Shown here in pieces: positions 1-64,000 of a stretch of DNA of 64,000 nucleotides. Location: contig JAMXDE010000004.1 in the NCBI GenBank assembly GCA_026770025.1, positions 682,001-746,000 of the forward strand, in the 5' to 3' direction. The stretch comes from Craspedostauros australis (Eukaryota > Bacillariophyta > Bacillariophyceae > Mastogloiales > Achnanthaceae). The position numbers and the translations under genes are program-made. How positions within the stretch are numbered: position 1 is the first letter of the stretch; every line of letters begins with the position of its first letter. The notes beneath the pieces are model-generated. The model had not been told where the DNA came from. It worked only from the letters and a program-made list of their open reading frames with translations, and ran no database searches.

Positions 1-2051
1 GTGGCGAACGTGCCCACAGTGTAATTGTCCCCGTTCTGTGTTCTTGGGTTTGTTGTGAGCTCCACTTCGAAATGAAGAAGCGGGACGGGCTTCATCTTGC
101 CTGCCTTGTCCACGTATCCTTCCCATCCCATCTCAGCTGGAGTCATGCCTGCGGCCTCTTCAGCATCCAGGTCCAAGAATCTGGGACCGGCTTGAACCAT
201 TTGTCCCATTTCTTGTTCTTCCTTACTGAGAACGAGCCCTGTCTCCCAGTCCACGTCATAGTGCTCGTTCTGAGCCCACGCATGGGGGGTGAACCATCCT
301 TGGCAGCGGTAGTCCAGTTTCTTGTAACAGAAGAACGGCAGCTTCGAGATCAGCTCCTGTGCTTCGACTCTCCGTTTCGGGTGAAAGACGAAGAAAGTTT
401 GAGACCAATCGCTTCTATCCGTATCGACAGACACGAACAGGGAGTAGTCCGGGTCGTCGAACGACCTGAGATTCATGATCACTTTGCGGAGAGTCAATCT
501 CCAGATGGGGATCTCCACATCCAACTGCATGATGGAGTGTACTCCTTGGACCTTCATCTCTTTCTCGAACTCTCGTTGGTGTGCCGCCATCTTGCTCAGG
601 CTGGCCAATTCGGATGGGGGGTGCTCGAACCTGGCATCCATCGCGTCCGGCATGAATCGCATCTGTTTGCCCAACAGTCGCACGGTCTCCGACCGGTTAT
701 TGAAGAGCTCCTTCATTGCGACTCGGCACATTTGTGTCTTCGTGGACCCGCTCATCACATGGGGGGCGCGGGGTCGACTGCAATAGTCACTTGTGTCTTT
801 TGGACGGTTCCTTTTGCTGACCAGTTGTATCTCCTTCATTCGCAGCTGAACCTTGAAGTTCCCCTTCACCAGATTGCTCGTATTAATGACCTCTGCCAGA
901 TCGTCGTTGTTGGTAGTACTGTGACTCCCGAACAACCACCCTGCCGTCACAATGTTGTGCTCTTGGATGACTGACTTGGAGAACGTGATAGCTGCCATCT
1001 GTAGAGTGCCGTCGTCGTCGAATACTTCCACGTCAGCCTTGTGGGCCACCCAGATCCTTGTGTACGTGCTGAACCCGGTGCGTGCGTACAAGCTCTCCGT
1101 GAACTGTTTGACCGTCTCTCGGGCGGTCCATGGGACGTCCTTGGACGTCCATGGTCGCATCTCTTTGATCTTTCTCCAGGCAACTATCTGTGCTTTGGGA
1201 TCAGCCCGGAAGATGAAGGCCCTTACTTTGTTGAGTCCTTCAATGACTTGGTTGATTAGAGGGTCGTTGGATTCCCTCGCCATTGGCAGGCGGATGTCGA
1301 AAAAGGTCTTGTGGAATTTGCTTAGGACGTCATTCACACTGAGGAGCTGTGCTGGCTTAGGCGCTTTCCTTGGAAATGCCACGACCTTGCGTCTTGATTT
1401 GCGTTGCTTCTTCTTTTTCTTTGGGTTAGGGGATGTTGTCGTCTCTTCCTCTCCGTCGAACTCGATGCCCTTGGAACGCATGAACACAATCCGAGCCGCC
1501 ACCCATGCTGCCGTCTCGTGCGTAGACTTGATGCTACCGGCTTCCCACAGTCTGGGGAAGATGTTGGGGGTTGCCACCAGTCGCACCATGAGTTCCACGA
1601 TGTTGATGTTGTTATCTGGGTGAAGCTTATTGTCGTAAGCGTCTTGGAATGCGTCGATCCACTCTTCGAGGGTCACGCCTCGGTTGATGTCTTGTGCTCC
1701 TTCCTTGAGGTGGGCAATGGTTTCATCGAGTGCCCCGTCCTCGCCGGTGGCCGCAGTGAAGGGTTCGGCGTCGCGCGTCAAAAGATTTCTTTCAAGGAGA
1801 ATGTCTCCCCACGATTTCTCATGGTCATGGCTCCAAATCCAACGGATGTCACCCGACCTCGTGTTGTTTTTTGCTCCCTTTTTTTTGCTCACTTCTCTGG
1901 CCTGTTTCCGGCCTCCTCCTCCATGCCCCGCTGCGGCCTTGGTACCATTGTGACGGCCTCCTCGTCCTGATCGTCCCTGTGCCCTCTGCTGACCTCGGGG
2001 GTGCTTGGGGCTGGCTCCGCTGGAGGTGTTTGTTGCGTCGGTGCGCACCAT
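1..2051 (-). CDS. Retroelement ORF1-like protein, partial (C-terminus beyond left edge)
   Basis: An uninterrupted minus-strand frame starts at ATG 2051-2049 and stays open for 683 codons to the window edge. The N-terminus is Gly/Arg/Lys-rich and basic (RGQQRAQGRSGRGGR), then a KKKKKQRKSRRK stretch lies near residues 190-205. The rest is globular. It aligns by eye, in order, with ORF1 of the LINE at 42951-45563: shared blocks include DPKAQIVAWR against DPTAVILPWR, a YTRIWVAHKAD against YAKVRITTRDD region, KQMRFMPD against TNFRFLPD, and IWRLTLRKVIM against SITLRKLIL. No frameshift or stop is seen, so this part may be intact. Its ORF2 would lie to the left of the window. I infer a diverged LINE of the same lineage. 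A gag-like gene of another element class cannot be excluded. The plus-strand open frame at 72-974 is its antisense shadow. Confidence 0.8.
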   Translation of the reverse strand, partial: MVRTDATNTSSGASPKHPRGQQRAQGRSGRGGRHNGTKAAAGHGGGGRKQAREVSKKKGAKNNTRSGDIRWIWSHDHEKSWGDILLERNLLTRDAEPFTAATGEDGALDETIAHLKEGAQDINRGVTLEEWIDAFQDAYDNKLHPDNNINIVELMVRLVATPNIFPRLWEAGSIKSTHETAAWVAARIVFMRSKGIEFDGEEETTTSPNPKKKKKQRKSRRKVVAFPRKAPKPAQLLSVNDVLSKFHKTFFDIRLPMARESNDPLINQVIEGLNKVRAFIFRADPKAQIVAWRKIKEMRPWTSKDVPWTARETVKQFTESLYARTGFSTYTRIWVAHKADVEVFDDDGTLQMAAITFSKSVIQEHNIVTAGWLFGSHSTTNNDDLAEVINTSNLVKGNFKVQLRMKEIQLVSKRNRPKDTSDYCSRPRAPHVMSGSTKTQMCRVAMKELFNNRSETVRLLGKQMRFMPDAMDARFEHPPSELASLSKMAAHQREFEKEMKVQGVHSIMQLDVEIPIWRLTLRKVIMNLRSFDDPDYSLFVSVDTDRSDWSQTFFVFHPKRRVEAQELISKLPFFCYKKLDYRCQGWFTPHAWAQNEHYDVDWETGLVLSKEEQEMGQMVQAGPRFLDLDAEEAAGMTPAEMGWEGYVDKAGKMKPVPLLHFEVELTTNPRTQNGDNYTVGTFA

Positions 2052-3890
2052 GGTCGATGTTTTTTCTGCGGTAGTAATTGTACACGTTCTACGTAAATTT
2101 TTTAGTACCGGTCCTACGTACGTCTTCTCGGTGGAAGGGTCACACGGACTATAGAGAACCCGATGTAGTAAGTGGGCCAAAGGTGTCTGGAGGTATAATA
2201 CGTACGACCTGGTCATCCGACTATGATGGTTGGCAGAAGACCAAGACGTTCCCACGGGGCTGCTTCTGCATCCCATGAGCAATGCGTAGTTAACTGCAAT
2301 GCTGCGCTCACAAACCACAAGATGAATGAGATTACTAGACATGTACCAGTGTGGTATTCACTGGTCCTGTTCGCTGATCCTGGTCGAGTACACGAATATG
2401 TTAGAGTATTACCGTAATAATACAAACGTAAGTATCTTTATATACAAACATCACCGCTACTTACAATAACAACTATTTACGTACCATCATCATCATCTTC
2501 GGACAAATCAATCGAATCGTGTTCGGTGTTTTTTGGAGGGGCTTTAATGATTGTTCATGCCGGATATGGAGTACAGCGAACATTTGTGTCCTCCGTGTCG
2601 CCGTGGAAGCGATTGTTGTTCTCCTTTCTCTGTTTCTCGTTGTGTCCGATTCTGATTGATTTCTCCTTCTGTGTGGACACGGTCGTTCGTGCCAAACAGT
2701 TCGCGCGCACAACTGGAACCTCATCCGCTCCCAGCCTTCACAGCAGCCTTCCGATCAGAGAGCAGGGTGTTCGTACGTGTGCGAGGTACGAGTACGACCG
2801 GTGGTATGTGTGGTTCTGTTGCAGAACGCGCTGCGCTGTTGGAGCAGAAATGTAGCTCTCATTCACGAACAAAGATACTCTCCAGCGTCCATCACGTCGG
2901 TAGAACTTCCCCACGGGCGGCATCGACCGCAATTGACACTATCCCCCGAACCACGAAACACTTCATCGGGGTTATTTGTGGTTCTGGGGAGGACGCCAGC
3001 CGCCTTCTCGGTGCTTCAGAAGTGGTCTCGTTGATAGAAGGGTTGGCGAAGAAGCCAGAGCAACCATACCATGGAGGCAGCGCGCGCTGCATCCTGTCGC
3101 GATCGCCTGCTTCTCCTCTCCCCTTGTCGTGTCCGTACGCGTCAATTGCCATTTCCCTCTTGGACCTCGTTCACAATGCCAACCATGCGCATCTCTGCGC
3201 GTGCACGTCCCGCGATCACAGGCACGGTACCAATACGGTGGTTGCACAGCACAGCACAGCACAGCACATCACACCACACCACATGCACTCTTGACTGGCC
3301 ACCATCCGCCGCTCTATTTTCGTGGCCATTCCCTCCTTGTGCATCTGTTTCTTGTGTTCTGCGTCTGCCGAAGACGTTCTCGCTTCACCGACTTCTTCGT
3401 CCACTCGACTCCGCTCCACCCCGAATTCACTCCAAGAGACACCATCGCCATCAATGCTGCCACGATAATACTAATTCTACGAACAACACGAGCAGATACC
3501 ATACGACCCCTCATCTACGAGCTGAGCTCTTGTGTTTCCAACCATTGCTCGTAACAAAAAAGGTCAGGCATCTTGACACAACTGTACACTATTCACCACC
3601 GCAGCTCAACACAATCACGTCGCATCACATCACAATACAAAGTCGTAGGTAAACGATCACAGTGTCATCCCGACGTCCACTTTCACATTCACTTTCACAT
3701 TCAGACCCACGCTGACAATCCAACAGTGCCATCGCACAAGCATCCGGAACAACAGCCATAATTTCGCGAAACATCAGAAATCATCCGCATTCCATCAATC
3801 TCTCACACATCCTTCAGTCCATCAAGGTAACAGCATCAGCAGCACCATCAGTGACAGCAGCAGCAGCAGTAACAGCAACACATTTTCATC
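2052..3890. other. Intergenic, no gene seen
   Basis: This stretch lies upstream of the retroelement ORF1 (minus) and of the dehydrogenase (plus). It may hold the 5' end of the left retroelement, but no boundary or duplication could be placed. Open frames on either strand are short, Arg/Ser/Cys-rich and unlike known proteins. A CACAG/CACAC simple repeat lies near 3244-3290. The last 150 bases are A/C-rich and look like a 5' leader. Confidence 0.5.
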
Positions 3891-4739
3891 ATGATTCCAG
3901 CCATCGACGGAATTCGCAGGGTCGCCGTGGTCACAGGCAGCAACCAAGGCATCGGCTACTTCATCGCCCTGCAGCTGGCCATGTCCGGGAGGTTCCAGGA
4001 CGTCGTGCTTGCATGCCGCAATGAGAGCCGCGCGATGCAGGCCGTCGCATCGATGCAGCCAAAGCTCACGGCTGACACGAACGGCGCCTGCTGCGTCTCC
4101 TATGAGACCTTGGAACTTGGCAACAGCACCAGCCACCAGCAGTTCGTCAAGAGGATGGAGGAGAACTTCGGCAAGGTCGATTGCTTGGTCAACAACGCTG
4201 CCATGGCCTTCAAGACCACCGATCCCACACCGCACGAGGAGCAGTGCACGCCCACTCTGGATATCAACTTTCGTGGCACGGTGGACTTCACGGAGAAGAT
4301 GCTGCCGCTGATCCGCAAGGGTGAGGATGCCCGCATCGTCAACCTCTCCTCGTCCACGGCGCGGTTGGATCAGGTCTCGCCAGAATTGCAGAAGCGGTTC
4401 TCGTCGGACGATCTCACTATGGAGGACTTGCGGAAGATGATGGACGCGTACGAGCGGGATGTCAAGGATGGCACGTATGCAGAGAAAGGCTGGTCCAACA
4501 CGAACTACGGAATGAGCAAGCTTGCGATCACGGCTGCCACCAGGGTCCTGGCAAGGGCAGAGGCTGGGAATGGTATCACTGTCAATTGCTGCGATCCCGG
4601 CTACTGCAAGACCTCCATGACATCACAGCGCGGCACATTCTCACCGGAACAAGGTGCCAGGACAGCCGTCATGCTTGCCCTCGAACAAGATCTGCCGGAC
4701 GGTGAATTCTTTGCCAACGAGAAGGTCACCAAGTGGTAG
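3891..4739 (+). CDS. Short-chain dehydrogenase/reductase, carbonyl-reductase-like
   Basis: A 282-residue protein that should catalyse NAD(P)H-dependent reduction of a carbonyl compound in the cytosol; no leader is seen. The Rossmann glycine motif TGSNQGIG lies at about residues 15-22, the structural NNAA motif at about 102-105, the catalytic Ser in NLSSST at about 150-155, and the catalytic Tyr/Lys in NYGMSK at about 205-210. The length, the insertion between Ser and Tyr, and the C-terminal EKVTKW ending match animal carbonyl reductase 1 (about 277 residues; classical SDR, PF00106). ATG 3891 follows an A/C-rich leader and is the only sensible start. It has a single exon. The substrate cannot be read from sequence. 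Confidence 0.93.
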   Translation: MIPAIDGIRRVAVVTGSNQGIGYFIALQLAMSGRFQDVVLACRNESRAMQAVASMQPKLTADTNGACCVSYETLELGNSTSHQQFVKRMEENFGKVDCLVNNAAMAFKTTDPTPHEEQCTPTLDINFRGTVDFTEKMLPLIRKGEDARIVNLSSSTARLDQVSPELQKRFSSDDLTMEDLRKMMDAYERDVKDGTYAEKGWSNTNYGMSKLAITAATRVLARAEAGNGITVNCCDPGYCKTSMTSQRGTFSPEQGARTAVMLALEQDLPDGEFFANEKVTKW

Positions 4740-4890
4740 TATAGTACAAAACCAAGATCAAGATCAAACACCAAAATCTGAGGTGAAGCGATGTCAATTG
4801 AAGTGAAGCGAAATGAAATGAACGCAGCGAAGTGAAGCACCAATCATGGCGTCAATGCCGCCAAAGCATGAAAGGTGGAAGACACTAGGC

Positions 4891-4921
4891 AGAGAGTGAG
4901 AGAGAGAGAGAGAGAGAGAGA
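4891..4921. repeat. (GA)n microsatellite
   Basis: A run of GA dinucleotides with one interruption, in the 3' flank of the dehydrogenase. Confidence 0.9.
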
Positions 4922-5139
4922 CGAAAACCGAGACAAACGGAGGGAAGCACGGCCAAGATGATGCCACCAATACCAACGACAGATTCTACTACATGCCATA
5001 CGCTTCCACGTTTCAAGATTGGATCAAGACCAAAGAGAAGGACAGGATGGTTGGTGAGCTGTACTCTTGCCTGCTCTCTACCCTCTTCTCACGGGACATA
5101 TGAGCAGTTTGATAGATTATCATGCATGTGACGTTGACG

Positions 5140-5160
5140 CTCTCTCTCTCTCTCTCTCTC
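5140..5160. repeat. (CT)n microsatellite
   Basis: A pure CT run followed directly by CCCCAG. It could also be the polypyrimidine tract of a 3' splice site (see findings). Confidence 0.9.
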
Positions 5161-6136
5161 CCCAGAAGTTCCGTGGTTCAGCAACAGTATTCAAGTAAAG
5201 AGAGCAATGCTTTAGTTGTGCTCTAGTTGATGTAGCATACTTGTACTCATACCCGTGCACCATTGCAATCGATCAGCAATCCTCGTACTTGCAGGAGGTA
5301 TTCTCTGCGATTATCATAGCATATGCTATTTGCGTCTGGGTTGCTCGTGCAATTGGTGACATCATCGCCGTAATTTGCAAAACGCCGCGAGAACCAACCT
5401 GTGGACAGGCTCCGAGGCAGCAGCATGCGGATAGCCACGTCGTTTGCGAAAAAAAAACATCCATTTCGAGTTGCGAAACCCATGAGCCATCACCCTGCTC
5501 GTACGCCCACAACTTGCACGATTACAGAAAGCGTAGAAGCACTCGTCTCTGCGATACTCCCACCAGAGAGAGAGCGCGTGCACGTAGCTCCAAAACTACG
5601 AATAAACGTAGTAGAGAGAGGTGCATACCTGTGCGTACTGTGCTAATACTCTCTCGCGTACTCGGTCTTGTTCTGTTGCTGGTGCGATAGGTACGAGCTG
5701 TGCTACCGTAATCACAGGTGATGTTGTGACCAATAGCATGTCACATGTACGTGCAAGCAAGATGCCTGACACACACGTTCTCTCCGTACTGAAAAGCAGT
5801 TAACACGACCCTGCGAAAACAGAAACGCTACTCTCAAAGCGTTGCACAAAGATACTATACTAGAAATGCTGTGCACGGAAAGGGAGTTTCCAGGGACTGC
5901 CACTGCGCAAAGGGCCGTCCCACAGCACGCATTCGAGGTACTCTTGCGCGGGCTACGAGGGCGGTGCCCACCTTTTCGGGAATAAGCTGCCTTTCCCTCG
6001 GAGGTCCATGGATGTTGTCCATCGGCCTCACACCCATGTCCGAGAATGGGGTGTGGCTTGTATTCTATGTTTTATACATGGACATGGGGTGTCCAGGATT
6101 TCGTTTGTTGGTGCCTCCTTTTCTCTCTTCCTTCTT

Positions 6137-6152
6137 TCTCTCTCTCTCTCTT
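6137..6152. repeat. (CT)n microsatellite
   Basis: A short CT run within a longer pyrimidine-rich stretch from about 6120. Confidence 0.7.
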
Positions 6153-7311
6153 TCGGTGTCGCCTGCACGAGGGGTCTCGCAGTGCAGATTCGCTCCAAAC
6201 AGCAAGCATCACGTGGTGTAGTGCGGGAAAGGACAGGATAGGAAAGGGTGAGTCTCCGTTGATACAATGAATGCTTCCATAAATCTGGAGTGGTATAGGT
6301 CGTAAGCATATCTGTATAGTTGTTCAGAGGTGTGTGGAGTAGCCGCATCGTCGGCAGGTAGTGCTCCTGTGCCAACAGTTATGGTAGTCTACCCTGGGTC
6401 GTACATCTATCGCGACCCTTGGTGATGCAATGCTCGCTTGTCTGGTTTCTCGTTCCTTTCCAAGATTCACAGCATCGAACGTGGTCTTCGGGTGTCTTGA
6501 TCGTGGCCCGAAATGATGTTTCTGTTTTGGTCGTTCCACGTATCTTTGACAAAGAGAATCTACGTGAACACCCGAACGATGATGTCAGCGACACTCACAA
6601 CAACGCCAACACTGGCAATAGGGAAGGGAGACGATGGCGGCGATCCGCCAGAAAAGAGAACGTGGGTGCGGAGTACCAATACGGCGCGACCTATCGCCCC
6701 CGAGGAGGCTGGTTTGGACACGGTGATGTGTTCGTTCCCTGGTTTTTATCCGGCTGCGCTTCGCAGTCACAATTACAAGCACGAGACATCGCCCAATCCC
6801 ATAGTTGTTTCGTTTGTTGTGGTCTTGCATCTCTTCACATTCTCTTCACCGCGAGACCACTCCGACAAGGGCGACAAGATTCAGCAAACGCGGTACTGCC
6901 AAGAGCTATGGTACGACCACTACTACTAATAGATACCCAAGCCACGCAATCACGATGATCTGATGATGGTGCCGTGTTGTCTTGCTACTCGTACGATCTA
7001 CGCCATCTATCTGAACATTCGGGCGATTGCGACTGCAGTGTCACCAGAGTCTCGTGCGCGTACGAGCTACTCCACAATTTAAGCCAAGCACAGATGTTAT
7101 ACGTAGTAGAGCAGTTGTACTCGATTTCATTCGTCGGACGTCCACTCGAAATGATCTGTTGCCATGTGATGGATGTGGTGCGGTATCGGGTGATTCTTTG
7201 GATTACTATGCTGTCCTTAGTACACGCGTATTACAATATTATTATATGTCGTCTCAATCTGTTACAGAGCATTCCCCATACCAAACTCGCCAGTGTGCTG
7301 TGGTCGACGAG

Positions 7312-10300
7312 CTAATTCTGCTGGAGCTGCTGCCAAATCATCTTCAGTTGATCGAGGTTGCCGCTGCGAACGAGATCCATGATGTCCGTCTTGTACTTTT
7401 CGGCATCCCCGCCTTGCGTCACCAGTAGCTTGCGACGCTTGTTGTTGCCGCTGGTGATGCCCACTTCCGCCTCAAACTCCGCACTTGCACGCTTGGCCGT
7501 CACCAGGACTTCATCAGGCAGACTGGCCAACCGAGCCACGTTGATACCGAAGGACTTGGGGCAGGTGCCAACGCCCAACGTGTACAGGAAGGTGATGGAC
7601 TGATCTGTCTTGCCGCCGGCATCGCTCTTCTCCTTCAGGGCAAATCCGTCGTCCGCATCCATATCCGCGTCATCGTCCATGTCAGCATCAGCATCAGCAT
7701 CCTCCACCAAGCACTCCATGTGACCAAGACGGACTTCCGGTTCCGCCTTCCATTCATCGAGGAGGGAATGGTAATGCGTTGCAAACAACGCCAGGCACTT
7801 GCTGCGTTCCACAAGATGCTTCACCGTTGCCCCAGCGATGGCCGTTCCATCGAACGTCGACGTACCACGACCCAGTTCGTCCATGATGACCAGACTGCGT
7901 CGCGTGGCTCCGCGCAACGCGGCTGCCGTTTCTGCCAGCTCGACGAAGAAGGTCGACTGTCCCAGGAGGATGCGATCGGACGCACCCAGCCTGGTGTAGA
8001 TGCAATCGACGGGAGTCAATTCGCAGCATTCGGCCGGGACGAAGCAACCGATCTGGGCGAGGATGGCGATGAGGCAGGTTTGGCGCAGCAGAGTCGATTT
8101 ACCTCCCATGTTCGGCCCACTCAGCAGCAGGACGCGGGATTGGTCGATCTCACCTTCCGCCGATCCCAACGCCAGGTCGTTTGGAATGAACTCGCTGCCG
8201 CTGGCCGTGTTCTCCACGCACGGGTGGCGGCCCTGGACCACCTTGATGGATGGGTCGCAGTTGGCGGGACAATCCACGATGGTGGCACGGCAGTAGCCTG
8301 GTCGTGATGCGACCTTGGCCAGCGAACCCAGCGCGTCCAGCAAAGCGGTGGCCTGTGCTGCCGCCGCCCACTTGGAGCGTTGCTGGTCGAACTTGGCAAA
8401 GATGAGCTGCATGCCCTTGGCCTTGCGTTTCTTCTGGATGTCCAGCACGGTCTCGTACTCCTGCATGAGCTCGGCGACGAAGCTGGAGCGGTACTTGTTG
8501 ACCTGCTTGGCGCCAGAACCGCGCTTGCCTTTCACAATGAAGTCGTCGGGCACCTGGAGGCTTGCCGGCAGCTCGATGAGGTACTTGTCCTTCGATTCTG
8601 GCTTCACGTTGATGTACTTCCACGCGCTGAGCGCCTTGCTGCTAGGCTGCAGGACGTTGTTGCACATCTCATCTTTGTAGTCGTCGAGCTGTGCCTGAAT
8701 ACGCGCCACCTCGTCGCAGGCATTGTCGTATTCGTCATCCATGCCGCGCGTGGGCTCGAACGTCCCCTTCGCGGCCTTGTCGCAATCGAAGTTCTCGAAG
8801 AACCAATCCAGTTCCTCCACCATGTCCGGGAAGCAACCGCCGGCGGTCTTCAGTTGCACGATCTTCTTGAGCAATCCGCTCTGAATGTCAATGTCAGCGA
8901 ACAGCTCGGGGATGCGGCATGCCACACGCAGTCCGTTGAGGAGCTTCGAAAAGTCTCCCACCTTGCGCTTCGTGTACTGATCGCCCTCGTACAGAACTGC
9001 ACGATCGTTGGGATGGATGGCCGCATCTGCGCTTCCGTTGTCGTTGCCGCTGTTGATCGCTGCGGAAGTCGCTTGCCATCCGGACAAGCTGTGCACACGC
9101 GTGAGCAAGCGTTCGAGGTCACCGATCTTCGATAGCACCTGCTGCTGCGCTTCGTCCAACGGCATGCTGGCGGCACCAGATTTCAGCTCCTCCACAGCGT
9201 CCGCACGACGGTCGATGTCGGCCTTTTGGAACAAGGGACGGAGCAGCCAGGCACGCAGCAAACGCGATCCGTGCGGCGTCTTGGTGTGATTGATCTTCGA
9301 CCACAAGCTGCCCTGCACCTTGTGATCCACGGCATTGGTCAGAATCTCCAGATTGTGCAACGTTGTGCCGTCTAAAGCCATGTTGTTGATGTGGCTTTCC
9401 GGATTGTTCGCTGTTGCAGCTGTCCCCGTGTGAATTTGTGGAATGCCCGACATGATGGATGGCGCCACGGATGCTGCCGCCGCCGCTGGTGTCGTTTGTT
9501 GTTGAGTCATGGTGTTCGCCTCATGACCCTGGCCGCCTTCGTCACCGACCGAATTCAAATCAAAGTCGCCTGCTTCGGCTCGGTTTTGTTGCGTCATGAT
9601 GCGTTCCAGCACAGTCTGCGACTGGGATTGCGACTGCGTCTGAGTGAGCTGCGATGGCTGTCCCATCGGCAGGGGATCGGTGTCACGGCGTGGTGCCATG
9701 ACGGATGGTGGAATGTACGCCTTCACTTGCCCCATCGACAAGATCTCACCGTCGATCAGGTTGCGTTGGAGGTAGTACAGCGCTGCGCCGAAGCTGGAGA
9801 TACATAGATCGGCGCTGCCTTCGACAGCAGCCTTCAGCACGGACGGCCAACGTGATACCGAAGGCGCCGTGTTGTGCTGACGCGATGCTCGGGGATAGTA
9901 TCCGCGACGGTGCAATTCCTTCACGGTGTCCTGGACGTTCCACGGATGGACCTTGCCACGCACGCCACGCTCCAGCTGTTTGCGGATGGAAGAATCCAAC
10001 GCTGTCGATTTGGGGAAGAACTCGTCATGGTTGATGACTTCGACACGGCATGGGCTGATACATGAGTTCTGATGCGCCTTGAGCACGGAATGCAACGTCG
10101 CGGATGCGCTTTGATTGGCGTCGCTGTCTTTGCCCGATCCGTTGCTGCTCTGCGTACTCGCACTTCCCTGGCTGCTGGTACTGGGATGGCCCTGCACCAA
10201 GATTTCGGATGGTGTGTAAGTTGTGAGGAGGGTGTGCATGCGTGAACGGAGCACGTCATCTGCGAACTGTCCCAGCGTGACCTCCGCACGCACAGAATCG

Positions 10301-12602
10301 ATGAGGGTGATGCCGTATTCACAAACTGGTCGAACCTCATCATCATCGTCGTTGTCGTTGGCATCGTCGGCACCGTTCTCGCCATGCGAATTTGGAATTG
10401 CATTCGTCGCATTGCCAGTCTTCTTCTGACCGCCATCCGCATCCTTGATAATTTCACGAATCGCAAGCAACGGACCGCCATTGCCACCGCCGCCGCCAGC
10501 ATCTCCGACGCCGTTCATCATCTCTGTCAGTCCGCTGGTGTCGTCGAGGTAGCAGAAGGTCCGCGTTCCCATCGTCATGATGGAGCAGACTTCGCGATTA
10601 ACGACCTGCGGCTTCTTCTGACCGCGCTTGGTGTTGGCTTTGCGCTTTTTTAGCATGTCGGGTGTTTCGGTCTGTTCCACGCGCGCCACCTTGTAGCCTG
10701 CCTTGACCAGGATGTTGGAGAAGTTGCCGTATCCGATTTCGGGAAAACCAGCGTGGGCGATGTGTCCCTTCATGTAGTTGAAGCCCAGCAAGTCGACGCC
10801 GATATCGGCATCCATGTGGAACATCTCATAAAACTTGCCTGAGGACATGGTACGCACAATCAACAGTGTGGTACGCAAATTGGTCAAGTGATAAGCAGAA
10901 TTGTGTTGCGTCACAATGAAACGGAAGAAGGGAAATTGCGGAATGTGAGAAAGGATGGCGATGGCACAAAGCACTACAGTATCTCATGAATCAGAAATTC
11001 CATTCAATCATTGCACGCACGCACGCATGCACGCACGCATATATGGCAAGATATGATCACATGTTCACGACGCAGGACAATCAACTCACCTGTTTTGAAC
11101 AATAGTACCGTGTCGAAGTACTGCGCCTTGAGATCCCACCATTGCTGCACGGCGGACGTCAGTTTGACTCCATGCCTCTCCAGTTCGCTTGGGACGATGC
11201 GCAACGTGCGGGGATTGTAGCCCGGGTCGTTGATGGATTTGCCATTCGCATCCTTGGGTTGTTGCAGGAACTTCAAGTGGTTGTGCACGTGGGAGCCCTT
11301 GGAATTGACGGCACCCTTCTGGTACATTGTGGGTTTGGGTCGAGGTGGTGGCGGTGCATTGGTTTTGGATTTAGATGGTGTTGCTGTTGCTGTTGCTGGA
11401 TTGCTCGGTGATTTCGCCGTGCCAAAGCTCGTGCCGATCTGGCGTCTTGCCGATGGTTTGGATGTCGCTGTCGCCAGCTGCGATGGCAATGCTGCAGTAC
11501 GCTCTGCAGCATCAACGCCTCGTGCTGCCGCGATGGATGCTGCAACTGATGGAGTGTTGGCAGACACCGCAGAAGAAGAAGAAGAAGAAGAACCGTTGAC
11601 AGATGATGGTGACACCGTGTTGGCGAACTGTCCCAACGCTGATTTTCCATTCGAAGCGGACGCAGACGAAGCACCGGCGGGGTCATCAGCAGTTGGCGTT
11701 GCTGCCTTCGATGATGCGATATTGTGTTGGGGCGTGGATGGCGCATCGTGATGTGTGATCTTCCATTTCTTGTCGGCAGCGTTATCGCCACTTCGTTTCT
11801 TTTTCTTTTTCTTCTTGCCTTGCGATAGTTCCAGATCAGCTTCATCATCCGTGACCATCCAGTCATCGCCATTGTGATCATCGTCGTCGTCATCATCGCC
11901 GTTTGGCGCAAATACAGAACCATCATCATCGTCATCCTGATCATCCTTGTCCTCGCTCATGGTGAATTGGAATTCCAGATCATCATTGTCATCATCACCA
12001 ACGTCATCGTCCTGGATGCGACGTCGTTTGGAAGCAGATTGGGATGCTTGCGTGTTGTTCGCGGATGAATTCTGTCCTCCAGATCGTTTGGTCGCCGATG
12101 CTGCGCTGGTACTGCCTTTTTTGAGGAGACGGTACCGCTCCACGGACAGATCGATCCATTCCGTCGTCTCGTCGTCGTAGTGAATGAAGTACTGCGATGC
12201 TCCACCCCTTTGCTTCGACACGATTCCTGGGTAAAACTGATCATCGTCCGGCCAGTAGACTTCGAGACGAGTTCCAATGGGGATCTTGGTGTGCTTATCC
12301 GAAGCTCCCGCAGTAGATGATCGCGATGGCGATGCTTGGGACAGACCGTTCTTCTGGGTGGTCTTCTTCTTGCCGTTGCCGCTGACGCTGTTGGATTTGC
12401 TGTTGCTCGCGGTGGTGCGTTGGGAGGCGAACGATCCCAACGAGGATGTTGTGGAATCTTGGCTGCATGGTTGCTTTCCCCCAACACCTCCAGCCGCCTT
12501 CTTCATTGCCCCTGCGGAAGCAGTTGCTGCTGTCGCTGTCTTGGCCGGCTTCTTGGAGAAGAAGGAGAACAGCGTTCCCTGCTTCATCTTGCTTGCCTTC
12601 AT
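7312..12602 (-). CDS. MSH6: DNA mismatch repair protein MSH6 (two exons)
   Basis: The partner of MSH2 in MutS-alpha, recognising base mismatches and small loops in the nucleus. Exons are 12602-11090 and 10838-7312; the 251-bp intron has donor GTGAGT and acceptor CAG. Joining across it restores the mismatch-binding motif GKFYE (F507, E509). The product is about 1679 residues, longer than human MSH6 (1360), because of Ser/Asn/Asp-rich linkers. Order: PCNA-binding PIP box QGTLFSFF (8-15); Tudor-like domain (about 107-162; EVYWPDDDQFYPG), as in plant MSH6; acidic linker; MutS domains I-IV; ATPase with Walker A GPNMGGKS (about 1411), Walker B VIMDELGRGTST (about 1490) and ATHYHS. The first in-frame ATG is at 12602; the frame extends upstream only with non-ATG codons. 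M6 at 12587 is an alternative start. Confidence 0.96.
10839..11089 (-). other. MSH6 intron with GCAC repeat
   Basis: A GT-AG intron in phase 1. It contains an imperfect GCAC/GCAT repeat at about 11015-11042. Retaining it would add a frame ending in a repetitive VRACVRAC tail, which shows it is not coding. Confidence 0.92.
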
Positions 12603-13502
12603 GCTGTCTTCTCTCTTCTCTACTCTACTCGTAACTTGTTCCTTCAATGCTTTTCGTGTTTTTAAATTTGTTGATTGTTGCAGTGTGTCACTGTTGTTGT
12701 TGTTATTGTGTTTCTTCTTCCTCAAAGTTGTGGCGAATGACGAAACGGCTGTTGGGATGTGTTGTGAGGAATTGCGCAGCACAGAACTTTGTCTTGTTGA
12801 CGAACATCACCACTCGCTGTTTTGGCACGCAGTTTTGGAGACTTGTCGCAATGCACACCGCGCCAACCCGACTGCCTCGCTCAAAAATCATGTGATCGGA
12901 AACACGGTACCGGGGCTGTACGTTGGATCATGTCGGCATGAAGAAATGGCGCGAAGTTGCGTTGGATCGAAGGAATCAAATTGGACACGACATAGATTCG
13001 ATTGAGTCATACGACGAACAATGTTGATTTGTTGATGTTCGACCAGCTGGATCCATGTGCCAAGAACGAGAAAATCCACAACAACGACAACAACAACAAC
13101 GACTCTCTCCGCCTGCACAACGAACCAAGCAGGCAAAGAGAAACAGAGAAACAAGAAAGGAGAAACGCAAGGGTGTGGAGAAGAGAAGAGAAAAGTGACA
13201 ACCACCATTGCTTCTCCACATCAGATCGATCCACCAAACGATCGCATGTGACGATCGTCGCGACTGCATGTGTCGGTGTGTGCCAGTCTGCGTGTGGGTG
13301 TCTCAATAGATACCATATCATACCATTTCACGACGCTGCGCAACACTGCAGCCAGTCGCATTCGGCATCTTTCCAGCCAGCCGGCTGATTGCCCCTTGTT
13401 TGCCCTGGTTCCTTGATTGGTTGGAGGGAGGGAGATAGATCAATTGGGTTTTTCGTCGAGGATCTCATCTACCACTACGTAGAGCACCCTATCGTCATCA
13501 TC
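12603..13502. promoter_or_regulatory. Divergent intergenic region, MSH6 / KH gene
   Basis: 900 bp between two divergently transcribed genes; it must hold both promoters and 5' leaders. A CAA-rich stretch lies at about 13077-13102. No TATA box or known factor site could be assigned with confidence. Confidence 0.5.
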
Positions 13503-15857
13503 ATGACAGCATCCGCCGTGTCAGGCGCCGGGAAGCCCAACAGCAGGAAGCAGCAGAAGCAGCTGCAGCAGGAACAGCAGCAGTACTTCCAGCAGCCGCA
13601 CCAGCAGCACCAGCCTCAGAACTTCCGCAGGAGACTCACGGGCCGTCCCAAGATCACGGCGCGCAGCAGGAACTATGACAGGGAAGCCGTAAGGGCGCGA
13701 GCGCAGGAGAGGGAACGGGAGCGCGAGAGGCAGAGGGAGGAGCTGGCGCGCATTCCGGACTCCTGCATACCCAAGCCGTTCCCAGGAGATCCGGAATTGG
13801 CCTCCATCTTCAAATTCTCAAGCGCCGCCGCCAACCTGGCCTTCGAGGCGGCGATGCCACCCGTCATGCTCAAACGCGCGCGGTACAATATAGCCAAGGG
13901 AGGCAGCGCGACGGCTCCCAATTCGAAGCCGCCTGCATCGCAATCCGCCACCGGCAACGACGGAAGCAGCAATCACGACGACGAAGAGACCGACGATCAT
14001 CCGGACGTGGCTCCCGGGTCCATCTCGCCTTGCGGTCTCATCGCGCCGCGCATCACCCTCACGATATACATCCCAACCGCCTTCGTCGGCACCGTCGTTG
14101 GAAAGGGCGGCGCCACGATCGCCTCGCTGCAGCAAAAGGCCCAGATCCAGGCCGCGAATGGCGGGGGCACGTTGCCGCCGCAGGTCCATATCCGCATCGC
14201 CATCCGTCCGCCATTTCCGGTGCGCGACACCAATTCCCGTCTCGCTGCTGCGTTTGCCTTTGCCACTGCGAATGCCACGAACCGGACTGCCGCCGCCGTG
14301 CCCGTCACGCCTGGCGTCGGCCTCAATGCTGTCGGTGGGCAAATGTACTACGCGCCCGGTAATGAGTACGCCGCCGGGCTCATGCCAAATGATCATCTGT
14401 CTTCGGCATTGGTTGCAGCGTCTGCCTTTGCGCCCAACGACCCCGCGTTGGCCAGCTCAATCGCGACGGTCAATGCCGGAAACGGTTTGCACGCATCGAA
14501 CGCCGTGGGCAGCTTCCAACCTCACACCGCCGGCGCTGACACTGGCATCAGCACTGTCACAGGCGCAGGCACTGCAGCAACTCATGATCCAACACCGAAA
14601 CCCAATAATCGCCCCAACATCATCGATCTGGAGGAGCAGCTCTCCAACTACAGCCAGCACCAGGTCATCCTGCTGGCTCGGCAAAACAACCAATTCTCCA
14701 GCGTCTACGATTACAATGTCGACATCCCCACCTACTCCCCGCTGGACTTCTCCTCACCCTACTGGACGCCCATCGTGCTGCACGGCGACCCCGCCTCCAC
14801 CTTCTTCATTGCCAAGAAGATCGAAGGTCTCGTGGATCGCATGGTGGACGAGGTCGTCGTCGATGTGCCTCTCTCCCAAACCAAGCACGCCAACGTCATT
14901 GGCAAGCGCGGCTTGACGCTGGCACATCTCTCCGCCGACAGCAACGTCCGCATCATGGTCCCGCAACGTCAAGTGCGCCATGACATGATCCAGCTCGAAG
15001 GCGATGTCGGCAACGTCATTTCGTGCTGCGAACGCATCCTCCAGCTCACGGCCACCAGCACCATGTCCTTCTTTCATGTCACCGATTACATCGTCGGTCC
15101 CATCCGGGAGCGTCTCGCTGCGGCCGCCACTTCTACTTCGCATGCAGGTTCCAATACAAATTCTGAAGCTGCGTCAGCCACGAACAACAGCGCCAACAGA
15201 GAAGCAGACGGCAAGGGCGGCTCTTCCCAGCAGCTGAATAATGCCGGCAACAATGCAACAAGGACATCACAGCAATCGCAAGCGTCACAAACGCCGGGCA
15301 ATCCGAAAAGCACAGCAGCGAAAGGCAAGGCAACCAATGGGGGCGAGACGACAGCACCAAGAACACCGCAAGGAAAGAGAGAAGCAATGTCTGCCAACGC
15401 CACCAATGCGGCAGCATCAATGCCAGCACAGTCATCTGGAAAGGCACAGACGAAACCTGCCTCGCCACCAAAACCGCCCGCGCCGAAGAAGTCCTCCACG
15501 ATCATCGTGCTCACCTTGATGCCATCGGCAAACAAGTTGCGAACGATATCCCGCAGAACGGACACGACGATACGCAAGAAGAAACGCGATGAAACATCTT
15601 GGAATTTCACCATCACTGGTTCCAACGATTCGTCAGTGCGCTCCGCCGTGCACATGCTGCAGAAATGGATCGAAGATGCACGGCGCAACGCCAATAATGC
15701 AGCCACTGCGGGTGGCGGTGGTGGGAGCAACGGCAAGAATCGCGGCAACAATGTCAACAACAACAACAACAATGGCAATGCCAACAACAAGAGAAGAAAT
15801 AACAACAAGGTCAAAGACAAGCAGCAGCAACAACAAGACGTCGACGGAGGACCGTAA
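13503..15857 (+). CDS. KH-domain RNA-binding protein
   Basis: A 784-residue protein, predicted to bind single-stranded RNA in the nucleus or cytoplasm. It opens with a Gln-rich tract and an Arg/Glu-rich helix. KH1 begins near residue 180 (ITLTIYIPTAFVGTVVGKGG, GxxG = GKGG) but its last strand and helix (IVLHGDPASTFFIAKKIEGLV) appear only near 425-445, after an Ala/Asn/Gly-rich insert of roughly 150-200 residues. KH2 follows at about 452-520 (GxxG = GKRG; ends CCERILQL). A third, degenerate KH-like unit sits at about 663-735 without a clear GxxG. Between and after them are Asn/Thr/Ser- and Gln-rich tracts. The frame is open upstream to 13389, but the first ATG is 13503 (ATCATCATCATGAC). The target RNA is unknown. 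Confidence 0.88.
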   Translation: MTASAVSGAGKPNSRKQQKQLQQEQQQYFQQPHQQHQPQNFRRRLTGRPKITARSRNYDREAVRARAQERERERERQREELARIPDSCIPKPFPGDPELASIFKFSSAAANLAFEAAMPPVMLKRARYNIAKGGSATAPNSKPPASQSATGNDGSSNHDDEETDDHPDVAPGSISPCGLIAPRITLTIYIPTAFVGTVVGKGGATIASLQQKAQIQAANGGGTLPPQVHIRIAIRPPFPVRDTNSRLAAAFAFATANATNRTAAAVPVTPGVGLNAVGGQMYYAPGNEYAAGLMPNDHLSSALVAASAFAPNDPALASSIATVNAGNGLHASNAVGSFQPHTAGADTGISTVTGAGTAATHDPTPKPNNRPNIIDLEEQLSNYSQHQVILLARQNNQFSSVYDYNVDIPTYSPLDFSSPYWTPIVLHGDPASTFFIAKKIEGLVDRMVDEVVVDVPLSQTKHANVIGKRGLTLAHLSADSNVRIMVPQRQVRHDMIQLEGDVGNVISCCERILQLTATSTMSFFHVTDYIVGPIRERLAAAATSTSHAGSNTNSEAASATNNSANREADGKGGSSQQLNNAGNNATRTSQQSQASQTPGNPKSTAAKGKATNGGETTAPRTPQGKREAMSANATNAAASMPAQSSGKAQTKPASPPKPPAPKKSSTIIVLTLMPSANKLRTISRRTDTTIRKKKRDETSWNFTITGSNDSSVRSAVHMLQKWIEDARRNANNAATAGGGGGSNGKNRGNNVNNNNNNGNANNKRRNNNKVKDKQQQQQDVDGGP

Positions 15858-16204
15858 AGGCGGCGCGATGCATTCTTCAACATGTCAGCCTGCAGGCGAA
15901 TGGATCAAACATGAAAACGAGCATGCAGGGGCAGGCTGGGAATGGAAGTGACATACGACCTATGACGATACCAAATGGAAAGCACCGCCGAATCACTCCA
16001 CCAGCACCGGTTTCGTTGGCGCAGCCGAGGACACAAGCGACAATACGCGCACACCAAGATGCGGTGTGTTCTCAGGTGTCAGCTCTTTCGGATTTGGTTT
16101 TCTCGGAGTTCCCATAGTGGTCTTGGCATAAAGAAGCATGAGCACAAGACTGTTCGACTTTATGAACACGCAACACTCTGCTCCATTCCCTACCATACAA
16201 CTAC

Positions 16205-16243
<39 letters not shown>

Positions 16244-17395
16244 AGAGGACTTTCGCATGGTGCCCACAACCGAATAGTATACTCGGGTAAACCGGAGGAT
16301 GGACAATGTTTCCGAGACAGTCGCCACGGATGGATGTGGTGCTCTTTGTGTTGATTAGGTCCAATTCAGATCGCGTGCTACCATCAGAGTGAAAGGACTG
16401 TACCAAACCGACGAGTAAATCCTTTGCCTGCGGTGGCAACGACAACACTTCTCGTCCACAACATACTTACTGGTAATCGTACGTTACGTGGACTAGGTAC
16501 CATCACATGTCACGATGGCCTCGCGCGCAGAGGGGCTTTATGGCCGATGCGATTCTGCGCTTCGCCTTCGCCAAGGGGGAATGGAGGAAGGAAGTGTTTG
16601 CGCTTGCGAAATCCGAAACTGGCGCGAACCAACGCACAAGCGAACACCTGGTCGTGGCACTTCGGTTTGGTGGAGAGGCGCATTGCTCTCTTTGTGATCC
16701 AAACAGGATACCTAGATGAGGTCTCAACCAATGAGTGATCATGCCTATCACCAGAACGCCTCCACAAGGGCATGCACTACGAGTATGGATAGCGTCATCG
16801 TCACGAGCGCAGATTCACGGCGAGGAGGATGGTCTCTTCTTGCTCGTTTGTCGGCTTGCTTGCTTGTTTGCTCGCTTTCTCTTTTCTCTCCCCCAACCGT
16901 CTCGAACCGAACGAGTTGCAGCGCGGAGTGATTGGCTGCCGCCACCAAAGTTGATGAGTTAGGTCGTATCTCCGTGATTTCTGTTTTTGCGGAGTTCATT
17001 CCGTCTTCCGCCTGCTTCGTATTTAGCGAAATAGAACCCCCGAAGGAGCTAAATCGTCGGCAACCAAGAGTGGTGACACCATGTCGCAGTCATCGATACT
17101 TCGCAGAGAACGAGTTCGGTCACGAACTGAACGCTAACACATCCACCCAACATGTTTGTGGTGATGAGAAGTGCCTGAGCGCCACAAAATGGCATCCAAA
17201 GGCGTTACCGTCTCTGCGGCCATCCTGCAATGGTACACACGAACGCTCGCGCCATTTTACCACAGAGCCAGACAGGAAGGATCCATGGGCACAAGGGATC
17301 GAGGACACCGAAGAAACCTCACAAATAAAGTCCTTACCTCATAAATACATACATCACGATAACTCTGCGAGTACTCTCCACCAAAATCTCCAACC
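15858..17395. other. Intergenic, no gene seen
   Basis: 1.5 kb between two plus-strand genes, with a long poly-C run. Open frames in 16424-17408 are short and not protein-like; the promoter of the NTPase gene at 17396 should be in its distal part. Confidence 0.5.
16206..16240. repeat. Poly-C homopolymer (35 nt)
   Basis: Thirty-five uninterrupted C residues, preceded by CTACA and followed by AATAG. The minus strand is a 35-G run able to form G-quadruplexes. The exact length may be unreliable in any assembly. Confidence 0.95.
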
Positions 17396-20300
17396 ATGTC
17401 CGAAATAATCATCCCATTGAGAGCGCCATCCCTCCGCAACGATGGCAGCAAGCTCCGCCAACATGCCCACCGCCACGATGCTCCATCTGCGTCCATGTCC
17501 GTGGCATCCGGCAAGTCGGTGGCATCCAAAGCTTCCCGTGTTTCCGCAACATCGTTCACATCCGCCACTTCCTCCGCTTCTGCTTCCGTTGCCGTGGAAG
17601 GCCATCAAGAATGGTCATCTCCACAATCCACCGCGCGATCGGTGTCGATGCAGGACGATGCGCTGCTGACCTCCAATTGTGATTTTGACGGTGGCAGCGA
17701 CGAACGCAACCAGCACCATGAAGCAGAAGCAGAAGCAGAAGCAGAAGTGGCAGCGGAAGCAGCAGCACCGAAGACACTGTTCGACGGTACCGGCTGTAAC
17801 TTCTTTGGTCGAGATGAGGAGACACGAATCCTGCAGCGTACATTCGATCGAATGATGCAACGCAGCAAAGGACCAAAGACAACGAGGAAGACAAGGGCGT
17901 CAGTTCCCAGCGCGGACTCGAAGCAACCGTCCGCACCAGCAACAGAAACAGAAGCAACATCATCAAATGCAACCGATGCAGAGGAACAACCATTCATTCC
18001 TGCCGCATTCGTGTGGGGGACAAGCGGCACTGGCAAATCGCAGCTCGTGGACGTCTTCTGCGATCAGCTGCGCCAAAAGTTGCAAAGCACAAAGTGCAAC
18101 AACAGACCACGCAACATCCATGTCCTCAAGGGCAAATTCGAGGAGCATCAGCAGAGCGACCCGTTCTCTGCCATCACCCAGGCTCTGTCGAATTGGTGCA
18201 AAGAGCTCGAGATGTCCCTTGCTTCAGCCCTGCCCAATTCGACCCACCATGACAACAAGAGCGGCGGTACCATCGAGAAAGACCGTTCGAGGAGCAACGA
18301 CCAGCACACCGATTCTACCGGCAACATCGCCGAATCTGCAGCAGACGCGGCCAAACAGGCAAAGAAGGACACGAACACGGTAGCTTCCGCAGAGCTGCAC
18401 CATGTGCGATCCAGAATCAAATCAAGTTTCCTCACGTCGCAGCAAAAGAATCTCCTCCTGGCCTTCGTGCCGTCGCTTTCCATCCTCTTCAACGAAGATG
18501 CGCCTGGCAGAGGCCTGGCAACTACTCCAAGCGAACGACGCACTGCTGCACCCGCACAGTCCCAATCGGCACAAGTGTCCACAACTGACATGTCATGGAA
18601 TCGCTTCCAGTACACATTCACCCAGTTCCTCACGATCATCTCATCTGCAAAATGCCCAGTGATCTTGGTCCTGGATGATCTGCAATGGGCATCCCAAGAG
18701 TGCATGGACCTTATGCTGACCGCCGTGCATCAATCGCACTTCCTGTGGATCGGTACGGTCCGTCAAGAAATGAATCCTCATCTCGCCGGAGAAGTCCTCG
18801 AATTGCATCACGAGCTACCGTTCATGGTGCTGCTTGCAGACATGCAGCGCTTGAACGGCTCGGATCAGTCATCGACCTCACGCACATCCGCATCGCACAC
18901 GGACATCCACCTCAACAACTTCACATCGCAGCAACTGCGCCAATGGGTGTCCGAGATACTGCAGCAGAATGACGATGCTGTGGATGAGGTCGCCAACCTC
19001 CTTCATAGGCAGACCAAAGGAAACATCTTCTTTACCATCCAACTGCTCCAGAGCATGGAACGGAAAAGAACCATCGTGTACGATCGGAGCATGCACAAAT
19101 GGCAAATCAATTCCTCCGAAGATCTCTTGGGTAGCCAGAACGGCTCGGACCGAAAGTGTAGTACGACTCGTAGTGCAGGCACCGAATCGAAGAGCATCGT
19201 GCAGCTCATCTCGTCGCAGCTGCGAACCCTCCCGCTTCCACTGCAAAAGGCGTTGGTGTTCGCATCGTACATCCGCTCATCATTCAAGCTGGACCTCCTG
19301 CAGGCCGTGTGGGATCATAAACAGCAGCATGGCGGATTCGACGAGACCATCTTCCTCGACGAGTCGAACCAATCCACCCGCAACCTCCTTTCCACATCCC
19401 CGCACAACAGCAACAACAACTCTGACAGCTCCAAGCCGCTTGCGGAATGGTTGGAACAGGCCGTTCTCGAAGGTTTGCTGACGAACTCCATCGGCGGCAC
19501 AAGCTACCAATTCGCGCATGATCGCATCCAGCAAGCGGCGCACGACCTCGTGCCAATTGGAGAGACTCGCGCCAAGCTCCGGCTGTGCATCGGCCAGTGT
19601 CTGTGGAACTTCTGCACCAAGCCATTGCATGACGGAGCAACGCAGGAAGACAAGATCATCCCAAGCGATCGTGATGCTGTTGCATCTATCGCGGTGGATG
19701 ATGGGAGCAGTGGCGGTCTGCTCTTTGTCGCAGTGGAGCACCTGAACTGCGTCCCCAGCAAAGACCATCTGCTGTCGGCGCGACGGAATCTGCTGGTGGG
19801 AGAGCACGCCTTGCGAATGGCCGCACTGGCTCCCGCTGCCAAGTATCTGAAGCTGGCACACGCTTCGCTGGGCAAGGTTCGGGGCAATCCCTGGCATGAG
19901 CACTACGACCTGACGCTGCGGCTAGTGCGTGCACGATGCGACGTTGAGCTTTCGCTGAGCCGCTTCGAGCTTGGCTACGCGCTGGGCCATGAGGCGCTGA
20001 ACAATGCCAAGACCGTCCAAGAGAAGCTCCCAACATTTTCCACCATGGCAGATGCGCTGGGCAAGGAAGGCAAGTCTGTGGAGAGCATGAAGCTGAGCCA
20101 AGAAGGGGCCCTGCTATGTGGAGAGTATCCCAAGCGCGGCTACCTATACCACGTCGTATCGCAGCTCTTCTCCGCAAGAGCATACTTCAAGCGGACAACG
20201 AACGAGCAGTACTTCCGTCGAAACCGCGTCACCGCGAATCCGCAAACACTGGAGACGATGAACTTCCTACGGCAGATCATGGTCCGCGGCTTCCTATGCC

Positions 20301-21709
20301 AGGACGCACTGGGATGGATGTTGGCAACAGTGCGCATGGTGCACATCACCCACCGAGACGGCATCTGTGGAGAATCAGCGATGGGACTCGTTGCCTTTGC
20401 CATGATTCATTTAGGCTTGGGTGACTTCCAGAACGCGAAACGCTACGTCGCGCTCGCTGGAGATATCATGACCAAGTTGCAGGTGGCAAAGAACGCCGAA
20501 GGCTGGGCATGCGTCGCTGGCGCCATGTACATCAACTCATTCTGCAAGCCGACCGCAGATGTGATCCACGAATTCCAGCGAGGCCACGCTTCGGCGATGT
20601 CCTTCGGTGACTTTGAACTCGGGCTGCTCTGCTGGAACAATGCCCTGCAGCACGGGTACGTCGAAGGGTGTCCGTTGAGCAGCTTGATGTCAGATGCCGA
20701 TGCGCTTCTGGACCAGCTAAAGCTGTACAAGGTAGATGCGCACGCCAAGTTGATGGCGGAGCAGGCCAACGCGGCCAAATACATGTCAGGTGTCCTCAAG
20801 ATCGACTGGGACTTCATGATGGACATCAAGAAGCACAAAGATGAAGATCCGCATTACCGAAGCGCGGTGTATTGGCATCGCATGGTCGCAGCGGTCTTCT
20901 TTGGGAAGTACGAGAACGCAGAGATCCTGTTCCATATGCTGGAGACAAATGGCTCTCACGATATCGCCTACGTCTTCGTGACCTCCATTGCTCTGTTCGG
21001 CGGTCTGATGGCCGCTAACCGATACAGGCAGACGAAGCAACGCAAGTACTTCAACATCCTGCGAACGCAGAAGCGCCTGCTGAAGAGCGTGTGGAAGACC
21101 AAGGGCGACAACGCACTTCACCGATACCTGCTCCTTCGCGCAGAGATGAAGCTGATCAATGCCACGAAGGCCAAGGGCGCACTTACTGCCGCCTACCACG
21201 AGCTGGCCATCGATAGAGCCAGAGCGACGAGGCACCTTCATGAAGCGGGCATCGCATGCGAACTGGCGGGCGAGCACCTGCTGAGATCCACACGCAAGAA
21301 AGAGTACAACGAAGATCGTGCGCGCCACTACTTCACACAGGCGATGGAATTCTACGAGGCTTGGGGTGCGGCTGCCAAATGCAAGAATCTGCGTGAAACT
21401 CGCGGCAGCTTCATCGACGAAGAGCGCGTGCGAAATTCCAGACAGAATCGCGCCGTCGCTGTCCAAGAGCAGGCAGTCATGGTGGGCAATCAGCTGCAGG
21501 GCCACCATGGGTCCGCCATCAGCAGTGAGCTGGCCTCGGCGTACACTCCCGTCACCAAGAAGTTCGCAACCATTACAAGCATCGTATCTAAGGCAAGCTC
21601 GCACGGTTCGCCATGGACCAGCAACAAGAATGATAACAACAGGGGCAGTGAAGAAGAAAATGAAACCCGAGACGATGACGACATGTCCGTGCTGACGGAC
21701 ATGTCGTGA
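17396..21709 (+). CDS. Large STAND-type P-loop NTPase (AAA_16) with helical-repeat C-terminus
   Basis: 1437 residues, single exon, ATG 17396. After a Ser/Ala-rich N-terminus with an (EA)n stretch (about 110-122) comes FFGRDEE, the usual lead-in to this ATPase, then Walker A GTSGTGKS (about 207-214) and Walker B VILVLDDLQWAS (about 420-432). Near residue 700 is YQFAHDRIQQAAHDLVP, then LLFVAVEHLN; this block is typical of the ATPase module preceding GAF/histidine-kinase parts in bacterial multi-kinases and fungal hybrid kinases. The remaining ~600 residues are helical, TPR-like. No kinase, cyclase or other output domain is seen. The tail is acidic and ends SVLTDMS. I infer a nucleotide-driven signalling scaffold; the ligand is unknown. 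It is paralogous to the gene at 26649-30791. Confidence 0.85.
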   Translation: MSEIIIPLRAPSLRNDGSKLRQHAHRHDAPSASMSVASGKSVASKASRVSATSFTSATSSASASVAVEGHQEWSSPQSTARSVSMQDDALLTSNCDFDGGSDERNQHHEAEAEAEAEVAAEAAAPKTLFDGTGCNFFGRDEETRILQRTFDRMMQRSKGPKTTRKTRASVPSADSKQPSAPATETEATSSNATDAEEQPFIPAAFVWGTSGTGKSQLVDVFCDQLRQKLQSTKCNNRPRNIHVLKGKFEEHQQSDPFSAITQALSNWCKELEMSLASALPNSTHHDNKSGGTIEKDRSRSNDQHTDSTGNIAESAADAAKQAKKDTNTVASAELHHVRSRIKSSFLTSQQKNLLLAFVPSLSILFNEDAPGRGLATTPSERRTAAPAQSQSAQVSTTDMSWNRFQYTFTQFLTIISSAKCPVILVLDDLQWASQECMDLMLTAVHQSHFLWIGTVRQEMNPHLAGEVLELHHELPFMVLLADMQRLNGSDQSSTSRTSASHTDIHLNNFTSQQLRQWVSEILQQNDDAVDEVANLLHRQTKGNIFFTIQLLQSMERKRTIVYDRSMHKWQINSSEDLLGSQNGSDRKCSTTRSAGTESKSIVQLISSQLRTLPLPLQKALVFASYIRSSFKLDLLQAVWDHKQQHGGFDETIFLDESNQSTRNLLSTSPHNSNNNSDSSKPLAEWLEQAVLEGLLTNSIGGTSYQFAHDRIQQAAHDLVPIGETRAKLRLCIGQCLWNFCTKPLHDGATQEDKIIPSDRDAVASIAVDDGSSGGLLFVAVEHLNCVPSKDHLLSARRNLLVGEHALRMAALAPAAKYLKLAHASLGKVRGNPWHEHYDLTLRLVRARCDVELSLSRFELGYALGHEALNNAKTVQEKLPTFSTMADALGKEGKSVESMKLSQEGALLCGEYPKRGYLYHVVSQLFSARAYFKRTTNEQYFRRNRVTANPQTLETMNFLRQIMVRGFLCQDALGWMLATVRMVHITHRDGICGESAMGLVAFAMIHLGLGDFQNAKRYVALAGDIMTKLQVAKNAEGWACVAGAMYINSFCKPTADVIHEFQRGHASAMSFGDFELGLLCWNNALQHGYVEGCPLSSLMSDADALLDQLKLYKVDAHAKLMAEQANAAKYMSGVLKIDWDFMMDIKKHKDEDPHYRSAVYWHRMVAAVFFGKYENAEILFHMLETNGSHDIAYVFVTSIALFGGLMAANRYRQTKQRKYFNILRTQKRLLKSVWKTKGDNALHRYLLLRAEMKLINATKAKGALTAAYHELAIDRARATRHLHEAGIACELAGEHLLRSTRKKEYNEDRARHYFTQAMEFYEAWGAAAKCKNLRETRGSFIDEERVRNSRQNRAVAVQEQAVMVGNQLQGHHGSAISSELASAYTPVTKKFATITSIVSKASSHGSPWTSNKNDNNRGSEEENETRDDDDMSVLTDMS

Positions 21710-22539
21710 GACAGTGGTCAGGGACGTTCACACGTGTGCTGTGATGGATACACATCGTGTACGATCTATACACTCTGCTACAATAAAACACAGACCCGTA
21801 CGCATATAGAAAACGTACACATACATTTACACACACACTTACACAGACGCGTGAACATGGGCACAAAGTGATAGAATACGACTATACTATAAATAGTATC
21901 CGGAATGGCACCATTTGCAGCCTCCGTGCCTCGTTCTGCAATCAACGGACCATTCCATGATAGAATACGAGCTAAGACGTACTCGTGGCTGGCGGGTCGA
22001 ACAGGAGACGACGCGAGGCAGATGGGTGCTCATGCAATTCCGCTATATCGAATATTGTGAATCAAGCCGTTATTAGACGTTATATTGTTGTTTTGTCAAA
22101 TCTTCGTTTTGTTTCTCCACATGACTCCTTCGATCTTGTTTGGTACTCGTGACTCATTCGATCTTGGCATCAATATTGTGACGTCATGAGACACAACGAA
22201 CACCACAAAATCTTGATGGCGATGTTCCTCCTGTGAGTCTGCCCACCCTTCACATCAACCATCTTTCGCATCGACCGTCCTCCGTGACTCTCACCACTCC
22301 AACACCACCAACGCCAACGCAAACAGTACCAACCACAACAAAAGCCAAAAGCCAAAAGCGAGAAGTTCCACAAGAAGTAATCTTTGGAGGGAAGAAGAAA
22401 GAGGGTCTCATAGTCATACTATACCCTTACCTCACTCCCGTCAGAAGCATTCATTACTTCGTCCATGCCCACACCAATCAGCGAAAACAGAAACGAGCTG
22501 GCTGTCCATCGCCGTCTCGGTCCATAAACATCAAGGAAT
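21710..22539. other. Intergenic, no gene seen
   Basis: 830 bp between two plus-strand genes. An AATAAA-like CAATAAAACAC at about 21780 could serve 3'-end formation of the NTPase gene. The remainder is AT-rich with no plausible ORF. Confidence 0.5.
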
Positions 22540-25500
22540 ATGCACGCTACGACCCGTACTCGTAGTATGACAGACCGCCATGCATCCAAACCGCTGCAGT
22601 TGGCGTTGTTGGTGTTTGCAGTGACCAGCTCTACAAGTATGTCGCTGGCTTTCTCCACGCGCCGTTCTCTTCGCAATCACTACCATGGTGGTGCGACGAT
22701 TCTTCCTTCGCACCATCATGACGACCGGATGATGACACGCGTCCCATCGACCGTAACGACGCCTAGCTACGGATTCGCACTGTCGAACTACGAGCATCGA
22801 CGGTACTCTCGGCATCCATTGGCCATGTCCGGAAGCAAGGTGGTGACGCAACAAGATGCAAGCCCCTCTTTCAACACAACGAAGCCAAATGATGGATCGA
22901 CCGTGGTGGCGGTGGCGATAAATGCGGACGATGGTGGCAGCAGTGGTAGGAAAAGCGACGACACGAAGATCGCGCCGCCTCAATTCAAGAAGATCTCCAA
23001 AGCGATGTTCAATGAGATATTGGGTCAAATGAAAGAATGGCACAAGGAAGGAAAGCCATTTACACGTGAGTGAACGCAGGATGCTGCACAGATCGAAGAG
23101 ATATATATGGTATTGTCACACATGACCTCGAAGACTTGAAATGGCCATGGAATTGCGCAGAGTTGTCTACCATACGCCATGCACTACACGCCACACATCA
23201 CACATCACACACCATGCTAATCAAGAAATTCCATCTATTTGCCCTGCTGCCCGAGGTTCGCTCATTTCTCTTCTCCATGTTCACAACAATCAACCACCGT
23301 TGAATCGAACACAGAATCGTACGTGGACGCCATGATGGGCATCTGCGTGTCCTTGAACGAATGGGATGCTGTGCTGGAGATATTAGATATCATGAAGGAG
23401 GCCGAATTGACGCAGGAACGCTCGACGTACGTGGCATGCTTGCAGGCGTGCCATCAGGTTGGCAATGGTGCATCGGCGGAGGAAATACTGACCGCCATGG
23501 AAAGCGCGTACGTGCTGCCAAAGGCTTCCGATTTTGCTTTGGTGATATCAGCCATGTGCCGGAATGCAAAGCACATCGATGGTGATGGCAGCGGTGGTGG
23601 CCGTAGGAGCACTCGCAACAAAAACAAGAGCAAAGGCAAGAGCAACAACAACAACAACAAGAACGCAGGTACCAAAGGAGAACAAGAAAGAAGCGCAAAG
23701 GAGTGGATACAGAGGGCTTGGGATCTGTTGCTGGCATCTTCCAGCAACGTGGTTGATGAAGAATCGGTCATTCCGATCGAAGCATACGACGCCGTGCTGT
23801 CGGGTTTACGCCATACAAGGCAATGGCAGCAATCTCTCAGACTGCTGCGTTTGATGGAGAGTGAATCAGTCCATCCAAATCCACACTCATCGAGCTACCT
23901 CATTAGTATCGAGGCCTGCGTGGCAAGTGGAAAGCCCGAATCAGCGTTTCAGATCATCGTATCGATGCGAGATGCTGGGATTACGCCGACATCTCACTTG
24001 TTTGGTTTGGTGATCAAGGCCTCTGCAAAACGACTGCAGTGGCGACGAGCCCTGCAACTGCTTCAGATGATGGAGGAATTGGACGTTCCCAGAACAGTCA
24101 TCCATTACAACACCGTCATCGGAAGTTGCGCCAAAGCAAGAGAGGTGGGCACCGCCAAGAGCTTGCTGTACAAGATGAGGAAGCAGGGCATAAAACCGGA
24201 TGTCGTTTCCTTCAACTCCGTCATGGGTGCATGCGCCAACACCAATCGCTGGCGGGATGCGCTGACGGTCCTCGACCAATGCAACCGCGAACCTGGTGTA
24301 ACGCCTGATATTTACACATACACCAATGCGATGCGCGCATGTGCCAAAGGAGGGCTGACTCGACGGGCGTTGAATCTACTAGAAGTGGTCAAGGACAAAG
24401 GGCTTCCTTTGGACGGCTACTGCTACACAGCAGTCATCGACGGTACGTCTCCGGTGAACGTGTCCTGCGCAGAGTATGGTGTATGATACGAGCTGGTATG
24501 ATATGATATGATATTCGACGAGGCCCCCTTCGAGACTCCTTCGCCTGATCGATTCCTACTGTTCCCTCGTCTTCGTAACAGCGCCTTGCATTTCTACCAT
24601 GATTGGATGATGATCACTCTTGCATTCACTCACAAGCTCAAGTCACACCTTTGTTTGTGTCATTTCAAACACGTACGAAATGCACTGATGCACGCACGCA
24701 CTTGTACTATGCATTTCTATCGACAGCATGCTCCAAGGCGAGAATGTGGAAGAAGGCGCTGTCGCTGCTGGATGAAATGAAGGAGAATGGCATCAAGCCA
24801 ACCCAGGTGACGTACAGCGTCGCGATCTCAGCCTGCGGAAATGGCGACCAATGGCGGAAGGCACTCGCATTGTTGGATGAGGTATGTGTTTCTCTCTCTT
24901 TCTCTGTCTCTCTGAGAGTCTTTTGAGTCTACTCCTTTTTATTTGATGCCGCGTTGCGCTCTCTCTCTGTCTCTCTACCACACTCATGATAGATCAGGTC
25001 AGAGTCGAGCCGAATCGAGCACACCACAGTGCTTTGCGGTCGATGTGCAATCATTCAAAGCGCCGGTACAATCGCCACGCTTGCGCACCATACTTACATC
25101 ACGGAACTCAACACTCCATGTGCATTCTCCATCTCTCTTTTTTACTCACCACACTACGCGGCACTACGCCATACGATGCACCATACGATGCACCATACGA
25201 CTCTCTACTCACGCTCTTAGATGAAAGAGCAAAACATGAAGATCAACCTCATTACGTACAACAATGCCATCACGGCGTTATCGAAAGCATCGAGAAAGAT
25301 GGCAAAGAGAGGTTCCAAGAAGAAGGCATATTCATCCAACGCAAAGCATGGTAACAAGGCGATCACGAACGACGGCATCGGCACGGAGCATTCTCACGAT
25401 GAAAATACAAGCCTGTTCGATCTATCAATGTCGCTTATCAAGCAGATGAAACAAGATGGCGTCGAACCGGATGGATTCAGTTTCACGTCGGCAATCAGCT

Positions 25501-26390
25501 GCTGTGGGGCGGAAGGCAGATGGCAAGAGGCACTCGATATGATCCGGCAAATGCGAAAAGGTGGGCCCAAGACACGGCCGAACAAGATGGCATACACGGC
25601 AGCCATCACAGCCTGCGGTCGAGCTGGAGAGTACACGCATGCGCTGGAACTGTTCCGAAGCATGAAGGATGAAGGTTTGGCCGCGGACCGCGTGGCTTAC
25701 AATGCGCTGTTCTCAGCACTTCGGATCGCTGAACAACCGGACGCGGCGTTTGAGCTGTGGGGCGAGATGTGTGGGCATCGGTCGTCATCGACCCGAGTCG
25801 GGCAGAGGAAGTCCATCGCAACAGCCCGAGACACTGCTACCCCCGACATCATCACGGTGACCGATTGCGTCGGCACGCTGTCCCATGCAGAGCAACTGGA
25901 ACGAATTGATGAAGTGTTCTCGGAGGCAGTCGAGCGCGGCATCGTGCTGAAGGGCCCGAATGATTCGCTAGACTCGGACTACGACATTGACCTGTCGGGG
26001 ATGTCATTTCCGGTTGCACGGGCGGCCGTTCGATACATGGTGCATCAGATCCGGGGCAAGGCCGGCCGTGCGGAAGAAATCAGCGATGTATCATTCATCA
26101 CTGGGGTCGGTGTTGCTCACACGAGGCCGAAGCCTGAAGCAGACGCCGATGGCAGCGGCCGAAGTATCACTTCGGTTGCCCAAGGTGGCAGCGCCAGCGC
26201 TGCTCAGCGCAACGCAGAAAAGGCAAATGTCAACACTCCGAAAGAGGGGCCGTTGGTTTCTCGGTCTCTCAGGGACTACGTCCAAGAGGTGCTGCGAGAC
26301 GACTTCCAGCCTTCCATCGAATCGTCGATACCCCCATTCCAGAAAGGCACAGTCCTCATCGAGAAGAAGCATTTTGGCGCGGGCAGATGA
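22540..26390 (+). CDS. PPR-SMR protein, probably plastid-targeted (four exons)
   Basis: Exons are 22540-23065, 23316-1 (i.e. 23315)-24442, 24727-24881 and 25221-26390; all introns are GT-AG and the joined frame gives 992 residues. Pentatricopeptide repeats run across exons 2-4 and cross each junction cleanly: GYCYTAVID joins ACSKARMWKKAL, and KALALLDE joins MKEQNMKINLITYN. The C-terminus (about 855-985) looks like an SMR domain: DLSGMS at 860-865 in place of the usual DxHGxS, and FITGVGVAHT at about 893-902. The N-terminus has a hydrophobic segment (LALLVFAV, 21-28) ending SLA-F38-ST, then Arg/His-rich sequence, as expected of a diatom bipartite plastid leader with Phe at +1. M10 (22567) is an alternative start. 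PPR-SMR proteins bind organelle RNA; that role is inferred. Confidence 0.9.
24891..24914. repeat. CT-rich repeat in PPR-SMR intron 3
   Basis: An imperfect CT repeat just inside the third intron; a second CT tract occurs near 24960-24976. Confidence 0.7.
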
Positions 26391-26648
26391 CAGCGCGATA
26401 ATGCAGCACAGCCCTCGAAGGGAGCATGGGCATTCTCGCCAACAGCGTACGAACTACGGTAGGTCGTACGAGTACGAGCCCGAGTACGAGCACCAAACCA
26501 TTGCAGTCCACCAACAGCTCGTGTGAGAACTGCACCATGTGGTGCATGCGAGAGTGTTCCGCTCTGCTTCCCAATGGCGTTATAATAAAACTGAGTGCAT
26601 TCTACTCTTATCTCGTATACTACACAGAGACTATGCATTCCTTCTTCC

Positions 26649-29600
26649 TCATAGACTATTGGATCCGTCGGTGAGGACCGACACTTCATCATCTTCTTCT
26701 TCGCTGCCGAATTTGGTTCCTGTCGGTGAAGCGCAGGTGTCGCCGCCTCGTGTCATGGCGTCTTTTGCTTCGCCTGGGGATGCCGCTCCGACCACTGACC
26801 CTACCGATTGTTGGTTGGCGTAGATCAGGCTGTACTCGTTGCGGTAGTCGAACGTCGGGAGCACCCTCCCCGTCACGGTGTTGCGGATTGTGCCAAAGCC
26901 AGGGCTCATGATCACCGTGGCCTTGCCCTGCTTGCCTTCCTGACCTGCGGAGTACAACTGTTCGTTGATGTACTCTCCCCTCCTCCGTTTCAGGTGATCC
27001 AGCTTGAGGGTGGCACCCCACTGGCTGTAGTACTCGTAGGATCGGCTGAAGAGCTCGACGATAACGCGCTCGCGACAGAATGACGCTTTCGTCAGCATGT
27101 ACTCGCCAGCCAATTCGCAGGCAAGCGCCGCGTCGTGGACGTGGCCACACTCGATGGAAGACAGGATGGCATCTTCGTATGTCTGCTTCACGCGCTTGAT
27201 GTGCTCTTTGCTCGTCACTGTCGTCGTGAGGGCATCGAGTTCTGCTCGCAGGAGCAGCGAGCGGTTTAGGCTGGATTGGCCCTTCTTGTTGCACAGGGTC
27301 CGCATCACCCTCCTCGCGTCCCTCACCTGCTGCAAGTACTTCTTCCTTCCTGTTTGGCGATAGAGTCCAGCAGCTGTCAGGCCGGTGCAAAGGAGGCGCT
27401 GGACAGTGCGTGCGTAGGAGCTGTCACTTTCCATGGTCTGCTTGTGCCGCGCGATGATTGTTTCGGCGATGTCGTACCTTCGAAATAGGACGCAGAGATG
27501 CAGCAGCATGGCGTAGGCCACCCGCACGTCGAGCGTCTCCATGCTTTTGATGTCGCCTGAGCCACCGAACTCTCTGATTGCCTCCCAGTCGATTGGGTTG
27601 TGACCCAGCAGGATGGATGAAAACTTCATGCCTTGGTTCAAGTAGCCTGTCGTCGATGAGACGTTGTAGAGGTGCATCTGGTCGATCAGATCTTCGGAGG
27701 AACGGTGGACGTCCCCGAGCGGGTAGCCTTCCGTCAGCGCGAGGAAGTTGCATGTCTGCCAGTAGCTCAATGCGTCGCTGAAGGCCCCGTGCTCCATGCT
27801 AGACATGTAGATTGGGATGTACGCATTGACGAGAGGTCCTGCGGGTTCGCTCCATGGATGGATGAAGAGCGCGCGGAGGATGTGTGCAAATCCCCTGATG
27901 GATTGGCTCCCGGTTTTGTCCATGATGGTCATCGACAATCTCCCAAAGCGTAGAGCACCTTTTTCATCGCCCATCTTGCCCACGAAGAATCCGTAGCATG
28001 CGTATGCCAAGCCCACATCCTCCGTCAAGCCAACCTTCCGTGATCGAAGAAGGATCGTCAGCGTGGCCAGCATGAAGTGGACGATGGTCTGACTGATGAA
28101 GCTTCGGACCAGCATCTCGCGGAGGAAGACGAGCGGGAGGATGTCGTTCGAGTCGGACACGACCGGTTGGCTCATGATCTGCTTGTCTGTCGTTTTCTTG
28201 ACGTACTTCCGCACCATCAGCATCTTCCTGAATATGTGCAACCCGTACGATCCCCTCGGATAGCTCTTCAGCAACTGAGTCACCTTGCGTCCCAATCGAA
28301 GGCTTTCGTGCTGCTTGTCTTGAGCTCCCAGAGCTTGGATCATGGAGGCGTAGGTTGGGAGCTTTTCGTTGAGCGTCTTGGCATGGTTCAAAACAACTTG
28401 GCTCAATTCGTTGCCCGATTCGAATCGACCCAGCGCGAATTCGATCTTCGCCCGAGCTGTGTACAGCTTGATGTTGAGCTTGTAGTGAGACTTCCACGCA
28501 TCCCGTACCTTCTTCATGGCGGTGTGTGCTGACTGGTAGTACACCGAGGCCTGCACAAGTGCTGCCATGGACAAAGCCAGGTCGCCTGCGTGGAGATTCA
28601 GCTTGGCGATGGAAAGATGATCCTTCGTTGGTACGCTGTTCAAGTGATCCGCCGCTACGAAGAGCAGCGTTTCATCCACGATGTTCCCGTTGGTCATTCT
28701 TGTGGCAACGCTATTCTCGTCATGAGCATCGCCATCCTGATGGCTGTCGCAGTCATCGTCGTCCTCGATGCTGGACTCCAAATTCGATCGAAAATGCTTG
28801 TAGAGACACGTGCCAATACGTGTTCTGAGCTTGCTGCGATCTTCGCCAATCGGCACCGATTCGTACGCTGCCTGCTGGATGCGATCGTGCGCAAAGCTGT
28901 ACGTGCAGCCACCCGTGAAATTGGTGAGCAATCCTTCGAGCACGGCGTCTTCCAACAGTTCTGAGAGTATCTGTTCAGAAATTGTGGAATCGGCGTGAGA
29001 CATGGCGGTGTTGCTGCCGTTGCCATCGCCAATCACGGCTGTCTTGTGATTGGTCAGCACAAGTGCTACTACCATTGGTTGAGCGTTGAGGACCATTTGG
29101 AGTGTGGTCAGGTCGAATGTGGAGCGGATGTAGGCGGCGGAGGAAAGAGCTGCTTGGAGGGCGGGGGAAAGCTGATTCAACTTTTGGGTCATCAGCTCGA
29201 CGATATCGTGTGCCATGGGCAGCGAATGGCTGTCATCGCCAATGCTTCTGCTGTCCGAGTCGTTCCGCTCGGGCCAGTGCCATTCCCATCGGGAGGCGGC
29301 ATGACTGAAAGTCAGGATGTTGGCGTCCTGCATCTGCTCCAGGAGCCGGAGGGTGAAGAACATGTTGCCTTGGGAACGATTGTAGATCTTCGATGTGAAC
29401 GGTTCCAGGTCTTCGATGCTCCGGTTGAGGAGGAACGACAGGCATTCCGCAACCTCCTGGTGCGTGTGATGTGACAGCACGAGTTCGGTCCAGTCCATAG
29501 ATTTTGGCTTCTTGGGCGTGGACGCGTTGGATGTGATGCTCGCGCGTGCGTCTGGAGTCTTGAGGGCGCCAGAATGATCAGTCAGCCCCGTCGGCGCTCG

Positions 29601-30791
29601 AAAGCTGTCCATCATTCTTCGGAGTGGGACTTCCGCGCCCAGCTCCAGGAGATCGGCTGGACTGTGGGGATTGGTGTCCTGACGAATGGCACCGATCAGC
29701 ATGAAATACTTCAGATGGCTGTCGCTGAGGAGCATCGAGATGAGATCGATGCTGACTTGGGAAGACCATTGCAGGTCGTCCAAGAAGAGGATGACTGGCC
29801 GTTTCTTCGTTGAGATGGCGTGAAGCAGCGTCGTGAAGGTGTATCGCAGCTGGTTCCAGACAACGTCAGCCTTGGCCTCGATCTGCCCAACGAGACGGTT
29901 CATCTGTTTGGAGGTGATGGACTGTACAGATCCCGACCTCAGGGATTGGTGCTGGTTGGCCTCGTCTCTGGGGGTGTGGTCGGCGATACTAGTCCCATTC
30001 TTGGAGAACTTGGACATGAGGAAGGGACGAATCGCTGGGACCAGCTTGCCCACGACGGTTGCCTGGGAGCCCAGATGCTGCCGGATGCGCTTTCGAATCC
30101 GCTCCTGCTCTTCGTTCGATGTGGCGCCGACCTGCCGGAAGAAATCGTTGAGAGCCTGGACGATGGCTGAGAATGGGTCGCTGTCCTGGATGTGTTCATC
30201 GGTCTTGCCCCGGATGAAGTAGGGGAGTGGCGAACCAGCCATTCCCTCAGCTTGCGCAGATCTGAACGAAGACGAAGAAGAGTCGCCTCGGGCATTCCCC
30301 CTCGTCTTGCTAGAGATCTTCTTGGGCCTCTCACTGTTCCCATCGATCCCGCCTTTATGAGAAGGCGTCATGGCGTGGTTGTCCGCAGTCGCCTCTTGAT
30401 GCAGATTCGTTGCGAATTGGTCGATCATCTTTGTCTTCCCTGTTCCGCTCGCTCCGCGCACGAAGATCACTGGGACGGAGGACGGAACGCTGTCGGTGCT
30501 ATGTCCGTGAATGGTTGGAGCATCGGGTTGGAGCAGGGCGCTGCCGCGTGCGAGCATGCGATTGTAGCCATCGTGGAGTGCCTGGAGTTCCTTACCGCGG
30601 CCGAGCAATGGGATGGTGGAGATGTTGATCTTGGTCGCCGGTTTGGTGTCACTTCCTCCTTCGTGGTATGCGCTGCTGGAAGGACCATTGTCCATCAAAC
30701 GTGGCCGTGAAGAATCATCGCTGCGGCTTTGGATGGGGGCAGCAATCATGCCGGCGTCAGTAGTGTTGTGCATGTCTGTGGTTGTACTCAT
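26649..30791 (-). CDS. Large STAND-type P-loop NTPase (AAA_16), paralogue
   Basis: 1380 residues from the first in-frame ATG (30791); the frame is open upstream to 30959 but only from a TTG. GRGKELQAL (about 64-72) leads into Walker A GASGTGKT (113-120) and Walker B VILFLDDLQWSS (about 331-342). CTYSFAHDRIQQAAYESVP and LLFVAADHLNSVPTKDH repeat the hallmark block of the paralogue at 17396-21709, and the helical C-terminal half matches throughout (ALACELAGEYML against GIACELAGEHLL). The acidic tail ends SVLTDGSNSL, sharing SVLTD. No output domain is present. It is convergent with the PPR-SMR gene, 258 bp between stop codons. Role as for its paralogue: signalling NTPase by inference only. Confidence 0.85.
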   Translation of the reverse strand: MSTTTDMHNTTDAGMIAAPIQSRSDDSSRPRLMDNGPSSSAYHEGGSDTKPATKINISTIPLLGRGKELQALHDGYNRMLARGSALLQPDAPTIHGHSTDSVPSSVPVIFVRGASGTGKTKMIDQFATNLHQEATADNHAMTPSHKGGIDGNSERPKKISSKTRGNARGDSSSSSFRSAQAEGMAGSPLPYFIRGKTDEHIQDSDPFSAIVQALNDFFRQVGATSNEEQERIRKRIRQHLGSQATVVGKLVPAIRPFLMSKFSKNGTSIADHTPRDEANQHQSLRSGSVQSITSKQMNRLVGQIEAKADVVWNQLRYTFTTLLHAISTKKRPVILFLDDLQWSSQVSIDLISMLLSDSHLKYFMLIGAIRQDTNPHSPADLLELGAEVPLRRMMDSFRAPTGLTDHSGALKTPDARASITSNASTPKKPKSMDWTELVLSHHTHQEVAECLSFLLNRSIEDLEPFTSKIYNRSQGNMFFTLRLLEQMQDANILTFSHAASRWEWHWPERNDSDSRSIGDDSHSLPMAHDIVELMTQKLNQLSPALQAALSSAAYIRSTFDLTTLQMVLNAQPMVVALVLTNHKTAVIGDGNGSNTAMSHADSTISEQILSELLEDAVLEGLLTNFTGGCTYSFAHDRIQQAAYESVPIGEDRSKLRTRIGTCLYKHFRSNLESSIEDDDDCDSHQDGDAHDENSVATRMTNGNIVDETLLFVAADHLNSVPTKDHLSIAKLNLHAGDLALSMAALVQASVYYQSAHTAMKKVRDAWKSHYKLNIKLYTARAKIEFALGRFESGNELSQVVLNHAKTLNEKLPTYASMIQALGAQDKQHESLRLGRKVTQLLKSYPRGSYGLHIFRKMLMVRKYVKKTTDKQIMSQPVVSDSNDILPLVFLREMLVRSFISQTIVHFMLATLTILLRSRKVGLTEDVGLAYACYGFFVGKMGDEKGALRFGRLSMTIMDKTGSQSIRGFAHILRALFIHPWSEPAGPLVNAYIPIYMSSMEHGAFSDALSYWQTCNFLALTEGYPLGDVHRSSEDLIDQMHLYNVSSTTGYLNQGMKFSSILLGHNPIDWEAIREFGGSGDIKSMETLDVRVAYAMLLHLCVLFRRYDIAETIIARHKQTMESDSSYARTVQRLLCTGLTAAGLYRQTGRKKYLQQVRDARRVMRTLCNKKGQSSLNRSLLLRAELDALTTTVTSKEHIKRVKQTYEDAILSSIECGHVHDAALACELAGEYMLTKASFCRERVIVELFSRSYEYYSQWGATLKLDHLKRRRGEYINEQLYSAGQEGKQGKATVIMSPGFGTIRNTVTGRVLPTFDYRNEYSLIYANQQSVGSVVGAASPGEAKDAMTRGGDTCASPTGTKFGSEEEDDEVSVLTDGSNSL

Positions 30792-33578
30792 GTTCGTGTA
30801 ATGAATGTCAGTGTTGGCAGTGTTAGCAGTGGTGGCAGTGTTGGCAGTGTTGGCAAATGATGTGGAGCATACTCTGCTCTGTCTCGATTGTGATTTTGTG
30901 TGCGTGAGGACTTGAGACCTTGATTTGGGCTGCGGGTGAGGATTCCAGTGTTTGAACAACAGAGCGGTTGCTTCCGAAATAGTTGCCGTTTTGTGGCCTC
31001 ATGCGGAGATCACTGGGCCCATTCTCTTTCCTCCCATCGCCTGCGTTATCGTTGCACATCTCCAGACATGTTTGGATGGTCTTGCTCTTCTCACCAGTAT
31101 CGTGTGAGTTCTCTCCTTCTGCCATAGGTCTCTGTCTGTTCCATTGATGCCTTGGCGCTTCGAGCGAAGGCACCCACGAACAACAAACGGAGGCCAGAAT
31201 CGGAAACGAGGTGAGCAAGACAACGGTCCCTCTTGGGGTCTTGCTCACACATTTCTGCATGTTCGTTGGGGGAGGCGGACTTCGCCGGTGGCCGCCTTTG
31301 ACACCCAGGAGTTGCTGGAACAGCATCGGAGCGCTTTGTATTGCATCGCACTTATGGTGCCCTGCGAGGCACTTTTGGTAAAAAGCACCGTAAGACCTGG
31401 AAGAAGCCGTTTGATGTTGGTGCTTAAATGTCAATACTCTCGCGGAACAGGAAGCGACTTTCACGTTTGTATTAGTCGTTGCAGTCCGGAAAGCTCACGG
31501 GATGAAGCAAGCGAAATAGTAGTATTGTTGGAGAATCTGTTTGCATCCTCCCGTTCCCTTCGATATTTTCGTTCCTCCTTTGGATGTCCACAGATGTGTG
31601 GGTCTGTCCTTCTGTGGATCTCCTTTGGGGGCGCCAATAGATCCGACCGATCACGGAAGTACTCAGAGAGCGAAGCTTGTATGGGTAGTCCTCTCATGAC
31701 ACTAATAACAGTGCCTCCTTGTTGCTATATTGGCTTCGTTGATATTCGCATGTGCGTTCACCGCCCTTGCCAAAGCGAGATTGACACCAACAAACAGGCG
31801 GCGTCTGCTGCCATTCCCGTGTCTGCATTGCGAAACAAACAGAAACGGAGCATCCTTTGGCAAGGGCATGCCTTCACGCGCGAATGGAGAATCGAAACAC
31901 GACAAGTGTCTTCAACAACTGTCTCGGTTCACCTGTCACTCACGCGCTTGCACCGGTCGTACTCACAGAACCGCGGAGACAGAGAGGTGAACATCACGCA
32001 GTCGGCCGATTAGAGTAGAAAAGATTGCCTGCAGTTTGACACCGATGACACTCTTGACAGATCTTCGTAGTCGCGTGAAACCCGTGACCCACGATCGTCT
32101 GTCTGGCCTCTTCCTTCCACGACTCCGGTCTTCATTGGCTTCATTTGTGGTCGAACGAGTCATATGTGAATCGGATCATGAATTAATCGCATGAGTCCAT
32201 TTAAACGGACTATTACGAACAACAATATATAACACGGACAATTTCCATGTGGCAGACGTTAAGAGATGCGCGAGGTGGACAAAGCGCCATCACACAAAAA
32301 TGCACACAAACACACAGAAGCAAAAGAAGAAATGGAACAGATGCCAGCCAACTCACAATTTCGTCGATCACTCGGCGCTGCTCGACAACAATTGGACCAT
32401 TCGGAATTGAACCGAAAGTGAGACGGTGCTCCAATCAGATGACGATGCAAACTTGTGTTGGACGTGAGCAGTGATCGCGCGATAACAGATGACGATGAAA
32501 TGAGCAGCGCCACTCAGCAAATCGAGTGCAAACACACCAACGAAACCAACGGTCGCCATCTCGGCATCACGATTGGTTCAAATTGTTGGCAGTACTCGTA
32601 TGTATTACGGTGTTGGAGATGGAATGCATGCCACGATGCAGTTCTCTGAGGCGAATGCTATGTATTGGTACACTCCCACATGCATACTCCAACCTCTGAA
32701 CTTGAGGCGATCAAACTGATCATCACCACGATTCAATCACATCGATCAATCTACGGGATACTCGTACGTGCGAGTATGGCACAAGTGCGACGAGACACAA
32801 GTTCTCCAACACCTTCTGAAGCCGGCAGCAGACATGGATCATTCGACGAATTGACGCATGGTTGTGACGATTGAAAACCAAGCGGAAGGAGTTGAGCGAC
32901 CACACATCATGCCATGCCATGCCATGACTTGTGACTGAATGCTTAAGTGAGCAAACAATTGACACGTTCCCTCCCAGTTGGAACGATTGCATGAAGACAA
33001 TTCGGATGATGCCTTCCAACCCACCAGACATCTCATTGGCTCTCCGTGAATGGAGAATGCCCAATGCAATGCATGAGAGTGCCATGATCATGCGGATACC
33101 GAATCGGAACAAGCTGCACTACTCTGCCGGTCTTTCCATTCCCACAAGGACTGCCAATGCAAAGCCACCAGACTTGCAAAGCCACCAAGCTATGGTACAT
33201 CGCTCCTACATAGAGAAGAGATCGGAAGGATGAATCCCACCTGAGCACATGCAGACAAGGCATCATCGATACAAGTTCACATCCGTGTCCGCATCTGCAT
33301 CCGCATCGACACCAACACGACGACTTGCAACTTCAAAAGCGTTGCTACGTCGAGACGCATTCATGGAGGGAAAGGAGAGAGATCATTCCGTACACTCTCA
33401 ACTTCGAACCTGGTCATAAAACAAAACACTCAGACTCGCACTCCACATCATCACAACCCATTCACCGCAAGCTCAACAAGTGATCGTGTCAAAGACGAAC
33501 ACCAGCCCAAATCAAACCAACATCATCAACTCGAATCATCACACAACAGCCAGCTGCTCTGATACACAGCCAAAGATA
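30792..33578. other. Intergenic, no supported gene
   Basis: 2.8 kb between the divergent NTPase (minus) and DUF6824 (plus) genes. A 289-codon frame at 31144-32013 (plus) starts at TTG and its translation is Arg/Ser/Cys-rich without conserved motifs; treated as chance. The interval holds both promoters, but no site was assigned. Confidence 0.45.
30809..30853. repeat. 9-bp tandem repeat, five copies
   Basis: Five near-identical copies of CAGTGTTGG just upstream of the ATG of the minus-strand NTPase, so in its 5' leader or promoter. The copies differ at one or two positions (CAGTGTTAG, CAGTGGTGG). Confidence 0.9.
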
Positions 33579-34703
33579 ATGACGATGATATCAACAACCA
33601 TGAATCACACCGCATGCCCATCCGAACACAGCGATTGGAGCAGCGCCTTCCTCCCACCCCGCCATGCTTTTGCAAACAGTGGCGCGAGCAAGCAGAAGCA
33701 ACGGATCATCTTGTCACGCCCCTACCCATCGCCTCAGCCAAGTGCAAAATCGAATAGTCAGCAAGTCGGACGACAGAATCATGTATCGCCGACAAAGCTG
33801 TCGAAGGTGGAACAGCCATCGGCTCAATCCACTTTGATTCCTGTGAAGATCGAAGCATCAGAGCACCCAGCAGCGGCATCCATCACATCTTCCACGACGT
33901 CTCAAGACTCGCAAGTTCATGGATCGGAAACCGTCGCAGAGCCCTCCGATGACGTCTTGCGAGACATTGACATCGTGTGCGGCAGAGGTACGAACACCCA
34001 GTATCACCCCGGTAACGAAGCCTTCCGATCGTTGATCAAGCAGCACCAGGTGCAGTACATCCATGCGAGAAGAGCTGAGAAGGCATTGATCGCCACGAAG
34101 ATCGTGTTCATGATCAAATCCGATGGTTCCAGGTTCATGAAGAAGGACAAGGCCCGCAACATCTGGTACGATATCGGTGAGCGCAAGTCGTACGAGAAGG
34201 TATGCCAATCCCTCCGAGACTTTGCACCGGAGATGAGGCGAAGGATGATCGCATCAAAGCTGGCAATGCAGCGAGGACGTTCGCAGAACGTGCAACGTTG
34301 CTCAACGCCATCAGCCGGCAACAATCGCACCCAAACATTCGATCGCAGCGACCGAGATACGTCGAGCCACAAGCGTGATGCAACACTCGCAGCAACGCAA
34401 CGAAAATCAAGCGCTGTCTCGGCATCATCGCAGCCGCTTCGACCGCATACGCCATTCGCTGCTCCATTCCAACCAACGCACCATGCTCGGAGGCATGCGA
34501 TGAATGGATCATGCGATGCTTTGAGGGTCAAGAGCAGAACGAATCAGTTTGCGGATCGCCGGTGGAACCGCGAAGTTCTGGCCAGCAGCCGCAGAGGAAC
34601 GCATTCGGTATCAACTGAAATGGAATCAGCGCACCGACGTAGCGAAGATAGCAATCTGCCCTGGGACAAGGAGAATCAGGCACCCGTCGTCGTTGGCGTA
34701 TGA
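33579..34703 (+). CDS. DUF6824 domain protein (diatom type)
   Basis: 374 residues from ATG 33579; the frame extends to 33480 only through a GTG. The N-terminal 125 residues are Ser/Thr/Gln-rich. The DUF6824 domain lies at about 128-222: DIDIVCGRGTNTQYHPGN, then FRSLIKQHQVQY, IATKIVFMIKSDGSRFMKK, WYDIGERKSYEKVCQSLRD. This is the pattern of a family expanded in diatoms and other stramenopiles whose biochemical role is not established; nuclear or DNA-binding roles have been guessed. After it the protein is Arg/Ser/His-rich and disordered. It has a single exon as read; an upstream non-coding or short exon cannot be excluded. Confidence 0.85.
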   Translation: MTMISTTMNHTACPSEHSDWSSAFLPPRHAFANSGASKQKQRIILSRPYPSPQPSAKSNSQQVGRQNHVSPTKLSKVEQPSAQSTLIPVKIEASEHPAAASITSSTTSQDSQVHGSETVAEPSDDVLRDIDIVCGRGTNTQYHPGNEAFRSLIKQHQVQYIHARRAEKALIATKIVFMIKSDGSRFMKKDKARNIWYDIGERKSYEKVCQSLRDFAPEMRRRMIASKLAMQRGRSQNVQRCSTPSAGNNRTQTFDRSDRDTSSHKRDATLAATQRKSSAVSASSQPLRPHTPFAAPFQPTHHARRHAMNGSCDALRVKSRTNQFADRRWNREVLASSRRGTHSVSTEMESAHRRSEDSNLPWDKENQAPVVVGV

Positions 34704-35131
34704 AGCACAAGCTGCGAAATTTCTTCAAAGATCATTTCATAAAGCACGCAATAGATATCGTAGAGCAGACTCAACGTACACATATAGTACAGTGTAACAT
34801 CATAGAGTGCATGAACTTCGCAAACCCTACCATGTTCCGTCATACTCCTCTCTGGAGCGTATTGTTCTACTACTGCCCAAAGAGAGTCCAGAGTCATCTG
34901 ACACCACCCGCTCCTCTCTCTCTCTCTCTCTCTCTCTAGGTTGGGTCAGTTGTCTAGAGAGAGAGGAACGTGTTTCCACAACTTCAACAACTCGATCCAA
35001 AACCAAAGAACAAGTACGCGTTTCGTGTCCACCACCCGACTGGACATTGCCAACCAACAACTAAGGACCAGCAATCAACGGCGCACGTGCAGTAATGATC
35101 ACACCCATCACTCTATACAGCAGCACAGAAC
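34704..35131. other. Intergenic with (CT)n
   Basis: 428 bp between two plus-strand genes. A CT microsatellite lies at 34913-34937; the remainder is A/C-rich and probably includes the leader of the next gene. Confidence 0.5.
34913..34937. repeat. (CT)n microsatellite
   Basis: An almost pure CT run about 195 bp upstream of the next start codon. Confidence 0.9.
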
Positions 35132-36523
35132 ATGCCCAGATCTACCACAAGAATACTGCTGAGCCTCGTCCTCGTGATATGCCATGCTTCTTCCACGGCC
35201 GCTGCCGGCGATAGCCTTGCCATGCTGGGACGCCTCGGTTTCGCGACGGCGCCGTTCGTTCTGTCCGGACTGCTGATGCTCCCACCAGCCGTCCGATTGG
35301 CAATTGGCCAAGGTCAACGATTGCGAGAAGACTGCAGCGCAACGGTACCGCAGGGGGGCGTGCAGAGATGGATGGATTCGATTGACGATGCGGATTATCG
35401 CTTGGGCGCTGCCGTTTTTGAAACCATCTGGCAGCAGCTGCAAGCACGCGATGCCGCATCAACGTCAGATCCCGTCGTCCTGTGGTTCCCGCGATTGGAC
35501 TCGGCATCCAAGCTGGACGCGCTTCAAGAAACGTTGATCAATTGCAAGGATGAACTCGGCATCTCTGCGATCAAACTTGACTCATGGCCGAACGTGCCAT
35601 CCACGAAACTCGAGATCATATTTGACTTGGATGATGATTCCAGCAACAGATTCGCAGGGAGTATGGACACCGCGATTGACGAAGTCTCCGAAAAGTCGAA
35701 AGATTGTGAGCATGATATCCAAGCCTCCATCGATGCCACGGAGATCTGGGTGAGGGAGAAGCTGTGCAAGCTGGCTCTCTGCCCCTACACAGCATCGTTG
35801 CAACGAGCAGCCGTGGGGTTGGAATCCGTGGGCGTCGAAGAAGGACCGATCATCGTGCAGCACGCAATCCATCAAACCGGATCGCCGTCCTTCCAAACAG
35901 TAGAGCCACGCAGGCTCGCCACCGCATGCTTGGCGCATGCATTTTGGAAGAGCGTCGTGGAGGTTGTGGAAAGTCCCGAAACGAAGATATCGACGACGTT
36001 GATCATCGCACCGCAGATATTTGATGATGATTTCGCATACTTCTGCCGCATCTTTGACAATCTGGTGGAACCGTCCATCCAGGCCACCAGCGCGCAGACT
36101 TTGGTGGGGCGGGCCTTGTTCCACCCCAGCTACGACTCCCGATTGGTGCTGCCGAACGAAGGACATATGGGCGCGGAGGCGAGCATGCTGGCAGGGCACG
36201 CGCTGCCGCCGGCGATGCTGCGATCCTTCATTGAACGGTACAGCAGCGACGATGAGAGTCCGGATCAAGCCGGTAGCGGTGGTGTGCCGAGCAAGGGAAC
36301 GTTGCAGCAACTGAGAACTCTGCCGTTCGATGAGATCGCCAAGGCGAACGATGCGGTGCGGTGGACTCCTCACGCGACGATCAACCTGCTGCGTCGATCC
36401 CAATTGGCTGCGGCGGGGCAACTGGAGGCGAGCTTGCCCCCGCAACGCAAACGGCCCAACTTCATCTACGTGAAGAATGTCGCGCGCATCATCCAGCAAT
36501 GGAGGAGAGAAGGCCAAGAATAG
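35132..36523 (+). CDS. DUF1415-like protein with N-terminal hydrophobic leader
   Basis: 463 residues, single exon, ATG 35132. The N-terminus has a signal-like segment (ILLSLVLVICHASSTAAA, about 8-25) and a second hydrophobic stretch (FVLSGLLMLPPAVRLAIG, about 42-60), suggesting entry to the secretory or plastid route or membrane attachment. From about 202 the pattern fits DUF1415 (PF07209): W-x-R-x-K-L-x-x-LALCPY, then STTLIIAP, DFAYFCRIFDNLVE, and RALFHPSYDS. Bacterial members have W...NLCPFA, TTLLV.P, DYNDFL and FHP.YxF in the same order. The family's function is unknown. The eukaryotic copy is longer (about 200 extra N-terminal residues) and lacks the NRSPYP motif as far as I can see. The assignment is from motif order only. 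Confidence 0.72.
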   Translation: MPRSTTRILLSLVLVICHASSTAAAGDSLAMLGRLGFATAPFVLSGLLMLPPAVRLAIGQGQRLREDCSATVPQGGVQRWMDSIDDADYRLGAAVFETIWQQLQARDAASTSDPVVLWFPRLDSASKLDALQETLINCKDELGISAIKLDSWPNVPSTKLEIIFDLDDDSSNRFAGSMDTAIDEVSEKSKDCEHDIQASIDATEIWVREKLCKLALCPYTASLQRAAVGLESVGVEEGPIIVQHAIHQTGSPSFQTVEPRRLATACLAHAFWKSVVEVVESPETKISTTLIIAPQIFDDDFAYFCRIFDNLVEPSIQATSAQTLVGRALFHPSYDSRLVLPNEGHMGAEASMLAGHALPPAMLRSFIERYSSDDESPDQAGSGGVPSKGTLQQLRTLPFDEIAKANDAVRWTPHATINLLRRSQLAAAGQLEASLPPQRKRPNFIYVKNVARIIQQWRREGQE

Positions 36524-37288
36524 GCAAAAGCAAGCAAGGCAAGGGACGACAAGGCCGGCACGGTGCACATATTATATATTATATGTAGAGCAGAGTATGT
36601 CGAGCAGAATGCCATGCCATGCCATGGTATGGCAACGTAATGAACAGCTGAACCACACGAGAAGAATGAGATCTGAAATCCCTTGCGTTTTTTCCATCTC
36701 TCTTCTGGATCCGTTTCGCAGAAAGAGGAGAGTTGTGTGGATGGTTGCTCCCCATTCACCAACGTTTGTCTCATGACATGTGTGATCGTACAATCACAGC
36801 CTGCAGTACACCACGTCCATATGTCCGTAAGTGGAGACGATTAGAACAGAGTTGGTATACCGCCAGATATAAAATTATAATACTTGACAAGTGCTGTTTG
36901 CGGTGCAGACCCGAAGAATCGCGATGAATCTCGTAACTAGCCTCGATGAAAGGCTACGCAGAGTTTCGTGTCTGGCGGTGTCAAGTCAAACACGCGTTTA
37001 TCCACGTTGCTGCGACATGTTGGTGTCAGTAATTTTGGGGAACTGACCAATCGGAGATTTGGGTGCCGTGTCGTTGCGGTTGTCATCGCTCGACGGACAG
37101 AAACGAAAAGAAAGATCGTGGAAGCAGCAGCAGCGCAATTGGCGCGCACCACAAAAACAACAACAGCGGCAACGACGGCAGCAAGAAAGCACACAACGAG
37201 AGGCACCAGGATCTCACATTGATCGGATCATCATCAATCACCATCACCGACGTTGGCATTGACATTGACCACCATCTGAGACACGACG
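36524..37288. other. Intergenic, no gene seen
   Basis: 765 bp between two plus-strand genes. An AT-rich TATTATATATTATATG at about 36572 follows the DUF1415-like gene, and ATGCCATGCCATGCC repeats lie at about 36610. No plausible ORF. Confidence 0.5.
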
Positions 37289-40200
37289 ATGAACCCTTCA
37301 GGCAGAGCTGCCGGAGGCAGCATCGCGCATGTCAACTTTCGTGTGCGATGCGAAACCCTCGGGCATGGGGAGGATGTCTTCTTGGTGGAAGAACACGACA
37401 AGGGATTGAGCAAGGTGAGAGAGAAGAGGCAGAGCACTCGCTGCGAAGGCGCACAAACGAGGCAGTTGATGTCGTGCTGGGAATCGTGATTTGAGGCAAC
37501 TCGCAGTCACGAGCGACTTGATCGCATACCCTCTCTTCTCGGGTGTGGCCGTTGCCACAACCGCAGAACACACCAAGCAACGCTTGATGGCTGTACTGGA
37601 TTCGATGTGGTTGAATTCGATGGGATGGTGTGTTCTTTGATCTATGTTTGCTCCGCTCCATTCGGTTCTCAGGGACGATGGATCGGCTGCAATTCGTCTT
37701 CTTTCTCTCTGCGTGTCGCACACACTCGCGACGTCCATCGCTTTGTCTGCCACTCATTCGTTGTGAATTCGAAAGCAACCTTGTACTGCAACTCCTGCGC
37801 TCACTATCATACTTACGAGGGTCATGTTCCATGCTCTATTCCATACTCTATCCTATTCTCAATATGCACTCGTGCTCGTACAATACAATACAATATAATA
37901 GCTGGTACCCATGTACACAACTGCGTCGCAATATCCATGGTATCACACACTCCACACGCTCACGCTGAACCTCAACCCAAGGCCGAGAGCTTCGCAAAGG
38001 CCAGGCAACGCGGCGTTCTCGTCAGGACCCGCGTTTGGGAAGAAGGATGGAGGTGACAACGACGACGACAATGGTCCAAAGTATCGCTACCGTTATGTTG
38101 TGTACCGTGCGAGCAAGTTCCATCGTTGGGAACACGAGTCAGACACTCCCGCCGACTTGCAGAGCGAGGAAGTGCCGCGAAATGATGACTTGGGCGCAGC
38201 GTCCCATGTGGTGACGGACCAGTCCAGCCCACCGATGGGATGCCACTCGCTCCCGTTGCGTTTCTTGGCCAACCGGGAGACGTACACGGTCAATGACGTG
38301 CTGGGCTTCACCACCGCTGCGCACCCGGACATCGACCATATCCGAGTTCCGCGATCGGGTGGAATCCAAGAATCATCCTCGTTGGCCCGCATCCACTCGC
38401 ATACGTCTCGCGACTTTGCTCGCAATTCCAGAACCAGCCTATCATCGGCCGTGACCGGAAGCAAGACCAACCTCGCGACTGACATGCTTGGTTCCAAAAA
38501 GAAAAAGACCGTGGGTTTCGCAGCCATCCCACCCAAATCGCAAATCCCATCCACCCCCGGCAGCGTGCTCCCAAGTGGTCCAGGCTCTGCCTCTGTCGCC
38601 TCGTCGACGGGTGTCGGCGGCGGAGGAGGCGGCCGCTCATCTCGCAACGGATCCTTCGAACCAGTTCATTTGAACTCGACGGATGGTCTGGTTGTCGTCT
38701 CCGCATTTCTGCCCGTGATCCTCCACCGGTCGGTGGAAACGAAAGACGGGACGCCCGTCATCAGATGGCAAGCAGACTGGGACTACGAGATGCTGCTCAG
38801 CATGCAAACGCACCTCCGAGTTACGAGGGTCGGCATCGTCAAGTGGCGTGGATGGCACGGTCACACGGGAAAGGAAGGCAGTCCGGAGGCTGGTGTCCCA
38901 GTCAGGGAACAACCGCTCGTCGAAGAATGCCTGCGACAGTTTTCTTGCGTTCCCGTGTGGATCGAGCCATCCCTGTTTGGGCAAATGTACGTACACTCAT
39001 CTGATACAACCACGAACAACATGTGCATGATTTGATGAATCTTCGCCTGTGTACAACTTGTATGAAGCCTTGCTTTGGCCGGCTCCCGATTGCAATAAAG
39101 ATCTCACACGCTTGTCACATACACGTAACATCCCAACTCTTGCGTTTCTGGCATCTCTATTGTGATCATTGCGCTTGTTCCACAGGTACAATGGCTTCTG
39201 CAAGGGTGTTTTGTGGCCTGTTATGCACAACGTGACATCCATCTACACATCGAGGATGGAGACCGACTCTCAGGTGGATCAAAGGAACGTTCACAACCAC
39301 AGCAGCAGCCATGCAGGAGACGGTCAGTTCTCCGAGTACTCGATGGACGATGTCGAACAAGGACCGATTCATGGAGGACGAGGCAACGAAGCCGAAATGT
39401 GGGCAGCCTACAACACTGTCAATCGCAAGTTCGCCGAAGTTGTCGTCCAGTGCTTCAACGAAGGAGACTTGGTGTGGATCCACGGTTTCCACCTCTTGAT
39501 TCTGCCTTCGTACCTGGCGCGAAAGATCCCCATGGCCAAGGTGGGCATCTTCCTCCACACGCCCTTCCCGTCGTCCGAGATCTTCCGAACGCTCTGGTGC
39601 CGCGAGGATCTGCTGCGCGGCATGCTGAACGCAGACCAAGTCGGTTTCCATCTGTTCGAGTACGCTCGACATTTCCTGACGTGCTGCAGGCGTCTGCTGG
39701 GGCTCAACTACGGCATGATTCCCGATGCCGCGGGAGGTCACACTCTCAAAATCGAAAACAAGGGACGTCATGTCGCAGTGACAAGCATCCATGCGGGCAT
39801 AGAACCACCGGTCCTGAATCAAATCCTTACCCACCAAATCACGGTCGACAAGGCGGCGGCCATCCGGAGCCAATTTGCGGGCAAGACGATCTTTTGCGCT
39901 GTTGATCGGTTGGAGTCCCTGAAGGGAATCCCACTCAAGATGCTGGGTCTCGAACGCCTGCTTCGACGCTGTCCGGAGTGGGTCGGAAAGATCGTTCTCA
40001 TCCAGGTGGGAATTTCGGCATTCGAGCGCGGAGATGACTACGAAAAGACGAAGAAAGAAGCGGCCGATGTCGCCAATCGCATCAACGAGGCATGGCCGGG
40101 CACGGTCCAGTTCCAGGAGTGCGCAGAATCGGAAATGCGGCTGCAGCAGCGCATGGCGCTTATGCGTGCATCAGACGTGGTTCTCGTGACACCCATCCGC

Positions 40201-42125
40201 GATGGATTGAACCTGATCCCGCTGGAGTTCACCGTCGCACATCAAGATGCTGCCACATCGCCTCCCGATGGCCGCAAACGCGGCCTTTGCATTCTCTCCG
40301 AATTCTCCAGCTGCACAAGAGTCATGCGCGGAGCGTTGCACATCAATCCATGGAAGGTACGCGTCATCATTTGCGTCCAGCGCCTATGCTCGGCGTGTTT
40401 TGTTTTGTTTTCGCTTCAGTGGACACGGTTGCTTGATCGTCGTGGGTGTCTCGATTCATTCGTTCGTTCGAATGTGGCGCCTTTTTATCGTTGTCTGGAC
40501 TTGCGCATGTGGCGTTATTGATCGCTACCTACCGCTCTTGCAATCATACCTCACCCCAATCACTCGAACGATGCCTGTTTTCTGCTGTTTCCGCTTTCGT
40601 TTACTTCTGCAACCACTGCCGTTGCGACTTTCAGATTTCTGAAATCGCCAACGCTTTCTACTCGGCGTTGATCATGAACGAAGATGAGCGACTGAGAAGG
40701 ATTAGGATCGCGTCCGAGTTCGTCGTGCGTGTCACGACGCAACGCTGGGCGCACGCGGTCATGTTGGACCTGAAGGGCGTGCAGAAGAACAGCAACCCCA
40801 TCAAGTATTCAGGAGCGGGCCTCGGATTGGCGTACCGCCTGCTCGGAATGGATACCGGATTCACGTCGTTGGATATCAATGCGGTGGCCAAGTCATACAA
40901 GCATGCTCGCACCCGTCTCATTTTGTTGGACTATGGCGGCACCATCGTGAGCAACGACAACTTGAACAACTTCATGCGATTCCAGCTTGTGACCGAACGT
41001 CGACAACATTCGAAGCCGGATGAGGAGATGATCAAGATCATTACCGAACTGTGTGCCGACAAGCGCAACACCGTGTTCGTCATCAGCGGCAAAGAACGAC
41101 ATTCCCTGTCAGCAACCCTCGGCAAGATCCCAAGGCTGGGCCTAGCCGCAGAGCATGGTATGTTCATCTCCTGGCCAACGACGCGCAAGCTGGCCAGCAA
41201 GAAGCGTCACTGGGAGACCCTGGTACCGATCACTGATACCACTTGGCGTTCGCTGGCCATCACCATCATGGAGGTGTACAAGTCCAGAACTCATGGCAGT
41301 TACATCGAGGAGACCGAAATGAAGGTGCTGTGGCAGTACCGTGATGCGGACTTGGAGTTCGGATACCAGCAGGCGCGTGAGCTGGAGGACCATCTCTCCA
41401 AGTACCTCCGTAGCTTCCCCGTGGACATTCTGCACGGTGGCATGGAAGAAGGCGGGTACGTGGAGGTCCGGCCAAAGGGCGTCAACAAGGGTGTTTTGGC
41501 GATGAAGGTTATTCGCAACTTCCCGAAGATCGCGCAGCACAACAAGGTGGAGTTCGCCTTGGTTCTCGGTGATGATCATTGCGACGAGCCCATGCTCAGC
41601 GTGATGCGACAGATCGGCCGACGCGTGGAGCAAAACAAGCGAAACCTCTCAGGCATCCAAGACCCTCTGCCACCTCTGCCCACGACCATCTCCCCCGTGG
41701 ATGTTTCGCCTTGCGACGAGTACGTCTCTCCGAAATTGGATGTCTTCACGTGCACCATCGGGAAGAAACCGTCTGCCGCGGCGACGTACCTGCACGATGT
41801 CGATGCAGTCCACGACCTCCTCGAGGCGCTGAACCGTGTTTCCACCCGTGATGATCGCTTCTTCTCGGCAATCGATCTGCGACTCGTTGCCCAAGAGCAG
41901 CTGGGTGCATCTGGATTCACGAGCAGCACACAAAGCAGCATGGAGGATGAAACCAACCACGCGAACAACAGCAACAACGCCGAGCTGACAACCTCCGCAA
42001 GTCTGAATGCCATGGAAATTGGCGACAAACGCGATAGCACGAAGATCAGCACAAGCTTGGGACAGTTCCTGGGAATCAATCAGCAGGAGGATGACTACTT
42101 CGATGACGACGTTCCAACTTTCTAA
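37289..42125 (+). CDS. TPS: CBM20-trehalose-6-phosphate synthase/phosphatase fusion (four exons)
   Basis: Exons are 37289-37414, 37902-38986, 39186-40356 and 40635-42125; the introns are GT-AG and the joined frame is 1290 residues. A starch-binding-like CBM20 spans exons 1-2 (about 10-100: HVNFRVRCETLGHGEDVFLV, YPWYH, KYRYRYVVYR, FHRWE). GT20 follows (about 260-800) with DQVGFHLFEYARHF, DRLESLKGI (Arg and Lys present) and TPIRDGLNLIPLEF; it would join UDP-glucose and glucose-6-phosphate. The HAD phosphatase part starts at about 885: motif I reads D893-Y-G-G-T, where active enzymes have DxDGT; VFVISGK, RPKGVNKG and LGDDHCDEPM are present. The catalytic general-acid Asp is therefore Gly, so phosphatase activity is doubtful and the protein may be regulatory, as plant class II proteins often are. 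Confidence 0.93.
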
Positions 42126-42848
42126 GCAGACAGGGAGAGGTACTCGTCAACGGAGAGATGGTCGGTGCGTGGGATTCGGATTGCGCGGATTGATCGTAGC
42201 ATCGCTATCACAAATGTCAGCCACCGCTGCAACAACAGCAGCCACAGTGACTGTAACATAAATAATATATATATTATCCTAGCTGGTACTCTACGCTGCT
42301 CCACTCCGTGCACTTTGATCGTGCCGCATCCCGAGCAATATGGCGCCGCGTGGTTTCGCGGTGCTGCGACAGGAATGCGGCTGGGTATAGCAAAGCCCCC
42401 TGGCCGAAAGATCTTCAAAGGCCGGGATCGCACCACAACGAAGCGCTGCCAAAGGTGGAGCGAGCACGTAATGTCCATACCCGTACTCCTCCTTGGTCAT
42501 GTGTCGCGCCATGCCCGTAGTCGTGGACAGCGTCGACTGACCAAAAAGGCGCCGCCATGAGCCGCAACTGAGGAAACTAAGACAGCGACTCAGGTTGTCA
42601 TAGATCGTAGGTAAATTGGCGAAGGGGCGATCAGGAGCTTCTCGGCTGTGCGCATTATTGCGTTTCACGAACTGGCAATGGCCTATGAGCAATTCTACCA
42701 AATGGTATAATACTATATTCCACAGGCGCGCATGTCGGAGCCTGCAGGAGCACACATGAGCATACTAGTACCGCAGTCGGAAGGCAAGGACAAGCATTCG
42801 CAGAAATAGTGTCCTCTCCAGGCAATTTTCTATTGTGCTTGTATTGTG
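42126..42848. other. Intergenic, 3' flank of TPS gene and LINE insertion side
   Basis: 723 bp with no plausible gene. An AT run (AATAATATATATATTAT) at about 42262-42278 follows the TPS stop codon. The LINE inserted at the right end of this interval. Confidence 0.5.
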
Positions 42849-42864
42849 TGTCTAAAGAACTGTT
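42849..42864 (+). repeat. Left target-site duplication of LINE (16 bp)
   Basis: TGTCTAAAGAACTGTT, identical in all 16 positions to 51270-51285. The flanking bases differ (GTG before and ATAG after), which fixes the duplication length. Confidence 0.96.
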
Positions 42865-42950
42865 ATAGTTTCGGAACTCCGACAAACCAAACCAAAGAAA
42901 AATAAAAACTAATTAATACCCTAACACAACACAAACAACAGCAAAGCAAA

Positions 42951-45563
42951 ATGACTTCGAACGACGAACCCAACACGAGCAACCGCGAAGAGACGAAGGC
43001 AGAAGATGGCCCAACCTTGCCACCTCCCACCAAGGAACCTGACAAACCTGCGAACCCAAGAGAGGACGATACAGGCAACCATCATCGCGCCCGACGACAA
43101 GCAAAAAGAGCCATCCCTTACGATGGAGGAACCGAGGAGAACGACCCCGACGACGTGTCCATCACCTACAAGCCAAGATCCAGCACGTTCAAGACCGCGG
43201 CCAACAAGACCGGCATCGACATCACGCCATTCGCACGAGCAACAGGAGACGGATCCATCGACAGATCAGCAAAAGCAGCATGGAGAGCCAGAGCAATCTG
43301 GTATAACAAGGATGAGGCGACGGCCGACCGCGAAAACCCGACCATCAAACAGTGGGAGCACTTCTTCAGAGATCTCGCAGACGGAAGGGTCACATCATTC
43401 GGGCCCATCACGCTGCCCAACAGAGACCCCACAAGAATGAGGCTCCTGCAATTCGTCATCAACGTTGCATCCACCGATCCCCACGAGGTATTCAAAGTAC
43501 ATCTCAACGACGACGGCACGGTACGAACGGCAAGAGCAGTCAAAGTATGGAAGGCCGCGAATCGACTCATGGGCTCCAACTACGATCTGGGAGCAGCACC
43601 TCTCGCAGACAACGACATCCACATCGACACAATGGAAGGCCTCACACTCCAGACGGAAGGCGCGGAAGCGAGCACAGCCAGGATGTCCACAAGCCAAGCA
43701 TTTGCAGCCATGCCAATCGACACAACCACGGGATCCATCAGCACAGACAGCGAGTCGTACACCAGCCGCCAGCCGTCCAAACGCACCAGATTCAAATCTC
43801 CGAAACAGACAACCGACATGCCACGAGTCAGCCAGAACAGCACGAACAACTCGCAATCTTCAGGGACGACAAGCAGCAACGATTCGTCAACTGACTCAGG
43901 CGTGACCAGACACAGAAGTGGCCCTCGGAACCCTGCCAACCGCAAGCCGTCCACAGACGACAACTCCGTCAGCTCAGATGAGGAATCCAACACATCCCAG
44001 GCAAAGATAGCACCACCGCGACACGAGCACACCACCAGATTCACAATCAAACTCAACGTCGACAGAACCGAAGACGACACCACAGCCGCAGTGCGAGAGC
44101 GCATCAAGCGATGGTTCCGGCAGGTCCGACGAATCGATCCTACAGCGGTGATCCTCCCATGGAGAGAGTCGGCCAACACAGGTCCCCACATCGCCCACTC
44201 AGGACAAATTCCAGAGAGAATGGAGGACCTCAGAACCTTCTTTCAAGGATTGCGAGCGCCATCCGGGGCAACAGGAATCACGTACGCGAAAGTCCGCATC
44301 ACCACCAGAGATGATCCCTTCGACATCACGGCAGACCGCAACGCGGAGCTCAACCCATACTACTACAACGAGCATGAGGGATTGTACAAAGCCCAGCTCC
44401 AAGACGCAGAAGAGGTGAAAGAGATCGGCTTCCTACTATACTCTGGAGGATTCACAGACGTGGACAGCACAGTGGAAATCATAAACAGGAGCTTCCGACG
44501 AACAAACAGCGACATCAGAGTGGGCGGAAAGATGAAGAACATCATCCAGGTCAGCGACGAAACCAGAGAAAAGTACAGAGAAGGCAAGCGACACTGGACA
44601 GTCCAACCTTGGAGAGCGGTGAAGCTGGAAGTCGAAAGATCACAAGCTTACGCTGCGGTCGAAGAAGTCGCAAACCTCTTTAACACACGAGCGGAGAGAC
44701 CGGGAGCCACCAACTTCCGGTTCTTGCCCGACAAGAAGTTTGAGCAAATGTCCCGAAAGAAGAGCGAGTTCCGAGACGGCCTCATGGCAAAACACCAGGC
44801 CATACTTGCAGTGATTGAGTACTCGGACTCCGATGGAGTACTGCACCTGGACAAGAAAGTCAAAGGCAAGGACAACCGCTCCATCACTCTCCGTAAACTC
44901 ATACTCCGAGAGACAACCAACGACGGCAAACGGATCTTCCACAGTGTGGACAGAGCCCGAGGCACCGACGACCAAGTCGTGGCGCACTCATTCCCCGAAT
45001 ACCTGGAACCAGCAAAGCATTTCATGAGCCTCCTGCCTGCAATCGCCCGACACAAAGTAGGCCCCAAAGCCGAAAAGTGGTTCAGTCCGGAGGTGTGGAT
45101 TGCCAGCCTCAACATTGTGTACGACCCAGCGACCAACGACTACACGTCCCCTGACACGCACAACCTGGAAGACATCGCCGATGAAGAGTTCCCCGCCAGT
45201 GTGATCATCACCAATATCCCCGATATGATGCCCACCACTCACAGGCCAGCGGCTCTTGACAATCGAAGCCTGTTCAATCCCAACTCGACGATCGGCACCG
45301 CCAACAGGTCCATCGACTCAGCGTACACAGCTGCCCCCAATCTGACCACAGGAGACCAAACAGACAGCGGATCCAACGCACCGAACACCCCCAACACAAC
45401 CTCCCACACCACCGAAGGAATCCTGCGTACCGGCGCCAACACAAGATACAACCAGCCCCAGACAAGGGAAGCACAACTACTGGCACAGGTGCAAGCACTC
45501 CGGCGAGAACTTGGCAAACCCGACGGCGACCCTCCGCAGCCCAATGGAGGCCAGTCACCATGA
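42951..45563 (+). CDS. LINE ORF1 protein
   Basis: 870 residues from ATG 42951. In LINEs, ORF1 products bind element RNA and assist target-primed insertion; that role is inferred here. The N-terminal 110 residues are Glu/Pro/Asn-rich and basic. A second disordered Ser/Thr/Asn segment lies at about 235-355. The globular core (about 355-760) has TTRFTIKLNVDRTEDD, DPTAVILPWRE, YAKVRITTRDD, RFLPDKKF and NRSITLRKLIL, the blocks shared with the partial minus-strand gene at 1-2051. I see no CCHC knuckles or named domain. The C-terminal ~30 residues look like a coiled segment (REAQLLAQVQALRREL). The stop codon overlaps the ORF2 start (ATGA). Confidence 0.92.
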   Translation: MTSNDEPNTSNREETKAEDGPTLPPPTKEPDKPANPREDDTGNHHRARRQAKRAIPYDGGTEENDPDDVSITYKPRSSTFKTAANKTGIDITPFARATGDGSIDRSAKAAWRARAIWYNKDEATADRENPTIKQWEHFFRDLADGRVTSFGPITLPNRDPTRMRLLQFVINVASTDPHEVFKVHLNDDGTVRTARAVKVWKAANRLMGSNYDLGAAPLADNDIHIDTMEGLTLQTEGAEASTARMSTSQAFAAMPIDTTTGSISTDSESYTSRQPSKRTRFKSPKQTTDMPRVSQNSTNNSQSSGTTSSNDSSTDSGVTRHRSGPRNPANRKPSTDDNSVSSDEESNTSQAKIAPPRHEHTTRFTIKLNVDRTEDDTTAAVRERIKRWFRQVRRIDPTAVILPWRESANTGPHIAHSGQIPERMEDLRTFFQGLRAPSGATGITYAKVRITTRDDPFDITADRNAELNPYYYNEHEGLYKAQLQDAEEVKEIGFLLYSGGFTDVDSTVEIINRSFRRTNSDIRVGGKMKNIIQVSDETREKYREGKRHWTVQPWRAVKLEVERSQAYAAVEEVANLFNTRAERPGATNFRFLPDKKFEQMSRKKSEFRDGLMAKHQAILAVIEYSDSDGVLHLDKKVKGKDNRSITLRKLILRETTNDGKRIFHSVDRARGTDDQVVAHSFPEYLEPAKHFMSLLPAIARHKVGPKAEKWFSPEVWIASLNIVYDPATNDYTSPDTHNLEDIADEEFPASVIITNIPDMMPTTHRPAALDNRSLFNPNSTIGTANRSIDSAYTAAPNLTTGDQTDSGSNAPNTPNTTSHTTEGILRTGANTRYNQPQTREAQLLAQVQALRRELGKPDGDPPQPNGGQSP

Positions 45564-48500
45564 TAGGCAGCCACAGACGGGCACAGTCCAGCCCGGACAC
45601 CGACGGACCCAACACGCCAGGGAATTCGAGTTCGGATGAATCGAATCTCCAACAACAACACCTCGGCCAAACCACCAACCAAAAGGCCAACACCCAAATC
45701 AGGATCGCCACCCTGAACGTAGGAAGCCTACCAACCGACCCTACGGACCCCAAAAACGACGACCTATGGCAAACCATACGCCAACACCACATTGACATAC
45801 TGATGATGACGGAAGTGGGCATCAACTGGAGCAAGACCCCGTCGGACTCCACGCTTGCCCGCAGAGCTGACAGACAGCTACGCATGGCGAAGATTGCCAC
45901 AGCACACTGTCACACAGACAGCGACAGCCCACGACAATGGGGCGGCACCGCCGTACTTTCCCACGGAAACATCGCAGGCCGAGTCCTCTCCAGCAGCAAC
46001 GACCCCGGAAAGTGCGGCAGATGGGCAAGCGTACTACTCCAGGGACGACAGGGCATCAAAGTCCGAATCGCCTCAGTTTACGTCCCCACCAAGTCCACCC
46101 AAACCTCTGGAACCGTCTACAACCAACAAGCTGTCAAAGCCGCCCAGCGCCAATCGACACTGGACCCCATCGATCTGCTCATCGCCGACCTGCAAGCACA
46201 AATAGCACGATGGCAACAAGCAGGCGAGACAGTGATCATCGGAGGTGACGTCAACATGGACGTGCGACGGTCCAAGATCACCAACATGCTGCTCGCCGAA
46301 GGCCTCCAAGAACACCACACCAACAACATACGACACCCGTATGCCACCATGATCAGAAACAGACGACGGACCCCCATCGACGGAATCTGGGCCACGAACG
46401 ACGTCCAACCCAATCAAATGGGGCTGACACCGTACGGCAGCTGGGACCACCGCATGGTGTGGTTCGACATCAGCACGAACCACCTATTCGGGCACACCAA
46501 GCAGCCAACCCCACCGTTCCGAGGGAGACGACTCCAACTCAGCCAACCCACCACGGTCAGAAGATACGTGCAGGTATACGAAAGCCAAGCTAACTCGCTA
46601 CATCTTCTGGAACGGGCGCAATCTCTGAACCAAGCAGTCAGCAATGACCAGATGACACCGCTGCAGATTCAGACACTCGAGAAAATCGACAACGACAGAA
46701 CTCAGGCCATACTCCAAGCAGAACGCAAGTGCCGCAAGATCAAAGCTGGGAAGGTGCCCTTCTCACCGATAGTGTCCAAGCTGAGGTGGGAACATCAGTT
46801 CTGGACTCTCAGCATCAAGAGGAGACAAGGCCACAACATCAAAGGGCGCACAATCGACAAGGCGAAGAAGAAGGCCCACATCCAGCAACGCACGAAGCAC
46901 ATGACAACGGCAGAGATGCACCGGCACCGCAACGCGGCGTGGAAGGCATATCAACAAGAGAAGAAACACGCCACTGAACACCGGAGGTCATTCTTGGCCG
47001 ACGACGAAGACGAGGTGGCCAACACCGGAGGCGACACAGCCAAATACCGAGCCCAGCTGCTACAGCGAGAGGAGACCAAGGCAACATACCGAAGAATCCG
47101 GTGGTCCCTGCAGGCGGATGACTCCAATGCCCAAGTGTCCATGGTCATAGATGACGGCCCAGGGGGTGAGAACAATCTGCTAACCGCAGGCGAAGAAGTG
47201 GCCCGAGCGTGCTGCAAGACCAACATTGACAAGTACAGCCAGGCGTGGCAAGCGGAAGTCTGCCAGCGACCACTTAAGCGCAGCCTGGGGCGATTCGGAT
47301 CCAGCCCAGCCGCCACCGCCATACTCAACGGCATCATCCCGTCGCAGATACGCAACAACACCAGCGACACCCTTCACTCACTCCGGCGGCCCCAAAGAGC
47401 CACACCGTGGCCCCCCGACCTTCTACATATCAGCCAGGAAGACCATTCGCGAGGATGGGCACGCATCAAGGAAAGCACGTCATCGGGTCCTTCCGGAATA
47501 CACTTCGGGTGCTGGAAGGTCAACGCAACCATCCCCGCCCTGGCAACCATCGACTCCATAATGAGAGCGATCCCGTACCGCACAGGATACAGCCTCAAAC
47601 GATGGCAGCAGTGCATCGACATACAGCTCCGGAAAAAGCCAGGCAACTTGGCAGTGACCAAAACGAGGACCATCGGGCTCATGGAAGGCGACTTCAACAT
47701 GAACAACCGACTCCTTGGCAAACAAGCCAGGTCGCATGCAGAATCCAATCTCACCCTGGCAACGGAGCAGTTCGGCAGCCGCAAGGCGCACACAGCCCAA
47801 GAAGTGCTACTCAACACAGTCCTCATCGACGACATCGCAAGGATCACAGGCGCACACTATGCCATATGCTCCAACGACGCAAAAGGGTGCTACGACCGCA
47901 TTGCCCACCCCATCTTCAGCCTAGCCCTTCAACGGCAGGGAGTGCCTACAGCACCCATCACGAGCACTCTTCGCACCCTCCAGTCGATGACCCACCGCAT
48001 CCGCACGTCAGCCGGAACATCAGTTTCGTCCTACTCCGGCAAGCAGCGCCACAACTACCTTCAAGGACTGGTCCAAGGGCTCGGATCCGCACCGACAGGG
48101 TGGCTGCTCATCAGCTCCGCCATTATTGATAGCATGAGAGCCAGAGGGTACGGCCTCAACCTCCCCGACCCCATCACTCGCGATGGCCATACCATCATGG
48201 GCACCGCGTACGTCGACGACACCAACATCATGCAAAGCCTGCCCCCCACAACACCCAACGAGCAAGCGCAATCCTTCCAGGCAGCCGTGGACCACTGGGA
48301 CGGCCTCCTTACCGCCACTGGCGGGGCACTGGAGCCATCCAAGAGCTTCTGGCAGCTCATACGGTTCAAGTGGCAGCGCACGAAGTGGGTCTACGACAAC
48401 AAGATGCCCACCACGAACGTCTGCATGAACACTCCGACCGGAGAACGCACCCAACTAGCCCTCACCGGCCCCAGGTCGGCCTCCAAATACCTTGGCATGG

Positions 48501-51118
48501 TGTCCCGGAGAGACGGACGCCAGTCCGAACACACGCAATATCTGCTCCAGAAATCCCTCACCTGGGCGGCACGCATCCGAGCGTCTCGCATCACCCGACA
48601 AGACACAGAGGTGGCTATCAAATCCGTACTTTGGCCATCGCTGCAATACTCGTCTCCGGCAACCACAATGTCCACAGACCAATGGAACAAAGTGATGAGC
48701 ACAGCACTCACGACCGCACTGCCGGCCATGGGAATCGCCCGCACCATTGCACGCCAGTACGTGTTCGGCCACAAAGACGCCATGGGAATGGGAGTACTGC
48801 ACCTGTACACAGCCCAGGTGACGTCTCACTTGGAAATGGTTCTCAAGCACTTTGAACGCCCCACAGAAACAGGACGACTACTACGCACCTCACTGCATCA
48901 TCTCGAGCTGTGGACGGGATTGCCGGGGCTACTTCAACAGCATGAGAAAGCGTGGGGAAACTGGACCTGCTCCGGGTGGTGGCAAAACACATTCAAATCG
49001 GCGTCCAAGCTCGGCATCCAGATGACAGACCAATCCCACCCATCCAAAATCCCCCGGACCGGAGACAGCCCCATCATGAACCTCGCCATCACTTCCGGCC
49101 TCCATCGACAGACTCTGGCGCTCGCCAACGTTGCTCGACTACACCTGCGAGTGCTCTGGCTGTCAGACATCTCCACGGCCGACGGAAGTCAGATACGACT
49201 GACGATCCTACAACGCGAAAGGCTGCCATCGAGAGGCATCACCTGGCCCAGCGTTGGCAAGGTCACCAAGTCGGCGTGGGAGGCGTGGGAAGCGGTCCTA
49301 TCAACAGTGGCGGCCCCAGACCAGCCAGGATGGCACCTACGGACCCAACTCGGGCCATGGCAAGGCGCGCCGGCAGGGCGTGACACCCAACTACCGGATG
49401 GCACCATCTCCCCCTTCGACCGACCGGCCCCAGCAGCGGCCACGGACCCTCGCCCGGCCCTCGTGGTTGACCGCGCTCTTCGCAGATCCGGCATGGCCAT
49501 CACATCCAGCGGGAGAATCGACAGATCGCCAACGCCCGCCACCATACGAGAATGGCTGCATCGGAAAGGCCCCGCAGCGGAGGCAATGCTCCCCGATATA
49601 CACATCCGAGGCGATGTCCATGCAATAGTTCGGTCCATCGCAGCCGGCACCTGTGTGGCATGCAGCGATGCCTCGGCCAAAGACCACAAAGGATCTGCCG
49701 CGGCTATCATCCAGAGCGGCCTGCAGGACGATGCGCACCAGATCGTGGCGACAGCCGCCGTTCCCGAGGGCTCTCACCCAACCGACTCCAACAGAGCGGA
49801 GCTTGCGGGGGTCCTCATATCCATTTGGCTCATCACCTCGGTAGCAGAGTGGTCCGACATCCAAGGTAGCGCCACCGTCGCCTGCGACAACAACAGGGCA
49901 CTGCAGGCGATAGACCCTGACAGGTGGCCGGAGCCACGAAAGAAGGACTTCGACCTGTGGTCCGAGGTGGTCCGCAACCTTCGCCAGACCAGAGTCCGAT
50001 TCACTCCCCAGGAGGTCAAGGGGCACGCAGACGACTCCGGTGAACCCATCACCGCCTGGGAGTCGCTGAACGTCCTCGCCGACGGCTATGCAGGGTACCA
50101 CTGGGATCGGTTCTATGCAAGCAGCTCCCGAGCCCCAGCAATGGTGGTGCCTACGGAAGGATGGACCCTAAGCACCGCTGCCGGTCCCCTCACCGATCTC
50201 GACTACTGGACAGTCTCGTCTCTCATCGACGATGGCGGCATCAAAAAGAAGTGGTGCGAAAGATGGGGAGCCTCCAGCCCGACGAACGTAGATTGGGAGC
50301 CCATGCGCTCGGTCTCCCGGAGATGGAGCGGAGGCAAGCGGCGAACGTTGCTCAAGCTCATGACGGGCACCGGCGCCAGTGGCAAGAACATGCAGCGACG
50401 CCAGCAGGAGCAATCCGCAGAATGCCCCAGGTGCGGCAGGCCGGAAGACAACACACACATCCTCATGTGTCCCAGCGCTGCGAGCCAGTCCATTTGGGCC
50501 AAAGCCATCCTCAAAGTGCGGTCAATCGTGAGACCGCCCACCACCCCACCCGAAGTCGCCCAGCTAGTTTGCACGGCAATCAAGCGCATCACATCTGGAG
50601 GCATTCCTCCCTCAGGCATAAGGAAGTCGCCCACTCAGAACATCCAGGTGAGACAGGCCAACATCGGTTGGGTAGCTCTAATCTGGGGCGGCTGGTCCAC
50701 CTCGTGGCGAGACCAGGCCCCTCCAATGGCTCCTCACCGGAGACGACGTGCTCCCAAGCTGCTCCGAGACTGGCAAGTGAGCATCACAAACCTCATGTGG
50801 CATACCGTCCTGCAACAGTGGCATGACCGCAACGAAACCAAGGCGGAGCAGACGTCGCAAGGCATGACGGCTCTCCTTCAACAACAGCTTCACCGCCTCC
50901 GTACAACACCCACCGACGCGATCCCAGCAGTGCTGCGACCGCTATGGTCCAACCCACCAGCAACAGCCCAAATCGCCGCCCTAGTCCCGTGGGTCCAAGC
51001 GATGCAACAAGGACTCGGCCCCGCGGCACCGGACATCCCGACCGTACTCACCAACTGGATGAAAAACCAGCGACGTCGCCACCGAGCACCAGCCACTCGC
51101 CCCTCGAACCCAGCCTGA
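45560..51118 (+). CDS. LINE ORF2 polyprotein: endonuclease, reverse transcriptase, RNase H
   Basis: 1852 residues from ATG 45560, whose ATG overlaps the ORF1 stop by one base shift (ATGA). APE-type endonuclease at about 47-300: IRIATLNVGS, MMTEVGIN, IGGDVNMD, PIDGIW and a final WDHRMVWF. Reverse transcriptase at about 620-950: RTIGLMEGDFNMNNR, SNDAKGCYDRI (catalytic Asp), QGLVQGLGSAPTGW and the active-site YVDD at 884-887. RNase H at about 1365-1495 keeps all four acidic positions: SDAS, NRAELAG, ACDNNRAL, KGHADD. A CCHC-like finger (C1622, C1625, H1633, C1637) follows. No stop or frameshift is seen, so it could be active. The product would copy element RNA at a nicked target. Confidence 0.96.
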   Translation: MIGSHRRAQSSPDTDGPNTPGNSSSDESNLQQQHLGQTTNQKANTQIRIATLNVGSLPTDPTDPKNDDLWQTIRQHHIDILMMTEVGINWSKTPSDSTLARRADRQLRMAKIATAHCHTDSDSPRQWGGTAVLSHGNIAGRVLSSSNDPGKCGRWASVLLQGRQGIKVRIASVYVPTKSTQTSGTVYNQQAVKAAQRQSTLDPIDLLIADLQAQIARWQQAGETVIIGGDVNMDVRRSKITNMLLAEGLQEHHTNNIRHPYATMIRNRRRTPIDGIWATNDVQPNQMGLTPYGSWDHRMVWFDISTNHLFGHTKQPTPPFRGRRLQLSQPTTVRRYVQVYESQANSLHLLERAQSLNQAVSNDQMTPLQIQTLEKIDNDRTQAILQAERKCRKIKAGKVPFSPIVSKLRWEHQFWTLSIKRRQGHNIKGRTIDKAKKKAHIQQRTKHMTTAEMHRHRNAAWKAYQQEKKHATEHRRSFLADDEDEVANTGGDTAKYRAQLLQREETKATYRRIRWSLQADDSNAQVSMVIDDGPGGENNLLTAGEEVARACCKTNIDKYSQAWQAEVCQRPLKRSLGRFGSSPAATAILNGIIPSQIRNNTSDTLHSLRRPQRATPWPPDLLHISQEDHSRGWARIKESTSSGPSGIHFGCWKVNATIPALATIDSIMRAIPYRTGYSLKRWQQCIDIQLRKKPGNLAVTKTRTIGLMEGDFNMNNRLLGKQARSHAESNLTLATEQFGSRKAHTAQEVLLNTVLIDDIARITGAHYAICSNDAKGCYDRIAHPIFSLALQRQGVPTAPITSTLRTLQSMTHRIRTSAGTSVSSYSGKQRHNYLQGLVQGLGSAPTGWLLISSAIIDSMRARGYGLNLPDPITRDGHTIMGTAYVDDTNIMQSLPPTTPNEQAQSFQAAVDHWDGLLTATGGALEPSKSFWQLIRFKWQRTKWVYDNKMPTTNVCMNTPTGERTQLALTGPRSASKYLGMVSRRDGRQSEHTQYLLQKSLTWAARIRASRITRQDTEVAIKSVLWPSLQYSSPATTMSTDQWNKVMSTALTTALPAMGIARTIARQYVFGHKDAMGMGVLHLYTAQVTSHLEMVLKHFERPTETGRLLRTSLHHLELWTGLPGLLQQHEKAWGNWTCSGWWQNTFKSASKLGIQMTDQSHPSKIPRTGDSPIMNLAITSGLHRQTLALANVARLHLRVLWLSDISTADGSQIRLTILQRERLPSRGITWPSVGKVTKSAWEAWEAVLSTVAAPDQPGWHLRTQLGPWQGAPAGRDTQLPDGTISPFDRPAPAAATDPRPALVVDRALRRSGMAITSSGRIDRSPTPATIREWLHRKGPAAEAMLPDIHIRGDVHAIVRSIAAGTCVACSDASAKDHKGSAAAIIQSGLQDDAHQIVATAAVPEGSHPTDSNRAELAGVLISIWLITSVAEWSDIQGSATVACDNNRALQAIDPDRWPEPRKKDFDLWSEVVRNLRQTRVRFTPQEVKGHADDSGEPITAWESLNVLADGYAGYHWDRFYASSSRAPAMVVPTEGWTLSTAAGPLTDLDYWTVSSLIDDGGIKKKWCERWGASSPTNVDWEPMRSVSRRWSGGKRRTLLKLMTGTGASGKNMQRRQQEQSAECPRCGRPEDNTHILMCPSAASQSIWAKAILKVRSIVRPPTTPPEVAQLVCTAIKRITSGGIPPSGIRKSPTQNIQVRQANIGWVALIWGGWSTSWRDQAPPMAPHRRRRAPKLLRDWQVSITNLMWHTVLQQWHDRNETKAEQTSQGMTALLQQQLHRLRTTPTDAIPAVLRPLWSNPPATAQIAALVPWVQAMQQGLGPAAPDIPTVLTNWMKNQRRRHRAPATRPSNPA

Positions 51119-51269
51119 TGCTGACCCGACCTCAGAGCAGACGCCTCCACACACCGACACCTAGTGTCAATCCGTTCCCGCTGCGTGCATACACGTTGAA
51201 TCAACGAGGCGGAATAAAAGCGCCCTCGGCGCATGACTTAACAGTTATAATCCGTGTGTTATATATATA
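51119..51269 (+). promoter_or_regulatory. LINE 3' UTR with stem-loop and TA tail
   Basis: A perfect 5-bp stem with 3-nt loop (GCGCC-CTC-GGCGC) lies at 51220-51232 right after AATAAAA, and the element ends in TTATATATATA. Such structures can be recognised by the reverse transcriptase; that role is inferred. Confidence 0.6.
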
Positions 51270-51285
51270 TGTCTAAAGAACTGTT
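51270..51285 (+). repeat. Right target-site duplication of LINE (16 bp)
   Basis: An exact copy of 42849-42864, directly following the TA-repeat end of the element. Confidence 0.96.
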
Positions 51286-51399
51286 CCTCAAGGCCGACGC
51301 ACGGTTGTCGACGAGGGAACTCTGCATCAGTGTATGCGTGCATGCGTGCTTCTGTATGTTCGTGTGCGCGCATGCGTGTACTCGCATGGTGCCGGCGAC

Positions 51400-54033
51400 C
51401 TAATTGTTGTGATATCCTGCTTTCATGGAATGCTTTGGTGCGAGCAGATCTGCGCGAATCCCATGGGCGGTAGAACTTGAATGCTTGTGCGTCGTCAGTT
51501 GACCCTTGCGGTGCATCTCGTCGTACAGCCAACCAGGGATCTTTGCGTTCTTGTTCGTGCTGTGCTTGCCGGCATTGATATTGTCCCAGATGGCACTCTT
51601 GCTTGGTGCGTGGCGTGGTGTGGGGCTGGCCCACGATGCGTTGAGACCGCCGGTGGATGCCGTCGATGTGCCGCCCTGCAGGAAGCTGCTCATGCTGTTC
51701 TTGCTCGAGTTCTTCTCGATGCGCTGTGGGAGGTCGTTCATATCGTACAGGTTGCCACCGGATCGCTTGCGTCCCATGACCTTGCGCACGAGGACCTGGT
51801 TCTGGGTGATGTGCTGCTTCTTGATGACGTTGCCCTGCTGATCTGGGAGCTGGATGTGCTCGATCGGCGCTCCGAGCGACAACAGGCGTTGCTGAAGGTT
51901 GGAGATCGGTGCGAATAATCCTGCCTTCGCGTCGTTGCGGAAATCCTTTTCAATGTCGCTGAGGTCATCTTCGTCTTGCGCATCGGTCTTGAACTCGATG
52001 GAGCTGATCGGCAGTTTGTGGGCTTTTGCTTCCACCTTTCCGCGCTTGTGTGCGGTGTTGTTTTTATTGTTGCTACTGTTGATTCTGTGGTGTTGGCTGT
52101 GGCTCTTTTTGTTGCTGTTGTTATTGCCATGCCCACCAATGGCTCCGGAGTTGTCGACGTCGAACTTCGTCAATACCCGTCTTCCAGACTTGCTGCTCTG
52201 CTTGCCTCGCTTTTGCTTGTTCATGGTGGAGATGGACTTTTTGGAATGGCAGCTCTTGCTCATGCCGAAGTTTGGGGTGGAGTTGCGGCTGCGGCTGCGG
52301 CTGCGACTGTGATCGTGGCTGTGGCCAAGGAAGTGGTCGTGGCTGTGGGTGGTGGCGCTGAGCATCATGTTGTTCGTGGGCTTATCGAATGTCGTATTGA
52401 TATCGCTCACTGATGAGGACCTCTTCATCTTCCTCTTTGGCTTCTTTCCCCTCTTCGGTCCTCCCATGGTGACGGCAGTCATGTCACCGCTCTGGTTTCC
52501 AACGCTGTGATGATCGGAGGCATAGTGTCCATCGTTGGATCCGAAGGTGGCAGAAAATGTGGAATGAGAGCTGGGATGTGCCTGCAAGGCCTTCGGCTTG
52601 CCATGGTCGCCGCTGCGCTTGCTCTTGTCTTTCGAGCTGCTCTTCTTGCTGCTTTTCTTGGATTTCTTGGACTTCTTGCTCTTCTTCTTGGACTTTGATC
52701 TTGGTTCAGCGTCGTGATGGTCATCTTGGATGGAAACGGTTGTCGGTGCCGTCGCCGCCGTCCCCTCCGAGATCTCTGCCTGGATCAATGCCTGCAAGGC
52801 CGGAGAGAACTGGGATGGCGTTATGACATAGCGATCGCGAGATGGTTTCTTGGTCTTGTCGCCACTGCCATCGCTGGGCTCTTCCCGGCGACAGGTCGAC
52901 GGCTTGAGGAAGCGTTTGTAGCCTGGCCCTTCCTCTTCCTCTTCCTTCTCCTGGTCCTTTGTCCTGTGACCCTCATGCCCCGTGCCAGTGGCGTTGGCGT
53001 TGAAGTTCATGCTAGCGTTAGCATTGGCGCGGGGGTGTGGCTGGAACAATGCCTCCTCCTCGGGTTTCACTGCGAGGATGTACGAAGAGTCGTCGTCATC
53101 GCTGGTGATCCTGGAGTGCCTGTCTTGGCTGCTACGCTTGCTCTTCTTCTTGTCTTTCCTCTTCGTCTTCTTATCCTTGCTGCCGCGCTTGCTCTTCGAC
53201 CTGTCCTTGCTCTTGCTGCGGCGCTTGTTCTTGCTTTTGCGTTTGCTGCTGCTGCTGTCCTTGGCGTCAGCATCTGCGACCTCCATGATGTCCGTGTTGT
53301 ACGAATACTGGGCCAGGTCCTCCACGGTGCATTCCGCGAAGGACGGTTGCGAATGGTTGAGCGCCTCCTCCAAGGACATACTGTGATTTCCGGATTCGAG
53401 CTGCTGTTCCGCCAACAGCAGTTGCTCTGCGACGCGAGGATCGTCGGTTTGGACCATGATGCGGCCTCTGCTTCGAGTGCCTGGTGGGTGTTCACCACCA
53501 CCGGCCGTGGGAGACTCATTCTCCATCTCTACTTCTACCTCCATCTCTTCGTTGTCGCCATAGCTGTGGTTGTAGCTACGGCTGTGGCTGTGGCTGTGGC
53601 TATTGCTGTTGCTGTCGCTGTAGAAGACGGTGCCGCTTTCGCTGCTGCTGTAGCTCCCGGTGTAGCTACGGCTGCGACTGTTGGTGTAGCTGCGACTGTG
53701 GCTATCGTTGTGACTGTCGCTGTCTCTGTCTCTGCCATCGCTGCGGCTCCCACGGCTGGCCACCTCTTCGATGAAGTACGAAACATCGTCACTGTTCTCG
53801 GATTGGGCCTCAACGTCGCTGTCCATTTGAATGATGTGCACTATCTCGTCTCCCTCTGGATTGGAAGAAAATGAATCGATGGATCCGAAGGAGTCGGAGG
53901 AGCAGGAGAATGCCTCGTGGTCGAAGTTGATGTCCGAGTTGCTGCCGTGCGACTTGTTGCGAGATTTCTTTGCCAACTTGGACAGTGATGAGATGCTACC
54001 AATGGACATGCGTCGAACGACCTTGCGGATCAT
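51400..54033 (-). CDS. Ser/Lys/His-rich low-complexity protein, unknown function
   Basis: 877 residues from ATG 54033, single exon. I do not recognise it. The order is: basic N-terminus (MIRKVVRRMS) and Ser-rich acidic segment; Ser/His/Arg/Tyr repeats (about 100-160, SHSHSHSRSY); Lys/Ser/Arg tracts (about 265-310); Arg/Asp segment; Lys-Ser clusters (about 450-480, KKSKKSKKSKKSSKK); a second basic Ser/Arg stretch with GHSHDHSRSRSRSR (about 560-575); and a more ordered C-terminal 200 residues (IPGWLYDEMHRKGQL). No signal peptide or membrane segment is apparent, so although the Lys-Ser clusters resemble silaffin composition, secretion is not supported. SR-type nuclear or cytoskeletal scaffold roles are equally possible. 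Confidence 0.75.
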   Translation of the reverse strand: MIRKVVRRMSIGSISSLSKLAKKSRNKSHGSNSDINFDHEAFSCSSDSFGSIDSFSSNPEGDEIVHIIQMDSDVEAQSENSDDVSYFIEEVASRGSRSDGRDRDSDSHNDSHSRSYTNSRSRSYTGSYSSSESGTVFYSDSNSNSHSHSHSRSYNHSYGDNEEMEVEVEMENESPTAGGGEHPPGTRSRGRIMVQTDDPRVAEQLLLAEQQLESGNHSMSLEEALNHSQPSFAECTVEDLAQYSYNTDIMEVADADAKDSSSSKRKSKNKRRSKSKDRSKSKRGSKDKKTKRKDKKKSKRSSQDRHSRITSDDDDSSYILAVKPEEEALFQPHPRANANASMNFNANATGTGHEGHRTKDQEKEEEEEGPGYKRFLKPSTCRREEPSDGSGDKTKKPSRDRYVITPSQFSPALQALIQAEISEGTAATAPTTVSIQDDHHDAEPRSKSKKKSKKSKKSKKSSKKSSSKDKSKRSGDHGKPKALQAHPSSHSTFSATFGSNDGHYASDHHSVGNQSGDMTAVTMGGPKRGKKPKRKMKRSSSVSDINTTFDKPTNNMMLSATTHSHDHFLGHSHDHSRSRSRSRNSTPNFGMSKSCHSKKSISTMNKQKRGKQSSKSGRRVLTKFDVDNSGAIGGHGNNNSNKKSHSQHHRINSSNNKNNTAHKRGKVEAKAHKLPISSIEFKTDAQDEDDLSDIEKDFRNDAKAGLFAPISNLQQRLLSLGAPIEHIQLPDQQGNVIKKQHITQNQVLVRKVMGRKRSGGNLYDMNDLPQRIEKNSSKNSMSSFLQGGTSTASTGGLNASWASPTPRHAPSKSAIWDNINAGKHSTNKNAKIPGWLYDEMHRKGQLTTHKHSSSTAHGIRADLLAPKHSMKAGYHNN

Positions 54034-55393
54034 GTTGTGAGCGGGTTTTCGAAAGTTGCGAGAGCTTTGCGGAGTTGTTGCTGGTGTTGCTGGTGTTGCT
54101 GTGGTGGGAAGTGCGATTGCTGAGGCAGTCGGCTCGCAGGTTGTTGCAGTGATTGTTGCAGCTGGTGCTCTTTATGGTTTTATGAGACATACTGGCGATC
54201 CTTGGACGTCGGTCCCAAAGGGCGCAGCGCACGAAGCACTTTGGCTTCCTCTTCGCTGCATCATCTCACATCGCATCTCATTGTATTGCGTCGCATTGCG
54301 TTGTGCTGGCGGTCCATGGGCATAGAATGTTGCGAAACGCAATACCACAGCTATTATCTAAGCCATCGATGGCATGACATGGCCTGGCCGCGATGTGGCG
54401 ATGTGGCGAAGTGGAAAGTGGATGGGATATCAACGACCCTGATGCGGATGTTTTGGACATTACGGAACATATGCAAATGTGTGAGCGGCCATGACCCCCA
54501 AGATGTGCCGCCGACAACCTCCGCCTCCTTCGTTTGTTGTGCTTCGTTCCAACGGTGTGAGTTCAGGTGGCATCCATGACTTTTTCGGCACAGACGGAGA
54601 ATAAAATGAAACCGAAAAGGCGGACAAAATACCGGGATCGCACTGACGTGTTGAGATCTTTCGGATTGGATGCTGGCAAGAAGAGCGTGTCTTCTGCTCT
54701 GTCCATCATCGTAGCTCAGAGTATTACACATACTATGTATTCCGGCTTTCTCCCACGATCATTCAGGAAGTGCACCACATCTCGATCCGGTTGCCATCGT
54801 ACTCGGAAGAGGCTGAGACTCTCCCGCTTGTTGACTATACATATGGGAAGGTTCGATGACAGCGAACAATTCGTCATCAAGGAATGAATGATCGGAGAGG
54901 CTTCGAGATCTTGCATCCGATGCGGAACAATCTCCTCTCTATTGCATGGTATTGTATTGTAGAATAGAATATAATGTTTTATAATAGAATGTATGGCACA
55001 ATAGCTCGTCGAGTAGTTCTGACATTCAATATCATTACACGCTCTTGATAGGACCTGCAAGCCAACAAAACACATGCAGTAGGGATTCAAACCGAGCAGT
55101 CAAGGACGACGGGAATGGAAAGAAGAGCATTGCCAAAGGATACGAAAGCGTGATTCGAGCGTGCTGTGCAATTGGAAGCGTACTCAAGTTCAGTGCACGG
55201 CAGGGTGAGCTGAGACGCATCATCCAGCATGTCCGACGGCCTATGAAAGTCGTGACAGATAGGTCTAGTTTCGAAAAATGACGCAAGCACGTGTGTCTGT
55301 GGCGGGAGATGGACAAGTTGGAACAGAACGTGGTTGGACTATTTCCAAAAACATACATACTTGTACCAAAGATTATCCAGAAAGGCCAGAGCA
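54034..55393. other. Intergenic, no gene seen
   Basis: 1.36 kb upstream of the minus-strand Ser/Lys-rich gene and of the tRNA. TTGTTG(CTG) repeats lie at about 54075-54110, probably in the leader of the minus-strand gene. No plausible ORF; the AT-rich stretch at 54955-54995 is TATTG/AGAAT-rich. Confidence 0.5.
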
Positions 55394-55400
55394 GCAGAGA

Positions 55401-55411
55401 TGGTCTAGTTG
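55401..55411 (+). promoter_or_regulatory. Pol III A box of tRNA-Val
   Basis: TGGTCTAGTTG fits the A-box consensus TRGYNNARNNG within the D arm. Confidence 0.85.
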
Positions 55412-55445
55412 GTTATGACGCGGCTTTCACACAGCTGAGGTCCCG

Positions 55446-55456
55446 GGTTCGATTCC
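55446..55456 (+). promoter_or_regulatory. Pol III B box of tRNA-Val
   Basis: GGTTCGATTCC is an exact match to the B-box consensus GGTTCGANTCC in the T arm. Confidence 0.95.
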
Positions 55457-55470
55457 CGGTCTTTGTACTC

Positions 55471-55477
55471 TTTTTTT
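55471..55477 (+). terminator. Pol III T-run terminator
   Basis: Seven T residues, four bases after the tRNA 3' end. Confidence 0.9.
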
Positions 55478-56029
55478 GGATCTTGAGGCTCCTGACACAA
55501 CCGCCACCAGACAAGGCGCTTCCTTTTCGTCCACACTTGTCTTCTTGTGCTTGGATGAGCATCGAAGTTGATGGCGAGAGCACTTCACCGATGCATCGAA
55601 TGGAAGACTTTTCGCACGAACTGCTGGATTGGGCACATGTCAAACTTGTGTGACGATTTCTTGTTGCGAAAACGTCTATTTTACCTTCGATTTATGGCAT
55701 GGGGAGATCGGGCAGGAGGAAGGCAATGCTCCTATGGACGAAATCCGAACAATCCATTGCTTCCCTTTGGGTTCGGACATCATCTGCCAAAATGCCTTTC
55801 CCATGCAAGAGTACAAGTAAGAGTATGAGTACTATGTACGGTGATAGTACTAGTGCGATCGTGCTATGTAGGGATTCTTCCGTGTATCAAGACTGTTTGG
55901 ATCAGATTGCGCTCATGCATCCATCTATTCGTATTTGTAAAGTGCAGGTGGTGTCGTCGTGGTCGTGTTCGTACTCGTGCTCGTGCTCGTGTAATGCTGT
56001 GTGCCGATCTCCGTTGGAGCGCCTTCTCG
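55478..56029. other. Intergenic, no gene seen
   Basis: About 550 bp. A GTCGTG/CTCGTG repeat (GTTCGTACTCGTGCTCGTGC) lies at 55963-55992. No plausible ORF. Confidence 0.5.
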
Positions 56030-56707
56030 TCAATCCTGCACGGGAGCTTCATTCTCCTCCTCATTCAGGATCGCCAGAGCGTTGGTGATGATGGCGTGCA
56101 TCTTGGATCTGCTGATTCCGCGATGGCAACATGTCGCCGAAATCGCCTGGAATCGGAGCGCTGAGTGCGGCTCTCTCATCAAAGATGGATTGTTGGCGAT
56201 GCGGCTTGCGATGTGTCGTTCGATGTCGCGGTTGTTGGCGGTGATGGCGCCGTGAATGTTGGTTCCACCAGGCGTTGCTTGTTGCCGATGTTGCAGAAGC
56301 CATGACTGATGGATTCCGCGAACCGTGTGGGTTGCTGCTTGAACCGACGGCATCCACGTTGTGCCAGTACGAGTGTCATGGTCAGCCGCTGGATGGGGGG
56401 AGTCATGATTGATCCCATTGTGTGGAGCTTCGAATGTACTAGTATCCTCCACGGTATTCACATCGGCCGCGAGCGTGCTTGTGGATGGAAGTTGGCGCCT
56501 GGGCCGGCTTTCGTCAGAGCGTTCCAAATGCAATGGTCGGAACCGGACATTGAAGTTGGTGCTGCTTCTCCTGCCATTGCGGTGGGAGTCGCCAAGGGGG
56601 TTGTCGTTGTTGGTGTCGGCAATGGCATCAAAGTTGTTCCTGTGATCGCGCAACGGCCGGAGGCGGTGCAACGAGCAAGGCTTGGCTTCGACTTGGTTCG
56701 GTTTCAT
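56030..56707 (-). CDS. Possible small hypothetical protein
   Basis: 225 residues from ATG 56707, single exon. It is unrecognised. Composition is Asn/Asp/His/Arg-rich in the first 130 residues (NNDNPLGDSHRNGRR, DHDTRTGTTW), then more ordered with a likely helical C-terminus (AIITNALAILNEEENE). Support is only the ATG start, length, and protein-like composition with synonymous-looking codons. The opposite strand has a shorter overlapping frame (56309-56740) that is Val/Ala-rich and less convincing. Confidence 0.5.
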   Translation of the reverse strand: MKPNQVEAKPCSLHRLRPLRDHRNNFDAIADTNNDNPLGDSHRNGRRSSTNFNVRFRPLHLERSDESRPRRQLPSTSTLAADVNTVEDTSTFEAPHNGINHDSPHPAADHDTRTGTTWMPSVQAATHTVRGIHQSWLLQHRQQATPGGTNIHGAITANNRDIERHIASRIANNPSLMREPHSALRFQAISATCCHRGISRSKMHAIITNALAILNEEENEAPVQD

Positions 56708-57016
56708 GATGCTTGTTCTATTCGATGCAATGCGATATGATGTGGCGTTTTATGATGTGATGTGATTTGATTTGGAGCAGAGTGGCGTGTATTATCAGCA
56801 GTATGGGACGAGTCGAGTATCGTGCAATTCTGTGTGATGCTTCTTCGGTCGTTCGTTCGTTTGCTTGCTTGCTTGGGGTGATGTAGAAATGAGCGGGCCT
56901 GATTTTATGGCGATGTTCTGCGTCATGTGCGATGGCTAACAGAGATGGATGTTTGCTTGATGGATTCATCGATTGGCTGAACGAATGATCTGTACGGCGG
57001 CTGTGGTGCCCATGAA

Positions 57017-57085
57017 ATGTGGCCACACATCAAACAACCACAAAAGATGTGACCACACATCAAACGATCGCAAAAGATGTGACCA
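57017..57085. repeat. 30-bp tandem repeat, 2.3 copies
   Basis: The units at 57017-57046 and 57047-57076 differ at only three or four positions, followed by a partial third copy (ATGTGACCA). Confidence 0.85.
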
Positions 57086-57652
57086 AGCGTCGGCGGTCAG
57101 GACAGGCACGCAACACAAAGTCCATGGTGGTGAAAGAGTCGCAGGCATTCGGCGTTTCGGTCACCACCACAGGAACTTTTGTTGGGCAAGACATCACCAC
57201 TTCGCATCGCTCAAGAATTGGTTATTCTTTGTGTGTTTGTGATGGTGTTTTTGGAATTAACCTCTGCATCGAATGCACCTTCGAATCGTGAATGTCAGAC
57301 TGACGCACGATGACCACAGGACAACAAATGATACTGACAAAAATAGGTCTTAGAGGAAATGAAGACGCATGTGACACAGGAGAACGCTGCATCAGTCCAC
57401 GTCAACCAGCTCCGTGATCGCCCCGAGCACACACCAACAACAACGAACTCCTTCACTCCACATTTTCCGGGCACGAGCTGCTCCGTTGTGCGTGCGAAAC
57501 CAACAAATATGCTGATCGTGGCGTCTGTGGCGCTCAAGATGATGTCAGAATGAGCACGATGCCCAAGCCATCGCACCTGCGCCGTTTCGATCCACCAGTG
57601 CTCGTTGATTTGCGTTGGTTGTCGATGGTGTCACCACCATCACCACCACCAC

Positions 57653-57668
57653 AAGAGAGAGAGAGAGA
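57653..57668. repeat. (GA)n microsatellite
   Basis: A short GA run after a CACCATCACCACC stretch. Confidence 0.8.
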
Positions 57669-60335
57669 CCGAAGGGGGCTTTAGTTGCCGAAAGACAGCT
57701 TGGTCGCCAACGCAAGGGCCAACGAGATGTACCATACTCCTACTCGTATTATACGACTACCAAACCATACTCGTACCTACTGTGCGAGTATCGCTGTCAG
57801 TGCCGTGACTTTGCGATTGTAAAGAGAGTGAAAGATCGATTCGTCGTCCGGTGTCAGATGTTGATGCTGCGATTGGTGCGGGCAGAGCACGAGCAGCCTC
57901 GAGAATAGGTGGCGAGGAGCATCGAGGCGGACACAGAAGCACACATGTATGTGTGCGGGATGTTGACCGTGGTTCATACTGCCGATGCATGCTGTCTCTA
58001 TCTCGTAGAGTACAATATAATACAAGTTCCAACACACTGCTACGCCGCGGTGCTCGTTGCATCATAGGAACATGTGCCATGAACCACAGCTGGATCTGGG
58101 AGCCGCAAGCATGACCGATGTTTCGGATCATGGATCATCTTCTTTGTTTTGGTTTTGGTCACTCTTGGGGTGACGAGAGAGGGTTCCGATGCCAGAGAGA
58201 AGGATAGGGATGAGAGGATTCCAATGGAGTAGCGCCTGGCTCCCTTCACTCCTTCATTTGGCGCGTTTCGATCCGACAGCGTCACGATGCTGGCTACGAG
58301 CACGGAGATGATGCATTATCCTTCGAAAGATAAGCGCCCAAGCATCAGCAGCGCTTGGGTGGTTGTTCGTTGCTCGGTTGTTTCTTGTGTGAATGGCGAC
58401 CAAGAACCATTTGGGGGACAACCAAGCCCGGAACAGGATGGTTCGGCGTGCGCTTTTGGAAGCCTTCCGTCTCAGGGAATGAAAGCCGCTGGGGTGGGGG
58501 ACTCCGCCCAAGCCTTGTTGGTCATTGCATAAGAGCGACTACTCAGTGCCGCAAGTTGGTCTGCCAGGAGATTCGATCATCCATCTCCGACTCCTGTTCC
58601 TTTCTGGTCTCTCTCTCCCGCCTTTCGTCGTCGTCACCGCTGTCGTCGCCATCGTCGTTTTCACTTTCTGCACAGTTCCCTGTGTCCGTGGCTCGAGGAG
58701 ACGCAACGAAAGATGGATTGGTGAATTCTTGTACGCAATAATGGAGCGCAGCTTCTCCCACAGAGAAAAAGAGTCGCGCAACTCTTTGGGGGCCACAACG
58801 CAAAGAAGAAGCACACTATGCGGAAAAGCGGTGGCCCGACAGCGCCACGGTGATCTGCGCTGCGACCTGCTTGTACCCTGCAAGGCATAGGTACATCGCC
58901 GCAGACACCCATCATGCTTCGTGTATGGCACCATATATCCCTCCATGCCAGTAGATGGGCCCGGTCATTCCACCACAAGTTGTCACAAGACATGAGAAGT
59001 GCGCTGCGACAACCGCGTACGACTACTCTTGAGCACGTATCGAGAAGCGGCATTCTCATGAAAGTCGAGGGACAACGATCTTGGCATTCTTCCTTGCCGC
59101 TGCCCACACCATTTCGCACAGCAGCAGGATGGGTGACGCTCAAACGAGGGTTGGGCAGCGGAAAGCAAGGTCGTATCTTGGATGGTGTCTTGGTTGGAGT
59201 GATGGGGTGACAATGCTGGAACAATGAAGGCTGCATGCCCATCACCTCGGTTCGAATGAGGATACGTTCGGATTATCATTCTTGCGGCACGAGAAAGAGA
59301 ACACTTGAAAACACTCAAAATGAAGACTTTTCCAATAAAACACGTTTTCAAAAGCCAGTGTTCCTTTCTCCGTAAAAACGTTGTAAAACAATGATCTACC
59401 GCAACTCTTCTCTCAGTCACGTTGTTGCCATCCCACAGCAGAGCACCCCAGAGGACTCAACCCTGCCTGCAATTGCGATTCGGCCGTCATCAACTTGGAG
59501 AATAATGCAAGAGCTACCATAGTTAGAGGCAACCATGATGCTACGACACATAGTCTAGGTATGGCAGAATAGAGTATTCGGAGACCACAAGCACAGCCGC
59601 CATCACAACGCGGGACTACTCTCACACTCGGACAGATACTCCTGACGAAGATGATGTGGTTTCGCAGCGATGAAATACAAAAAGTGACATGGTTCTGATT
59701 GGTGTGGAAAAGCTGTCCAACGCCCAGCGCTGCTCCATCATTGCATGTGCGAAGCGCCGGTCGATGCGAAGAATGAAAGTGATTGCAAGTCCTGGCATTT
59801 TCGACGCAATGATCCCATCAGCCTTGTAGACAAATAAGTCCAGCGTGACATAGGCACTGCGACATCGCGGTAACGTCCGAAGGCAATGCCAGTGCTGGTT
59901 TCGTGCACTTGTGATTCCCAACGCACGTCCAACGGACCCACATGGAAGATTCAACTGCTTCGCGTACAATCACAGGGAGCCGCACGCTAAGTGAAATCGC
60001 CGGCGAGCCGGTGCCAAAAATTAGAAGTCACAAAAAGGCGCGGCTTCGCTGATTCCTCTCTCAAAGTTCGAGCACCCCGGTGGCAGAGAGCTGCGCCATG
60101 GCGATCATCACAAAACGGTCAACCGAAGGGCAGCGCCCAACGTTTGTCAGACGCCGCGATGGTCCTCGTTGTTGCGGGCGTTTGGATTTGAGGTGGGTGC
60201 ACTCTCACCAAATTCCAACCCCGATTCATTGCCATCAACCGTCATAGTCGGACTCGTCCTCGTCCTTGCACATGCCTCGAGGGAGCACTCCCACCACATG
60301 AGAGAAGCGTACTTGCACTCGCTGTTTGGCAACTC

Positions 60336-60403
60336 TACTCAATCCAACTCCATCCGATCCAACTCAATCCAATCCATCTCAACTCAATCCAATCCAACTC
60401 AAC
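60336..60403. repeat. Degenerate AATCCAACTC repeat
   Basis: About seven imperfect copies of a 5-10 bp unit (AATCC/AACTC), about 170 bp upstream of the next start codon. Confidence 0.7.
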
Positions 60404-60510
60404 ACATAATCGGACATTGCCATCTGTGTCATTGTTGACTTCCTGACCTCATCAAGCCAGACAACATCACCGGTATCATATTCTATCAAGACTAATCCAC
60501 TTCACAACCA

Positions 60511-60540
60511 CAGCTACAGCTACAGCTACAGCTACAGCTA
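60511..60540. repeat. (CAGCTA)5 tandem repeat
   Basis: Five perfect hexamers, then TTATAGAGTATAATATAATACC, immediately before the ATG at 60574. It may be in the leader or core promoter. Confidence 0.95.
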
Positions 60541-60573
60541 TTATAGAGTATAATATAATACCATTCAGCAACA

Positions 60574-63494
60574 ATGCCCCACCGACCTGATCAGACATCG
60601 AACGAGTCGCTGCAGCTGGAAACATCTGCGACCGATGCCCAGCCAGAAGCTCTTCGGCGCTCCAGCCCAGTGGGTTTGACGGCGTCGCCAAAGGCCAGGA
60701 TGCAGGCCAGCAGACTGCTTTCTCTCGCGGCAGCAGTCGCTTGCGACAAGTCTCCCAAGCGAGGCAAGGAGGGGAGGAACCCATCCCCATCGCCGACGAC
60801 GACGCAGCGAAGTCCGATGCCATCCGCACGGTCCAATGGAAAGCACGAGGCGCTGTCGGAGACTCCGATCCACGCCAACTCGCAGGCTGAGGGGAAGCGA
60901 TTCAGGGAGAGCACCGAGGATGAGAGGAATGATGCCGGTCGCACTGTGAAGGCCATGATCACACCATCGCCAGCATCGAAGGTGGCGCAGAAGCGGAACA
61001 GATCTGCCGATGTGCGCCGCGATGATGCAACGGAGAGCGTTGTGGATGATGTCAACAAGGAAACGAAGCACGGCGATGAGAAGGATGCCCCTCCGACAGC
61101 CCGGCGGCTTCATCCCTTTGGCGCACCTCGCACGACACCTCCAACCCCGCCAACCAGCGAACTGTCCGGCCCGCCCCACCTTTCCATTTACGGGACGTCC
61201 AAGCTCACGACGTCTCCCATTCGTGTGAAGAAGGCTGGTGGCAAGGCACGGATCAAGAAGACCAAGGATGCAGCAACAAAAGCTCAGGCTCGGGCGTCTC
61301 ATCCTCCTCCTCCTGCCGCCGAAGATGCCAGCAGCGACGATGGCGGCAGCGCCGCACAGGACGACTCAAGCCAACCTTCACAAACCTCTCACAATTCTCG
61401 CAAGGCAGCCACCCGCACAAGTGCATCGGAATCATCTGCCCAACGATCCGCAAAGGCAAGCCAAAAGGCACTTCAGAAAGCATCCAAGTACACCGGCGCC
61501 GCTTCCGACAACAGCGAGAGCAACAACAACGCGCACCGCAATCATCATCAGCAGCAGCCACACCAACACCAGCAGTCCATCCACAGCGGCAGACCTCCAT
61601 TCGCATCCGAGCAGCAGACTTCCGTCATGCTCGAGACTCCTGCTCCACCATCCATCCGCAGAATGACCCATCCAACCCACCTGCACTACGCACCCAGCTG
61701 GTCCGAGATGTCACACTCTCATCCCCATGCCAGGCTTGTGTACCATCACCCATCCTCCACGCCCTTGGCGTACTACGGCCGCATGCCACCGGCAGCAGGC
61801 ACACCAGGCGCCTTGCCACATCACATGACCTACGCCATGGGCAGTGGTATCACGTCTCCATCCCCTGTCACGCCCTCAACACCGGCCTTGGGCAAGAAGC
61901 GTCCTTCGTCACCTTCCCCCCAACTTGGTTCCGACATTCCACAATCCAAGAAGGCACGCGTTGTCTCCGATGGATCGGCATCGTCGTCCACGACCAACAC
62001 AAGCCCAGTCGCCGAGCTCTTTGAGAAGGCCAGCGCCAGAGTGCGGCGGGAGGCCGAGGCAAGCGCGCAGGAAGAACCCGGTGCGCACTCCGGAGATGAT
62101 GCAGAAGAGGAATCGATCGCTGCCATCCTTGCGGCCTCGAAGGCAAAGCGCAGCGGCGTGCACGCTGATCTTCCGCATCATGCCATGGTCCAGTACGCAG
62201 CACCTGGGCCCGCGGCGATGATGCACGCAGCGGTGCCACCACAGTCATCGCCACCGATGCATCATCTGGTCTCCCATGGTCACCCGGGATTGCCTCCACC
62301 GGGTGCCCACCATTCGCATTACGTCTACGCCTACCAGTACGCGGCCGTGCCACCTCCATACAGGTCTCCGTACGGTCACATGCCACCGTACGCCGCTCAT
62401 CCTTCGGTCGTTCCCAACGCCCATCCCTATTATCCTTCGATCCCCACAGTGAGCGCTCCTGGCGTTGCTGCGGATGCCTCGTTGGAGAGACGTGCCAGCG
62501 CCGAGAAGGAAGAAGCAACGGCATCTCGCAAAACCACGAAGCCGCAACCCGCAGCCCAGGGCAAGCGATCCGGAGCAGCAAAGAAGCAGGCCGCATCGCC
62601 GTTGCAGCAGTTCGCCTCCGTGTCGGAATGGCAACGTGTTGCCTCCGAGAGCGGCGGCAGAGCACCATCGACGAATCGTTGCGAGCCATTGAAGGAGCCC
62701 ATTCCATCCAAGTACTGGGGGTAAGTTGGCATGGCGTCGCTTGTGCTCGCATGTCTATCCACCATATCGTCATCGCCATCGTCAACCCGCTCACACATAT
62801 ATTTCATTCACTCACTCATTCATTCACTCATTACTGTTACTCTTGTGCTATGCTAAGCAGTGAGGCGGACAAGACCAAGGACCTGCTCCTTCCAGATTTC
62901 CACCGGCTCGTCAACTTCCCAGATTACCTCGCCAGACCGCGCAACTCGTCGCGCACTCCCGGAGGTCCAAAGCCCGACAACCTCGCCACGCCGGATGGCA
63001 AGAAGCACTGTGTGATGTGCGGAAAGCTCCGCGTGTGCTCCGCTGCATCTCTTGTCAGCAAGAATGCGGACAAGTCGAAGAAGGCTGCTTCCAGCAACGC
63101 TGCTTCCGCCGGTAAAGACGAGGCCGACTGCTCGGGACACATCATCCCACGCCAGAACAAGGGACTCTGCACATCGTGCGATGTGACGGTGTGGGTGATC
63201 ACGGAGAACGGCTTGGAGATCAAGTGGTGCAAGGGATGCAAGAACTTCCGTCCTTGGGCGGCCTTTGGGGAGAAGGGATCCGCCACCAAGTGCGTGCGCT
63301 GCCGTCAACGCCAGCGCGAGAAGTACGCAATGCAGAAGGGGGGCACGAAGGCAAAGCGTTACGTCCGGGGCGGTGCAAAGAGTAAGGGCAAGAAGTCTGC
63401 AGCGACTCCATCCAAGGCGCGATCCACTGCGGCCGAGGATCACTTGGCCGCCATCACTGGTCTTCAGAACCTCCGCAAGGCAACCACAGCTTGA
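60574..63494 (+). CDS. Cys-rich putative zinc-binding protein (two exons)
   Basis: Exons are 60574-62720 and 62861-63494 (intron 140 bp, donor GTAAGT, acceptor CAG); joining gives SKYWG-EADKTKDLLL and 926 residues. Exon 1 codes a long Ser/Pro/Ala/His-rich disordered part with Tyr/Pro/His-rich stretches (HYVYAYQYAAVPPPYRSPYG). The C-terminal ~210 residues hold ordered CxxC-type pairs: CVMCGKLRVC, CTSCDVTVW, KWCKGCKNFRPWAAFG and CVRCRQRQREKY, followed by a basic Lys/Gly tail. Spacing suggests one or two zinc sites and an RNA- or DNA-binding or nuclear regulatory role, which is inference; no named finger class fits exactly. ATG 60574 is preceded by TATAATATAATA. Confidence 0.85.
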
Positions 63495-64000
63495 GCCAAG
63501 CAACAACAGTCACGGCAACAGCAATACAGGCATGCACGCATCTGAAAAGCAAGGGAATGGGGCACATGCATGACTTTCAAACAATCCAATCAATCACCAT
63601 CAAATCGAAAACTAAAAAATAGCAACCACACACCATAGAGACGCACACACGCAGGGAGACAGCGAGATTGTGTATCGTACAAGTCCTCTCCTCTGGCTAC
63701 TCTTGAGAGGGTACGTTGTGGATGCCACTGTGGTGTTGTTGGCGAAATACCAAAAGGTGGGCAAAGTTCTAGTCGTGGATAAAGCGGAAACACGATGGGT
63801 TCCACGTGATCGATAAACACTGTACATGTACTTCTGCTGGATCCAAGGAGTCAAAGCACCGAACACATCTTGGATTGCGTTCTGTCGCTTTCTGCGGTTG
63901 CGTCATCGGCGGCCACGAAGATCTTTGGGCACAACACGAGCCGTTCAATGTGTGTAGTGGAGACAAGCAGCGCAAGCAACATGACAAGGAAGGCAACGAA
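63495..64000. other. Intergenic, no gene seen
   Basis: 506 bp of 3' flank after the Cys-rich gene, with no plausible ORF and no clear polyadenylation signal. Confidence 0.5.

Follow-up and report, generated by a model that had tools for sequence, protein, structure and literature searches.

R2 elements, which encode a restriction-like endonuclease and insert in rRNA genes, show a structured 3′ UTR that is recognised before target-primed reverse transcription (TPRT), and RTE elements usually have neither a long ORF1 nor motifs of the RNase H type. For LINEs of the so-called stringent type, one report describes an ORF2 protein that binds a 3′ stem-loop through the region intervening between its endonuclease (EN) and reverse transcriptase (RT), and zebrafish elements, ZfL2-1 and ZfL2-2, each of which recognises its own stem-loop only (PMC4176376). 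Short terminal repeats likely take part in slippage when reverse transcription starts, according to another (PMC3747384). Oomycetes, which are stramenopiles, and plants harbour non-LTR elements of the L1 kind with EN, RT and RNase H (PMC5348765), and RTE-like LINEs are known in the diatoms Thalassiosira pseudonana and Phaeodactylum tricornutum (PMC2806351).

The DNA analysed here, which will be called the window, is a stretch of 64,000 nucleotides from the diatom Craspedostauros australis (contig JAMXDE010000004.1). It harbours a complete, recently inserted LINE with an APE endonuclease, probably of the stringent type, whose ORF2 protein would select its RNA template by the 3′ structure and then carry out TPRT. 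This type of element is already known, and the new part is a 3′ RNA module together with its conservation across the LINE families that reside in the same genome; no description of such a module was found in the literature, which was covered in part.

Architecture and insertion of the element

The features of the element, all on the forward strand, are the following:

42849-42864, +: left target-site duplication (exact 16-mer, two copies in the genome)
42865-42950, +: 5′ UTR of 86 nt, beginning ATAG (genome matches, head alignment)
42871-42882, +: possible terminal hairpin UCGG-AACU-CCGA (head alignment, weak fold)
42951-45563, +: ORF1, 870 aa, no family recognised (open reading frame)
45560-45563, +: ATGA, the ORF2 start codon overlapping the ORF1 stop codon (sequence, other copies)
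45560-51118, +: ORF2, 1852 aa, with EN, RT, RNase H-type motifs and a CCHC motif (open frame, Pfam, alignment)
45707-46423, +: APE-type endonuclease domain (Pfam PF03372, E 7.4e-9, above cut-off)
46718-46873, +: basic patch between EN and RT, candidate tail-binding region (alignment)
47633-48346, +: reverse transcriptase with YVDD (Pfam PF00078, E 9.8e-10, above cut-off)
49667-50083, +: RNase H-like region, D-E-D-H-D (alignment of six proteins)
50423-50470, +: CCHC motif, 3′ of the RNase H-like region (alignment)
51169-51269, +: conserved 3′ RNA module, followed by (TA)5 at 51260-51269 (tail alignments, covariation)
51270-51285, +: right target-site duplication (exact 16-mer, two copies in the genome)

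The perfect 16-bp duplication claimed in a first-pass annotation of this DNA is indeed exact, with the identical sequence TGTCTAAAGAACTGTT at both ends, exactly two occurrences in the 74.8 Mb genome and no third site in the window even when two mismatches are allowed (chance expectation 0.01). As that annotation proposed, the duplication fixes the ends of the element, which proper spans 42865-51269, from its initial ATAG to the final A of (TA)5, the interval 42849-51285 counting both copies of the duplication too. On the left, the neighbouring ORFs, of trehalose-phosphate synthase and phosphatase, stop at 42125; on the right, an opposite-strand ORF has its end at 51400, so that the insertion interrupts neither side. 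A gene with a DUF6824 domain, which is diatom-rich, is also found in the neighbourhood and agrees with the diatom-like genome proposed in the annotation. An empty site with the two flanks joined was not found in the present assembly with up to three mismatches allowed, and the left flank is single-copy, which indicates that the assembly displays the filled site alone.

Both ORFs are open, and the DNA of the window copy contains no frameshift in either of them. The ORF1 protein finds nothing in Pfam, NCBIfam or the PDB sequences (the latter at E up to 1), and it has 56 matching stretches in the genome, with identities from 100% down to 25%. Among its more distant relatives there are two groups of LINEs, B and C, whose ORF2 proteins are 47% and 33% identical, respectively, to the one in the window, which belongs to group A (one ORF2 read per group). 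Of the 24 other copies (L002-L025), 23 have the ATGA junction at the same position; the exception, L022, has ATGTTAG, as does the single group-B locus read, and the single group-C one has ATGATAA. Translation by termination-reinitiation occurs in other LINEs, and the ATGA overlap would be compatible with an ORF2 protein made in this way.

As for the catalytic motifs, all of which had been annotated as present, EN and RT lie above the Pfam cut-offs, whereas RNase H lies below and rests on the conservation of its motif in six sequences. The endonuclease is matched in 13/13 relatives and the RT in 10/13 (both at E up to 1), and the PDB sequences gave no match either for ORF2 (E up to 0.1) or for an ORF2 profile (E up to 1). 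All six ORF2 proteins aligned (four of group A, one of group B and one of group C, the latter 33% identical) have the RNase H-type residues D, E, D, H and D. Pfam RNase_H was not recognised in the ORF2 protein of the window itself, the best score being E 0.017 on a fragment of the relative L111, and in an hhalign comparison the probability of a match to E. coli rnhA was about 4%, although the E, D and H residues align. Altogether, ORF2 likely comprises an RNase H. The CCHC motif lacks its second C in the group-B locus L111, and zf-RVT was weakly matched in 3/13 relatives (best E 0.12). The basic patch between EN and RT, at about residues 386-437 of ORF2, is kept even in the 33%-identical protein, and a role in binding the tail would follow from the work on the zebrafish ZfL2 elements (PMC4176376).

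A protein search in which 25 of 587 candidates were scored gave eight loci of the element's own family, including the window copy. The pairwise differences between these copies amount to 2-6 (mean 4.5, 28 pairs) over 7190 shared bases, which comprise the end of ORF1, ORF2 and the 3′ UTR, downstream of the first ~1.2 kb. The seven other copies differ from that of the window at 3-6 of the 7198 bases compared, and all eight sit at different sites, each with its own duplication, in agreement with the recent insertion put forward in the annotation; the 16 flanking bases of the window copy were looked for inside the other copies and occur in none. This near-identity is as would be expected of a recent burst. 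Searches with the 5′ end and with the 3′ end each recovered the same eight loci at 99-100%, so that 8/8 copies are untruncated, and in one of them, on C31, ORF1 is broken into two frames.

On a wider set, 28 of 29 copies bearing the 5′ head could be paired with their 3′ ends (C3:3417223 was left unpaired), their completeness being a result of selection through the heads. The flanks of 26 of the 28 share 12-20 exact bases at unrelated sites, of which a few may belong to the element's own ends, and in the remaining two the longest exact shared flank is of 10 and 8 bases. Among 756 mismatched flank pairings, used as a control, the maximum was 10 bases, with 10 reached by 3 pairings and 8 by 37, which makes the duplications secure in 26/28 copies and imperfect in 2/28. 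Such duplications of variable sequence, copy by copy, and the presence of EN and RT within one ORF are those of a LINE. The number of TA repeats differs between copies, and TG directly follows the TA run in 17/28 of them by script count, or about 18/28 when the duplication of L017, which also starts with TG by reading its row, is considered; this suggests a preference of the nick for CA on the bottom strand. Finally, 11 of 40 tails lack a head among the 29 (L035, L036 and L041-L049), and may be truncated, rearranged or diverged. Homology in L035 ends about 740 nt upstream of the module, and a search for its duplication was negative, a possible case of 5′ truncation or rearrangement.

The conserved RNA ends

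Neither the conserved, covarying 3′ RNA module, which is the main feature of the element, nor its conserved 5′ end was mentioned in the first-pass annotation. The last ~100 nt of the element match 40 tails scored by a genome search, and beyond the eight copies, 30 tails show identities of 85-92% and two, L034 and L035, of 97-98%. For twelve relatives whose ORF2 proteins are 65-75% identical, the tails are 87-92% identical (L039 being the tail of L018) and the fourfold-degenerate sites of ORF2 only 34-41%, when composition alone predicts 30-31% (5 pairs checked); with its in-frame stops masked, L016 gives 67% amino acid identity and a fourfold identity of 0.35. Similarity starts at the edge of the module, at base 268-273 of a 370-base query, in nearly all the tails other than the nearest ones.

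A degenerate pattern of the module gave 73 matches in the genome (39 exact and 34 with one to three mismatches) and none in its reversed control; 33 of the 34 inexact matches were fetched, the remaining one being L044, which was already in the set. Eleven of the matches sit 5.7-6.4 kb past the ORF1 gene of a more distant LINE, which belongs to group B in nine cases (ORF1 42-46% identical) and to group C in the other two (27%). At the usual distance, and within the three mismatches that the pattern search tolerates, no module was found for 3/12 loci of the 42-46% ORF1 class (C14:1630780, C4:3136455 and C16:1134895) and for 6/8 of the 25-27% class (C12, C28, C14:615174, C18, C5 and C40). The module is followed by (TA)n in group A and in three group-C tails, and by (CAA)n in group B; the divergent tail L094 ends in TTATTTATT, and the short repeat is degenerate in some old copies. 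The tail of the element is (TA)n and not the poly(A) of relaxed LINEs such as mammalian L1.

The analysis of 34 group-A tails with RNAalifold predicts four helices:

51173-51176/51203-51206, +: module helix 1
51181-51187/51192-51198, +: module helix 2
51208-51211/51221-51224, +: module helix 3
51234-51237/51244-51247, +: module helix 4

Covariation is modest in the group-A tails alone, with double changes at 2/19 pairs, a figure equalled by 212/500 shuffles. A covariance model built from them finds 66 of 68 sources, and the two misses, L010 and L018, have their tails outside the fetched stretch. In the resulting alignment of 66 rows (61 distinct), 97.0% of the cells are paired and both sides change at 9/19 pairs, with the reservation that the rows are related and that, having been fitted to the model, they make the pair counts lean towards it. 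Double-change cells amount to 82 in this alignment, against 23.2 ± 3.4 after shuffling (0/500 reach), a number that overstates independent events because at least six rows are copies inside another repeat carrying a LINE fragment. Sliding the helix partners lowers pairing to 27-54%, and ten representatives below 80% identity still pair in 180/189 cells, again with double changes at 9/19 pairs. By helix, double changes affect 1/4 pairs of helix 1, with just a single cell, 3/7 of helix 2, 1/4 of helix 3 and 4/4 of helix 4; three of the four helices covary.

Single sequences fold with mild stability (z from -1.1 to -3.5, and +0.24 for L087), and in 7/8 of them a different hairpin, 51220-51224/51228-51232, which competes with helix 3, is favoured. 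In helix 3, double changes were counted in nine cells where 1.6 would be expected; the competing hairpin, with two against 1.4, shows no covariation above the shuffles and was discarded. An alternative basal stem was also set aside as marginal, 43/500 shuffles matching its double-change cells. Loops and linkers are conserved about as much as the stems. The element presents at its 3′ end both a conserved RNA structure and a short terminal repeat, as stringent-type LINEs do.

Out of 17 tails with at least about 500 nt upstream, 16 follow ORF2 sequence. The exception, L050, is the 3′ end paired with L010, at ~3 kb from the ORF2 of the latter and with none directly upstream, which is most simply explained by a nested insertion. 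The search for a SINE with the same tail was negative among 50 tail loci, 33 of which are too short upstream to judge. Rfam recognised no family in 42800-51300 (best E 0.53). In a virus collection, the degenerate pattern gave 16 stretches whose best covariance score, of 12.4 bits (E 0.62), is a matter of chance, and a protein search gave no match.

At the other end of the element, its first 136 bases (42865-43000) have 29 matches in the genome at 88-100%. The heads aligned (28 of group A and 4 of group B) retain the motif TCGGAA-Y-TCCG, a fifth group-B locus, L107, showed no head of this kind, and the two group-C loci compared have a different start, TATAAAAACG. The 5′ hairpin alone folds weakly (z -1.56), its pairing with the 3′ module, also considered, was set aside for being too short, and the conserved 5′ end may possibly act as a promoter or have a role in the RNA.

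Proposed template recognition and its alternatives

Judged from the DNA itself, the element combines individual duplications at each insertion, a two-ORF layout with ATGA, a covarying 3′ structure of ~90 nt with (TA)n, and strongly constrained RNA ends, and it is likely to be autonomous. Its mobilization would start with the translation of the ORF2 protein after ORF1 through termination-reinitiation. This protein, probably via its basic EN-RT region, would bind the 3′ module, a recognition proposed by analogy with the LINEs described above, and its EN would nick the bottom strand, typically leaving a CA 3′ end. The RT would then initiate within the TA repeats and copy as far as the 5′ end of the RNA, and the RNase H would clear the RNA away. 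The duplication would finally result from another nick, some 15-18 bp from the first. That the tail has barely changed across families whose proteins have drifted is probably due to the need of the copying enzyme to recognise it.

The best surviving alternative, which nevertheless seems unlikely, is that the module works as a 3′-end signal of the transcript (for cleavage, stability or export) directed to host factors, the RT initiating on the TA repeat without much selectivity for its template. The module does contain two AATAAA-like stretches, GAATAAAC and GGAATAAAAG, and the conservation of loops and linkers to the level of the stems would suit a single host factor common to all the families. 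However, many tails have AATCAAA or AATGAAA in place of the second AATAAA, including those of copies with an open ORF2 (L014, L015, L017 and L011), the stems covary across groups, and in the LINEs tested in PMC4176376 it is the ORF2 protein that recognises the structured 3′ end beside short repeats. Less probable still is that the alike ends result from template switching or gene conversion between families, and not from selection. Heads and tails are much more alike than the ORFs within the window's group, but the likeness ends at the module edge in nearly all distant tails, and groups A, B and C carry distinct tails with compensatory changes. To a chance repeat or an assembly artefact in place of a target-site duplication, for which no supporting point was found, we give practically no credence, since TGTCTAAAGAACTGTT occurs twice in 74.8 Mb with 0.01 expected by chance in the window and 26/28 paired copies exceed every one of the 756 mismatched pairings in shared flank.

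A further and more tentative idea, which we regard as somewhat improbable, is that the many LINE families of this genome, with proteins down to 33% identity and an almost invariable module, may mobilise each other's RNAs or else all rely on a single host factor by which the module is read, in contrast with the two zebrafish LINEs, where each element strictly uses one tail. The near-identical tails across families would reflect either shared templates, or a shared factor, or a constraint on the module exceeding that on the protein. The locus offers a LINE, probably of the stringent type, that was active recently and whose limits are exactly known, together with dozens of naturally occurring versions of a single 3′ module, and opens the questions of whether the tail is read by a host factor or by the ORF2 protein itself, and of whether co-resident LINE families compete for templates or share them. 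Other algal genomes could also be searched with the covariance model, to locate LINEs and map their ends with no need of a repeat library.

Comparison with known LINEs

The element differs from the RTE-like LINEs of diatoms in its long ORF1 and its RNase H-type motifs, and resembles those of Thalassiosira pseudonana and Phaeodactylum tricornutum in being a non-LTR element of a diatom (PMC2806351). The L1 elements with RNase H known from oomycetes and plants have EN, RT and probably the RNase H in common with it, and those of oomycetes a stramenopile host as well (PMC5348765), but it has no poly(A) tail. Like R2, it presents a structured 3′ UTR, whereas its APE domain and its unrelated targets, as seen in the flanks of 28 copies, are not those of a site-specific element with a restriction-like endonuclease.

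The closest likeness is to the L2/CR1 kind of elements represented by ZfL2-1, ZfL2-2 and UnaL2, which combine a 3′ stem-loop with a short repeat other than poly(A) (TGTAA in UnaL2) and carry both EN and RT in ORF2 (PMC4176376, PMC3747384). One module with differing repeats, (TA)n and (CAA)n, is likewise the arrangement described for stringent LINEs (PMC4176376, PMC3747384). In contrast to ZfL2 and UnaL2, the element in the window has RNase H-type motifs, and no SINE partner was found among the 17 tail loci with enough sequence upstream. Its module is also distinct from theirs in having four helices, within about 80 nt, and in varying little among the families of one genome, where ZfL2-1 and ZfL2-2 are each confined to a stem-loop of their own.

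Tails with shared flanks

Downstream flanks are shared within the tail sets L077/L096/L100, L087/L092, L086/L099 and L045/L046, which indicates that these tails were spread by duplication or within other repeats, and not by retrotransposition. Of the 73 genome-wide matches to the degenerate pattern of the 3′ module, at least six are housed in a repeat with inverted ends of about 35 bp, recognized at two loci:

L130:1416-3642, repeat with inverted ends and a LINE fragment
L131:1631-3647, repeat with inverted ends and a LINE fragment

This repeat, in appearance a DNA transposon with a captured LINE end, contains a degenerate ORF2 C-terminus together with the 3′ module. The genome holds 17 matches to the sequence immediately past the module.

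Variation among LINE copies

In six seemingly single LINE copies, the 5′ and 3′ ends lie 16-26 kb apart, a spacing most simply explained by nested insertions of about 8-17 kb.

Extent of each apparent single copy, by contig
C4:231455-247987
C22:277773-294650
C33:412328-436457
C11:1911227-1927497
C2:1464350-1480712
C3:3391870-3417354

A further locus carries a near-identical copy of the window LINE, in which ORF1 is split between two frames:

C31:138-8542 (L005), near the contig end

The window ORF1 terminates with the tandem stop codons TGA TAG (window 45561-45566), and the group-C locus L112 shows TGA TAA at the equivalent position.

Elsewhere in the window

17363-21709, ORF of about 1450 aa with an AAA_16 ATPase domain
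26649-30998, ORF of about 1450 aa, opposite strand to the preceding ORF
33420-34703, DUF6824-domain gene (E 6e-27)

The two long ORFs are paralogous (28% identity, E 2e-162), and the DUF6824 domain is typical of diatoms.
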